The notes below the pieces were generated by a model, which did no database searches, was not told where the DNA came from, and worked only from the letters and a program-made list of their open reading frames with translations. This document shows, one piece after another, positions 1 to 64,000 of a DNA stretch of 64,000 bases; position 1 is the stretch's first letter; every line of letters begins with the position of its first letter. Where the stretch lies: positions 4,721,967 to 4,785,966 of the forward strand of contig NC_135184.1 in NCBI RefSeq assembly GCF_041146795.1, written 5' to 3'. The position numbers and the translations under genes are program-made. This DNA comes from Maylandia zebra (Eukaryota > Chordata > Actinopteri > Cichliformes > Cichlidae).

Positions 1-1160
1 ATACTTGTCTGCTCAGATGTGAAGTTACCTATTGATACAAAGTATTTCCTGTTTTCTAAGTATGTCTTGAACCAGTTTAGTACAGTTCCTGAAAGACCTG
101 CCCAGTTCTCCAGTCGTTTGAGTAATATGTTGTGGTCAACTGTATCAAATGCTGCACTGAGATCCAGTAAAACTAAGACTGACATTTTTCCACTGTCTGT
201 ATTCAGACATATGTCATTAAACACTTTGGTCAGAGCGGTTTCAGTGCTGTGGTTCTGTCTAAAACCTGACTGGAAGGCATCATAGCAGTTATTCTGTTTT
301 AAGAAGTAACTGAGCTGTTGAGAAACTGCTTTTTCGATGATCTTACTTAAAAATGGGAGATTTGAGATCGGCCTGTAGTTGTTCATTTGTGTCTTGTTAA
401 GATTGTCCTTTTTCAGTATAGGTTTTATTACAGCAGTTTTTAGTGATTCTGGAAACACACCTGATAATAAAGAAAAGTTGACGATCTGTAACAGGTCTGA
501 CTCTAAAGTCTTTGAGACCTTTTTGAAAAAACTTGTTGGCAGGACATCTAAACAGCAGGAGGAGGAGTTCAGTTGACCTAAGATGTCCTCCAGGTCTTTG
601 CTGTTAATCGGGTGAAACTGTTTCATGGTGTTTAAACAGTTTTTTGGTGGACACAGTACATATCCTGGATCTGCTGTTGATGTACCAATTGCTTGTCTAA
701 TTTTTTGGATTTTTTCTGTGAAGAATTTGGCAAAGTCATTGCAGGCCATGGTCGAATGAAGTTCAGCTGCCACTGACACAGGAGGGTTTGTTAGCCTGTC
801 AACTGTAGAAACTAAGACCCGAGCATTATGGCTGTTTTTAGTGATGATGTCAGAGAAGTAGGACCTCCTTGCACTTCTCAGTTGTAAATTATAATTGTGA
901 AGTTTCTCTTTATAGATGTCATAATGAACCTGGAGGTTTGTTTTTCTCCATCTGCGCTCAGCTTTCCTACACTCTCTTTTTTCATTTTTCACCAGTGTGG
1001 AGTTTCTCCATGGAGACTTTTTCCTTCCAGAGATAACCTTCACCTTAATGGGAGCAATAGTGTCCATTACATTTAACATGTTAGCATTGAAGCTATTGAC
1101 GAGCTCATTGACTGACCCTCTGGACAGGTCAGGTGTTAATGGGAAGACCTGGTTAAAATT
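1..1160 (-). pseudogene. LINE reverse transcriptase, N-terminal half, frameshifted from the endonuclease
   Basis: On the minus strand below about 1160 a frame open to the window edge encodes the linker and the first RT blocks of the same LINE. Recognisable pieces include a Lys/Arg-rich linker, NNYRPISNLPF, FQSGFRQNHSTETAL and [14 protein letters not shown], which carries the first catalytic Asp. The same blocks occur in the RT at 25.3-25.6 kb. It is out of frame with the endonuclease by one apparent indel near 1140-1165. The rest of the enzyme lies outside the window, so whether the element is otherwise intact cannot be seen. Confidence 0.8.
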
Positions 1161-2098
1161 GCACTACTGTGTTCAGTTATACACCGTTTTGTGATCACTG
1201 TTGTTGATATATTTATGTGGGCTGAGATTTTACTTTCAAAGAAAACACAGTAATGATCAGACACGCCCACATCAGACACAGTAACCTTTGAAATGCTCAG
1301 GCCTTTGGAGATCAGTAGGTCAAGAGTGTGTCCTCTATTATGTGTGGCCTCTGTTACATGCTGAGTCAGCCCAAAGTTGCCCAGAGTGTTACTCAGGTCT
1401 TTAGTCCCTTTGTCCTGAGGGTTGTCCACATGGATGTTAGAATCCCCAACAATAATTACACAGTCAAAATCAACACAGATCACAGACAGCAGTTCACTGA
1501 GGTCATTAAAAAAGTCTGTGCAGTATTTGGGAGGCCTGTAAACATTAAGAAACACAACTTTGGATGGGGCCTTCAGCTGTAAAGCCACATATTCAAAAGA
1601 CTGAAAACTTCCAGGAGATAGCTGCTTACATTGAAATGATTCATTAAATAAGACAGCGACCCCTCCTCCTCTCCTGCTCACCCTGGCCTCACTGATAAAA
1701 CTGTAGTTAGGAGGGGTCGTCTCGATGAGAACAGCTCCACTGTTACTTTGGTCCAACCAAGTTTCAGTTAAAAACATAAAATCAAGGCTGTGCTCAGTGA
1801 TTAAATCATTAATTAAAAATGTTTTCCCAGCTAAAGATCTAACGTTTAATAAAGCCAACTTAAGTGTTTTAGAGGCATTACTTGTCCCCTCGTGTTTGGG
1901 AGCAGTCTGTGGCACACAAGGTATGTTTACTATGTTTAAAGATCTTTTAGAGTGCAGCTCTCTGTGTTTTGACCAGGCCACATGTCTCCTTCTGTCACCT
2001 AAAAGTACAGAGATTTTAAAACCTTCTAGTAAACAGGGTCCCAGCTTCTCCTGGGAAAAGTCACCACTGCCATAATCCTCGCAGCCCGGACCCTTCAC
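1136..2098 (-). CDS. LINE AP-type endonuclease domain
   Basis: The 320-residue reading frame holds an apurinic-like endonuclease that nicks target DNA during target-primed reverse transcription. Visible family motifs, in order, are LLNVRSL (Asn about residue 85), LTETWL (Glu about 112), GGGVAVLF, YRPP, the IVGDSNIH block (Asp219, Asn221) and the terminal VSDHY motif (SDH about 280-282). All expected catalytic positions are present. The first 75 or so residues are not part of the domain. The frame ends at a stop just after the domain because of a small indel, while the RT continues in another frame towards position 1. The true start is uncertain. Confidence 0.85.
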   Translation of the reverse strand: MKGPGCEDYGSGDFSQEKLGPCLLEGFKISVLLGDRRRHVAWSKHRELHSKRSLNIVNIPCVPQTAPKHEGTSNASKTLKLALLNVRSLAGKTFLINDLITEHSLDFMFLTETWLDQSNSGAVLIETTPPNYSFISEARVSRRGGGVAVLFNESFQCKQLSPGSFQSFEYVALQLKAPSKVVFLNVYRPPKYCTDFFNDLSELLSVICVDFDCVIIVGDSNIHVDNPQDKGTKDLSNTLGNFGLTQHVTEATHNRGHTLDLLISKGLSISKVTVSDVGVSDHYCVFFESKISAHINISTTVITKRCITEHSSAILTRSSH

Positions 2099-2140
2099 AC
2101 ATCACACATCAGACTGCGGAGACAGAGCATGAAGGTGGTA

Positions 2141-2463
2141 AGAAGGAACTAAGGGGGGCGAGGCTGGGCAATGTGACTTCGATTGCTCTGTTGAGGGTGG
2201 GGCTTGATGGCGAACAGTGACTTACAAGTCACTGTTTTTAGTTTACTCCGGGATGGGGCTGGATATCGGGCGTCCTGCACCACCCATCCGATCGGGAGCA
2301 TAGCGGAGCCATTTCTGCACTGCTTGGGCGAAGGCAAACTCAGAAACTGCATTTACCCCCACCTGCTGAGTCAGGCCATCTAGGGCAAAAACAAATAAGC
2401 AAAAAAATAAAGAGAAAAAAAAGAGAGGCCCAATTAGAGCTTAAATATGAACAACCTCTTGTA
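2141..2463. other. No gene recognised; possible LINE 5' leader
   Basis: This is a GC-richer stretch than its surroundings, directly upstream of the minus-strand LINE frame. Short open frames exist but none resembles a known protein. It may be the element's 5' untranslated region. Confidence 0.4.
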
Positions 2464-2479
2464 AAAAAAACAGGGAGAA

Positions 2480-2737
2480 TACTTTGGGATATATTATACA
2501 TTTGTTTATATTATTTTTTTTTTCTCTTTCTTTCCCTTTTTCCTTTTTTTTTTTCCTTTCTTTTATTTCACAGCCGAAGATACATTTTTGGACTCATTTC
2601 ACAGCTTAAATGTACTACTTAACCTCAATGTACAGATCATCTGTAATCCTTCTCTTTTCTTTCTGTCTATATGTATAATATATATGTTGATGTTTATGTG
2701 TACAAAAGGAAACCTCTTAATAAAAAAGACATTGTTT
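2480..2737 (+). mobile_element. Short A-tailed retroposed insert with 16-bp target duplication
   Basis: The 16-bp sequence AAAAAAACAGGGAGAA is found at 2464-2479 and again at 2738-2753. The 258 bp between start with an AT- and pyrimidine-rich stretch and end with AATAAA-like signals just before an A run. This layout fits target-primed insertion of a 5'-truncated retroposon on the plus strand. The parent element is not recognised. Confidence 0.55.
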
Positions 2738-2764
2738 AAAAAAACAGGGAGAAAGCCTATAAAC

Positions 2765-3204
2765 CCGCGTTCCCCAACCCCCGGGCCACGGACCGGTAAC
2801 AGAGGCCCGGATGTGAAATTTATGAATAGGGTTTAGGGTTAGTTTTTTTTTTTTAATCGTTAACTCTGTTACCCTGGGTCTTTTCCCGTGTTATAGTTGT
2901 GTCTCTTATTTTGAAAGAAATATTTACAGGTTACCATAGTGACCAGAGAGCATTAAGGGGCGGAGAGGATGATGTTACTCTCAATGTTGTTGGCGCATTT
3001 CAGGAGGACGCTGCTAATAAAGTTGCGCAATTTTACTGTGAATTTGCTGAATTTTATTATTATATTTACAAAATACCACAGTTTTTGTCTTGGTCATATC
3101 ATTTTAATTTGTTGTATTTATCCACGACAACATGAAGGCCGGTCTGTGAAAATATTGTCTGACATTAAACCAGTACGTGGCACAAAAAAGGTTGGGGACC
3201 GCTG
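2765..3204. mobile_element. Non-autonomous hAT (Charlie-like) element
   Basis: Imperfect terminal inverted repeats (left CCGCGTTCCCCAACC, right reading inward CAGCGGTCCCCAACC) bound 440 bp. A perfect 8-bp target duplication, CTATAAAC, lies at 2757-2764 and 3205-3212. TIRs containing GGTCCCCAACC with 8-bp duplications are typical of Charlie-type hAT elements. No transposase is encoded. Confidence 0.85.
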
Positions 3205-3212
3205 CTATAAAC

Positions 3213-4188
3213 TAGTAGGCTGATTAACATGAAAGTCACAAGGCTGAAATCAGCAAGCTACTGCCTCACTTTGTTCACCGGTGTGCTATATTTCATGATC
3301 TGCTTGGCTGCAGGACTAAACATGGGGCCTGAAATTACACACATTGTCCTAAGCATTTTCCTGTATCCCTCAACGAGGACTGGGCTAAGGTAGAAATAAG
3401 TCTGCCAAATTTATTTATTTTTTGCTTCCAAGGTGCCACACTACTTTGTTTTGTTCGCAGTCATAGTTTCCGGTCTTTCAATATTCTTTGGAGAGTCCCA
3501 AGTACTAAAACCCTGGTGATAGCAGTCCTTTAAGAGGGTCAAGAACCCACTAATGATCATGTATCTCATCACATGAAAGGTGACTTTATCAAGGTGTGAA
3601 AAAGGGTGTGTCATTATCAGCAGAGGTTTCAGGTGAAACCATTGTGAGACCTTGCCTCACCCTATTATGTTACCTATTGAGATCAGCTAACGTGAGATGT
3701 TGGTGGGCTTTAAGGTGCCTGTGAAGAGACTTCAAGAAACTCTGAGTGTTATTAGCTGAAAGCTCAGCATTTGCGGCTTGGCTTGTCCAAAGAAATTTTT
3801 GGTTGTCACTCCAATTCAGCGGTCCCAAATACATAATTAAACTGTCAAGCTGAATCATGAAAAATGCCAGTGTGATGGACATAACTAGAATTTTTTTTAC
3901 CAACAAGGTGATTCCCACAGAGCTATTAGCTGCAAATTTGGCACGTCTTAGCATTGTGTGCCAGGTATCCTTAAAAAAAAGGGAAGAAACTGAACAAATG
4001 GAGGACAAAAGAAGTGGAAGACCTAAAACACTATCTCCAGGTTAACAGGACATAAAAGTCATGTTCTCAAGAAAGAGGCAAAAAATCTAGCAAAGACCTG
4101 ACACAGGAAATGACAGATGCATGTAGCACTTCAATTGATCCACTCTATTGGTTCACTGAAGGCTCATAAAACTACAATAAACAATAAA
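3213..4188. other. No gene supported; old repeat remnants
   Basis: A stretch around 3520-3680 resembles sequences near 11.05-11.18 and 12.04-12.12 kb, 30.95-31.1 kb and 35.5-35.6 kb (a GTGTGAAAAA block, a CATTATCA block and a 'cctcaccc' block), so it is an old dispersed repeat of unknown class. Sequence at about 3850-4130 has the look of a decayed Tc1/mariner-type coding region, but stops in every frame prevent a firm call. Confidence 0.35.
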
Positions 4189-4194
4189 ACTTAC

Positions 4195-5377
4195 CAAAGA
4201 TGCACTTGCAGAGCACTGTCTCTTTAAATGCCCTTTTTTGCTTGGTCTGGTCCTTATTTTTTCTCCCAGTCCAGTTAAGTCCAGAGGCCAGCTCATTTGT
4301 AATGGCATAGGCTAGTATACGACGGACTCGCACCTCCAGTGTGGTCCCTCCAATCAAAGAAAAGCGTCTCACCTATCAAAATATTTTCAAAAATTGAATT
4401 ATTGTGACTTATGTTTTAAATGTGTATGAATATGCTTGTGAGTTGATATGAAATAATTGAAAGAGACAATGTTTTTTTTTCCCAATGCTTAATTTTCCAG
4501 AGATAATAGGAAATATTTTGGTTAATTCCTATTTGTTGGATCTTCCGATGATAGCATGTTGATGTATATTCAAGCAGGACATACAGCAGCAGGCAATTTT
4601 AAGAAGTTGAACCAAATTGGACAATTTATAAAGTTCTGAGTTACAAAAGTTACATAAGCTTTAAGTACCTACCATTGTTTTATTTGCTTCCGGTAACTGC
4701 AGAGTTGCCTCTGCATTGTTCAGCTCATCCATATTATGTAAAGGCAAATCCAGAGGCAAAACGCCAGCATCAACAGGTTCATTGCTGCAGGATTGACGGA
4801 AGGCTCTGAACTCCTCACGGAGGTCCCTGACTTCTCTGGTCAGCTCTGTCACCATAGTTAGCAGTTTTTGGAAGGCTGCATCTGTTAAGAAGAACAATAA
4901 AACTGGCTTGTGATAAACCAAATCAGCATTGTGATGAGAAAAAAACAACTATATCCATAAGTTATGGTTTCACATTTTGATTTCAAGTTTAAGTAGTTCA
5001 ATCAGGTCAAACTGTTTACAAGTTTATCCCTTTTGCATGTAGATGAAATCCTATGTAAAATTTCAAAGTACCACATTTTAGAATTTGCCTTTTAAAAGTT
5101 GACTCACAGAGTCTCTGGAATCTAAAAAATCAAAATAAGATGATATTTAATAACATAAATTAGTGTTTCGATGGTAAAATTACAATGAAATTGTGATGAA
5201 ACTAATTTAATCAAAGCATACTTTCATTATTCAACGCAGACTCTATTTGCTGGGGAGGTTGTATAGTTGTGTAGGTTGGTGTGTTGGGCTGGAGCGGTGA
5301 AAGGAGCCGGTAGCTGGCCAGGGCATCGTGATGGTTGCTAGTAGTGGGTTGGGAGGCAGACTGCAAACTGGTGGAGG
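4195..5377 (-). CDS. Three-exon gene fragment with a DUF4806-like C-terminal domain
   Basis: Three minus-strand exons splice in frame. They are 5377-5222 (Pro/Thr/Ser/Gln-rich, after a pyrimidine-rich acceptor), 4881-4673 (a heptad-like helix with LLTMVTELTREVRDLREEF, then an acidic segment with LPLHNMDEL) and 4372-4195 (LIGGTTLEVRVRRIL, TNELASGLNWTG and a Lys-rich AFKETVL block). Donors are GTATGC, GTAGGT and GTAAGT, and the phases agree across both junctions (1 and 0). The last exon matches what I know of DUF4806 domains: a conserved GG, a helix, then a 'LNWTGR..K..F' core. These occur in fish multicopy genes that may be transposon-linked. Function is unknown. The first and last exons are not found, so this is a partial gene or a relic. 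Confidence 0.6.
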
Positions 5378-5519
5378 CTGTTCAGAAAAATGTTTAAAAA
5401 ATAAAAGCTTACATAAAATTTATCTACAAAGGTTCATTTCCTCACACACACTAAACATTACAATATACTATACCTGGGGGATTCGGTCATCTACAGAGGA
5501 ATTTCCTATTTGAAGACTT

Positions 5520-6295
5520 TTTGTCAGGTTTCAGAGCCCATCACAGTACAGAGATGGCTTTAGTGAAGGTCTCAAATGATCTTCTTTCGTCCCTGACAGT
5601 GGACTCATGTCCTGCTACACCTCAGTGCAGCATTCAATACTATTGGCCATAGTATTTTATTACAGTGATTAGAACATGCTGTAGTTATTTAACTTACTTA
5701 AACAGCTACAGCGCTTCAGTGTTTTGAATTCTCTCTCTCTAATAGACTCCAATTTGTTCGTGTAAATGGAGAGTTCCACAGGGTTCTGTGCTAGGGCCAA
5801 TTCTGTTTACATGCTTCCTATAGGCAATATCATTAGAAGGCAAAGATGGCATAACGCACACCAATTTGTTAAACTGCAGGAATGTGTTAAAGACATGAAG
5901 ACCTAGATGGCCTTGCATTTTCTGCTGCTCAGTTCATATAAAACTGAGGTTATTGTACTTGCCCCTTAAAAATCTTAGGAATATGGTACCAAACCAGATT
6001 ATTACTGTGGATGGTATTACCTTGCCCTCTAGTTGCACTGAGGAATCTTGAAGGTATTTTCAAAGAGTATATGTCCTTCAATGTGCATATTAATCAAATA
6101 TTAGGGCTGGATTGCGTGACCCTTCATACTGCCTTAAGATATTCTGCAATATGCAGTTAGGCTACCGGGGGTTTCCATGATGCACGTTCTTTTTCACTCA
6201 CTGTATTGTTGTGGAGTCTTTATCTTACAATATATACCACCTTGAGGCAACAGTTACTATGATTTGGCGCTAAATAAATAAAACTGAATTCATTT
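5520..6295 (+). mobile_element. Degraded L2-type LINE 3' part
   Basis: Scattered RT-like words in shifting frames (a 'GEFHRVLC.GQF' version of the GVPQGSVLGP block near 5770-5810 and 'KTEVIVLAP' near 5940-5965) lead into a tail with GATTTGGCGCTAAATAAA near 6265, which is the common 3' end of fish L2 elements. Many stops and indels show an old copy. Confidence 0.6.
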
Positions 6296-7177
6296 GTTTT
6301 TTCTTGGTCGTTGTATGTATGCCATAGGGCCTCTATTGTCTTAATTAAATTACATAGTATCAATTAAATATATCTTTAGACATTATTTATTAGTTTAATG
6401 ATTTGAATTTGTTACAAAGTTTAATTTTCAGCTAACTCCAAGTCTGCCAGAGTTTTTTTTTTTAAGGGTAAAGAAAGTTATCATAGCAACTATCAACTAA
6501 AACACAGAAGCTGCAGATACTGTGATCACAAGTTTGTACTTTGAAGCTAAATTTGAGGCTGATCGAGTTAACTTCAAGTTCAAACCTGGGTTTTCAGTAT
6601 TATGAAGGTCATTCACATACGCTGGTATGGTAACTTGTGGAACTAATCCAGGCCTACAGACCAATCCCTTCTTTGGTCTACAGATGGTAAGAGGGTTCCA
6701 AGTTGTGATCTCCCATAAAGTCTGCTACAGCTTATCCTTGTATTTTTACATGCTGTGTGAAATGTGCCATTTCAGCTGGCTACATAATTATAACCTTCAT
6801 TTCCCAAATTCAATATGTAATAAGTTCTTAGTAACTAATAAATGGGTAAAGTACAATAAGCCCAAAAAACAGATTTTTATGAAGATGCAATTTTCTACAT
6901 ACAATTTTTTTATAGCTGTGTGCCTCAAAATTATAAATGGAAAAAGAAAATTGTCACAGAATCCTTTTGAAGCTCTCGAAATTTATTGCTAGTATGTTTA
7001 TAGCTTCATTTTTGAGATGCAATCATTTTAAATGCATTAACAGCATTAAAAACTAAAACAAAATGTACATGTGAAACATTTGCAAAGTTACAATATATCA
7101 AAATAAACAATTTTCAACAGTAATCAAAGTTTTAAGTGTCAGGGAAACTTGTATACAGAGAAGCATGAAGTCAAATT
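6296..7177. other. No gene seen
   Basis: AT-rich non-coding sequence downstream of the minus-strand piggyBac gene. It probably includes that gene's 3' untranslated region; a minus-strand AATAAA lies near 6980. A plus-strand frame at 6627-6992 has no recognisable domain. Confidence 0.5.
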
Positions 7178-9187
7178 TTAATTTTCAGTACCCTTTAAGG
7201 AGTTGTGATACAGCTTGTGACAGTTCCTGTCAACGATAACACACAGAGCCACTCTACATGCCTCACACATGAACGGAGTGCACTTCCGACACAGTTTGCA
7301 CTTCCTTCGCCCCTTTGAGGCTTTATTATGGCCAGATGCCCCTTCAACAATGGCAACAGGGATGTGCTGATACCTCTCTGGGACCAATTGTAGGGGAACC
7401 TCACAGAGCTCAGTTATCAGCTGTTCCAGGAAGGCCTGGTGCTTCACAGGCTGCTCCTCCAGTCTGCCACACAGCTCCTTGCTGATTAAGTAGCTGTTTG
7501 TTACAGCAATGTCAATGAAATGATATAGCACCCTCACATACCACGCCCTGCTCTTTCTCCATGAGGAATAGTAGCCAATCAGCTGGTCTGACAGGTCAGC
7601 TCCCACCATATAGCTGTTGTAGTCTTTCACAGCCGATGGCACCGGCACCTCGACTACTCTGCGTTTTCCACCAACCTTACACATCCTTTTCAGAGTGTCC
7701 CCTGAGAAGGCAGTGTGCATGGTGGAGCACACACTCACCTCCCTTGTGTCCATCCACTTGATGAAAATGAGGGCTCCCTCTCTGATCCACCTGACTGTCC
7801 CTCTTGGAGATTCTTTGGTCAAGGAATTATCTTTGGTTTTTGGGGTGCCGATTCTCGTGTCCCGAAATGTGCCGCATGCTCCGAACCCCAGGTCGTGAAG
7901 GTGGCGGAACAGTGCTGGGCTGGTATAAAACTTATCACAGTAAATGTGATATCCAGATCCCAGGCAGTTTTTGTTGACGAGAGACACCACTGCATCAAAT
8001 GACAGGCCCCTCCCGGTTGCCAGAGTGGACTTCCTTGTATAAACCTTGAAGTCAAAAATGTACCCCGTGTTGTCAGACAACACAAAAAATTTTATCCACC
8101 TCTTTTTTTGCTTCATGTTTTTCTTTAGGGCAGTTTTGGCTTTGGTCGGTACCATGCGCTCATCCACAGAGAGGTTTTTCTGGGGATGGTACACCGCTTT
8201 GCAAGCTAACCGCAAACTGTCATACAGGGGGCGTATTCTGTGCAGGCAGTCATAATCATCGGTGCCTTTTTTGCGGTCGTTGAGTTCATCTTCAGCAGGG
8301 TCACTCATATGAATGTTCCAGGTGATGAGGAGGAACCGGGTTCTCGACATTACCTTGCTAGGATACGGCGCATAAAAGATGGAACTGACACGCCAAAAAT
8401 TCCTGATATTTGGCAGCTTCAGAATCCACATGTACAGTGTCAGGCCAATGTAGCGATAGAGTTCAGCCTCTGTGAGCTCAGCCCATTTGAACTTTTTACC
8501 TGCAGCAATATTTTTTGCTGCATTTTTGTTTGTGTTTGCACACAGTGTTTTGACAGCGGCCCAGTTAAAATACATCTTGAAGAGCTTAGATGGAGATGGA
8601 TTGGTCAGATACTCTGAAAGAGGTAGTTGGATACCTGGCGTTCTCGTGGGCAGGAAATGTGGCAGGGGGTGTGGCAAGTTGTCGGGGTCCTTTTCACTTT
8701 TCCAGGCAGCTGCATCACCAGAGAGTGGCTCTGACCTAGAGCGCTTGGCTTTGTTTGCTGAAGGCCAACTCCTCTGACTCCTTAATCTTCTTCTGCCTCC
8801 AACCAGAGTAGTGGCGGCTTCGGTTTCTTCTTCTTCTTCTTCCTCCTCCTCATAATCATCATCACTTCACACAAAGAAGTTGCACAATGTTAGAAGAATT
8901 CACCATGAGAATAATATAATGATGTATATTTAATGCTGCATAGTTATTTTCTCTAACTCAGAAACAAACAATATTTCATAAATGTATACGTACGTGTCAT
9001 AGTATGGATACATTTCTTCACTCAAGTCAGTTTCATCATCACTATCAGCAGAGTCCAGCCCAGAGGAGTGGACAGAAAACCCATCTTCGTCCGGCACTGT
9101 TACAGAGTCAGAATCTTCGTGTTTGAGGGGTCCATTTTCTTCTAGTTTGATAATATCGTGTGTGTCCGGACCTGTGGGAGAGCGCAA
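7178..9187 (-). CDS. piggyBac-type transposase, complete, one intron
   Basis: Exons 9187-8994 and 8864-7178 join in frame (donor GTACGT, acceptor GAAG, 129-bp intron) to give about 626 residues, the usual length of PGBD4-like transposases, which cut and paste DNA at TTAA. The N-terminus is acidic (a Glu run at the start of exon 2). The DDE_Tnp_1_7 core follows with all three catalytic aspartates in context: SVDERMVP (Asp about 299), YCDKFYTSP (about 375) and GADLSDQL (about 488). A C-terminal Cys/His motif (CKLCRKC, CEAC, CHKLYH) closes the protein. No stop or frameshift was seen. The ATG overlaps a good splice acceptor (pyrimidine tract, CAG at 9174-9172), so the first exon may instead start at 9171 and be spliced to the ZNF exon upstream. 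Flanking TIRs were not convincingly found; the element may be immobile or domesticated. Confidence 0.9.
8865..8993 (-). other. piggyBac intron
   Basis: This 129-bp intron is bounded on the minus strand by GTACGT and a 'TGTGTGAAG' acceptor. Splicing restores the frame (Thr codon split 2+1) into an Asp/Glu-rich segment. Confidence 0.75.
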
Positions 9188-9501
9188 AAAGTCTGTGGTG
9201 AGTGTGGGCTGTATATTTCTAATGCTTTCTAAGGTCTGCTTGGGTCCCGATGATGTAAATTTTTGTCATAACACAATAAGCAGAAGGGGCCGTGCCTGCT
9301 GGCTCATTATTTTGTTAAAACCGTATAAGTGTAGTCAGTATATTTCACACACTGTTGTAAACAGTGAAAAAGCGTTCTCGGGTTAAGGTGAGCCTGACTA
9401 TGAGCCTGGGCTCAACCAAGAGGTAAATGCACTATATATCCACTACACGATCCTACATCAATCATATTTTCCCTATTAAGACTGTTTTAAGTTTTATATA
9501 C

Positions 9502-9763
9502 CTGTGCAGTGCAAGTCTTCCTCACGTTTCCAAATGTTATCCAGGACTCTGAACCGCTCTTTCCCGGTCCAGACGAAGATTTCTTCAGACTCCTGCTTCA
9601 CTATAACCTTCGCTATTTCCTGACCGGTGCAGACTTCCTCCTGTTCCTCTTTAATCTGTGGTTCTGGACCATCCTCGCTCAGACCAAAGTTCCTCTCCTG
9701 GTTATGGACCTGCGGGTCATTCAGACTCTCCTCTTCCTCACACTTCATATTGCTGTAGGGGAT
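9502..9763 (-). CDS. Gene D acidic N-terminal ZNF exon
   Basis: This exon carries the acidic leader typical of fish C2H2 genes: a Cys/Glu-rich start, QERNFGLSEDG, PEPQIKEEQEEV, VIVKQE, FVWTGKERFRVLDNIWK. The acceptor (TTTAAG) precedes 9763 and the donor is GTATAT after 9502; entry phase is 0 and exit phase 1. It can start translation at the ATG at 9748. It is nearly identical to the exon at 33270-33534 on the other strand. Gene D's own first exon (about 12.8 kb) has lost its ATG and carries an in-frame stop. No finger exon follows; instead the piggyBac gene lies 330 bp downstream with a phase-1 acceptor. The exon's normal role in the family (possibly protein contacts) is unknown. Confidence 0.7.
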
Positions 9764-9772
9764 CTTAAATGA

Positions 9773-10127
9773 TAAGGGGACATAACAAGAAGGTTACTAA
9801 TATGATGACAGATGTGAAGGCACATCTGAGCAAATATATTCTAGCAAGTCTGTACACTGTGAGCATGTTGCTCACAACTTTATTAGTGCAAAAAAAAAAA
9901 AAAAAAAACCCATCAATGTATTTTCACTTAAACAAGCAGCTGTTTTTATGTGCGTTAAAGTTATATAAAAATTTAACAGTGCAAATGCAAATTCCTTGCT
10001 GACAGTTTCACCAAAAGGCATTTCCAGTGGAAATTAGCCGACATATCCTCAGCATAACCATGTATAATATCCACAAAACGCAAAAAGAGGTTATACAGAC
10101 ACAATACGGTAATATTATGTTCAAGTA
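9773..10127. other. Intron-like sequence of gene D, no gene
   Basis: The first 120 bp are paralogous, inverted, to the sequence just upstream of 33270. A poly-A run lies at about 9891-9908. Confidence 0.5.
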
Positions 10128-10680
10128 AGACTGGGCGATATGACCCAAAATTCATATCTCGATATTCTTTAGCTGGATGGCGATATACGATATATATATC
10201 TCGATATTTTTTAAAGCCATAAAGTAAGAACAAAAAGAGAGTTCTTAGTCAAAACTGCGTCCCAAATCTCACACAGGCACTTTTATTAACATACAGCACA
10301 GATGTACAAGAAATAAATACTCAGAAATAAATTATCAGCATTTATTAAATAATAATGCTTAGTTTTCTGTCTTCATTTATGTTGGAAGTGGTAGCAGAGC
10401 TGTACGTTTTAATTAGTTTCAAAAATCTCTCAGTCAGAATATGTCATGTCATGTTTAGGTGGAAACTAGCGAGCTAACTTCCAGTTAACTTGTAACTCCG
10501 TTAAATTTAATAACTTCTGTTTTCATGGTGTAACTTAATTGTTACACCCGGTAAAGCAGCAACGCTGATCATTTTATTAAAGATGAAAGAATTTAGACTG
10601 TTTTTAACTCTCAGTGTTCCTTTGACTTTGGGACCTGAAGGGGATGGAGTACCGCAATATGGATTTTAGGCCATATCGCC
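10128..10680. mobile_element. Non-autonomous element with GGGCGATATG termini (hAT-like)
   Basis: The ends read AGACTGGGCGATATGACC on the left and, inward from the right, AGGGCTGGGCGATATGGCC, with many CGATAT words between. An end of the same type recurs at 10.78 kb, so elements may be nested. No exact target duplication was found, so the superfamily is by resemblance to hAT-like elements that are frequent in fish. Confidence 0.55.
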
Positions 10681-11181
10681 CAGCCCTAAGAGAGCCAAAT
10701 TTGCGGCTCAAGTAACATAGACTACATTGATATAAACGATATTGTCACATCTCATATAAAAATATATCGATATATTTTAAAACTCAATACATCGCCCATT
10801 GTGAAGCACAGCACGTATCACTCCACAAGGCTCCTGCTTACGATGCCGTAATGCTTCGACAATCCATCAAGCGGTGCGGGTTCATAGCTTAGCAAAGTTG
10901 TACTAAAACATTTGACACATTTTCGAGCGCCGTGTACCACATAAAATCGTTTCGAGGTCAGTAAACACAACCAGAATTCAGTTGCAGCTTCTTAACGTTG
11001 CCCAACATTATACCAGTATTACCGTGAATGGTATGATATGGCCCAGCCTTAGTCCCAGGTATTTAAAACCTAGTGGGAGCTGTCCATTAAGAGGATCGTT
11101 GACCCACTTTAGGGACTACTTAAGTGAGTCAATGATCATTGACAAGCCATGGTGTGAAAAAAAAAGGCTATGGGTCATTAT

Positions 11182-12033
11182 TAGGGCTGCCACAAACGAT
11201 TATTTTGATAGTCGACTAGTCACCGGATTAGTCGACTAATCAGATCATCATCCATTGAACGTAAAAGTACAGCTTATTGCACCAGCAGCATCTGCTCTTA
11301 TATAACTATCATTAGCTTACAGCTTTAAGTGTTTAAGGTCTGTGCTAACTAAAAATAAAGACAAGATGATAGTTAATTGAATTCTAATTAAATGTGCAGA
11401 TTGTTTCGGTGGAGTTTAATAAACTCAGCCGATTTACTCAGGAACAAATAAAATACTGAAAAAAGCCAAACAATAACATTTTTAAGTTATCTAAGTGACT
11501 TGTATATGTTTAACCTGAGTAGGGCGGTGGGTTTGAAAACGATCTGCCGGGAGTCCGGTGCTCTCATGGCCCCCGGCTAGCTATCGAGCTAGTGGGTAAC
11601 AGACGTCTCCGAAAACGTCGGAGCGCTTTTGAAAATATGTGGTGTCTTGATAAACTGAGCAGATATTTGAGGTTTACACAGCTACATTCTCGCCTGAAAA
11701 TATGTTAAACGTTTATTTTGTGACCCAGAAAGAATAATAAGAGTAATATTAAAACTAACTAGCTGCCGCCATTGTTGACAACTGCGCTGGGCCGCGCTAT
11801 GAATTCTGGGACACAGTTTCTTCTTCTTCGGGGTTTAACGGAAGCTGGCATCCTTGTACATGCAGTGCTGCCATCTTCTGTTTCAGTCCGTTATTACACT
11901 CTTAAATCCTGCTACTTATTCCTGCTTTTGGGATCTTACAAAGCTTCAAATGACGCGTCGACTATTAAATCAGTCGTCGACGATTTTGATAGTCGACGTA
12001 ATCGTGACTAGTCGACTAATCGTGGCAGCCCTA
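11182..12033. mobile_element. Non-autonomous hAT element, 852 bp
   Basis: TIRs TAGGGCTGCCAC(A/G) bound the element, with sub-terminal GTCGAC palindromes. A perfect 8-bp target duplication, GTCATTAT, lies at 11174-11181 and 12034-12041. It sits inside the older dispersed repeat also seen at 3.5 kb. A partial copy of the same family lies at 46.56-46.81 kb. Confidence 0.9.
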
Positions 12034-12041
12034 GTCATTAT

Positions 12042-12770
12042 CATAAGAGATTTTGTGTGAAAGCATTGGGAGACCCTGGCTCAGCCCATCATGTGCCTAC
12101 TGAAATCACCTCACCGGTTTAGACATTTCTGCTCAAAGATAGTCGTTTACCCCACATATCCACATCACAATACAACCCCTTCACACGTGTGTGACGCGCG
12201 CGCACGCACGCACACACACACACACACACACACAAATGGCGAAATGTAAATTATGTAACTGGGTAAAAACAAATGTTTTTTTCTCTTTTTCTACGTTTTC
12301 AATTCCGTTGCGTGCTTTGTCTCCACACTACTTCCTGTTATTGGGGGAGCGCGGTGCGCACAGTCCCTTGGCCTTACAGATCTGCAGGTCCGCAGAGATC
12401 TGAGCAAAAGCAAATACTGAGCGAGGGGCTGTGTAAATGGATAAAAGCAAACACTGAAATAAGTTTTTGCACGCAGCAGTGAATTTTGTTCGCTAAAAGT
12501 TAGCCTTTCTTCGCTCAAAAAAAGTTTTTCCTCAAAAAGCAACACTCGTGCTGGCAAATTCTTTTTACGTGCGCTCAGACGAGTGGCACAAAAATAACGC
12601 CATAGTAGACGGTGAGTAAATCTAAAAACATATCTTCGCTTTTCTTTAAAACTCCCGCCTTTGTGCTCAAGCGTTCTTTTTTACCAGTGGTTGTCGTTCA
12701 TAAGTCCTGCAGGGAAAGACGTAGGATACACGTTTCGTAGAGGATCTTTTAACATGACAGTTTTACATAC
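12042..12770. other. No gene; includes a CA microsatellite
   Basis: A (CA)n tract with a GCGC-rich head lies at about 12195-12234. The rest (12.25-12.62 kb) looks like an unclassified repeat with internal near-palindromes around AGATCTGCAG and AGAGATCTG. Confidence 0.5.
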
Positions 12771-12875
12771 CTGTTATCTCAGATATCCAATAGTCTGCAT
12801 TCACGGATGATTTCTTCATCGAGCTTTAGTAAGGTTTTAGATTTCATCGCCTGCTGCACCAAGTCTCTCCGTAAA
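12771..12875 (-). pseudogene. Gene D first exon, decayed
   Basis: The minus strand carries the end of the fish ZNF first exon: EEII.ECRLLDI followed by an in-frame TGA where a CGA (Arg) is expected, then AACAG and a GTATGT donor at 12770. The usual ATG context (GCAGTATGAG at 29.09 kb) reads GCAGTAGAAT here, so the start codon is gone. Any protein from this locus would have to start in the exon at 9763-9502. Confidence 0.6.
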
Positions 12876-12902
12876 TTCTACTGCGCCGAACAGCGATAAC
12901 AC

Positions 12903-12916
12903 CGCGTCACTTCCGT
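12903..12916 (-). promoter_or_regulatory. ETS/CRE-like promoter motif of gene D
   Basis: On the minus strand this reads ACGGAAGTGACGCG, just upstream of exon 1 and downstream of a GAAGAAG run. The same motif precedes gene E (24665-24678) and, with one change, gene C (29055-29068). CGGAAGT is an ETS-family core and TGACGC is CREB/ATF-like. The role is inferred. Confidence 0.5.
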
Positions 12917-15290
12917 TTTTCTTCTTCTTCTTCTTCTTCTTCATTGTGTTTCCGGCAGGCTAGTCGGAAACTTGTACTAGCGCCCTCCCAATGATTCAAG
13001 TTAAGCACTGTTTCATTTTACATCGCGGGTCTCATAAAGATAATGATGAGATAATGGGTTTCATGTCTTGTTAGTTGTTTCCCTCCGTGCTCTGTGCGCA
13101 GGCTGCCCCACTCACCCCAGCACTGTTAGTATGCAAATCAGAGCAGAGCAAAATTATGCAGCCAATCTCTATCGTCACAATGTAACTGACAGTGAATTAT
13201 TTTAATGTTTTAATTTTGTATTTGTTTTAAATATTTTTTTAATTTTTCCTTTAGTTGCGAGACTTTGTTTTAAACTTGGTGTAGCGGAAGTAACGCTCAA
13301 CACGGACTGTGCCTAAAGTGGGTGGACCGCAGGTTTTGACTCTTGCCACCGCCTTGAAGCTGGACTCAGGTATATAAAGAACACATGTGAAAGTATTGTG
13401 GTTAAGCTAAATGCAATTTATCAACCTACCTTTAAGGTGAAGTGCAGCTGTGAAGAACGCTACGGCAGGCGTTTAATGTGACTCTGTTAATTTGAGTTTC
13501 CATGAAATGAATGTCTTATTTTATTCATACTTTATTTTGCAAATTTATTTGAGAATTAGGCCATTTAATTAAGATAGATTTTATGTTGTTGGTTGTAAAG
13601 ATCTGGATGGAGATTTTTTTTTATTCTGTATTTCTATTTTTCAGTTTTATTTTTCAAGACTTGATTTATTGCCTTTTTCTTTGTAACTTGGCCTACTTTT
13701 TAAAGTTTTGTTAATATTCACATTTCTCTCTGCCCCCTCGCCTGTCTAGAACCGGCTCAGATGGTGTTACTGATCTGACAGAAGTAAACAGTAAATCACA
13801 GTTTCATACTCCTAAAGAAACCAAGCAGTAACTGTCTGCGGATTTTGCGAAAACTTATTTGATACTCTTCTGCAGTAGAGTCCGAAGATAACATGATCCT
13901 GAGAATGAGTTTGTCTTCTATGCTTTGTAAGGACCTTGAGTAAAGGTGCCCACAAATAAAGTGCAATAATAAATTATTATTATTATTATTACTACTACTA
14001 CTACAGAGTACTGTGTGAGAAATTATTCTTAAAATAGAGATAAAGACTAACCGACTGTCACCTCTGTAACATAAAACCACTGTCTTTGAGTAAGACCTGG
14101 CTTTTTCAATGTAATTGAGATCTCTGTATCACCTTTCAAATTAATGCAGGCTATTGGTTTGGTCTTCTGAGGTGAATAAATTCTAAAATATCAGCGAATT
14201 TATTTCATACTTCTATTCTTTTTTCTGATGATCAAAACCCCAATTTTGAATATGCACAGACTCTTTTCAATCAGTGTATCATTAATTCTTTAATTTTCCA
14301 ATGGACAATGAAACCAGGTCTCGTAAAGCAGACAAATTGAATTTTAAAATTAAATTTGTTCCAGCAGCCCTTTTTACATTTCATATTTTTGATCCAAATC
14401 TAAAATTGAAATAATCAAAACAAGTACTATTTCCTTTTGATAGGCAATTCAAAATCAAATAATATATATTTGTTCTTTGATTGTCAGTTTAAAAAAAAGA
14501 AGAGCGAGTGATCCACTGATTCAGTCACTGTTACAATATGCCTGTGCTCACGTTTTGAATCCAGCAGTTTACAGGGAGCATTTAATAGTGAATAATATTT
14601 AATATTAAAAACAAACTCAGATACGTTTAATCTTCCTGAAGTTTTTTTTTCCCCAGATAGACTTTTTCTTTATTGTATGTGGATAAAAACTTGTTTGAAT
14701 TTATTTGTGTTTATGTGAAGACATGATAACTATGCCATTTTCAAATTAAAAAAACATTTCAATACGTAATTTGCATTTAATACTAATGGTTCAAAGAATG
14801 TCAGGCTGAATGGTGGGCCCCCACACATTTTCACCTCACCAAATCTGACCTTCTTTGCAAAACGTTTGGACACACCTGTCTTAGAGATCACAGTTCAGAA
14901 AAAGAGTTGGTCTCAAAAAGATTTATTTAAGGTTTTATGTAAACTTTATAAACATAACTTTTAAGTGCATATTGAAATTTAAGCCTACATCACAACATAT
15001 GAATTGATAATGACTCAATATTATTTGTCTTGTGTGTGTCAATTTACAGCTTCTACTCCTGTGTAGTAAAACCTCTTTATTGAATGACAGAGAAATCTAG
15101 GCTATTAAACAAAAGCAACAAGCCAAATAAAATTCATGCTTTATTTTGTACAACAAAGCTTAGTTTAGTAAAAACGATTAAGAACTTCAATCTACAGCTG
15201 TTTTAAGCTGTTTTATATGTTTTTAGTATCACCTCTACAACTTAAAAGAATAACAAAAGTACAAATACAGACAAATGTAAAATTAGCCGG
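12917..15290. other. Intergenic, no gene seen
   Basis: AT-rich sequence without a convincing coding frame. An (ATT)n/(ACT)n microsatellite lies at about 13972-14005. A short word near 14865, AAACGTTTGGACACACCT, resembles Tc1-type transposon ends but has no partner. Confidence 0.5.
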
Positions 15291-15299
15291 GCTTGTTTG

Positions 15300-17540
15300 T
15301 CCCAGTGATCACAGTGGCTATGATGTCAGAGGCTTGACCCTGGTAGGGTCTCCCAGGCAAATTGTCCCTGTGTGAGGGGCCAGCGATGAGCGATTTAGGT
15401 GACCCCTTTGAAGCAAGGAAAAACAAGGGACCAGTTCACCCTGCCCAGGACATGGATACTGGTGCCTATCCCTATGCCAGGCCTAGGGAGGAGGCTTAAG
15501 AGAGAACACCTGGTGGGCACGCCTTAACCCATGGGGCTCTTGCAGACTCCGCACCTGCAGAAAGCACTGTAGAGGGCGGGTGCAATGCATTTTGGGTCGC
15601 AGTGAAGGGCAGAGGCTCCAGGAGTTGTAACCCTGGCTCATGGTAGGAAAACTGAAGTTGACAAATAGAATGTCACCTCTCTGGTAGGACATAAATCTGA
15701 GCTAGTGCATGAGATTGAGAGGGACTGGATATAGACATAGTAAGGTTCACCTGAATGCATGGCTCAGGCGCTGGAGACGTTCCAGACTCTTCCAAACTCT
15801 AGATTCCCCATACACAGAAAGGCAACAGGCAGGGATGGGTATACTAATATCCCACCAAGTTCACTGTCTGTACAATAGGGTTTTCCCAGTGGACGAGTGT
15901 GTCTTTTCCCCTGCACCTTTGGGTCAGGGAACAGGTCCTGGTCCTGATTATAGGTGAATGACAGTTCAGAATATCCAGCTTTATTAAAGTCAGTAGGTGG
16001 GGTGCTGGAAAGTGACACATCTGGACAATTTATTTTCCTATTTTTAGACTTTAGTGTGCAATATCATGTAGACATGAACATTAGAGGGGTGTGATTTTTT
16101 GTGATGTTTTGTCACTGGACTTTTGTGCCAACCACCATGTCTGAGCATAAGTTATTCGCATAAGTGCATGTGGTACTAGGACACCCCAGGTCAAAGGTCA
16201 AGGATAGATTTTGTCAATGTTTTATTGGTGGTCTTGGACACATGAGTGAATAGAGGAACAGCGCTGCCAACTGATCACCACCTGGTGGTGAGATGGATCA
16301 AGTAGCAGTTTTCTGAGGAAGCCTGGGCACATTGAGTCTGAGTGGACCATGTTCTGCACCTTCACTGTTGAGGCACCTGCACAGAGCTATGGCTGGGAGT
16401 TGCCTGTTATGGGGTAATCCCTGTACAGATGGTGAATAACCAAGGTGAAGGGAGTTGTCAAACTGAAAGAGCTCCTGTGGTTATCCTGTGGGATTCCAAA
16501 GGAAACAGATTCCACTGGGCCAAGCAGAGTGTGGCTCTGGAAGAAGCTGAAACAAAATCTCTGGTGCAGGAGTCTGGTTAATCCATGAAACAAGACTTTT
16601 GATCTCCCTCAAAGAGATTCTGGCAAACTACCAAGTGACTCAGGAGGGCAAAGTGGTGCTGTACTCATATGGTGTATAGTATGGGTGGGGTGCTGCTGAC
16701 TTGAACTGAGGAAACAAGAAATAGACAACCTGAAGGATTTTCTGAATCCCACTGACATGCTTTCTGTACATGAAGTAGAGTCTGGAAACTAGGGGGATGA
16801 CTTGCCCGTAACTGGGGCTGAGGTCATTGAGGTAGTTAAACAACTCCTTGGTGGCAGGGCTGCTGGGGTGGATGAGATTCACCATGAGTTTCTCAACACT
16901 CTGAATGTTGTGGCACTTTCTTGGCTGACACACCTCTCTGCTTTTTCAATCTAAGGCTACAACTCTGACTGGAGTGGTAGCCTAAGAAGGGGGGACTGGA
17001 AGATGTGCTCCAATTACAGAGGCAACACATTATTCTGACTCCTGGAAAGATCTATGCCAGGGTACAAGAGAAATGACTGTGTTAATCGAACCACAGGTTC
17101 AGGTCCAGCTCTTTATCCTCATAGGAGCATGGGGTATCTGGCTTGTTGTCATCTGGTCTTTAAGTGATGACGTGATGAACCCTGCTTTTAGATCCTAACT
17201 GCTCCATGTTTATCAAGGCTGTTGTGTTTTTAACACGTTTTAAGGCTTTGTATCTTGTTCTATGTACACGACTTAAATAATAAAAATAATGTGGCATGCA
17301 GCCAATTGAGGTGGCTCAGACATCTGAATAGGATGCCTCCTGAGCTTTTCCTAGGTGAGGTGTTCCAACACAAAGGGGCCCAAGGGCAGACCCGGGCCAC
17401 ACTACAGAAATTATATATTATCGCTAACCTAGAACCTAATGCCTTGGTGTCCCCCAAATGAGCTGAAGCAGGTTGTCGGGATGAGTGATGTCTATAATTC
17501 TCTGCCTAGACTGCCCTAACATTTGGCCCTGGAAAAGTGC
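15300..17540 (+). mobile_element. Degraded LINE (jockey/RTE-like fish family)
   Basis: This plus-strand copy is spread over about 2.2 kb. Recognisable pieces are an endonuclease end with 'CTGATCACCACCTGGTGGTGAG' (translating to TDHHLVV), a linker 'ATTGAGTCTGAGTGGACC', an RT start around 'VDEI.HEFLNTLNVVALSWLTHL' near 16870-16935, and the C-terminal 'LR.LNRMPPELFLGEVFQ' block near 17310-17365, followed by a GGATGGATGG tail. This order is that of a very abundant teleost LINE. Stops in every frame show that it is dead. The clade is not certain. Confidence 0.75.
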
Positions 17541-17785
17541 CATAAAAGGGATGGATGGCTGTAAAATCAGTGTTTTCCTTATACAAAAAAAGGCTAACAA
17601 TTGGAATAAACAATTCAGAGAGTAGAGTTAATTACTATTCTAGACAGGATATATACCATATTGACCTGAAAATGGTATGAGCGCTTCCTTCCGGCTTTGA
17701 AGTGATTTGGTTCCTCATGAACATGTGCTCCACTATTAAACTGTTCCACCTAACAGCTTTCAAACATTATCTAAGAAGGAAGCTT

Positions 17786-18771
17786 TTAACAAACATGGAT
17801 TTTCATGTGTCTTCTCAACTGTATCCTATAAGTGAATCTTTTCGCACAGGTGCTACAGAAATATGGCTTTTCACCTGTGTGCGTTCTCATGTGAGTTTTC
17901 AAGTTTGTCCTATCACTGTATCTTTTACCACAGAGGTTACAGGAATATGGCTTCTCACCTGTGTGAATTCTCATGTGAGTTTTCAAGTTCGTCCTATCAC
18001 TGTATCTTTTTCCACAGGTGCTACAGGAATATGGCTTCTCACCAGTATGGACTCTTATATGAGATTTCAAGTTCATCAGATCACTGAACCTTTTCCCGCA
18101 TGTGCTACAACAATGTGGTTTCTCACCTGTGTGACTTCTCATGTGAGTTTTTAATGCAGACAGGTAACTAAATATTTTTCCACATATGCTACAAGAATAT
18201 GGCTTCTCACCTGTGTGACTTCTCATGTGAGTTTTTAACGCAGACATGTAACTAAAAATTTTTCCACAAGTGCTACAAGAATGTGGCTTCTCACCTGTGT
18301 GGACTCTCTGGTGTTTTGTCAGTTTGTATTTATATTCAAAGGTTTTTCCACAAGTGTCACATTTTAAAGACTTTTTACTTGTGTCAGTTTCACACTGACT
18401 CTCTGACACAGGACAGCCGTCTGCTGTGTTACTGTTTCTGTGATGTCCTCTCTTCTCAGGCTTTGCATTTCTTTTTGATCCTGAGTCTACATGCTCACTT
18501 TCATCCTCATCTCGACTTTCTGGTTCAGGAGAGTTGTAAGAAAGAAGCTGGTCACTGTTTGGTTCAGGTTCCTCATAAGTAGAAGTCACCATAAAGGTAT
18601 CAGTCTCGACCTTCAGCACAAGCACCTGACTAGTGCAGAGTTCCTCTGGTTCCTCTTTAATCTGTGGAAGCTCTGGGTCCTCCTGGTCAAGACTCAAGTT
18701 GCCCCCCTGGTTAAAAACTTGCTGGTCATCCAGATCCTCCTCTTGCTTACAGACATGTTGTTGCAGGAAGT
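17786..18771 (-). CDS. Gene E C2H2 zinc-finger exon, seven fingers
   Basis: After a TCCCTTCAG acceptor, the 328-codon terminal exon has the acidic leader (LQQHVCKQEEDLDDQQV, QIKEEPEELCTSQ), a Ser/Glu-rich spacer, and seven C2H2 fingers with TGEKP linkers ending four residues before the stop. All fourteen Cys and fourteen His ligands are present. Fingers 2 and 3 share SALKTHMR and fingers 5 and 6 share the whole SDRTNLKTHMR helix, which suggests recent internal duplication. It would act as a nuclear DNA-binding factor of unknown target. Entry phase 1 fits the exon at 22329-22071. Exon 1 has lost its ATG, so the protein probably starts at the ATG in the second exon, if the gene is expressed at all. 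Confidence 0.85.
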
Positions 18772-18879
18772 CTGAAGGGACAAACATAATAGAAAAAACG
18801 CATCTGATAAAAGATTATTTTCACTTTAAACATATGAAAATAATAAAACAACTCAAAATTTACATATAAACATTTCTGC

Positions 18880-19640
18880 CGTGTCAAAAAATTAATAAAT
18901 AAATAAATAAAAATCAGTGACCAATATAACCACCCTTCTTTTCAATAACTGTCATAACCCTTCAATTCATGGAGTCTGTCAGCGTCTTAATCTGTTGATG
19001 ACCAACCGCTTGTGCAGCAGCAACCACAGCATCCCAGACACTGTTCAGAGAGGTGTATTGTTTTCCCATCCTGTAAATCTCCCATTTAAGCAGGGCCCAC
19101 AGGCTCTCAATAGGCTTTAGGTCCGGTGAGGAAGGGGGCCATGTCATTATTTTTTCATCCTTAAGGCTAGCCATTCAGTGGAATACTTCGATGCATGCGA
19201 TTGTCCTGCATAAAATTCATGGTCTTCTTGAAAGATGCAGATTTTTCCCGTACCACTGCTTGAAGAAAGTGCCTTCTAAAAAAAAAAAAAAAATCTTTGC
19301 AACAAAATGTTTGATGGTCCTGTGGTCACGCCCCAATATTTGAGCAATTTCAAAAGTGCTGCATCCCTCTGAAAGACCGGACACATTTTTTGAGTTTTAA
19401 GAGTCTTTTAAATTTCTCTTTTGGCCCATTTTGCCTGAGGAAGAGAAGCTGCCTAAAAATTATGCACACATTTCTATAAAGTGGTGACATCCTTAGACCA
19501 CGCCTTCACTCATTACGCAAATAAACATCACCTGATATGCTTAAGTCCAATAAGCACTCAAGTTTATACAGCTCAAAGTTTAAAAATATGCATAAAATTA
19601 TGATATGGCCAAAATACGCTGTTCAAACAATGTTTGACTG
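18880..19640 (-). mobile_element. Tc1-like transposon fragment
   Basis: On the minus strand the C-terminal third of a Tc1 transposase is readable: WPPSSPDLKPIESLW (with the last acidic residue of the DDE triad), KREIY-like KWEIY and a 'GKQYTSLNSVWDAVV' helix. Remnants of the upstream transposase continue, broken, to about 19.45 kb. It interrupts the intron of gene E. No intact frame remains. Confidence 0.8.
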
Positions 19641-20737
19641 CATTGTTCTGGACAGAGATCTTGGATGTTGTTCCGGGGAGCCACTCGCCTAGCTTGAAGG
19701 TCACTGCACAGAGTGCTTCCATTACCACTGAGACCAATGTTTCAGCTTCTCAAAGCTTCTCGTTCTCCTTCATCCTGATGTTGCTATCACTTGGTATTAT
19801 CTACCTTTATTACTATGGCCATTGTCCTCTGCTTGTCCACCACTACTATACCAGTTGGTTAGGACTACTATGATTATATTTAGAAATATACATTTTTGTA
19901 TTTGATTAAATAGATATAAAATAGCACTTGGTGAAAATGTTATATTTATTCCAAGAGCTGCAGAACCTAAAGTTTTACACTGTCAAGATGGAGGCATATG
20001 ATCACATTACAGCACGCAGTGATCAAACCCATATTTTGTTCACCACATGAAAGAGCTGTTAAGCATTTATGCACACAGTGTGAATGCTCTCCAATCCAAT
20101 CAGAACAATGTCATTTGTTTAGAAAGGCTGGACAAGTTTGTAAGTGATCCAATCAGAAGTAATCTTCTTGTGCAGTGACGTTAGATGTGCACATTTAATC
20201 TGCACCTGGTAAACAGGTTCGGAGAGTGGGTTTAGCCAACTCCCATACCTCCAGTTTCTAATCAAAATGTGACGAAATCTCAACATTTAGGAAGCAGAGA
20301 AGAGTACATGCACAGAGACATTTCAGATATAATGTCAATGAAAATAAGATGCTTTGCAAACCATGTGGAGCAACACTCTTCAGTAAAAACCCAACAAACC
20401 ACTTTATTGTTTAGTCAATTAAATCAACTTTAGATTTTGTCTATGAAAGTTTTATGATATTTAGTTAGCTTAAACTAGACTAAAACAATTTAAATGTCTA
20501 AATTATGACCAAAACTGAATGATGTTTTACTTGAATAAAACTAACTCCAAAAAAAAAAAAAAAAGAATTTTGAACAAAAATTCAAAAGTTAAAAGATGAA
20601 TTAAACAAAAAATATTTATCTACGCAACATAACATTTTATTGTTTGTTATTAAAATATTTGAATCTTGTCCTATTTTCGCTGGAATTACATTTCCTATCC
20701 TTGGAGTTTTCAAGGCAGTAACAATGTTTTTACTATG
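19641..20737. other. Intron of gene E, no gene seen
   Basis: AT-rich. A plus-strand frame at 19634-19873 contains a hydrophobic stretch but matches no family I recognise. An A run lies near 20551. Confidence 0.4.
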
Positions 20738-20745
20738 TTTACTGA

Positions 20746-21651
20746 CAGTGTTGGTCAAGTTACTTGAAAAAAGTAGTCAGTAACTAATTACTGACTACTT
20801 CCCCAAAAAGTAATCCCGTTACTTTACTGATTACTTATTTTCAAAAGTAATTAATTACTTAGTTACTTTTTAAAAACATGATTTACAACCTGAATAGGTG
20901 ATGAAGCGATAGATCTTTCAGCCCAATTCTACTTTTTCTGCATAATCCAGCATACAAAATGTAATCAAAAGGAAAAGTCTCTTTTTAAAACTTGTTTTAT
21001 TAGTTTTAATCTTTTAACTTTATGCATCAAGCAAAAATTTAATTATATTCAACATTCTCTGACTGGAAAAAAAATTGTTTTAACATTTAAACCTATTTTC
21101 TGCACCTTCCAGCACATAAAAATATAATATTTTTTGTGTTTGTACTGAGTCTTTCAAATAAATGCAAGTGGTGCAGGTGTGCCGCAGCGGTCAGTGGAAG
21201 AATCCGCGAGTTTCTCTGAATTTCCCATTACGTGGTAGTGTACTGGGTGCTTTCTTGGAAGTTTATGGGGTTTTTTCGCTGTAAAAAGAAGTTTTCTTCC
21301 CACGCAGTGCAAAGCGTACGCTAATGTTTTTGTCACTTTTTAGTAAGTAAGGTCAGTACTTCCACGTTTCAAACGCTGCACGCTCATACTCTCTCCTGCA
21401 CTCGATATATTATCCATTGTTGATCTGCACACAGCTGTTGCCACAAACGTCACACTCGCTTACGTCATTGTCATGAGACACTCTTGCAAAAAAATAAATA
21501 AATAAATAAATCACGGTTATAGTAACGCAGTAACGCAGCGTGCTTACGGTAAAGTAACAGTAATCTAATTACCTTTTTTGCAATAGTAATCCCTTACTTG
21601 ATTACTTGAAAAAGTAATCGGATTATAGTAACGTGTTATTGCCCATCTCTG
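20746..21651. mobile_element. Non-autonomous hAT element, 906 bp
   Basis: The termini are CAGTGTTGGTCAAG and, inward from the right, CAGAGATGGGCAAT. Sub-terminal arrays of GTAATC/AGTTACTT words are present on both sides. The 8-bp target duplication TTTACTGA is perfect (20738-20745 and 21652-21659). It lies in the gene E intron and encodes nothing. Confidence 0.88.
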
Positions 21652-22070
21652 TTTACTGAGCACAAACATCTAACTGGGAATAAATTAAGTTCCATTTTAT
21701 GTTATTTTTGGGTTGTACCATTATTTACATTCTCAAGATTGTTTCTTTCTAAACTTTTAGCAACATTTGTGGGTAAATATAAAGAATTTAAAAATGATTC
21801 AGCTTCAGTAAGCAAAGAATTGTATTCAGTTTGGACAAAATGCTGCATTAAAACCTAGTCTCACCTCTTCAGTCTAAGAATTTAAGTCAGTTTATCAGCT
21901 GACTGATAGAAAGTATAGAGTTATCTTAGGAAAGGTATAATAATAGAGGTATAATGATACTTGCATTTGGCTCTTAAATTCATCCTCTACCTCTAAAAGT
22001 AAAAGTAATTTGGTGTCTCGTTTGGAATCCTACACGAGTCATATTTGTTTTTACTAAGAATATTACATGC

Positions 22071-22329
22071 CTTTGTCATGTTTTTCACATTTCCAGATTG
22101 TATCCAGTAGTCTGAGCCGCTCTTCCCCAGTCCAGACGATGATTCCTTCAGCCTCCTGCTTCACTACAAGCGAGTCTACATCCTGAGTGGTGGAGACTTC
22201 CTCCTGTTCCTCTTTAATCTGTGGGAGCTCTGGGCTCTGCTTGTTCAGACTGGAATTTCTCTCCTGGTTACAGACCTGCTGGTCATCCAGACCCTCCTCT
22301 TCCTCACACTTCATGTTGTTGTGGGAGGT
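22071..22329 (-). CDS. Gene E acidic N-terminal exon
   Basis: This exon has the family leader: ATG-initiated Cys/Glu-rich start (22314), LDDQQVCNQERNSSL, ELPQIKEEQEEV, LVVKQE and VWTGEERLRLLDTIWK. The acceptor CTCAAG is good, entry phase is 0 and exit phase 1, matching the finger exon. At the 3' end the expected GT donor reads GC (AAAG|GCATGT on the minus strand), a possible GC-AG intron or a broken site. The first exon upstream has lost its ATG, so this ATG is the likeliest start. Confidence 0.65.
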
Positions 22330-22344
22330 CTTGAGGGACAAACG

Positions 22345-22800
22345 GACACAACAAAAAGGTTACTAATGAGATGACAGGGAAACACAAATGTGACAAATGT
22401 TTTGAGACAAAATATGAAAACGATAAATAAAGTGGAGGAATGATAAGATTGTTTTTTTATAAATATTTGCGAGATACATCTTACAGGGTTTTTGTATTAA
22501 CGAGTACTGCAACAGCAGTGAAAAGCTTTCAGCTGCAATATTCTCATTTGGATTTATCTTCACATTATTAGCTCAGTCAGTGTGCACAACTGAAAAGACA
22601 GTTCATTTAAGTTCTGCCATGTTTCATCAAATACCAGTATTACTGAGGAACAGCAAAATGTGCAGGTCCACTGTAAACACTTATGGTGAGGACTCTGTCA
22701 AGAGTAACATAATAGAGAAAGTTTTGGTGCTCTACTCAAAGCTTTGAGGCATCTACCCGTGCCAATTACACACTCTTTTTGACAACATATCCCATATCGC
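22345..22800. other. Intron of gene E, no gene seen
   Basis: AT-rich, no convincing coding frame or repeat termini. Confidence 0.4.
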
Positions 22801-23020
22801 TTATGTGGTACATGTGGGTTCTCTCCGGGTACTCCAGCTTCCTCCCATATTTCAAAGGCATGCAGTTAGTGGGGTTAGGTTAATTGGTGACTGGTTGCCC
22901 ATAGGCAAGAATCTGAGTAAGAATGGTTGTCTGTCTCTGTGTGTTAGCCCTGCATCAGGTTGGCGACCTGTCCAGGGTGTACCAAGCTTCCTGCACTACG
23001 ACAGCTGAGATAGGTTCCAG
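22800..23020 (+). repeat. Interspersed repeat of the 'gacctgtccagggtgtac' family
   Basis: Words such as GCATGCAGTTAGTGGGGTTAGG, GGCGACCTGTCCAGGGTGTAC and GATAGGTTCCAG are those of a very common fish interspersed repeat with LINE-like spread. No coding content. Confidence 0.55.
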
Positions 23021-23089
23021 ACATAATCCCACTCTCCGATAACAGACATCAGTGCATTGATGTCTGTTGTGGTGATGAGAGAGCTGAGC

Positions 23090-23200
23090 GTAAAAGCAAA
23101 GCCATCAGTTTATGGTCCCACCCTCACCTACGCATCCATCTCCACATTAGTCGCTCATGAGCTCTGGGTAATGACACATCACATTACAGAGAATAACTTC
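23090..23200 (+). mobile_element. Small LINE RT fragment (15.3-kb family)
   Basis: The stretch resembles 'VYGPTLTY..HELWVMT', a C-terminal RT block of the LINE at 15.3-17.5 kb. A longer related piece is at 27.5-27.7 kb. Confidence 0.45.
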
Positions 23201-23539
23201 CTCCCAGAGTAACAAAAACTGTAATTTAATGACATCCGGAATCCGTTTCTGACCTTGGTCAGACACCTGGGGCTGAAGCCATGCACATCTCCACAAACAC
23301 ATAAGAGATACACAACAGGTTACTGCTGTTATGTGGTTGTTTTTTCACCATCAGTGGTGTCATTTTTAGTAATATATTATTTTTATTGCTGTTATGACTA
23401 CTGTCAAAATAAATTTCTCTTCAAATTCACATTGTAATATAAGATAGCATATCATAATAGGTATATAAGATATAATATAATCTATACAAATTTACATAAA
23501 TGACATTGCATAAATTTATATTACATATTATAGTCTAAG

Positions 23540-23715
23540 GAGCTTGGAAAGAAAAGTGTCTGGACTTCTTTAAGTTGCTTGAAGACGTTTCACCTCTCAT
23601 CCGAGAAGCTTCATCAGTTCTAGGGTCAAATGGTGGAGAGTTCCAGATTTAAGCCCTGTGGCAGTAACCCTCGAGAGGGACAAAAAGACCCCCTAAGATC
23701 CTCTACCTAATCACA
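23540..23715 (-). repeat. Interspersed repeat with 'gaagacgtttcacc' core
   Basis: It contains the GAAACGTCTTC-type core and 'cgagaagcttcatcag', and is distantly similar in style to the repeats at 28.3-28.6 and 36.4-36.8 kb. Possibly the end of a retroelement; class not assigned. Confidence 0.4.
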
Positions 23716-23719
23716 TAAC

Positions 23720-24536
23720 ATATTACATATTATACAACACATTGGGTAAACTCCCTGCTTATAGAGTCTAGGGGAAACCAGCAAGTGCCATTAACTGGTC
23801 TAGACTGGTTGCTCTTAATGATCTGTTACTCTATATTTTTCACATGTTTGTACAGGATATTGTATTTGATTTAATTGTTATGTGCTTATGTGGTACATGT
23901 TTTTTGAGTTTTGCCAGGACTCTCTTTGAAATGAGATTTTTTACCTGGATAAATAAAGGACTATTAAATATAAGTATAGATGTATACGTATACAGCATTA
24001 TAATTTATTGAATACATAACAGAAACATTGCTGAAATGGCGAATATTGAACCCCTTGTTAACCTCGTTTATAAGAACCCAGCTGCGGGTTTTGTAGTCTT
24101 GCACAGTCTGGAGTCACTGCAGCTCTCTGAACTGTGCTTCTCTTTTAAAGTGCTTATTAATTCTCATTCACACCTTTAATCGGCCTCGTTACGCTTTCCT
24201 TCAAGGTCGAGGAAAAGTAGCTAGAATAAGGAGACATAATAGGAGGTATTTCAGGACTATCTGGACCTGCCCCACTTTCTCTGTACGTATCTTTGATTTA
24301 AACGTGTAAAGCCGCCTTTTTACTAGTCACGCCCCTCCCGTGTCTCACTGAACTTCGGGCTGAAAGGTTTTCATTAAAAAGAGAGCGAGAGAAACTCGTG
24401 TTATTCCTATTATAAACAGCTCGTAGCTCCTTGCTGGTTTGAGATCTGAGCCTGCAAACTGAGCTCTGATCAGGGTCCTACAGGAGTCGTATTCCCGCGT
24501 TAGCTCATTGACGCCGTTTTACACACCTGTGTGACT
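23720..24536. other. Intron of gene E, no gene seen
   Basis: AT-rich then mixed composition towards the first exon of gene E. No coding frame supported. Confidence 0.4.
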
Positions 24537-24657
24537 TTATCTCGGATATCCAACAGTCTGCTGATCTCTTCACTGATGTCTTTTCAATTTCTGAGATTTC
24601 TTCGGCTGCAGTTTGTCTCTCCTTAAACTCTCGGACACTGAAGACGCTGCTAAATAG
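24537..24657 (-). pseudogene. Gene E first exon, start codon lost
   Basis: The minus strand reads VREFKERQTAAEEIS.IEKT and, one frame over, SRLLDIRDKVTQ before a GTGTGT donor. This is the canonical fish ZNF first exon with a small deletion in the middle. The expected ATGTCTTCAGT is GCGTCTTCAGT (24657-24655), so initiation here is lost. Confidence 0.65.
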
Positions 24658-24664
24658 TAAGAGT

Positions 24665-24678
24665 CGCGTCACTTCCGC
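24665..24678 (-). promoter_or_regulatory. ETS/CRE-like promoter motif of gene E
   Basis: Minus strand GCGGAAGTGACGCG lies 8 bp upstream of exon 1 and after a GAAGAAGG run. It is shared with genes D and C. A LINE has inserted about 90 bp further upstream. Confidence 0.5.
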
Positions 24679-24762
24679 TTTCCTTCTTCTATTGCATTTA
24701 CAGCAGACTAGACCCATCAAAGGTGTGTTGCTGCCCTCCTTACACAAAAAAGTCCTGTATTT

Positions 24763-26691
24763 TTGTGCTTCAAAGCTCTTTTCGACAGCAACCTTTTTTC
24801 ACGGCGGAAAAAGGATAAACTGCATGTATCATTTCAAATTCTCAAAGACTGCTGGCATCGCTACCAGAACACTGTTAAAGAGGCAAAAAGGGAATATTTT
24901 GCAAATATTATTTCTTCCAACTGTCATAACCCACGTGTGTTATTTAGGACCATTGACACTGTTCTTAATACTCCTTTGAATGTCTGTTTGGAAGTTTCTC
25001 CTGAGATTTGCAATGATTTTCTGAACTTTTTTATTGAAAAGGTTGTCATCATCAGGGCTCTTATCACAGCTCCTGACTCTGACCCCTCTGTCTCTGTCCC
25101 TTGCGCTGCTGTTTTCACTCAGTTTGAGCTTGTGACGCTCTCCTCTTTAGAGGATGTGGTTCGCCATATTAAGCCCACAGGTTCCCCACGGGATCCTGTC
25201 CCTCCACAATTCTTTAAAGAAATTTTTCCTAGTATACAACAGTATGTCCTTGACATTATTAACAGCAGTCTGTCTTCTGGTGTGGTTCCTGCAAATTTCA
25301 AACATGCAGTAGTACAGCCACTGCTTAAGAAACCTGGCCTTGATCACACAGTTTTAGCGAACTATAGGCCTATTTCCAAGCTGCCTTTAGTCTCCAAGGT
25401 TTTAGAGAAAATTGTTTTTAGTCAACTGAAAGATTTTCTAGATGAAAATGGAATCTTTGAGGTTTTTCAGTCAGGTTTTAAAACCCTTCACAGCACAGAA
25501 TCTGCATTACTAAGGGTTTTTAATGACATCCTTCTGGCATGTGATTCTGGTAACCATGTTGTTCTTGTCTTGCTTGACCTAACTGCTGCCTTTGACACAG
25601 TAGACCACAATATTTTAATTTCTCGATTACATGATGTAGTGGGTATTGGTGGCACTGCACTCAATTGGTTTAGGTCTTATTTGTCAGATAGAACTTTCTC
25701 TGTCAGCCTTCTCGGTTACGAATCGTCTTCTGCTCCTCTGTCATGTGGTGTCCCACAGGGCTCAATTTTAGGGCCACTGCTCTTTTCTCTGTATCTACTG
25801 CCTCTGGGTTCTATCCTTAGAAGGCATGGGATCTCATTTCACTGTTATGCCGATGACTGCCAAATTTATTTGACACTAAAACGCAAGGATGCCATCTCCA
25901 TAAAACCTCTCTTGACATGTCTAGATGACATTAAAGCTTGGTTGGCTCGAAACTTTTTAAATTTTAATAAAAAGAAAACAGAAGTGTTGGTGTTTGGACC
26001 CAGTGGTCCCTGTGAGTCCTCCTCTGTTGTTTTAGGATCCCTGGAAGTCTATTTTAAATCTGTTGTTACTGACCTTGGTTTTAAGTTGGACAGTGATTTT
26101 AAATTGGACAACCAAATCAGAGCAGTGGTGAAGTCCAGTTTTTATCATTTAAGGCGACTGGCAAGACTAAAATCTTTTCTTTCGAGGCAGCACCTTGAAA
26201 CAGTGATCCATGCTTTTATTTCTTCCCGCCTGGACTACTGTAACTCACTTTATGTGGGGGTCAGTCAGTCATTGCTCTCACGTCTGCAGCTGGTTCAAAA
26301 TGCGGCTGCACGACTCCTAACAGGAACTCGAAAAAGAGAGCATATAACCCCCGTGCTGGCCTCTCTGCACTGGCTGCCTGTGTCTTTTAGAGTTAATTTT
26401 AAAATTCTTATGTTTGTTTTTAAATGCCTACACAGTCTTGCCCCGCCTTACCTCTCTGAGCTTCTTCATCCCCACATACCCTGTCGGTCTCTCAGGTCAG
26501 CTGACCAGCTGCTCCTGGAGGTACCGAGATCCAGGAGGAAGCTCAGAGGGGACAGGGCCTTCTCTATTGTGGCTCCAAAATTATGGAATAATTTGCCCAT
26601 GCATGTTAGAGAGGCCCCTTCACTGTCCACTTTTAAATCACGTCTTAAAACCCACTTTTATTCCTTGGCTTTTAACCTCAGTGAGACTTAG
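24763..26691 (+). CDS. LINE reverse transcriptase, uninterrupted 642-codon frame
   Basis: The frame contains [27 protein letters not shown], the Asp box [14 protein letters not shown] (about 271-283), [13 protein letters not shown] (about 329-341), the catalytic CYADD (361-365), a thumb with [18 protein letters not shown], and the C-terminal [25 protein letters not shown] and LHWLPV blocks. All polymerase motifs are intact, so the insertion is recent by sequence. The listed start is probably not native, since the real protein would begin in a missing endonuclease. Confidence 0.85.
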
Positions 26692-26860
26692 TTTCTTTTT
26701 TTAATGCAGTAGTTATTTAATTAATGATTTCACTCTTCTTTTATTTGTTTTTTATTTATATCTCATGTAATTTTATTTTACAGTTCCAATGTACAGCACT
26801 TTGTGTCAGCTGTGGTTGTTTTAAAGTGCTTTATAAATAAAGTTGATGATGATGATGACG
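24763..26860 (+). mobile_element. 5'-truncated L2-type LINE with intact RT frame
   Basis: The element starts within the linker after the endonuclease, runs through a full reverse transcriptase, and ends with a 3' region reading AAAGTGCTTTATAAATAAAGTTGAT followed by (GAT)n at about 26845-26858, a standard L2-type end. It lies plus-strand just upstream of minus-strand gene E. The lack of an endonuclease means it cannot move by itself. The exact 5' junction is not clear. Confidence 0.88.
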
Positions 26861-27480
26861 GCAGCATATAGAATAAATCCAATAAAAAGGATATATAGAA
26901 CATAGGACGTACTAAATTGACTTTTGCTACGGTGTTTGAGTGTAATTATGACTAAAAAAATGCACATTTGCCTTTTTGCGGCATATTTTAGTAGAAATGT
27001 TATATGTTATGTTTTATGACACAGTGCACTTTATTATAATGTAACCTTTATAATAAAGGACTTGTCCTAAATACATGGCAAATTGTCAAATGTATGGACA
27101 AACTAAGGTGCAATGCTTTACCTTCCTCTCCATCCCTGTTAGCAGGATGAAGGCAACCTCTTGTGTTGTGCATTCTTGGTTTTCAAATTTCAGTTGTTAA
27201 CCTCAGTGTAAAAGCTTCACTGTGCCTTCGGCAGCTTCAACATCATCAGTAAAGAGAGATTTAAATATGTGTAATATCACACTGTGTCAATTTGTTCACC
27301 GGAGTCACAAGCTGTAACACTGATGCTGCGTTAAGGGACCATGGGAAAGATGGGAGAGACAAGTGTCCTCTACAAAAGCCCTAAAACCCTTCACTGATGA
27401 AAACTGTGGATTAACTTCAACCCAGAAAGTTCAGGAAATCAAAAATCAACTTTAGGTGTCAAATGAATAAATGTGGAAAG
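26861..27480. other. No gene seen
   Basis: AT-rich spacer between the LINE and further repeat fragments; no coding frame supported. Confidence 0.4.
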
Positions 27481-27700
27481 CCATTAACTCTCCTGGGCTT
27501 TGAGCTTTGATGCAGCTTTAGTGTAAGCCATGGATTTACTGGTCAATCTATGGTTCCACCCTCACCTAAGGTCATGAGCTCTGTGTAGTGACTGAAAGAA
27601 TGGGATCACAGATACAAGCAGTGTAAATGACTTTTCTCCAAAGGGTGGCTAGTTTCTTCCATAGTGATAAGGTGAGGAGTTTGATCATGTGGTGAGAACT
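27480..27700 (+). mobile_element. LINE RT C-terminal fragment (15.3-kb family)
   Basis: The sequence around 'tatggttccaccctcacct..ggtcatgagctctgtgtagtgac' followed by 'agatacaagcag..aatgacttt' and 'gggtggct' corresponds to the 'YGHELWVMTERMRSRIQAAEMSFLRRVAG' region known in that LINE family, with decay. Confidence 0.55.
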
Positions 27701-27799
27701 AGTACAGTTGTAAATAAAATACTACATTTTTAATTGGAAATCAAAAAGCTCACTATGCATAAATGACTATATTAATTTTCATTGAGAACACATCATATT

Positions 27800-28110
27800 A
27801 GAGAGAATAACTTCCTTCCGGACAATAAACTGTAACCTGACGCTCTGGTCACGTCTATCGCGTTCGGTGTGGACGTCTATTGGGAAATCTGAAATCGGAG
27901 CCTCTTTCACAGAGTTCTGCCGGAGGTTTCTTCCTGTTAAAAGAGAGTTTTTCCTTCCCACTGTCGCCAAAGTGCTTGCTCATAGGGGGTCATATGATTG
28001 TTGGGTTTTTCTCTGTATCTACTGTACAATATAAAGCACCTTGAGGTGACTTTTGTTGTAATTTGGCGCTATATAAATGAAATTGAATTGAATTGAATCG
28101 AATTGAATCC
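27800..28110 (+). mobile_element. L2-type LINE 3' end
   Basis: The 3' untranslated region 'ttgttgggtttttctctgtat', 'agcaccttgaggtgac' and 'atttggcgctatataaat' ends in a (GAATT)n-type tail near 28075-28108. No coding part is attached. Confidence 0.7.
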
Positions 28111-28264
28111 AGTATTCCCTGTTACAACCTTTCTCCTCAGTCTGCTGAGTATCTTTGTCAACAGCAGCTGAGTGTGAGAATGGATTATGCACTCTGATAA
28201 CAAGTGCAGCAACATTTTGCAATGCTCACAAAGTTTCTCCCTAAAGATTTTCACTTAAATGAAA

Positions 28265-28640
28265 AGTCTTTCCCTTTTGACCATCTCTGAATCGAGGAGG
28301 GGGGCCTGAGGGTACATCTTTCGCCATCTTGCAATGCTGTGATTGCAGCCATTCCCCAACTCTCTGTGAATGGTACTCATGGCCATTGATCAGTGGGCTT
28401 TGATCAAGGGTTGGTGATCAATGGTCATGAGAATTTGCATAATCATGATGAAGGAACTGACCTCCCAGTCCGTTGTTCCTACAGCGGATCCAGTCATTAT
28501 GCAAATGTACTGTTTATAAGATTAGGAAAACCTGCAGTCAGCTGAGACTGAAGAAGTCACTTGGATGAGCGACGAAACGTTTCTCCCACTGAAAACGATA
28601 CGTCCAGATGAACAAAATCAACCTTTGAAGATTTACCTAA
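28265..28640 (+). repeat. Interspersed repeat with 'gacgaaacgtttc' core, copy 1
   Basis: This copy is closely similar to 36430-36790. Shared blocks are 'ctgaatcgaggaggggg', 'caatgctgtgattgcagcc', 'tgatcagtgggctttgat', 'gtcagctgagactgaagaagtcac' and 'gacgaaacgtttc'. The high identity means relatively recent spread. Possibly the terminal part of a Penelope-like or other retroelement; not proven. Confidence 0.6.
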
Positions 28641-29054
28641 GTGGATGTTTGAGAATGCATCAAGACGTAAAAAGCTAATAAAATGGTAAAAAAGGACTTC
28701 CTGCGGATACTTTTTGTCCTTACTCGTCTGCAGCTCCGTCAGCATGTGTAAAATGCTCTTGTTTCAGTTGCTCTAATTTTAGTTTCTGCTAAAGAGGGGA
28801 TCATGTTCAGCTCAGCTTGTTTGATTTTATTTCAAACTGATACTGAAGTGTGTACTTAAATCGATAGAAAGCAGAGTTTCACTGGTCTGGCCCACTCAAG
28901 ATTAAAATTTGGTTTATGTGATTGACGACGTAAAATGAGTTTGAGATCTCTGTCATTCACTATTCCTTTAAGTCAGTGCTCAATGTGAATCATTAGGGGG
29001 CGCTAGTACGCCTTTCAGTCCAATCTGCCAGAAAAGCAATAGAAGAAGAAAAAA
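28641..29054. other. Upstream of gene C, no gene seen
   Basis: No coding frame supported. This interval is the 5' flank of gene C. Confidence 0.4.
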
Positions 29055-29068
29055 ACGGACGTGACGCG
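29055..29068 (+). promoter_or_regulatory. ETS/CRE-like promoter motif of gene C
   Basis: ACGGACGTGACGCG follows a GAAGAAGAAAA run and precedes the exon 1 ATG by 23 bp. Compared with genes D and E the ETS core GGAA is GGAC, which would weaken ETS binding. Confidence 0.45.
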
Positions 29069-29513
29069 ATGTTTTGGCTGTTCGGTGCAGTATGAGAGAG
29101 TTAAAGGTAGTGATGGGCAGATGAAGCCCCATGAAGCACTGAAGCTTTTCATCCAATTGGTTCACCCCAACGCGAAGCTTCATGAAGCTTCATTTGCTCT
29201 AGCAGGACACCTACTGGACGTAAAAATAATAGCTGGCATGAATTTGAAGAGTGTGGCCTTTTGCACACAGCCTGTAAATGTCAACAACAAAAGGAGTGTG
29301 TAAAACATGTATATTGTAGTGATGCAGTATACTGTGTATATTTATAGTGGCAGTATGGAAAATGATTATTTGGAAATGCTTGAAATGGAAATGATCATTT
29401 ACTGTGAGGTGAGGTGTGGTTGGGGTGTGGACAGTGGTTGTGCTTTTGTAACGTTGAGGTATGGACAGCTACACAGCCTCAGTCCTGCCTGTTCACATTT
29501 TATTCTGTAAAAA

Positions 29514-29717
29514 CTAAATTTTCACTGCTTTTATGACCTTTTTAGTGGGGAGAACATAGCTAGGATTTAATGATTTAACAAATCTTTTGAATCCTTTGTC
29601 CTCCACAATGCTAAATGGCTGGGAGTCCTCAATCACCATGCTAACCAGGTCTTCATCTATTTGAGATTGTTCTCCTGAGGAAAGACAATAAAGACAAAGC
29701 ACAAATATAAATATCAC
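29514..29717 (-). pseudogene. hAT transposase fragment after the BED finger
   Basis: The segment with SQIDEDLVSMVIEDSQPFSI and EDKGFKRFVKSLNPSY is a well-conserved stretch of ZBED-type hAT transposases that links the BED finger to the catalytic core. Here the frame stops soon after. It is out of its native context because the core is deleted. Confidence 0.75.
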
Positions 29718-29844
29718 ACACGTAACTTATTACAGTTGTATAATATTGTTATATCATTTAGTAACATTACTGCATCCTATATTATCATTGCATTTGATGG
29801 CTCACCTGGTCTTGCTCCACGATCGGTGTCCCCCTTATTCTCAT

Positions 29845-30111
29845 GCAAAGCTCTGTAGTGCCTAAGCATGGATGAGGTGTTGTTGTTATATCCCAGCTCC
29901 CTGGCACATAGCAAACACTTCACCTTGTACAAAAGTCAAGACAGCTCAACATAAATTGTATTGCACCATCAGTATCATGAAAATACATCTTCTGTAGAAA
30001 TACCTTGTTAGGAGGAATAAGATCAAAATGTTCCCACACAGGGGAGGACATCCTCCTCTTCTTAGCTGGCTCCATTCTCTCCTGACTCTCCTCACTCTCA
30101 TAAACCTCCAT
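29845..30111 (-). pseudogene. hAT transposase BED zinc-finger exons
   Basis: Minus strand: a start with EVYESEESQERMEPAKKRR (basic stretch), then SSPVWEHFDLIPP, and after an intron-like insertion a Cys-X2-Cys ... His-X4-His set (CLLC ... RHYRALH). This is a BED finger, the DNA-binding head of hAT transposases. It is only part of the enzyme. Confidence 0.7.
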
Positions 30112-30686
30112 ACGGTCTCCAAACTCTCGCTAACCGCAACTCTCCATCAAACACCCACATTTTTGAATGAAGTCTGAGGGGTTTATATCGCTGTCATATC
30201 TCGCGGCAAAGTTCGAACCACTTCATGAACCAGTCACGTGGTACAGCCGGGCAGCGAGGCTTCGGACGTCATCATTTTCAGCTCCTCCCATAAATGAAGC
30301 AAGCCTCGATTACTCGACACACGCTCCGAAGCCTCGATACAGAACGTCCCATCACTAGTTAAAGGAGAGAGTTAAAAGAGAGAGTTGGTACTGCAGGCGA
30401 AGAAATCTCAAATATTAATAAGCTATGATTGAGGAGGACCAGCTGTGAGCGCATACTGCTGGATATCCGAAACAAACAGGTATGTAAACACGATCGACTA
30501 CAAAACGTGCGTCTTACTTCAATAATATTTGACACAATACTAGACGTGCAACGGGAAGTAGTGTGAAGGCAAAGCACGGAAACGGAAAAGAAAAGGGAAA
30601 AAAGAACCTTTGTGCACAGTTACATAATTTACATTTCACCATTAAAGTGTGTGTGTTTACACACACTTAAAGTGTTCAGTGTATTG

Positions 30687-30911
30687 CAGGGATAGGCAAC
30701 TCCAGGCCTCGAGTGCCGGTGTCCTGGAGGTTTTAGATGTGTCCATGATACATCACAGCTGATTTAAAGGGCTAAATGACTCCTCAGCATTTCTTGAAGT
30801 TCTCCAGAGGTCTGGTAATGAACTAATCATTTGATTCAGGTGTGTTAACCCAGGGTGGGATCTAAAACCTGCAGGACACCGGCACTCGAGGCCTGGAGTT
30901 GCCTACCCTTG
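30687..30911. mobile_element. Short hAT-type MITE, 225 bp
   Basis: Long, nearly perfect inverted termini (CAGGGATAGGCAACTCCAGG / CAAGGGTAGGCAACTCCAGG) enclose the element, with perfect 8-bp target duplication GTGTATTG (30679-30686, 30912-30919). This is a widespread fish MITE. Confidence 0.9.
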
Positions 30912-31229
30912 GTGTATTGTATGCACTCTAAACGACCATCTTTGAACAGGTGAGTTCAAGTCACATGATAAGCTGAGGCAGGGTGTCACAATGGTTTGAC
31001 ACAAAATCTCTTATGATATTGACCCTCTTTTCACACCTTTGTTGTGTGATGAGAGACATAAGGGGCAACTTAAGGGGCAACTCCCACCAGGTTTTAAATT
31101 CCTGGAACTATCCACCATTTGGCTTTAGAATTTTAAAAAAAAGTGTATCGGATAGGAGGTGAAACATGCAATCTAGCTACTTTCTTTCCAAGCGCCTTAG
31201 ACGACTGTTACCTGAATGACTGAGAGATA

Positions 31230-31405
31230 TATTGTTAAGAGTTTTTCTTCCCCACTGTTGCCAAAGTGGTTGCTTAACATTTGATTGTTGGTGTGTTCTT
31301 TGTATTATTGTAGGGTCTTTATCTTACAATAAAAAGTGCCTTTAGGCAACTGTTGTTGTGGTTTGGTGGTATATGAATAAAATTGAATTTAATTAAAAAT
31401 TAAAT
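31230..31405 (+). mobile_element. L2-type LINE 3' end
   Basis: 'gagtttttcttccccactgttgcc', 'caataaaaagtgcctttaggcaac' and a tail of AATTGAAT-like repeats mark another L2-type terminus. Confidence 0.6.
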
Positions 31406-32079
31406 TGATTTGAATTGAACGGCAACAATTAAAGAAGAAAAGGAGTATAAATAAAGGCAAGCAGCTAAACAATAAGAATGGAATAGACAATTAAAATTTA
31501 TCAATAAAAAAGACTGCTATGGGACAGGAGCTTGGTACATGTTTGTCATGATTTTAGAGAGCAGCGATGGCACAGAATAATCCTCGTGGTGGTTCACTGG
31601 GGGTGAATACTGGCCGGATTAGCAGTTTTTCTGTGCTAAGAGCAGCAACTTGTATATTTTTTCTGTGTTCGTGGAGGTGTGCGTGTCTTCAGCCCTGGGT
31701 GTCTGAACCAAACCAAGATAGGTCAGAAATGTGTTCCAAATGTTATTAAATAATGGTACATTGATTCTATGGAATTGGTGAAAGAAAATGAAAATATTGC
31801 AGAACTAAATCTCGTCAAAAATCACTAGTTAATTCAAACACATGAAGTGACCCACTACCCCCCCCCCCCCCTTCCACAGCTAAAGAAATGAAGAGAGGAG
31901 GGAAATCCTTCAGACACAAAGGACCATGATCTTTTTATATTTACAGCTTAGTTATTACAAATGCCTCATTATCATTCCTTTTTTTAAATCTGTGTGTTCC
32001 ACATAATCTGACCCTCTTGGCTTGCTTCCAAGAGAGTTTTTGCAGTATACTTCCACAGTCCTTTTTCCTTTTTCCCTTT
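31406..32079. other. Intron of gene C, no gene seen
   Basis: A run of 14 C residues lies at 31858-31871. No coding frame is supported. Confidence 0.45.
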
Positions 32080-32793
32080 AGGGCTGTTCGATATAACGAT
32101 ATATATCGGATGACGATATTAAAAACGTCTATGTTTCATTTTACGCTATCGTTTGTTTCGTGGTGTCACAAAATAAACTGTTTACGGCAACATTTTTTTC
32201 ATTATATTGATGGTCACAGTAGTGGCTATATTAATTTTTTAAAGTTCTCTCTTTCTTTAAAGTTCTCTTTATATTTGATATAACCACACTACAGACAGAG
32301 AAGCAGTTGTTGTTGTTTTTTTGCCTTGTCCTTAGCAACAATGACGGTAAAACCACCATGTGTCCGCGTGTTTATTTTCCACATAAACCTTTCACAATAA
32401 AGCTCAAGATCCTGTTGAGACTTTTCAAAATAAACTGAATCACGTGAAAGAGCAGATTATTTACGGATGAGAAGCAAAAAAGAGCCGCCAGGTGCTAAAA
32501 AATAAACCTTAGACTCAAACGTTAGAACAGGCTTTTCCCCGCAGCACGCCGTGTAAGAAATACTCACAAAGAAAACGGCGACCGTTACAACTTATGTCTA
32601 AAAATGTATCATTTCAATTAAAACACTCGACTCCAGGTACGAGACGCCCAGCTGGAAACACTTCATGCAAGTCGAGCTGCCCGAGATTCACAGAATTTAT
32701 AGAAAATGTTAAATTTTTGTGATTTATATCGTTCCCAGGACGATGGATGTCTTAATATCGGGATATGAGATTTTGGTCATATCGCACAGCCCT
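32080..32793. mobile_element. Non-autonomous element related to the BED-bearing hAT fragments at 54-55 kb
   Basis: The ends read TAGGGCTGTTCGATAT and, inward from the right, TAGGGCTGTGCGATAT. Internal words ('tttgtttcgtggtgtc', 'ttacggatgagaagcaaaaaagagc', 'aaataaaccttagactcaa', 'accgttacaacttat') match the sequence around the BED fragments at 54.1-54.5 and 55.3-55.7 kb, so this is an internally deleted member of that family. No exact target duplication was found. Confidence 0.65.
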
Positions 32794-33269
32794 AATCCCA
32801 TAATCAAAAAAGTTAAACACATTCACTTCTTGCTACTTTTCAAGAACCCTGTATCAAGTTACATTGTGTTACCATCTGTTCTTATGTATTGTTTTACTGC
32901 TGTCCTATTATTATTATTTTTTCTTCAATAATGGTTGAAAAATTGTTACCATTTGCTTTAATATAAATTTTAATTCATGTAATTACTGTTTTATTTCAGT
33001 ATACAACAGTGAAAATCAAACTGCCTTAAATGAAGCTGGCATCAGCAATTGAATGTTGTGCACTCTGAACTTTGTCAATAAAAATGTGATAACTCGAGTC
33101 ACTCACACAGGTGCTCTTAAACATTTGTCCAATTTGTACACTCCAAATTTCACTCACATATGTGAGCAACATGCTCTCAGTGTACAGACTTGCTAGAATA
33201 TATTTGCTCAGATGTGCCTTCCTGTCATCATATTAGTAACCTTCTTGTTATGTCCCCTTATCCTTTAAG
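32794..33269. other. Intron of gene C, no gene seen
   Basis: The last 150 bp are paralogous in inverted orientation to 9764-9890. Confidence 0.5.
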
Positions 33270-33534
33270 ATCCCCTACAGCAATATGAAGTGTGAGGAAG
33301 AGGAGAGTCTGAATGACCCGGAGATCTATAACCAGGAGTGGAACTTTGGTCTGAGCGAGGATGGTCCACAACTTCCACAGATTAAAGAGGAACAGGAGGA
33401 AGTCTGCACCAGTCAGGATGTAGTACAGGTTGTAGTGAAGCAGGAGTCTGAAGAAATCTTCGCCTGGACTGGGAAAGAGCGATTCAGAGTGCTGGATAAC
33501 ATCTGGAAACACGAGGAAGACTTACACTGCACAG
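33270..33534 (+). CDS. Gene C acidic N-terminal exon
   Basis: The exon carries the family leader (ATG at 33285; LNDPEIYNQEWNFGLSEDG, QLPQIKEEQEEV, FAWTGKERFRVLDNIWK) between a TTTAAG acceptor and a GTATAT donor, with entry phase 0 and exit phase 1. It is intact and nearly identical to the gene D exon. Exit phase 1 fits the finger exon at 38047. With exon 1 disrupted, its ATG is the only plausible start. Confidence 0.65.
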
Positions 33535-33867
33535 GTATATAAAACTTAATAGTTGTTGGGGGCGTTTTTCTCTGTGCACAGACACACTCTACCTCTCCTT
33601 TTATTCTTCAACAAAAAACATGTATGGTGCTTTTTGAATTTGCTTAACTTGCTGAACAGAATCAACTTTTGGGAACCAGGTGCAGAACGACTCTTTGCTG
33701 AACAGAAGAGTGTTCTGGATTCTTTGTGGTCATGAGGCTATCACAAGACAGCAGTTCTCTTGTCCTTATTGCCAAAGCTTGAGAGCCCAACCAGTCAACC
33801 CTAAGATGGCTGATTTGCATCCTTCTTAGCTCAGATTGCATAAACCAACATTTTTTGATATCTCGGC

Positions 33868-34479
33868 CAGGGTTGTTATCTCTGCCCTGTGGATGAACAT
33901 AAAGGCCACGACACAGTCTCAGCTGCAGCAGAAAGGACTGAGAGGCAGAGAGAGCTGGAGGTGAGTCGACAAAACATCCAGCAGAGAATCCAGGACAGAG
34001 AGAAAGATGTGAAGCTGCTTCAACAGGAGGTGGAGGCCATCAATCAGTCTGCTGATCAAACAGTGGAGCACAGTGAGAAGATCTTCACTGAGCTGATCCA
34101 TCTCATCCAGAAAAGAAGCTCTGATGTGAAGCAGCAGATCAGATCCCAGCAGGAAACTGAAGTGAGTCGAGTCAAAGAGCTTGAGGAGAAGCTGGAGCAG
34201 GAGATCACTGAGCTGAAGAGGAAAGATGCTGAGCTGAAGCAGCTCTCACACACAGAGGATCACATCCAGTTTCTACACAACTACCCCTCACTGTCAGCAC
34301 TCAGTGAGTCTACAGACTCATCCAGCATCAATATCCGTCCTCTGAGCTACTTTGAGGATGTGACAGCAGCTGTGTCAGAGGTCAGAGATGAACTACAGGA
34401 CATTCTGAGAGAGGAATGGACAAACATCTCACTGACAGTCACTGAAGTGGAAGCCCACAGCTTGTTGGCCTTATTGTAA
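33868..34479 (+). pseudogene. TRIM-type B-box end plus coiled coil, truncated
   Basis: From about 33868 the sequence reads CYLCPVDEHKGHDTVSAA (end of a B-box 2 finger) and then a long Glu/Lys/Gln-rich coiled coil (QRELEVSRQNIQQRI, LLQQEVEAINQSAD, EVSRVKELEEKLEQEITELKRKDAEL), ending with SYFEDVTAAVSEVRDEL near the linker before a PRY-SPRY domain. Fish TRIM25/16-like proteins have this order after a RING finger. The RING, first B-box part and SPRY are absent, and the frame ends at a stop after about 200 residues. It lies between two gene C exons on the same strand and has no obvious splice sites. A captured fragment or retrocopy is likely. Confidence 0.75.
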
Positions 34480-34792
34480 TAACACTGCACTTCGTAGATC
34501 AGTGTGTCAACCTCAAGGTGCTGACAAAGGAGCAAAAATCTACTTGGATTAAGTCTAATAATCACTGTTGGCATTGTGGGTGGCACCACCGGGCCAGTGT
34601 TGGTTAAACCTCCTAGGACCTGGCATCCACATATATGGACATCACATTTTGGGTTATTTAGACCAGAATACTATCTAAATCCACTTGAACCCCTAACTGT
34701 ACACATTTTCCTGTTTAGAAGCAAAGTTACCTTCTACTATGTAGGCAAAATAAAATTGATTTATTTTTTATTGTCTTTCTTTTTCTTTAGAT

Positions 34793-34985
34793 TCGTGGCA
34801 GATATGTAACCAGGAGAGGAACTCCAGACCAGGAGGACAAAGATCCTTCACAAACTAAAGACGAACAGGAGGAATTGTCCATCAGTCAGGAAGGAAAGCA
34901 GCTTTCACTGAAGAAGGAAGCCAAAGATACCATCATCTCGACCAGGCAGGAGCTGGGCATCAAGTGGAACACTGAAGTAAAGTTG
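34793..34985 (+). pseudogene. Gene C second acidic exon, decayed
   Basis: The block contains NQERNS-like 'TRRGTPDQED', DPSQTKDEQEEL, SISQEGKQLSLKKE and a 'WNTEVKLH' end, so it is a paralogue of the acidic exons. Its beginning lacks the usual leader and reads a stop (TAA) in the expected frame, so it is probably not used. Confidence 0.55.
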
Positions 34986-34989
34986 CACA

Positions 34990-36430
34990 TAATATGTATG
35001 CAAAGCTGTAATGGATGGATTTCTTACTACAAAACTGAATAAAACTCATGTTGGGTCCTATTCAGACCTCAGAGATACGTTATAGGGGCACATGAAGAAT
35101 CTAAAGACCAACTGCAATAAGCAGCATTAATGCATCTGTTTTGTAAACTTTTTAAATATATTGACAATTTAAAATTAATTTAAAATTGACAATTTTCCCT
35201 ATTAGTGCCGAATGTTTAATTTGAAAATAAATTATCGATTTTAAACTAAGCTTTTCACAAACCACACAACACTATGATAGGTGTGTCCCTGTGCCACGTT
35301 TCTGGGTCTTCCTGTCTTACCCTTTGGATTCCAGCACAAGGCCTGTGTAGTGATGTTATTGGTGGACTTCCTGAGGGTGTGGCCAGCTGTTGATGAATAT
35401 CTGCAATATACACAGGGTTGTGTTTGTCTTGCTACATGTTTATGAAATATAGAGAAGTGTAAGTTTTTAAAATGCCCGGCTTGGTGGATGCTCTAATCTC
35501 TCTTTAGCGCTTGAGCTCAAGAAAGGTCAGAAGACGGTTCCAGACAATAACTTAATGCCCACTCATATCCTGGGCCATGTGACCTCAGTAAATCACATGA
35601 TAGGGTGGGGCAAGGCCTCTCGATGTCTTTCTGAAAGTGCTGTAACAAGGTTTAAGAATTTAATTCACCCACTGTTGTTATCCTTAATGCCCTGTACCAA
35701 CGCAGAGCAGCTACCTGAATGCTACTCCAACAGAGGTCGATTATCTTGTTAATAATTTTACCTCCTCACTACGTACGACTCTGGATACTGTAGCTCATGT
35801 GACAAGAGAAGAATCAGAAGTACCTGACTCTGTAGTATAACTCTCAAATACGCACCTTAAAGCAGGTAACAAATACATGTGTACTGAGTTTTTGTAACCT
35901 TGTAAATCAAAATATGTGAAAATTTGGTGTGTGTGTGGTAAAAAGAAAAAAGATTTGTGTTTGTTGTAGCTCAGAATTCTTTGCCAGCTAAATCCGTATA
36001 TATATTTCTGCACTACGTCACACCGACACACAGTTTACTCAGTTCCACTTTTTGTGTCAGAGAACAGATGGGTTTGGCTGTTGAAGGGGTGCTTTACTGA
36101 ACTTCAGGTCCTGGAAGAATAAATGCCCTTTTATATGCCAGCAATACATGTTTTTATTGAACATTTGAAGATAACACAACACAAACTCTAGAAGAGGACA
36201 TAAAGTCAGAGATAGAAACGACAAGGAGCAGGCGCATCTAGTACACATAGAGCTGTCACAAAAACTCACAGAGCTCAGCAGCCAGCGCAACAAATTCTGA
36301 ATCCTTGGCTTTTAGTTAGCAGTTAGCATTAGCAACACATGCTCCATCCGCTGTGAAAGGGCCCTTATGCTAAGACATCTGGGATAAACACTGGTTTGAG
36401 CGTGGAGTCAAGGAGGCGATTTACGTGAAA
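34990..36430. other. Intron of gene C, with segment shared with 57.2-57.6 kb
   Basis: About 35160-35460 is paralogous to 57240-57590 ('actaagcttttcacaaaccac', 'aggcctgtgtagtgatgtta', 'tgatgaatatct'), showing common descent of the C and B introns. No gene seen. Confidence 0.5.
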
Positions 36431-36790
36431 AGGGAAAGACAATCTCTGAATCGAGGAGGGGGCCTAAAGGTACATCTTTCGCCGTCTTACAATGCTGTGA
36501 TTGCAGCCATTCCCCAACTCTCTGTGAATTGTACTCATGGCCATTGATCAGTGGGCTTTGATAAGTGGTTGTTGATCAATGGTCGTGAGAATTTCCATAA
36601 TTATGATGAAGGAACTGACCTCGCAGCCCATTGATCCTTCAGTGGTGCTAGGTTCAGTCATTATGCAAAATTACAGTTTATAAGATTAGGAAAACCTGCA
36701 GTCAGCTGAGACTGAAGAAGTCACATGGATGAGTGACGAAACGTTTCGAAACGCTACATCCAGATGAATAGGATCAACTTTTGGAGATAC
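36430..36790 (+). repeat. Interspersed repeat with 'gacgaaacgtttc' core, copy 2
   Basis: Close copy of 28265-28640; here the 'cccactgaaaacg' after the core is replaced by a short 'gaaacg' duplication. Confidence 0.6.
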
Positions 36791-36829
36791 TCTGGATGGG
36801 ATTATTATTTGTTTGTGATTTTTATTTGT

Positions 36830-37175
36830 GACCACGATATGTCCTCCAATGAACATATTAAACAAATATGGAGGACTGCTTTCTTCCATTTGCACAAAAT
36901 CTGTAAAATTAGAAATATCCGGTCTCAGAGTGACGCTGAAAAACTAGTTAATGCATTTATTACTTCTAGGACTACTGTAATTCATCATTATCAGGATGTA
37001 CTAAAAACCCATGAAAAGCCTTTAGTTAATCCAAAATGCTGCAGCAAGAGTACTGACAGGAACTAGAAAGAGAGCATATTTCTCCTATATTGGCTTCCAT
37101 TCATTGGCTCCCTGTTAAATCCACAGTTTAATTCAAAGTCCTGCTATTCACACACAAGGGCAAGTACCATATCAC
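36830..37175 (+). mobile_element. L2-type LINE RT fragment, decayed
   Basis: Recognisable in broken frames: 'AFFHL.KICKIRN', 'LVNAFITSR', 'LIQNAAARVLTGTRKRA' and 'SIHWLPV', the thumb and C-terminal blocks seen intact at 26.1-26.4 kb. A weak L2-like tail follows at 37676-37715. Confidence 0.65.
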
Positions 37176-38046
37176 CCCATTGGATCACTTCGCTCTCGCA
37201 CTGCAGGCTTACTCATTGTTCCTAGAGTATTTAAAAGTAGAATTGGAAGGAGAGCCTTCAGTTTTCAGGCCCCTGTTCTGTAAAACCAGTTTCCAGTTTG
37301 GATTCGGGAGACAGACCGTCACAGTTGACGCTGGCCAACTGTGGGAATGTGAGGAAGGAGCTGTGAATGCAAGCAGTGCGTTTATTTACAGTGCATGGAA
37401 AATAACAATAAAACCCGAATGTGTTCCCGACTCCCGTGACATGTCCTCTTCCCAGTGTTAGTGTTCTTTGTCCCTGCTCCTCAGTGTCTGAGCACCCCGT
37501 GCTCGCTGCCCTCTCATCTCCACACTTCTCCTGGGAAAATAACAATGCAGCAGATTAAACTTACTAACTGGCCAAGAGACTAACATAAAGCCACGCAATG
37601 ATCCAGCGTCGGAGAAAGCTCCACCACACTCTTAAGTAGCTCCTCCGACGAGGCTTGATCAGCTGCCCCATGAGGCGACTGTTGCTGTGATTTGGTGCTG
37701 TATCAATAACATTGACTTGAAGAGAGTCAATAGTCAGCTGGTAACACAGAAAATACAGCATTAATATTTATTTAGAAGCATTAGTTTGTCTGAGAATCTG
37801 TTTTTTACTGCAAAATTTTTGTCCTGTTTTTAAATCTCACCTGATGCATGATCATCTTTTTATTTACGGAAATTAGATTTCCAAAATGTCTATCACTGAG
37901 TCAGCTAAACAGCTTATCCCCAGAACATACCTTTTACTGGTACATGTGAGAACCATGTTTACCATGTAAGGACCTGCTAATTGTTGAGGTTACATTACAG
38001 TTGATCCAATTTATGTTTTTCTGATATTATCATTTTGTCCCTTCAG
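37176..38046. other. Intron of gene C, no gene seen
   Basis: L2-like tail words ('gcgactgttgctgtgatttggtgctg') lie near 37675. Frames at 37180-37461 match no family. Confidence 0.4.
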
Positions 38047-39500
38047 ATCCTCCACAATGTGACTGTAAAGACAAGGAGGGCCTCACAGATCAGCAGGTCC
38101 GTAACCAGGAGAAGAACTCCAGTCTGGACCAGGAGGATTCTTCACAGATTAAAGAGGAACAGGAGGAACTCAGTACCACTCAAGTGGCATAACCACTTGT
38201 ACAAAAGCAGGAGACAGAAGCTTTTCCTGCTCGTGAAGAAAACGACCACAGTGAACCAGAACCAAGCAGTGACCAGCTCCTTTCTCACAACTCTCCTGAC
38301 ACTGATCAGGAAGAAAACAAGGATGGTGACTCACACAGAAAAAAGTCAGATCAAGTCGTAGCAGGACTGAGAGTTCAAAATTCCAAGACAGTACATTTAT
38401 GTAGTACCTGTGGGAAAAAATGTAATAGGATGGAAAACTTGAAACAACACATGCAAATTCACACAGGTGAGAAGACGCATTCTTGTAGCACCTGTTGGAA
38501 AAATTTTACTCTAAAAACGCATTTAAATGAACACATGAGAATTCACACCGGTGATAAGCCTCATTCTTGTAGCACCTGTGGGAAAAGATTTAGTTTAGCA
38601 GCAAATTTGAGAGCCCACATAACAATTCATACAGGTGAAAAAACATATTCCTGTAGCACATGTGGGAAAGGATTTAATCACAAGACATCTTTAAAAATAC
38701 ACATGGAATTGCATACAGGGGAAAAGCAATATTCCTGTAGCAGCTGTGGGAAACGATTTAGTGTGGCAGCAGCTTTGAGAAGTCACATAAAAATTCATAC
38801 AGGTGAGCAGTCAAATTCCTGTATTACCTATGGGAAACAATTTAGTGTGGAAGGAACTTTGAGAAGTCATATAAGAATTCATTCAGGTGAGAAGCCATAT
38901 TCCTGTAGCACATGTGGGAAAGGATTTAATCATAAAGCTTCTTTTAAAATACACATGGAATCACATACAGGTGAAAAAAGATATTCCTGTAGCACATGTG
39001 GGAAAGACTTTAGTGTGGCAACAACTTTGAGAAGTCACATAACAGTTCATACAGGTAAAAAAAAACACATTGTTGTAGCACATGTGGCAAAAGTTTTAGT
39101 TGTCTTGAGTACTGGAAAGCCTACATCAGTGTCCACGCAGGTGAGAAACCACATTGCTGCAGTACATGTGGGAAAAGTGTTAGTTCCCTCACAAACTTAA
39201 ATTCACATGAGAGTCCGGTGAGAAGCCGTATTGTTGTGGTGCCTGTGGAAATGGGTTTTACTCATATGTCAAGTTTGAAAAGACACATGGGAGGCCACAC
39301 AGATGAGAAGCCACATTGTTGCAGTGTCTGTGGGAAAATTTTTAGTCGTATGTCAAGTTTGAAAATACACATTGGTTTTTCACCTGTGTGGCCTCTATAT
39401 TGTTGTAGCAGCTATGGGAAAAAATTCACTTCTTCGGTACAGTTGAAATATAGGAAAACATGCTACATGCTAAGTTTCATTTTTAGAAAATGTTGGTGGC
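38047..39500 (+). pseudogene. Gene C C2H2 zinc-finger exon, interrupted
   Basis: After a CCTTCAG acceptor the exon has the acidic leader (QQVRNQEKNSSLDQED, QIKEEQEELSTTQ), an in-frame TAA at about 38190, a spacer (ENDHSEPEPSSDQLL), then eight fingers in one frame from 38397 to about 39055. A run of nine A at 39057-39065 replaces the normal GEKP linker with two extra bases and shifts the frame. Further finger remnants continue to 39500 in other frames. Finger 6 has Tyr in place of its second Cys (CITYGK). Fingers 5, 6 and 8 share a 'LRSHI' helix pattern. A functional full-length protein is unlikely; an eight-finger protein from the ATG at 38430 is possible but lacks the leader. Confidence 0.8.
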
Positions 39501-39898
39501 GGAGCTTATGTGTCTCTGACTACATTAACAGGTACATTTGGTAAATGTAACTTTTTCTGACTGTTTTGGCTTTTTACCCAATATAAACAGTATAAACAAG
39601 TTTTGTTTTTTTTTGTTTTGTTTTGTTTTTTTTAAATCCTTCTAGGAAGGCTGAAGATTTTTGAAAGCTCAGTTTCTTTGTTTCCATATGGACAAGAAAA
39701 ACAGAGTTTGTCTCACAACTTTAAAGGTGTGCACCTTTACCACCTTTATCTGACACCATTCCGTTATTATTTGTGGGCTTTTGATTGACATTTGATGGAC
39801 ATTTCTTCACGTTGCTTTGGTTCGGTGTCAACAGTGCTTGAGATCACATGAGTCTTAATGTAATCAGAACTATTTGCCAAGTTATTATAGGTGTTAGG

Positions 39899-40876
39899 AA
39901 GGTTGTTTTTAAAATGTATTCCGCTACAGATTACAGAATACATGGCCCCAAATGTAATTTGTAATGTATTCCATTACATTAATCAATGGGAGTAATGCTT
40001 TTTACAACTACAAAAATGTATTATTACTGTGTGATGATACATTAGAGCAGAGGTCTCAAACTTAAATGAGCTGTGGGCCACTTCTGACACTGTCATGTCA
40101 TTGGAAGGCCACTTTAGTGTTCAGGTAGTACAAAAAACCCCCAAACAAATAAACAAGAATCACCCACAACCAATTCCTAAAATATGATCTTTTGTTTGTT
40201 TGTTTTTCCATTTCAAATATTGTATTACAAGACAAAACTGCAAACGTGAACGCAGTTTTTTTTCTCACTCTTAAGTCTTTTATTGAACTACCAAATAAAT
40301 ATATTAATACTCTCTTTTGACCAGACACGTGACAGCTTTTCTGCTATAATTTCGTTCGTATTTACCAAAATAAAAATGCAGACATAAGTGTACACATTAG
40401 TTTTTGACTGCTAATGAAAAATGTTTTCTTTTTGTACTCTGCCAGGATTCCTGGATCGTTGACACAGTGTCTTCAGTCTTAGACTTTGTCATGGTTTAGG
40501 TTTCATGTTTGCTGTTTAACTGTGTCAACCTTCTGTTTATGTGCATTATGTGTAGTTCTTCTTACTGTGTTATTAGTTAGATTATATTCAGCTGTGTACT
40601 CACTGGTCTCTAATTGTCATCATTTGCCAGAGTATTTGAGACCCAGGCATTAGTCTTGTTTGGGTTTCCACCAGCGTGGAATTACCAAAAATATTTAGGG
40701 GATAGCCTGACATATGAAACAGGACAAAACAGCTGTGTAATCCATTTATTTCAACAAACTAACTGTATTCTAAATATCACCTTTTTAAATGGTAACCGTA
40801 ACAGAATACAGTTACTCATATTTTGTATTTTACATACATAACGCTGGTACATGTATTCCGTTACTCTCCAACATTG
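39899..40876. mobile_element. Non-autonomous hAT element, 978 bp
   Basis: The termini AGGTGTTAGGAAGGTT and, inward from the right, CAATGTTGGAGAGTAACGG are followed by 'tgtattccg' words on both sides. The 8-bp target duplication GTTATTAT is perfect (39891-39898, 40877-40884). A truncated relative is at 51831-52020. A different repeat fragment ('ggtctcaaacttaaatgagctgtgggcc') sits inside at 40048. Confidence 0.85.
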
Positions 40877-40884
40877 GTTATTAT

Positions 40885-41869
40885 CTAATATTTTGGACTA
40901 ATGTTTAACTTTGATAGTGTTGTGTTCCATTTTGAAAGGTTTGTAATATGTGGTTGGTAGAAACTGGCGAAAGATGCACGTGGTAATTATTTTATATGTA
41001 TGAGTCACTTTAACAGCCCAAAGTTGACCTCAGCTGTAAACCACCTCAAGCATAATGCAACTTATACATGTATGGGTGTGTGGATATGTGTATGCATATG
41101 TATATATACACATATTTACATATTACATACATATTACATATTTACATATATTTAATATTTATGGATGTATGTGTATTCGTACATGTGTGTGTGCATCCAG
41201 GTGGAAAATAGCAGTGATACACCTCCTGCTTTCAGGCCTGCAGGTATCAGGCTTGTGATGTTTTACTAAGTCTTACAGAGGACAGAAACTGTTTTTTGGA
41301 GTGGCACAAATAACTTTTGTGGAATCCTATTTGATGCAAAACACCTGATTGCTCTCTAAATAATTTAAAATGGGTTAAAAATGTCTGTGGCATTGGCTTT
41401 ATTTTTAGGTAAATAGTTGCATATAACTTTGTTGTTTGCAAAACTTGTGCATAAGTTTTTAAAACATACAATTTCTATTTGCATTCCAAGTTAAGAAAAT
41501 TATTTGTTAAACATGTTTGTGGTTTTTACAGTAAAAAAATTAACTTTTTCGTACTCTGATTTTGTTTATTTTGTCTGATTTTGAAACTGTGTTAATAAAG
41601 TATGTCAAAAGGAAAGGTAAAATCAAAATGCCATAAAAACAACAAAAAAACGTGGATCTTAAAAACAATAGAACTATATCTGTTGAATAATGATTCTGAT
41701 TTTCACTATGACACTTGCTTTTCAGTTTAAGTCATGGACCTAAATGCGTCACCTTTTGTTTCCGTTATAAAGAAGAGACTCACACAATAACTGATACTAA
41801 AAATAGAAGTGGTGCAGAAGGAAGTTCAGCTGAACCAAGAAACCTTTTCTTGTTTGATCTGTTTGGATC
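40885..41869. other. No gene seen; TA/TG-rich low complexity
   Basis: Purine-pyrimidine alternating low-complexity DNA (TATG, TACA words) lies at about 41065-41200. No coding frame supported. Confidence 0.5.
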
Positions 41870-41877
41870 TTCTAAAG

Positions 41878-42185
41878 CAGGGGTGTCAAACTCAAATACA
41901 CAGTGGGCCAAAATTTAAAACTGGAACAAGGTCGCGGGCTAACATTAATATTTATTGAAAAAAAGATCTTCCTCCAGATTTAAGAATGAATCTCTTCTTA
42001 TGGACTCAAACAAGTTTTGCTGAAAAACTGAACATGGAACAAGCAAAGCTTAATACTAAACAATATATATTAGCTGTATAATACCGGTAGGCCAGCTCTA
42101 ATAATAATTTGGTATGGCTTCGCGGGCCAAATGTAATTAGGCTGCGGGCCAAATTTGGCCCATGGGCCAGAGTTTGACACCTATG
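41878..42185. mobile_element. Non-autonomous hAT (Charlie-like) MITE, 308 bp
   Basis: Ends CAGGGGTGTCAAACTC and, inward from the right, CATAGGTGTCAAACTC; perfect 8-bp duplication TTCTAAAG at 41870-41877 and 42186-42193. The 'gggccaaa' arrays inside are typical of this family. Confidence 0.9.
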
Positions 42186-42193
42186 TTCTAAAG

Positions 42194-42590
42194 AATCTGG
42201 GGACTATTGTCTCTGGACACAGCTACTGCATGAACCGTATTAATGGCTTTTAGGATGGAGAGGAGAAAATCAGAATCGGAATACTTTATTAATCCCGAAG
42301 GAAATTAGGGAAAAGAAAAATCTACCCTTGCCAATAAAGCATCTTTACTTTACTGCAGCTGTGATGAAAATAAAGCAACAGTGTGAGTGTGAGGCATGTA
42401 AAGTGTTAAGCATACTTTGATGGTCTGCAGTAAGACACCTTAAGCATAATGAATTGTCAGAGATGGGCATTACAGCTAATTCTCAACTTGAATAATTGGA
42501 AACGATAAATTCTTTATCCAGGTTTCTGCAAAGCTCCAGACTTTGTCAGGAATTGATTTTTGTTGGACTGACCTGATGAGGGCAGTATTA
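42194..42590. other. Upstream of gene A, no gene seen
   Basis: A short SINE/LINE tail word 'gaatcggaatactttattaatcccga' lies near 42271. From about 42470 the sequence is paralogous to 51340 onward. Confidence 0.45.
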
Positions 42591-42725
42591 CGCCTTTGAC
42601 ACCTCCAGTCTACTGTAAGTACAACAGAAGAAGAATAGTGGCAATGGCGCCATTGAGAGATTCTATCGCAATCCTGAGTTATGTTTGAAGACGTTGGTTT
42701 GGCGGTATCGGTTGTTGTTGCAATA

Positions 42726-42888
42726 ATGTCTTAAATTCAGCATCTGAGAGAGGTTATCAAGGAGAGATTAACTTCTGCTGCAGAAGAAATCTTCTCAGAG
42801 TTTGAAAAGACGATCGTCCGGTATGAGGAGGAGATTAGTCAGCTAAGACTGCTTGATATCAGACCCGGGATAAAGTCACACAATACAG
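42726..42888 (+). pseudogene. Gene A first exon, stop codon and lost donor
   Basis: The exon is a close copy of 51534-51696. The third codon is TAA (42732-42734) where gene B has TCA, and the donor GT after ACACAATACAG is TT (42889-42890). The rest still reads HLRE.IKERLT.AAEEIFSEFEKTIVRYEEEI. Either change alone would disable the normal start of the gene. Confidence 0.8.
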
Positions 42889-42889
42889 T

Positions 42890-43281
42890 TGTGTAAATTT
42901 GTGGAGATGTGGGGGTTGCGGGATCATCGCAGGATTCATGTGGGCATGTGGACATGTGGACAATTCCCGAGGATCTTTAGAGGCATTTGGAGTGTGTGGA
43001 TAGAGGCTCTGGTGACTTAAACTCCAGTGACATGTAAAGTAATAGGCAACAGCTTTATTTAGTGACCAACGCAGTTTGTAGTCTTCATCAGCGTCATTGC
43101 AAAATGTCAAATGGCTTGTGTTTAAATAAAAATCAGGAAACAGAAAAAGAAATCTCCAATTAGACCAATCACAGCTTCACAAATAAAGCAGTTGACCAAT
43201 TATCATTTAACAGGTTGGTATTGGTAAATTGGTTAAGCCACAGCCCAAATAGGTTCTGGACTGAGCCACTTCAGATTAAAA
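42890..43281. other. Intron of gene A, no gene seen
   Basis: No coding frame or repeat termini recognised. Confidence 0.4.
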
Positions 43282-43604
43282 GGGGAGAAAAGATAAATGG
43301 CCTGTATTAGTATAGCGCTTTATTAGTCCCTAAGGAGCCCAAAGCGCTTTACACATCCAGTCATCCACCCATTCACACACTGGTGATAGCAGCTACATTG
43401 TAGCCACAGCCACCCTGGGGCGCACTGACAGAGGCGAGGCTGCCGGACACTGGCGCCACCGGGCCCTCTGACCACCACCAGTAGGCAACGGGTGAAGTGT
43501 CTTGCCCAAGGACACAACAACAGAGACTGTTCAAGCCGGGGCTTGAACCGGCAACCTTCTGATTACAAGGCGACCTCCCAACTCTTGAGCTACAATCGCC
43601 CCAA
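43282..43604 (-). mobile_element. tRNA-derived SINE, full length
   Basis: On the minus strand the element starts with a tRNA-like head (GGGGCGATTGTAGCTCAAGA box A region; GGTTGCCGGTTCAAGCCCC box B region) and continues through a conserved body ('gggcgcactgacag', 'gtgaagtgtcttgcccaaggacac' on the plus strand) to the tail 'agcgctatactaatacaggcc'. Truncated copies are at 56406-56567 and 58362-58482. Confidence 0.8.
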
Positions 43605-44480
43605 TGTAAAAAATCACTGCATGTCTTAATGTAATACATGCTAAAAAAGTACACAGAAACCTGCAAACAAGTTAATATAAAAAATACAGTACCTACAGGA
43701 ACATTAAAAGGAAAATGAAGCTCTGACAAGCCTATCTGTTATGTTTTTACCTCTCTTAAGTTATCATTGGCGGTTCTTTAAAAATCCCTAATGATAAGCT
43801 TGGATCACTTTGAAGGTTATACCAATGTTTTAAAATGATTTCTTTAATGTTCCTGGGTGTTTGTGTAAAAGTTGTCTAGAAGACAAGATTTGATTTATGT
43901 TTTGGAGGTTTCTTGATCTCTAAATAAAACTTCCTACTTTTTGAGTCGACCTTTTTTTTTTCTGCAGATCTTATCAAGTCCTTCATAATTTCTTTCTTTA
44001 ACTTTTTTCAACATCTCTTCTTTATTCTCATAGTATTGTTCTGGAATTTCACAGATACATTTAAGGCTAATCAATTGGCTTACAGGTAAGCTTTTTTTGA
44101 GGTGGCTAGGATGGAAACTTTCATGACCCAGACCTAGTGCTAGATTTTTTTAATTATACTCTGCAAAACCTTTCCCACAGTTACAGTAGAGTTATTTTAA
44201 TCAGTGCAGCATTTTCTTTTGTTTTGCAATGTAATGTATTCCAGTAGGTTTGGGGGTACAGAGAGGTACAGAGATTTCTCTTTTTTGTTACTTTTTTGTC
44301 AAGGAAGTTAATTTCTTTAGTGTTGCAATTAAGGGTAAAACATAAACTTGCAAAATGTCCATTTAAGGATTCTACAAACTCCAGTAATGAAGTAACTTGT
44401 ACATAATCTATATACCATAATAAGTGGGAGGAAAGTGCTATTGTAGTAGTAATATAAAATTAGTTCTTTAGTTCTTCCAG
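43605..44480. other. Intron of gene A, no gene seen
   Basis: AT-rich; no feature recognised. Confidence 0.4.
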
Positions 44481-44955
44481 GTGATCAAGAAATAGAAAGG
44501 CAAAACTGGGTGCCAGAAATGTTGAGATATGGTATGCTGGGTGTTGGTACCACACTGGCTGGTCTGAGTGTTTCAGAAACTTCTAATCTGCTTAAATATT
44601 CCAGCACAAACATCTGTATGATTTACAGAGAGTAATCCAAAAAAGAGAAAATATGCAGTGCCCTTAAAATGACAGTGAGTTTCCTGTACTCGGGTCTCCA
44701 GAGTCACCAGGTCTCAACCCAACAGTGCACCTTTGGAATGTAGTGGAACATGAGATTTGCATCATGGATGTGGAATTGACAGATATGCAGCAGTTGTGTG
44801 AAGCATTCAGGTCAATATAGACCACAAATATCTGAGGAACGTTTCCATCACTTTCCTGAATCTTCACAAAGAATTAAATCAGCTGTGAGGACGAAAGGGG
44901 CTCCAATCCAGTACTAGCATTGTGTATCTAATAAAGTGACCAGTGAGTGTATATT
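44480..44955 (+). mobile_element. Tc1-like transposon, 3' fragment
   Basis: Broken frames give 'LNPTVHLWNVVEHEICIMDVE', 'DMQQLCEAFRSI' and a 3' end 'tctaataaagtgaccagtgagtgta', the C-terminus and right end of a Tc1-type element common in fish. Several stops. Confidence 0.65.
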
Positions 44956-45297
44956 TATTAGTAAAATGTTAAAAGATTAGTATCAACAGCATACTTTAAC
45001 TGCTTTCATGATCATATTCAGATCATGCTGCTGTTCATTTCTTTGTTTATTCACAGTGTGTGATGATCATTGGCAGTCACATCTAAAAATTAGATCCCAG
45101 ACAGCTGTAAGGTTATCAACATCACCCAATGAACAAATGACTATGATTGAATGTTTCTGTGGCAACATCTGCAAGAATGCAAGAGCCCGTGAAACCATAA
45201 GCTAAATTCTCAATAGGTGACCCCTTTTAATCCTTCTTGATCTTTCTTATCATCACATTAGTCACTATTTTCTTGTGTCCCTTTGTTGAACACGAAG

Positions 45298-45507
45298 GTC
45301 TGGATGATCAGCAGGTCAGTGACCAGGAGAGGAGTCTCAACCAGGAGGACCCAGAGCCTCCACAGATTAAAGAGGAACAGGAGGAAACCCACAGCAGTGA
45401 GGAAGGAGAGCAGCTTGAACTGAAGCAGGAGGATGAAGGGATTAATGTCTGGACTGGAGAACAGCTGGATTTGTTGTGTAAACCTGGATTACGGCTGAGC
45501 AGAATAG
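45298..45507 (+). pseudogene. Gene A acidic exon 2a
   Basis: Symmetric phase 1-1 exon (210 bp) with LDDQQVSDQERSLNQED, PEPPQIKEEQEETHSSEEGEQLELKQE and VWTGEQLDLL. The acceptor ...GAAG and donor GTATGTG look intact. Paralogues are 54888-55103 and 56129-56338. The exon itself is open; it is called a pseudogene exon because exon 1 is disabled and the fingers are gone. Confidence 0.65.
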
Positions 45508-45984
45508 GTATGTGAATCTGTAATATACAGACTTCATAATACCGAAGTGAATATGACTTATATCAAAAGGCCAGGTGATGACATCACAAAGACACGTGCA
45601 TTACCGCCTGGCATACTACCTTACTGAAGACATGTTTTCTGTTAGCACAGTAAAATAAAAACTGGATTTAAAATCTTCTGTTTGTTTAAAAAAAAACAAC
45701 TAAATTTTCCACAATATAGATTTAAGTCATGTTGGCCCAGAACTGTATGCAGAATGTAGGAAAATGTTAAGACAATGAAAAATGTGCATAACTGGCCACA
45801 TGGACCAAGTTGGAGTAGCGAGCTTTACGCCTCATAAATGATGACTTTCTGCATGTAAACAGAATTCTTTGCTGTTCACCGCATGAGAGATAATATTTAA
45901 AACATTTGTGCACCTTAAATATCGCTCACATATCTGAGAGACCTGCTCACAGTGTAACTTCTTTCTTGTGTTGTGTCCATCAAG

Positions 45985-46170
45985 ACCTCCCACAGCAACA
46001 TGATTGTAAGGAAAATGAGGATCTGGATGACCCACAGGTCTGTAGCCAGGAGAGGAACTCCAGTCTGGACCAGCAGGACACAGATCCTCCACAGACTAAA
46101 GATGAACAAGAGGAAATCTCCACCAATCAGGAAGAAGAGCAGCTTTCACTGAAGCAGGAAACCAATATGA
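45985..46170 (+). pseudogene. Gene A acidic exon 2b
   Basis: A 186-bp phase 1-1 exon: LPQQHDCKENEDLDDPQV, SQERNSSLDQQD, DPPQTKDEQEEIS, EEEQLSLKQE. Acceptor ATCAAG, donor GTAAGT. Open and in phase with the exon at 47807. No counterpart was seen in gene B. Confidence 0.65.
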
Positions 46171-46295
46171 GTAAGTAGCTCACTGTTTACGCTAATATTA
46201 GCAGCTAACTAGCCAATTACCTTACTGAGACGACTGTACCACTTCGTCGTCAGAAGCCGCCACATGCTTCCTTTTCAGATGCTTGTGAATCACTG

Positions 46296-46530
46296 TTATG
46301 GGGCAGGGATAGCTCAGTAGGTAAAGTGGTCGCCCCATGATCGGAAGGTCGGCGGTTCGAATCCACTTAACGGCTACCCTGAGGTACCCCTGAGCAAGGT
46401 ACCGTCCCTACACACTGCTCCCCGGGCGCCTGCTTAGTGGGCTGCCCACTGCTTCACAGAGTGAATGGGTCAAATGCAGAGAAAAACAATTAATTTCCCC
46501 ATGGGGATCAATAAAGTATCCATTATTATT
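46296..46530 (+). mobile_element. tRNA-derived SINE
   Basis: The head has box A (TAGCTCAGTAGGTAAAGTGG) and box B (GGTTCGAATCC) with the 11-nt-type spacing of a tRNA; the body ends 'ttaatttccccatggggatcaataaagtat' and (ATT)n. The head resembles ROn-1-like SINEs described from tilapia, though I cannot verify the family. Confidence 0.75.
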
Positions 46531-46559
46531 ATTACTGCCATCGAAGGGCTGTTCCATTT

Positions 46560-46806
46560 TGGAGATTTTGCATTGGAAATTCTTCTCTTTTATTTTCTCA
46601 GAAGGCTCCCAGACTTAACGACAGCTGGCGTCCTTGTAGATGCATTGCTGCTTTCTTTTGTTTCAGTCCATTATTACACTCTTAAATCCTACTTTTTCCT
46701 GCATCTTTCAGGATCTTACAAAGCTTCAAACGACGCTTTGCTATTAAATTAGTTGTTGACTTTTAAAGTCGACGTAATCGTGACTAGTTGACTAATCGTG
46801 GCAGCC
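46560..46806. mobile_element. Partial hAT element (family of 11182-12033)
   Basis: Right half only: 'gacagctggcgtccttgtag', 'gttgacttttaaagtcgac' and the end 'tcgtggcagccc' match the right half of the 11.2-kb element. The left half is missing next to the SINE. Confidence 0.75.
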
Positions 46807-47165
46807 CCAATAGAGGCACATGAAAAATTTAAAGACCAACTGAAATAAGGAAACTGACTGATTCCAAAAGCCAAAATTTCTAGCTTCCCAGTGGCCCACC
46901 TGGCAAGACTGTCCTATGTTGGTAAGAATTGTTATAAATGAGCCCAACGAATTGCAGTCATCGCTCCTTCGTTTGTGCTGCGCTCCTGCACCTGCAGGCG
47001 CACTTACAGTGAATATCAAATTTAATAACAGGAAGTTAACTAAACATGTAATTCTTTTCCTTCTTGGTTTTGGCCAATTGACAAAAGAACAGGTTATTTG
47101 CATGGCTGTGTTTTGTAAACACAGGGTGTTGTGAGTAGAAGAAACAGTCATGAATTTTGGCAAGT
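46807..47165. other. Intron of gene A, no gene seen
   Basis: Short open frames with no recognisable domain. Confidence 0.4.
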
Positions 47166-47169
47166 CCTA

Positions 47170-47360
47170 AGCCTAATCAGGGTCACCTCATCCAGCCATA
47201 TCTGTATGCTTTATCAAAAAGGAAAGCTTTAAGCCTAATCTTAAAACTAGAGAGGGTTTCTGTCTTCTGAATCCATACTGGCAGCTGTTTCCACAGAAGA
47301 GGGACCTGAAAGGTGAAGGTTCTACCTCCCATTCTCCCAACCAATCAGGCAATGGATAAT
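47170..47360 (+). repeat. Interspersed repeat shared with 59400-59600
   Basis: 'gcctaatcagggtcacctcatccagccat', 'atcaaaaaggaaagc' and 'tttccacagaagagggacctgaaag' recur at 59.4-59.6 kb. These are the left part of the homologous A and B 3' segments. The words also belong to a common fish repeat. Confidence 0.6.
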
Positions 47361-47806
47361 TAATCTAAAAAATACATAAATACTGTAGTGAGTGTCCTGT
47401 AAATTTTAAGTAAAGTGTTAAATGTTTTCTGCACTTTAACTTTTAAATGACAACATTTTGTTGTTTTGTTTGATTGTATATTGTCTGTATTTTCTCACTG
47501 TAGATGGTCTGTAGTTGATATCACATATTTGTGATTCATCACAAGAGTTTAAATCACTTGAGAAATGTACGATTCCAAAGTTAAATCGATCACAGAAGAA
47601 GAGTGTTTTTCATAGAGTTTGTAAATGAGCAGCCAAAATGGTTTTAAATTAGTCAGCAAAACAGCTTCTCCCCACAACATGCCTTTCATTGGTATATCTG
47701 AGCAACATGCTTATCATGTGGAACCTGCTAATGGTTAAGATTACCTTGTAATTTCTGAAACATGTGTTGTTGTTGTCTTTTTTTTTTTTTTAATCTGTCA
47801 CTTCAG

Positions 47807-48021
47807 ATTTTCCACAACAAGACTGTAAGGACAAAAACCCACTTGTACTGAAGCAGAAGACTGAAACTTTTCCTGCTTTTCCTGAAGAAAGTGACCACAG
47901 TGACCCAGAACCAAGCAATGAACAGCTACTTTCTCAAAACTTCATTTTCATAAGGTTTTTGGAAGCTCGGTTTCTGTTTTCACACATGGACAAGACAAAC
48001 AGAGTTTGTCTTGCAGCATAA
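47807..48021 (+). pseudogene. Gene A terminal exon without zinc fingers
   Basis: The exon opens with FPQQDCKDKNPLVLKQK, passes through EESDHSDPEPSNEQLLSQN, and then runs straight into what is 3' untranslated sequence in genes B and C ('aagcttcggtttctgttt'-like, 'gacaagacaaacagag'), ending at a stop at 48021. All fingers and part of the acidic leader are deleted. The frame is open, so a short acidic protein without DNA-binding domain could in principle be made, but exon 1 of the gene is broken. Confidence 0.7.
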
Positions 48022-50040
48022 AATTTGTGCACCTTTATCACCTTTTTCTGACGTTATTGTTTTATAGTTTATGGGCTTTGTCTTGGCTGAAGTTTCTTCA
48101 TTTCTTTCGTCATGGCATTGGCAGTGCTTGAGATATTTTTGGTGTCTTGATGTAAAAAGAACTATTTCTCAAAAACACAATTGGAATTGTCTGTATAAAA
48201 AAAATACATGTGTTCATGAGGTAGCCTTAATTAAAGCCAGTTGTTTATCTGAAGTTCACAGTTTGAAGGTGTTTAAAGCAGCAAACAGTTGCAATCACTT
48301 TTCGCTGACTTGCACACTGCTAGAAGTCCTGTTGTTGTTTTTGTTGTTTGTTTGTTTTTACATTTTCTTTACATTGGCTTGACATATTTGGGAAGTGCTT
48401 TGTATACAGAAAAGGAATATTTTCGGGAATGACAATGTTAAGCAGTTACTCATATTGTTTGTGACCCACATACTTAGGTTGTTTATTCTCTATGTTTATA
48501 TCATAACTTGTACTGCTTTTATGTGGGCACCTGTTGATACCCAGCTGTTGTTTTGAGATATAATAATTTGGATTTTGGATAATTTGGACTAATGTGTAAC
48601 TTTAACAGTGTTCCATTTTGAATGGTTTGTGATATGTTGGTTGGTAGAAACTGAAACTGGATTTGAAGATGCACTTGGTAATTATTTTATATATATGTGA
48701 GTCACTTTGATGGTCCAAACTGTCCAAAGTTGTAGAATAATTTGTGAAATTTATAGCTTACATTTAACTGTGCAAATTGATTTAAAGGCATAAAAATATC
48801 TGTAGTATTAATTGCTTCTTACTATGAGGTTGGCATAACAGTCATTATTCCTGACCCTATGGGCTGACCTTACTATAAAAATGATGGATGAAAAGGTAAT
48901 TGGAAGAAAGTCCAGAAAGTTATGCAAGACAAATGTTGAATATTATAGAGGAATGCAAAGTTGTGTAAATTCATAGACTGGTCAAAGTGACACATTAATG
49001 AACACATTTAACAGATAAATGTTTTTAAGAAAATGATTTTGACAAAATTGGGGAAATCAATCTAGTTTAAGATGGAATTAAATCAGTTTAAAGATAAAAT
49101 ATGGATAATTATATAATAAAGGAGGAGGAGCTCCTCTCCAATAAAGGAGCTCAGAAGTGCCTCGGGAGTCTTCATCTTTATTCATTTTTGTTGGCTTTTG
49201 GCCTGCATGTGCTTAAGGCGAACAGGCTAGAGGTCTTTCCTTTCTTTTAAGTTTCTGATTAAGTTGTATGTTCAATAAAACTGTTGGCATCTCCTGTAAA
49301 TTTTGTGTTTTTGTTTAAATTGTGTTCCAAAAGCCTGAACCAACATCTTTCCGGCCTGAAGAAATTCTGCAAAGCCTTTAAAATTTGCAACCCCACAATC
49401 CTGCTGCTCTTTGAAAAACTAACAGTACTTCTAAACGAGATGTTAAACAGGGCTTCGTGTGATCTGCCTTTTGGTGAAGCAACTGGCCAGAAAGATTCAA
49501 CACATTCAAGGGGCTTCATCATACTGACTTCCTTCTCTTCCTTCTCGGACTTTCCAGGTCCTCAACCGTACTCCATCAGAGGCTTCTGAAGTTGTTTTTC
49601 AGAACAAAAGTGGAGCACATAATAGCAAACACTGAACACACAACTCCCCTGTCTGCCAAGAGCATGTCTGAGAACTTCCCTTTATAGCACAATCAGTGAC
49701 GTGAAGACACATTGTTCAAACAAATCTGCGATGGTATTTTCAGATTAAGTTAGCCAATTAGACATTACAGTGGACTTAATGCAGTCCACAATTCCTTAGG
49801 AGGTACTCAACATGAATTTAAACCAGCCTGAATTTAATTAAATAACACACCCCTCCCTCTCTGAGCTTCAGTAACACCAATTTGCATCAAAATCTTGATT
49901 AAATCAAAATTCAAGAATCGTTTTAACTGTCTGAGTTAGGTTCAGTCTTCACAGTCACTGGAAGCTCTAATCTTACCGACGTACAGGTTCCAGACCACAA
50001 CTGAGGCAGCAAATCCAAAAGTGCTTTTCTCCACAGAACC
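48022..50040. repeat. 3' flank of gene A, segment duplicated at 60.7-63.9 kb
   Basis: The sequence parallels 60780-61693 plus 63471-63920: 'aaaggaggaggagct', 'cgggagtcttcatctttat', 'tccaggtcctcaaccgtactccatca' and 'ccagaccacaactgaggcagcaaa' occur in both in the same order. It keeps the empty sites of the Harbinger (49555-49557) and hAT (50006-50013) insertions. No gene seen. Confidence 0.8.
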
Positions 50041-50440
50041 AAACTAGGTCGGTCCTGAAAAGAAGTAACTAACAGGTGTTATACTAATTCATAATGTTTA
50101 TCATTTTATTACACCATGCAGGCTGCACTTCATTTACCTCAGTGGCAATATAGTGAATTATACATGTGTAATTAATCTCGTTTGACGTATAGATAGGTGG
50201 TCTTGTTATGTATTTAACCCATGTAGAAATTCTCTGCCCACTCACAATTTGAAAATTGTGAAAATTTGTTTATGCTTTATTTTTGTTTATTCCTTCTATT
50301 GTCTAATATAACTTTGACCCGTGTCCACCAGGGGTGGTGAGTGACCTGGATGGACCCAGATAGCACTTTAGCTCAGTCCTACCACTAGTTGATACTAACT
50401 TACTTATATTTTTTCTCAAGTGAATTTAGTAATTCACCTA
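50041..50440. other. Between genes A and B, no gene seen
   Basis: No feature recognised. Confidence 0.4.
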
Positions 50441-51080
50441 GCAAAAGTCCCTGTCCTTGAGATCGTCACTGTCTCCTCTGGCAGAGCTTCGACACCATTC
50501 AGAGGGAGACTGGGAACATTGAGTCTAAATGGACCATGTTCAGCACCTTCATTACTGAGGCTGCACCACTGAGCTGGGGTCCGTGTCGTGGTGGTAAACC
50601 CCTGTTGTGACTGTGGTTTTACATCTCCTATAAATACTACAAGATTTTTATTCTATTGTATATAGTATTTTATTTTATTCTAGTCTATTGTGTACAGTAC
50701 CTTATTCTTATTCTTATTCTTAACATCTTATCCTATTCCAGTGTTTTCTAATTTTTGCTGTGTAACTTTCTGCTGTAACAAAAGAAATTTCCCACATGTG
50801 GGACTCGTAAAGGTTATCTTATCTGATGTTATCTCTTATCTTATCACCCAGGACTGACCTGATGTATTAAATGCACTGAAAAAGTAAAAAAAAAAAAAAA
50901 CAAAAAAACATGACCCTCACAGTGCTCACCAGCTGGCCCAGATGGGCGTAGGCACGATTGAGCAGTTATATCATGGCATCCTCAGCCTCGAGGTGGGGCT
51001 GGTAACAAACTGAAGGAGATCCTGATGTGGCCTAACTATAGGGCGGAGCTGGTTGAGGATGAGTCTTTCCAGGCTCTAAA
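50440..51080 (+). mobile_element. LINE fragment (15.3-kb family)
   Basis: 'gggaacattgagtctaaatggaccatgttcagcacc' and 'gaggctgcaccactgagctgggg' match the linker region at 16.3-16.4 kb. Later words at 50.92-51.08 kb may be another fragment. An A-rich run is at 50887-50900. Confidence 0.55.
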
Positions 51081-51533
51081 TGTATGTAGTTTATTTATAT
51101 TAATGTATTTGTATATTGTTATTTCACTTCCACTTCATGGACCGTACCAGAGAAATCAGGAGACCCTCGTTTATTAAAAAGATTTTATATAATTATTTTT
51201 AGAGTGACTATAATCAATGAAGGGATTATTCTTTGTTCTGTAAAATGATTAATGCTGGATCAAACTAAAGGGTTTTACAATAAATCAAACTTAAATCAAA
51301 GTATTTTCTTCTTTCTTTATTCCAGGATATCACTAATAATCTCATGGCAAAATTGCAGTTTTCTGCAAAGTACCAGACTTTATGTTGGACTGGACTGACC
51401 TGATGAGGGCAGTATTACGCCCTTGATACCTATAAAAGAGCAATAAAAGAAGAATAGCGGCAATGGTGCCATTGAGAGATCCCGAGTTAAGTTTGAAGAC
51501 GTTGGTTTGGCGGTATCGGTTGTTGTTGCAATA

Positions 51534-51696
51534 ATGTCTTCAGTTCAGCATCTGAGAGAGTTTATCAAGGAGAGATTAAATGCTGCTACAGAAGAAATCT
51601 TCTCAGAGTTTGAAAAAACGATCGTCCGGTATGAGGAGGAGATCCGTCAGCTAATACCGCTGGATATCAGACCCGGGATAAAGTCACACAATACAG
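51534..51696 (+). CDS. Gene B first exon
   Basis: ATG at 51534 opens the standard fish ZNF first exon: SSVQHLREFIKERLNAATEE, a coiled-coil-like FSEFEKTIVRYEEEIRQL, then LDIRPGIKSHNTG at a GTGTGT donor (phase 1). No stop. The phase fits the exon at 54888. This is the only first exon in the window with intact start, frame and donor. An upstream TTG extension is not needed. Confidence 0.75.
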
Positions 51697-51830
51697 GTGT
51701 GTAAATTTGTGGAGGCGTGGGGGGTTGCGGGATTGTGTGATTTACTTGGGCATGATCTAAATGCTTTGCATAAATGCATTGATCTAAACTAGTAATACAC
51801 CCCAGTAAAGTGTATGCAGCTATATCTGTG

Positions 51831-52020
51831 CAGTGTTGAGAAGGTTACTCTTAAAATGTTTTTTACTACAGATTACAAATAAATGGCCCAAATGTAGTTT
51901 GAGTAACTTAAAATACATTTCAATGTGAATAATGTATTCTGAATACTTTGGTTTGGATTACTTGATATATTTTCCATTCCTTTTACAACTACATGAATGC
52001 ACTATTGTCATGTGAATTAT
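51831..52020. mobile_element. hAT element, left end only
   Basis: CAGTGTTGAGAAGGTTACTC and the following 'gattacaaataaatggccc' match the left part of 39899-40876. The right end is absent. Confidence 0.6.
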
Positions 52021-52344
52021 TGCTATTACTGAAGGCTACTAGCCACCTGTTACGCTCCTGTTTAGCCCCTAATCTCCTGAGTATGTTCAGCTGGTGCTAA
52101 TTGGCCCCACCTAGTCTGGTGTTGATAAAAGCATACCTGAGGCAGGCTTTCAGGAAGCTCACTAGTCTTTGCCTTGGTAGCCATTTTAGCCAACCTGCTA
52201 TGCCAATTTGAGATAAAACCTCTATCTCACTAACACTCTGGTATTCATCTCCTTTTTACTGTTGCGGCTCTTGAGCCGGTTTTCTGAGAGTCCATCCTAC
52301 CTGACGAATCATCGTACCCATTGTTTCTGCGCATGCGCACAATA

Positions 52345-52680
52345 CGAAATAAAGTTGCGAGCCGTCTTACCTTTGTGAAAATCAGCTAGAAAAATACTCT
52401 GACTGATAAAATTCAGTGCCAAACCATCCTGTCTTTGTGAATGTGACCTACTAGCATACTTTAACAGCTAAATTAAGTGGCAAATCGTCTTACCTTTGTT
52501 AATCTGAGCTAGAAACATACTCTGACTGGTAAAATCAAGTGCCACACCATGATACCTTTGTGACTGTGACCTACAACCATACTTTAATGTGTAAAATGTA
52601 GTGGCAAACCATCCTGGGCTTATGAATATGAGCTACAAGTATACTCTGATGGGCAAAGTTAAGTGGCAAACCGTCATACC
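52345..52680. repeat. Tandem repeat, about 62-bp unit, five copies
   Basis: Successive units begin at about 52371, 52433, 52494, 52556 and 52618, each with CTTTGTGAA/..., a 'ctgtgacctac'- or 'gagctagaa'-type middle and an end AGTGGCAAACCATC.T. Odd units share 'atactctgactg' and even units share 'catactttaa', so the real period may be a 123-bp pair. A partial unit precedes, and an inverted echo ('aggatggtttgtc') follows at 52760. Confidence 0.8.
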
Positions 52681-53415
52681 TACTTAAATTTGTGGTGAAA
52701 TTACTCTGTGAAAGCAGAAATGTGCACAAACTACTTACAGTAGGACGTTTTGCCAAAGTAGGATGGTTTGTCAGAACACCGTAATGTCGTATAGAAAAAA
52801 TATTCCCACCAAGCACACTCACCAATATTTTGTTTTTGAACTCCATTGCAGTTATTTCACACATTAAACCTTTGATAGAAAATAATAAATCAAAAGTAAA
52901 CTGCAATAAATTACAGGTAGCAGTAAAACTAATAACTCTTTTATGCTATGTCCACACCAACATGGGTATTTTTCTATGCATTTGGTCCTTTCGTCCGCAC
53001 GTAAACAGCGTTTCGAATCACCAAAAAGGTTGGAGAAAACTCAGTTTTTGCATTTACCTGTGGTCGACGAATACGGAGTTCATCGCACAATGTCAGAGAT
53101 GTGTGCCTTTCACATCACGCTGTGCGCCATGTTATTGTTTACATGAGATTAATTTCTGCAGATTAATTTCTACTATCTGCAGTTTTTACACACTTGCATA
53201 TACACAAGCAGCTATTGTCCCTCCATTTAGAAAGGTGGAGGTGTCATGGTGTAATTATTTTACGTGTAGTTTTTCTTTTCCCCTGTGTAATAATAGTCAA
53301 CATTGCTATCAAAAAGTGGGTTCAAAAACATAAACAACTGTGGGATACTGTTTGTGCATGATTTGGACAGCCTAGCGCATCCTCCCGATGCAGGGGAAAC
53401 AAATTCTGTTGGGGG
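52681..53415. other. Intron of gene B, no gene seen
   Basis: A 167-codon plus-strand frame (52830-53333) has no recognisable domain and its composition is like the non-coding surroundings. Confidence 0.4.
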
Positions 53416-53422
53416 TACCTAC

Positions 53423-53932
53423 TGTAGGAGCCATATGAGTTGTTCCTTTTTTGACTAAGTGGGTTGGTTTAAATGGACTCACTGTATTGGTGCACGGGTG
53501 TGGGGCGTGTCTCATGGGTGTGGTAGATGATAAATGTGGTTGCACTCACCTGTTCACAGCACCTGATGTTGATGAGCAGAAAGGTAGGGTGAGCATGAGG
53601 CAAAACTTTCTGTTGATCGCAGCTTGAATGATTTTGATGTATTTTAACTGGAACTTAATGGTTTTTGTATATTTGTGCACTAATTGATGCCATGAACCAG
53701 GTTGTAATTTGACATAGTAGTTAGTGCAGTTATTGGAGAGTTGCAGTTATTTGTTTGTGCAGTCTGTGCATTTGTTTAATAGTTAATCCCATGTGCTGAT
53801 TTATATATTGGACAGTTGCATGTGGAATAAAAGGAGCAAATGGTACAGAAGTGTATTTTATGCGTTTATTGTTGCGCGTCATCTGTGTCCTCATGTTTAG
53901 CCTGCCGCGGCCATAGGTTGGAGGAGCCGCAA
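53423..53932 (+). mobile_element. Possible solo LTR, 510 bp
   Basis: The block starts TGTAGGAGCC and is flanked by TACCTAC on both sides (53416-53422, 53933-53939). AATAAA at about 53827 followed by a GT-rich stretch could be an LTR polyadenylation signal. The right end is not a clean CA, and no internal retrovirus-like coding sequence is present. Confidence 0.35.
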
Positions 53933-54183
53933 TACCTACCTTGGCACATGTGCAGGTGAAGCCAAAGGCAAGCTATGCTTCATCATATTTTCTAGTCTTT
54001 GGCTTTGAAGGAAGTTGGTTTGGAAACATATTCGGCGATGCTTCAACCTCTGCTTTGTGTTTGTGTGGGAGCCCAGTCAAAAAAACCTGTCCGTTATTCT
54101 AGCAGTGTCCAAGCATTCTTCTTCGTTTGTTTTGTGGTGTCGCAAAATTTATTTATTTATTTATTTTTTTTCATTGGTTTCAT

Positions 54184-54478
54184 CTTCACTGGCTATCAAT
54201 CAAGATGAGGCAGAACCTGGTAGCTCCAAACAGAAGGACCAGCCAAAACAAATTGAGGATGTTATTCCTAAACCAGGGGCTCCCCCTGTAGGATGGACAT
54301 TGTTTGGTTATGATAAATCTTACACAGATCAGAAAACTCTGCTATCCAAATTATGCCGCAAAGCGGTCTCCACCACCGACTCAAACACGACATTTCTGTT
54401 CGACCACCAATCATTTGAAAGGTTGTGGAGAGAGTTTATAGATGAGAAGCAAAAAAGAGCTGTCAGGTGCTCAAAATA
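54184..54478 (+). pseudogene. hAT transposase BED-finger fragment, copy 1
   Basis: The frame gives INQDEAEPGSSKQKDQPKQI, GWTLFGYDKSYTDQKTLLSKLCRK, then SNTTFLFDHQSFERLW. A Trp/aromatic start, 'LC..C-like' pair and SNTT..L..H are the BED-finger layout of hAT transposases, here with the first Cys position uncertain and a frame end soon after. No catalytic domain. Confidence 0.65.
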
Positions 54479-54887
54479 AACCTTAGACTCAAGTGTAAGA
54501 ACAGGCGGCCGTTACAACTTATATCTAAAAATATATGGTTTAATGCGTTGGTCAAAACACAAAGACTTCCAGTCTGCTGTCTTAAAGTACTTTAAGCTTT
54601 CATGATCATATTCAGATCATGCTACTGTTCGTTCGTTTGCTTGTTTATTCACATTGTGTGATGATCACTGGCACTCGCATCTAAAAATTAGACTCTGTAC
54701 GGTTATCAACATCACCCAATGAACACATGACTATGAGTGAATGTTTCTGTGGCAGCATCTGCAAGAATGCAAGAGCCCTTGAAACCATAAGCTAAATTCT
54801 CAATAGGTGACCCCTTTTAATCCTTCTTGATCTATATTATCATCACATTCATCACTATTTTCTTGTGTCCCTTTGTTGAACACGAAG

Positions 54888-55103
54888 GTCTGGATGATCA
54901 GCAGGTCAGTGACCAGGAAAGGAGCTCCAGTCTGGACCAGCAGAACACAGAGCCTTCAAAGATTAAAGAGGTACAGGAGGAAATCTCCATCATTGGGGAA
55001 GGAGAGCAGCTTGAACTGAAGCAGGAAGCTGAAAACATTTATGTCTGGACCGGAGAACAGCTGGTTTTGTTGTTGAATCCTGGAGTAAAGCTGACCATAA
55101 TAG
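54888..55103 (+). CDS. Gene B acidic exon 2
   Basis: A 216-bp symmetric phase 1-1 exon: LDDQQVSDQERSSSLDQQN, EPSKIKEVQEEIS, EGEQLELKQEAE, VWTGEQLVLLLNPG. Acceptor ...CGAAG, donor GTATGTG. In frame with exon 1 (51534). Intact. Confidence 0.65.
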
Positions 55104-55381
55104 GTATGTGTTTGTGTGGGAGCCCCGTCAAAAAAACCTGTCCGTTATTCTAGCAGTGTCCAAGCATTCTTTTTTTTTTTCTTTTTTCTTTTCTTTTAAC
55201 ATTCCCCCTGCAATGGCTCTGCACCCCCCACTTTGGGAACCCCTGTAGTAGGCTAACGTTGTGCAATGTGACGAAATATATCTGATGATGAAATTAAAAC
55301 CTCTATCGTTTTGAATGACACACTATTGTCTGTTTTGTGGTGTCGCAAGACACATTTACAGCAATATTTTTTCATTGGTTT

Positions 55382-55670
55382 CTTCACTGGCTATCAATCA
55401 AGATGAGGCAGAACCTGGTAGCTCCAAACAGAAGGACCAGCCAAAACAAATTGAGGATGTTATTCCTAAACCAGGGGCTCCCCCTGTAGGATGGACATTG
55501 TTTGGTTATGATAAATCTTACACGGATTAGAAAACTCAAACGCAAATTATGCCGCAAAGCGGTCTCCACCACAGACTCGAACACGACATTTCTGTTTGAC
55601 CACCAATCATTTGAAAGGTTGTGGAGAGAGTTTATAGATGAGAAGCAAAAAAAGAGCTGTCAGGTGCTCA
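55382..55670 (+). pseudogene. hAT BED-finger fragment, copy 2
   Basis: Almost identical to copy 1 but with TAG in place of the CAG after 'KSYTD' (near 55528) and small indels that change the frame before 'SNTTFLFDHQSFERLW'. Confidence 0.65.
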
Positions 55671-56128
55671 AAATAAACCTTAGACTCAAGTGTAAGAACA
55701 GGCTTTTCCCCAAAACACGCCATATAATAAATACTCAGAACGAAAATGGCGGCCGTTACAACTTGTATCTAAAAATATATGGTTTAATGTGTTGGTCAAA
55801 ACACAAAGACTTCCAGTCTGCCGTCTTAAAGTACTTTAAGCTTTCATGATCATATTCAGATCATGCTACTGTTCGTTCGTTTGCTTGTTTATTCACATTG
55901 TGTGATGATCACTGGCACTCGCATCTAAAAATTACTCTGTACAGTTATCAACATCACCCAATGAACACATGACTATGAGTGAATGTTTCTGTGGCAGCAT
56001 CTGCAAGAATGCAAGAGCCCTTGAAACCATAAGCTAAATTCTCAATAGGTGACCCCTTTAATCCTTCTTGATCTTTATTATTATCACATTCGTCACTATT
56101 TTCTTGTGTCCCTTTGTTGAACACAAAG

Positions 56129-56338
56129 GTCTGGATGATCAGCAGGTCAGTGACCAGGAAAGGAGCTCCAGTCTGGACCAGCAGAACACAGAGCCTTCAA
56201 AGATTAAAGAGGTACAGGAGGAAATCATCATTGGGGAAGGAGAGCAGCTTGAACTGAAGCAGAAAGCTGAAAGCATTTATGTCTGGACCGGAGAACGGCT
56301 GGATTTGTGCAATCCTGGAGTAAAGCGGACCAGAATAG
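56129..56338 (+). CDS. Gene B acidic exon 2, duplicate
   Basis: A 210-bp phase 1-1 copy of 54888-55103: one codon shorter at 'EEI.IGEGEQ', and 'LDLCNPGVKRTRIG' at the end. Acceptor and donor look intact. Because the phase is symmetric, both duplicates could be included without changing the frame. Confidence 0.6.
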
Positions 56339-56885
56339 GTATGTAAAAGTGTCATATACAGATTTCATAATATAGAAATGAATAGGACTCATCAAAATGT
56401 CACAAATGGTAAATGGCCTGTATTTATATAGCGCTTTACTAGTCCCTAAGGACCCCAAAGCGCTTTACATATCCAGTCATCCACCCATTCACACACACAT
56501 TCGCACACTGGTGATGGCAAGCTACATTGTAACCACAGCCACCCTGGGGCGCACTGACAGAGGCGACACAAAGACACATGGTGTGCATTACCGCCTGGGA
56601 TACTGCCTCACTGAAGACATGTTTTCTGTTAGCACAGTAAAATAAAACCTGGATTTCAAATCTTCTGTTTAATAAAAAACAAAAAATTCCACCAGATTTA
56701 AGTCATGTTAGTCCAGAACTGTACACAGTATGTAGAAAAATGTTGAGACGATGAAAACTGGATTATTGGCCACAAGGACCAAGTTGGAGTGGCAAGCTGT
56801 ATGCCTCATAAATGATGACTTTCTGCATGTAGACAGAAATCTCCGCTGTTCACTGCATGAGAGAGAATATTTGAATATTGCTCGC
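56339..56885. other. Intron of gene B
   Basis: Apart from the SINE, the sequence is paralogous to the gene A intron at 45.51-45.9 kb. No gene. Confidence 0.5.
56406..56567 (-). mobile_element. 5'-truncated tRNA-SINE
   Basis: Tail and part of the body of the 43.3-kb SINE, minus orientation; the tRNA head is missing. CACAAA lies on both sides, and gene A has the uninterrupted site near 45583-45590. Confidence 0.75.
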
Positions 56886-57215
56886 ATATAGAATAGAATT
56901 CAAGTTTGTCATTGCACATGTCACAGGTACAAGGCAACAAAATGCAGTTTGCATCCATCCAGAAGTGCTTTAGCCATGATATAGATATATTACAAATAGA
57001 TATTAGAAATAATATAGATATGTGAGTATATTACAGAAATGGGTCTATGGTATGTTATAATGTACACGGTATGAAGTATGTTATGAATATGCTATATCTA
57101 TAAGTATGTACAGGCTGTAGTGAGTACAAGCTATGAACAGGATATAAATATAAAAAAACTATACAGAAATATGAGATATACAGAAATGTGAACTATGCAG
57201 GTTATAAACAGTTGT
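56886..57215 (+). repeat. Interspersed repeat with 'gtcattgcacatgtcacagg' start
   Basis: A TATAGAATAG run, then 'caacaaaatgcagtttgcatcc', then degenerate 'tatgaa/tatag' words. A common fish repeat, class unassigned. Confidence 0.5.
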
Positions 57216-57896
57216 AGATTTAAAAAATTATCATACACTAACATAATTATCCCCATTAGGACTGAACAATCAGTTTAAAATATTGATTTGAAACTAAGCT
57301 TTTAACAAACCATCACATTGTGCTGTAATGTCATCACAGCACAAGACCTGTGCAGTGATGTTATCGGTGGATTTCCTGATTGTGTGGCCAATCCATCATC
57401 ACTTTCTTTCAGAACTGGTATTGCTATTGGTTCCTGGTTTGTTCTTGACTACTTTTTTTTTTCTTTTTTTTTTTTTTTAAATCTTCCCTGGCCACTGGAT
57501 ACAGTGTATTTGCTGCAAAAAGATGTTGATGAATGTCTATAACATACAGAGCGCTGTCTTTGTCCTGCTCCATGTTTATGTAAAACATGGAGCAGGACTT
57601 ACAAACAGATTTTAAGAGAATGCTAACTGCCCTAACAGTACTGACCTTATGAAAGCATACGAGAGAAGAAAATTAAGAAAATATACAAACAGGGTTCCAT
57701 TGCACTAAGAATCATGAAACTCTCATTCCTTGTGTGAGGTGATATGGCATTATTAAAGAAAAGTCTCCCATATCCTATTTAATAAATAAATAAATAAATA
57801 AAAACAACTCCTATGATTTGTGCATAAATGATTCTTCAGTTTGTCTAACATGGCCTCCTTCACTCAGTTCAATTCTATTTTATTCATATAGGGAAA
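57216..57896. other. Intron of gene B, segment shared with 35.2-35.5 kb
   Basis: 57240-57590 parallels the gene C intron. A perfect 16-bp inverted repeat lies at 57562-57598. A T-rich run is at about 57452-57478. No gene. Confidence 0.5.
57562..57598. repeat. Perfect hairpin, 16-bp arms
   Basis: Arms 57562-57577 (GTCCTGCTCCATGTTT) and 57583-57598 are exact reverse complements around a 5-nt loop ATGTA. The paralogous site near 35.43 kb has only one, diverged arm. Confidence 0.9.
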
Positions 57897-58361
57897 TACA
57901 GTGGGATGCAAAAGTTTGGGCAACCTTGTTAATAGTCATTATATTCCTGTATAAATCATTGGTTGTTACAATAAAAAAATGTCAGTTAAATATATCATAT
58001 GGGAGACACACAGTGATATTTAAGAAGTGAAATGAAGTTTATTGGATTTACAGAAAGTGTGCAATAGTTGTTTAAACAAAATCAGGCAGGTGCATAAATT
58101 TGGGCACCACAAAAAAGGACATGAAATCAACATTTTGTGGATCTGCCTTTTGCAGAAATTACAGCCTCTAAATGCTTCCTGTAGGTTCCAGTGAGAGTCT
58201 GGATTGTGGTTGAAGGTAATTTGGACCATTCCCCTTTATAAAACATCTCTAGTTCATTCAGGTTTGATGGCTTCCGAGCATGGACAGCTCTCTTTAACTC
58301 GCACCCAAGATTTTCAGTAATTTTCAGGTCTTGGGACAGAGATGGCCATTCCAGAACGTTG
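57897..58361 (-). mobile_element. Tc1-like transposon, transposase C-terminus and one end
   Basis: The plus-strand end 'acagtgggatgcaaaagtttgggcaacc' is a known Tc1-type terminus. On the minus strand a frame gives VLEWPSLSQDLKITENLGCELKRAVHARKP and 'KHLEAVISAKGRSTKC', the C-terminus of the transposase with the final acidic position (Pro-Ile-Glu-Asn context altered to KITEN). The other end was replaced by SINE sequence at 58362. Confidence 0.8.
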
Positions 58362-58482
58362 TACCTGTGCAACGGGTGAAGTGTCTCGCCTAAGGACACA
58401 ACGGCCGAGACTGTCCAAGCCGGGGCTCTAACCGGTAACCTTCCGATTACAAGGCGAACTCCCAACTCTTGAGCCACGAAAT
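58362..58482 (-). mobile_element. tRNA-SINE head fragment
   Basis: Matches the head half of the SINE at 43282-43604 ('gcaacgggtgaagtgtc', 'aaccttccgattacaaggcg', 'cttgagccacga' on the plus strand). Confidence 0.75.
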
Positions 58483-58699
58483 CAAATCCTTCAGAAGCTG
58501 CATTTGTAGGCTGACTGCGTTACAGCCAAATTCAAAGACCCCCTCCAAATGCGGCCGACAAACGTGTCCTTCATTTCCAGATTTGAAGGATGGGTCGGGT
58601 GTATCCTTCGCTGCCCAACCTATCCCAGGATTCATAGCGTGGCCCAGCCAATTCCAGTTTCCAACAATGGCAGCAGCTTCTTAGTTTTAATATTACCTT

Positions 58700-59400
58700 T
58701 ATTACTCCTTCTGAAGCTCAATAAGGATAAAACTGAAATCCTCCTTATTGGCACCAAATCCAACCTTTTGAAGGCAAACCACTTCTGACTCACTATCGAT
58801 AACTCCAGTTTTCCCTTCTCCTCAGGTTAAGACCCTTGGTGTCATCCTAGACTGTTCACTTTCCTATAAATCTCACATCAATAATCTCACCTGTTCTGCC
58901 TATTTCCATCTACGCAACACTAACAGATTTCATCCTTCTCTTGTCACCCAGTCTACATCCATTCTTGCCCAGTCTTGTTACCTCCCGACTACTACAACTC
59001 TCTCTTGCATGGTCTCCCCCAAAAATCCCTCCATAAGATTCAACTGGTTCAGAACTCTGCTGCTCACATTATCACCAGAACTGCCTCCTACCAGCACATC
59101 ACCCCTGTTCTTCAGGAACTTCACTGGCTCCCTGTGAAATTCTGGATAGTTTTCAAACTTCTTGTGCTCATCTTCAAGGCCATTCATAACCTCGCACCTC
59201 CTTACCTTTCTGACCTGTTAACCACTACCTTTTCTGTCCGCTCACTTCAATCTTCTTCTTCTATCCAGCTTTCTGTGCCTTCCTTCCGCCTCACCAGGAT
59301 GGGAAGCAGAGCTTTTAGCTGTTCTGCTCCCAGGCTGTGGAACTCTATACCCCCAGGTATAAGAAAGATTGGCTCTCTCACACAGTTTAAATCTCAATGA
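58700..59400 (+). mobile_element. L2-type LINE 3' coding fragment
   Basis: LNKDKTEILLIGTKSNL leads, after frameshifts, into 'TLGVILDCSLSYKSHINN' and a long frame (58975-59400) with LVQNSAAHIITRTASYQHITPVL, ELHWLPVKF, IHNLAPPYLSDLL and RLWNSIPPGI. These are the RT thumb and C-terminal blocks, from a different subfamily than the copy at 24.8 kb. The fingers/palm and endonuclease are absent. Confidence 0.8.
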
Positions 59401-59600
59401 GCCTAATCAGGGCCACCTGATCCAGCCATAAATGTATGCTTTATCAAAAAGGAAATTTTTAAGCCTAATCTTTTTTTTTTTTAAAAAGAGTGTCTGTTTT
59501 CCGAATCCAAACTGGCAGCTTTTTCCACAGAAGAGGGACCTGAAAGCTGAAGGCTCTACCTCCCATTCTCCCCAACTTTAAGGCAATGAATGGTTAATCT
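59400..59600 (+). repeat. Interspersed repeat shared with 47170-47360
   Basis: Start of the gene B 3' segment that is homologous to gene A. A T-run replaces a few bases near 59471. Confidence 0.6.
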
Positions 59601-59837
59601 AAACAATAAATAAATCCTCAAGTGAGTGTCCTGTAAAGTTTTTGAATAATTTTAAGCAAATTTTTAAATGTTTTGTGCACTTTGATAACAAAATTTAAGA
59701 GATACCACTTTGTGCTTTTGTTTGATTATATATCGTCTTTATTTTCTCATCGTAGCTGATCTGTCTAAGCCATATGCTTACCATGTAGAGACCTTCTAAT
59801 GGTTGTAATTTCTCAAATGTATGTTTTTTGATTTAGA

Positions 59838-60640
<803 letters not shown>

Positions 60641-61693
60641 CCTGTGTGAAACATTTTAGTTCTCCAGTACAGTTGAAAATGCAATTAGGAAAAGATGCTA
60701 CATGCTAAGTTTCATTCTTAGAAAATGGTGGTGGTAGAACACATAAACAGTGTTTGGGTCATTGAAAACTGAAAATTTAAAAAGGCTTTCGGAAGCTCAG
60801 TTTCTGTTTTGACACATGGACAAGACAAACTTTTTGTCTTGTCCACCATAAAATGTGTGCACCTTTATCACCTTTTTCTGACATTGTTTTATAGTTTATA
60901 GGCTTTGTCTTTGCTGAAGTTTCTTCATTTTCTTTGGCATGGCCTCGACAGTGCTTGAGATATTTTTAGTGTCTTGATGTAAAAATAACTATTTCTCCAA
61001 AACGCACTTGGAAATATCAGTTTAAAAAAACTACCCATGTAGTAGTTGGATTGACATTATGGCAAGTGCTTTTCAGATGGAAAGGGAATATTTTAGGGAA
61101 TGACAATGTTGACAAGTTGATCTATGTTCTCAAATTGTCTGTGATCCATATTTTAAGCTCATTTATTATTTATATTTATAACATAACTTATGGACTAATG
61201 TGTCATTTTAACAGTGTGTTCCATTTTGACATTAAACAAATCCAGTTTAAGATTGTAGATAATTCAGTTTAAAGATAAAATATTGATAATTATATAATAA
61301 AGGAGGAGGAGCTGGTGACTCATCTCCCATAAAGGAGCTCAGAAGTTCCCCGGGAGTCTTCATCTTTATTTATCTTTGTTTGCTTTTGGCCTCCATGTGC
61401 TTATGTCAAACATACTAGAGAGCTTTTTTATTTTATTTTATCTTGTATGTTCAATAAAAACTGTTGGCATCAAACTTTACATCTCCTGTAAATTTTGTAT
61501 TTTGGTTTAAATTGTGTTCCAAAACCCTGAATCAACATCTTTCCAGCCTTTAGAAATTCTGAAAAGCCTTTAAAACATGCGACTGCACAATCCTGCTGCT
61601 CTTTGAAAAACTAACAGTACTTCCAAATGAGCTGTTAAACAGGGCTTTGTGTGATCTGCCTTTTGGTGAAGCATTCTCGTCCTCACTTTCCAG
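60641..61693. other. 3' flank of gene B, paralogous to 47.95-49.55 kb
   Basis: Same order of words as the gene A flank. No gene seen. Confidence 0.6.
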
Positions 61694-61904
61694 GGCCCTA
61701 TTTCAGGAAGCCGGTTTAGAAAACTCAGTGAAAAACGATACTCAGGGTTGAGTAACCCCGAACTGTCCAACTCGGAATATTCGGTTTCAGAAAGGCTGAT
61801 AACAAGTAGTTCAATCAACGCGGAGTTGCTTTAACCCCAAGTCAAGCGCGCGCACGAGGATACATAAAGCCCTGATTAGTGGAGCACAGATTAAGCGAGT
61901 CACC

Positions 61905-62609
61905 ATGGAGACGGAGGGAAAGAAGGCGCGGTCAATGTATTTTACAGTGCTTGAGGCCGAAATTCTGATGGCAGCATATGCCGATAACATGCAAATTTTG
62001 CGGGAAAAAAGTAACACAGCCTCAGCTGCGAAAGAAAGGGAGCATGCATGGCAAAACATAGCCGACAGAGTCAATGCGTGAGTGTTAATTTAAACATTGA
62101 TCTAGGGATTTCCACCCATTTAACACGTTATTTTATTATATTTTATTTTTTATTTTATACATTTTATTTTGTGATGTGATGTGAGCGCAGGTGCAACCCA
62201 ACAGGCCCCAAACGTTCCTGGCAGCAAGTAAAAATGAAATATAAAAATATAGTCCAAACAGGTAAGGTGTAATTGTATTATGAGCCATAGTGCTTGGTCT
62301 GTTTGTCCCATGTAAATCAATTGCAGTTAGAGGCTACATTAATTTTCTTTCTGTAAGCACTTATTGAAATTATCTGAGCACATTACAAGTACATATTTGC
62401 TTACTCTGTATGCTCAAATGTGACCCGTTATAGCCAACAGAAAAAAAGCGGAGGCCCGAAAAACAGGTGGGGGTCCTCCACCACCACCACTCACAGAGGC
62501 TGAGCAGTTGGCTTCCACATTTGTGATAATGTTGGCAGCATCACATATGATCTTCACAGTGCAGAGAACACAAATTAGCATCCATTACTATAATGAAATA
62601 ATTTGTTAG
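61905..62609 (+). pseudogene. Harbinger Myb/SANT-like DNA-binding gene, C-terminally truncated
   Basis: Exons 61905-62077, 62191-62261 and 62434-62609 join in frame (donors GTGAGT and GTAAGG; acceptors GCGCAG and GTTATAG). The product starts ETEGKKARSMYFTVLEAEIL, followed by helices with AAKEREHAWQNIADRVNACNPTGPKRSWQQVKMKYKN, a Myb/SANT-like trihelix, then a basic segment and a Pro run (GGGPPPPPLTEAEQLA). In Harbinger elements this accessory protein binds the element ends and helps bring the transposase into the nucleus. The last 20 or so residues look unrelated and probably arise from the internal deletion. Confidence 0.8.
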
Positions 62610-62639
62610 TTTGAAATGCTACAGGGAACTATGTACCTG

Positions 62640-63253
62640 TACATTAATGCTGTGGAACGACTTCCTGTTCATAGTCTCCTTCATTTACTGAAGGAGCAAT
62701 GATTGGAATGTGAGTGCCATCTATACAGCCAATCACGCCTGGGAACCGTGAGAATAAATGTAAAATTTAAGTAGTAGTTCAAATATCACCACATCATGAA
62801 TTAAGTTTCGTTCATCCTGATACCTGCAATTTTGTGGAATCCCTCTTTGATAAATCTTGTGGGTCTATGACCGGGGAACACCACAGACGAGTACAGGAGA
62901 CGTTTCAGTGCAACTGTAACATTCCTGACTGCCCGACAGACGGTAGCCTTGGAAACGTGCTCAGCATCACCAATATTATACAGAAAGCTCCCGTTTGCAA
63001 AAAACCGAAGTGCAATACAAATATGTACAGAACTGAGAGGATGTCCGCGATGTGTCACATGAGCAATATTAGGCCTGAGGATGTTATCCAAATAAATTAT
63101 GGATTGTGCTGAAAAACTGTAACGTTCACACAGAAAATCATCAGGAAATGATAAAATGCGTGCAATCACTCTCTCCCGGCGGAGAGCTCTGCAGAGAATT
63201 TGGGCTTCAACATCTACTGGCTCTTCAAGGAAGGGGCACGCCATGTCCGACAC
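62640..63253 (-). pseudogene. Harbinger transposase, N-terminal part only
   Basis: Exon 63253-62824 encodes the HARBI1-like N-terminal region (FLCERYSFSAQSIIYLDNIL, HPLSSVHICIALRFFANGSFLYNIGDAEHVSKATVCRAV, a helix-turn-helix-like segment). After a GTATCA donor and a TTCCCAG acceptor, exon 62738 onward gives VIGCIDGTHIPI with the first catalytic Asp. Near 62665-62675 the frame shifts (NEGDYEQ instead of the usual continuation; RKSFHSINVQ is readable one frame over), and the rest, including the other two acidic residues, is deleted. Inactive. Confidence 0.85.
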
Positions 63254-63473
63254 TTCCTACAGTCAGGTTTCCGACAAAGAGGCGGAGAGAGTCGGGGTTA
63301 GTAGAAGTAAACCTGCTAGGGGGCAGGTTAGCTTCACGGAGTGTGTCATCATAGTAACTCACTCAGGATTAATCTAAACTCACTTTGTGAAACTGAAAAC
63401 CCAGAGTTTTCGTTAACTCACGGTATGCTTACTCAGAGTTTGCACTAAACCGGCTTCCTGAAATAGGGCCCAG

Positions 63474-63920
63474 GTCCTCAACCGTACTCCATCAATGTCT
63501 TCTGAAGATGTTTCAGAACAAAAGTGGAGCACATAATAGCAAACACTGAACACACAACTCCCCTGTCTGCTAAGAGCATGTCTTCCTTTTTTATACCACC
63601 ATCAGTGACATGAAAAAAGATTCAAACAAATCTGCGATGGTATTTTCAGATCAAGTTAGCCAATTAGTCATCACAGTGGACTTAATGCAGTCCACAATTC
63701 CTTAGGAGGTACCAAACATGAATTTAAACCAGCATGCAATTTAATTAAATAACACACCCCTCCCTCTCGGAGCTTCAGTAACACCAATTTGCATCAAAAT
63801 CTTGATTAAATCAAAATTCAAGAATCGTCTTAACTGTCTGAGTTAGGTTCAGTCTTCACAGTCACTGGAAGCTCTAATCTTACCGACGTACAGGTTCCAG
63901 ACCACAACTGAGGCAGCAAA
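63474..63920. repeat. Continuation of the gene B 3' flank
   Basis: Parallels 49558-50013 closely. No gene. Confidence 0.7.
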
Positions 63921-64000
63921 TAGTGATGGGTCGGTCGCGAACAAAATGGCTCCTAGAGCCGGATCTTTGAAGTGAACGATGCGAGCCGGTACAGAGAAAG
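63921..64000 (+). mobile_element. hAT element, left end, cut by window edge
   Basis: TAGTGATGGGTCGGTCGCGAAC is the terminus of a ZBED-type hAT family, sharing TAGTGATGGG with the element at 29108. It interrupts the sequence 'ggcagcaaa|tccaaaag' that is continuous at 50006-50020. The presumed target duplication is GCAGCAAA (63913-63920); its partner is outside the window. Confidence 0.8.

Follow-up and report, generated by a model that had tools for sequence, protein, structure and literature searches.

PGBD1 carries a SCAN/KRAB-type leader on a piggyBac transposase. In CSB-PGBD3, as PMC2268245 describes it, an intronic piggyBac provides an alternative 3' terminal exon, and its authors suggest that acting as an 'exon trap' is how piggyBac elements survive. 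PMC3459987 describes a palindrome 3 bp inward of the terminal repeat for the T. ni piggyBac as well as for PGBD3/MER85; PGBD3 depends on it for binding. Fusions of host sequence with transposases, e.g. KRABINER, have been surveyed in tetrapods (as cited in PMC12062965). In Astatotilapia calliptera one piggyBac family comprises 315 high-quality copies, and PMC11753138 includes the proposal that piggyBac drove a piwil1 duplication there. A description of the fusion reported here was not found in the open-licence literature, as far as it was searched.

We analyzed a window of 64,000 nucleotides from Maylandia zebra (assembly GCF_041146795.1, contig NC_135184.1, positions 4,721,967 to 4,785,966 of the forward strand). 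We consider it fairly probable that a piggyBac element in the first coding intron of a leader-BEN gene acts there as an exon trap and provides one leader with two alternative, probably DNA-binding, ends. The relevant features are given below in window positions.

9753..9754, minus strand: AG of a probable acceptor, 4 nt 5' of the ATG (CCCCTACAG followed by CAATATG)
9502..9748, minus strand: coding part of exon 1, an acidic leader of the C2H2-gene type, residues 1-82 (residues 1-82 of P0065 equal its translation)
9383..9386, minus strand: left-end TTAA target site of the piggyBac element, CCC next, palindrome at offset 16
9370..9382, minus strand: putative 13-nt terminal repeat CCCGAGAACGCTT, left end only, starting with CCC
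9350..9366, minus strand: subterminal palindrome CACTGTTTACAACAGTG, 7-nt arms and 3-nt centre, 3 nt inside the putative repeat
9171-8994, minus strand: exon 2 (178 nt), within the piggyBac element, its later part resembling the transposase N-terminus in other fish copies
8864-7178, minus strand: long form of exon 3 (1687 nt), the terminal exon with the piggyBac transposase domain and cysteine-rich tail
8635..8864, minus strand: short form of exon 3 in the BEN-ended isoform, residues 143-217 and one base, with internal donor CAG/GTATCC starting at 8634
6982..6987, minus strand: AATAAA poly(A)-type signal 190 nt 3' of the transposase stop (pattern match only)
5222..5377, minus strand: exon 4 of the BEN-ended isoform, phase 1 to 1
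4673..4881, minus strand: exon 5, a long helix by prediction (coiled coil) and the first part of DUF4806
4195..4372, minus strand: exon 6, core of the DUF4806/BEN-like domain
2243..2379, minus strand: exon 7, last part of the BEN-like domain with the stop codon

From the ATG at 9748 to 9502, exon 1 comprises 247 nt and ends in phase 1 at the donor CAG/GTATAT, while the acceptor CTCTCCCACAG ends at 9172 ahead of exon 2. Joining exons 1 to 3 (247 + 178 + 1687 nt) yields 2112 nt and 703 residues with a single terminal stop. The donor, the acceptor and the matching phases that the initial annotation had pointed out are all present in the sequence, and its stop-free frame of 703 residues was reproduced. 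It was right about the leader and transposase exons and missed four further exons at 5377-2243. Two of its positions need correction: there is no splice site at 9763, where it had set the boundary of the leader exon, a probable acceptor ending at 9753 instead, and the supposed ATG at 9187 reads TTG. No ATG occurs on the minus strand in 9240-9172, and the first in-frame Met within the transposon-derived part is M136 at 9013. With the probable acceptor CCCCTACAG directly 5' of the ATG at 9748, another exon may precede the leader exon in the gene.

A protein search with the joined frame gave 136 proteins at E <= 0.001 out of 7988 scored candidates, and 120 of them were listed. The Oreochromis aureus protein P0001 (707 aa), annotated as piggyBac transposable element-derived protein 4-like isoform X1 and belonging to a cluster of 28 member sequences, aligns with 100% of the joined frame, with 93% identity, and extends across both junctions; as an independent record, it indicates that the joined frame is not a product of chance. 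A zinc-finger-type leader in frame with a piggyBac transposase, as initially proposed, exists as a gene model in another genus, and at the level of sequence and gene models the leader-piggyBac fusion is real in at least two genera. Five products were assigned to the gene (P0001, P0002, P0065, P0091 and P0098). Besides these, no match exceeds 72% identity among the matches listed, so that no close mobile sister copy is found among them. In a tree of 22 proteins, the window and O. aureus sequences are paired with a support of 100/100, apart from the other fish copies.

The second ending is formed by exons 4 to 7, as in P0065 (Maylandia zebra, 444 aa). The seven-exon join is identical to this protein at 444/444 residues, and P0065 therefore probably represents no independent species, its model probably being derived from the same genome as the window. 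All introns of the join are GT-AG with consistent phases. Exon 2 and the short exon 3 together form a stretch of 408 nt that is entered and left in phase 1. The models P0065, P0091 (O. aureus, 394 aa) and P0098 (Pelmatolapia mariae, 450 aa) have the leader, exon 2 and the beginning of exon 3 in common and then leave the piggyBac; at the gene-model level, the later host exons are thus present in another isoform, and the internal donor and the exon order are common to models of three genera. P0091 is without exon 4, and P0002 exits the transposase at a different internal donor, with its exon ending at 7374, and is out of frame when it enters exon 5.

Searches with the leader and with DUF4806 gave 7 matches of 11 candidates and 32 matches of 952 candidates, respectively. 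Among these 7 and 32 matches, this leader is combined with a DUF4806 end in P0065, P0091 and P0098, all of which include the piggyBac cassette, and no leader-to-exon-4 product without piggyBac sequence was found; the order of events is therefore inferred. The predicted fold of DUF4806 matches BEN domains by VIA-align, with Pfam assigning the family; Foldseek E-values are weak, and the absence of other folds from the Foldseek list is uninformative. The BEN-like ending is probably a DNA-binding end, judging from this predicted fold. Four PDB sequence matches of P0065, all weak (E 0.044 or worse), were taken as chance.

The order of elements between exons 1 and 2 is TTAA, CCCGAGAACGCTT, TTT and CACTGTTTACAACAGTG. 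TTAACCC occurs six times in the window, counting both strands, and one other occurrence (50214, plus strand) has a nearby palindrome, at offset 24. In 8 Mb of dinucleotide-matched random sequence, a perfect palindrome with 7-nt arms at offset 14-18 was found at 0/486 TTAACCC sites. The left end of the element is putatively placed at 9382, and 119 bases separate it from the end of exon 1 (9502). Since this end can be identified within intron 1, the element excludes the leader exon and includes the acceptor and both transposase exons. The layout is that of an exon trap, with a host exon outside the element, the acceptor at 9172 inside and phases that match. The intron that separates exons 2 and 3 is apparently part of the element too, because residues resembling its translated start are found in P0014, another cichlid's copy. 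The TTAA at 9490-9487, near which the homology with a leader copy at 33 kb ends, was the first candidate for the insertion point and was rejected: it is without a CCC end, whereas 9386 has both CCC and the palindrome.

No convincing pair for the right end emerged from the comparison of 20 upstream with 48 downstream TTAA sites, and a mirror of the 13-nt end with <=3 mismatches was not found in 7180-2200. Since the right end was not found, this piggyBac copy is probably immobile. The published left end of the cichlid PiggyBac-1 has no match at up to 3 mismatches within the window, and the element therefore probably belongs to another family.

The window also contains long frames resembling, by eye, pieces of non-LTR retrotransposon reverse transcriptase at 3-2101 (minus strand), 24712-26691 (plus strand) and 58924-59400 (plus strand). 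A frame at 62801-63256 (minus strand) has no Pfam match and resembles what we take to be the N-terminus of a Harbinger-type (HARBI1) transposase.

The leader is 64% identical to the leader of P0121, an M. zebra C2H2 protein encoded in the window, and leader-like stretches adjoin the window's own finger genes. It had been suggested that the locus lost a finger exon or had it replaced by the piggyBac. However, the sole match of a C2H2 pattern scan of the minus strand in 1-17700 is the cysteine-rich tail of the piggyBac, Pfam detects no C2H2 finger family in P0065 or P0001, and the other annotated 3' end is the BEN-like DUF4806. As no C2H2 finger was found nearby on this strand, the loss of fingers, like their replacement by the piggyBac, is unsupported.

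A second copy of the leader exon and its flank, with 92.6% DNA identity, is located at 33161-33549 (plus strand) and is followed by a TRIM coiled-coil fragment (PF25600, 33859-34479), not by fingers; it is possibly an orphan leader or another fusion. The non-coding flanks at 9749-9876 (minus strand) and 33161-33284 (plus strand) differ by 2 mismatches and a 4-nt gap in 128 nt. Between the two leaders, dS is 0.175 and dN 0.068 over few sites, a dN/dS that is hard to read because the upstream flank is more alike than this dS would imply. That the flanks resemble each other more closely than the coding exons do points to constraint or gene conversion. Against the copy at 22 kb, dN/dS of the leader is 0.73. 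The C2H2 gene at 22314-17786 (minus strand), which encodes P0121 (LOC101482136), has a second leader-like stretch ahead of its fingers, and leader-like exons of the C2H2 cluster, some with stops, are found on the plus strand at 38064-39544, 45288, 46005, 54878, 56119 and 59860. The piggyBac-free DUF4806 proteins P0123 (O. niloticus) and P0134-P0136 (pipefish) have leader-like N-termini with matches among the leaders of the window or those of C2H2 proteins, and leader-BEN fusions may be recurrent in fish. In P0136, one finger-like stretch lies between leader and DUF4806 (21.1 bits vs the Pfam cut-off of 25.2).

The consensus for SUMO attachment is psi-K-x-E. Five motifs of the form [VILMF]Kx[ED] occur in residues 1-101, one of them at the initiator Met, and none in residues 102-703. 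When residues 1-142 were shuffled, five motifs were obtained in 0/5000 trials; for the leader alone, with three motifs, P was 0.0038. P0001 of O. aureus and P0098 of P. mariae have five motifs each. Among 12 other proteins, the leader-bearing P0123 has four and P0134-P0136 have two each (one of them in the leader), the DUF4806 proteins P0124, P0128 and P0132 have none, and the transposases P0003, P0004, P0008 and P0014 have 0-1 each. The three motifs in P0144, a DUF4806 protein without a recognised leader, count against a link between SUMO and the leader.

In the mechanism that we propose, an upstream promoter would drive leader transcripts, and the element-borne acceptor would capture them. 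In one outcome, these would read on to the transposase stop and the poly(A)-type signal, giving 703 residues; in the other, use of the internal donor would give 444 residues, consisting of the leader, the piggyBac N-terminus, the coiled coil and the BEN-like domain. The leader with its psi-K-x-E cluster would recruit SUMO-dependent repressors, and the target would depend on the ending: piggyBac-type ends if it is the transposase, BEN sites if it is the BEN-like domain. The predicted folds make it likely that the chimeric product binds DNA, and as the function of the locus we infer a SUMO-dependent two-headed regulator. That the insertion itself made such a regulator, with a SUMO-recruiting leader sent by splicing to BEN sites or to the terminal palindromes of its own transposon family and with an exonised transposase N-terminus lengthening the BEN protein, we regard as unlikely; if true, the fish would employ a piggyBac to police piggyBacs.

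The state of the transposase part bears on a rival explanation, namely that the BEN-ended isoform alone works, the piggyBac N-terminus being a kept cassette, the remaining transposase exon a decaying relic and the 703-residue form a by-product. We consider this rather unlikely. The transposase domain scores 225.5 bits for DDE_Tnp_1_7 (cut-off 22.4), and piggyBat 9c0f and piggyBac 6x67 are its only PDB sequence matches and also top the fold search. D376, D452, D565 and D568, which by their motif we take to be the catalytic Asp residues, are kept, as are the tail C664-H695 and its cysteines; their retention and a frame that is open in two genera speak against a relic. Conservation was assessed in an alignment of 95 sequences (the window plus 94 of the 116 listed non-BEN matches, 22 shorter than 480 aa having been dropped). 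Of its 72 near-invariant columns, defined on 93 others, the window changes three (D297N, G398W and G419R) and O. aureus likewise three, two of them common to both. These changes would fit decay, but they are not extreme, since 11/95 sequences have more, with fewer than three in 79/95. Identity between the window and O. aureus is 77/82 in the leader, 55/60 in exon 2 and 71/75 in the shared exon 3; it is lower in the transposase-only part (457/486, with a 2-residue gap in the window) than in the DUF part (170/175 aligned), as expected for a relic. The open frame itself is not significant, as a neutral simulation of the window-O. aureus divergence kept it stop-free in 20-26% of runs. Substitutions within the transposase part are, however, slightly more conservative than a neutral model gives (P 0.04-0.07), and those in residues 1-217 are not (P 0.51-0.54).

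Two further explanations have less in their favour. Gene prediction might have chained neighbouring repeats and exons where no stable leader-piggyBac or leader-BEN protein exists. The models are indeed products of automated annotation, and repeats and leader copies abound in the window, yet the same internal donor and exon order recur in models of three genera and every intron in the window is GT-AG with consistent phases, which makes an artefact very improbable. Alternatively, the leader might belong to the transposon family, having been picked up at an earlier time and moved with it, and not be a host exon trapped by the insertion. With the right end not found, the limits of the element are fixed on one side only; against this, the left-end signature sits between exons 1 and 2, and the leader is present in 7/151 proteins compared, five products of this gene and two C2H2 proteins, and in no other transposase. 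We give this last explanation hardly any credence, and the trapping of a host leader by an intronic piggyBac is the reading that we retain.

The probable exon trap at this locus offers a fish fusion whose anatomy can be read in one window, with a host-type leader, a TTAA junction, an element-borne acceptor and two competing ends. Cichlids allow asking whether a captured piggyBac end still finds its relatives and whether the leader silences what is found.

Among known systems, PGBD1, initially cited as the precedent, is alike in having an N-terminus of the regulator type on a piggyBac transposase; the cichlid gene differs in being without SCAN or KRAB and in having an alternative BEN-like ending, and CSB-PGBD3 is closer in that its later host exons are still in use. 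KRABINER-type fusions, as far as PMC12062965 presents them, likewise have a host regulatory-type N-terminus spliced onto a transposase, while the cichlid case involves a fish, a piggyBac, an acidic leader instead of KRAB and two endings. Cyprinid FiNZ genes share a short acidic N-terminal exon ahead of a DNA-binding exon, but in the account of PMC10547256 a 28-residue cyprinid sequence is joined to fingers, whereas the cichlid gene has none. With CSB-PGBD3, as described in PMC2268245 and PMC3459987, the locus shares an intronic piggyBac, an in-frame acceptor, an alternative 3' end and later host exons that, in the gene models, are also used, and the left end has the same layout of 13-nt end, 3 nt and palindrome (PMC3459987). 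For CSB-PGBD3, transcripts and selection are reported in these sources; the cichlid locus is known here from sequence and gene models. The cichlid host part is a C2H2-type leader, its other end is BEN-like, and the element seems to have an intron of its own. Finally, because the donor within the transposase exon places a piggyBac cassette of 408 nt, in frame, into the host product, the insertion altered the other product too, unlike in CSB-PGBD3.
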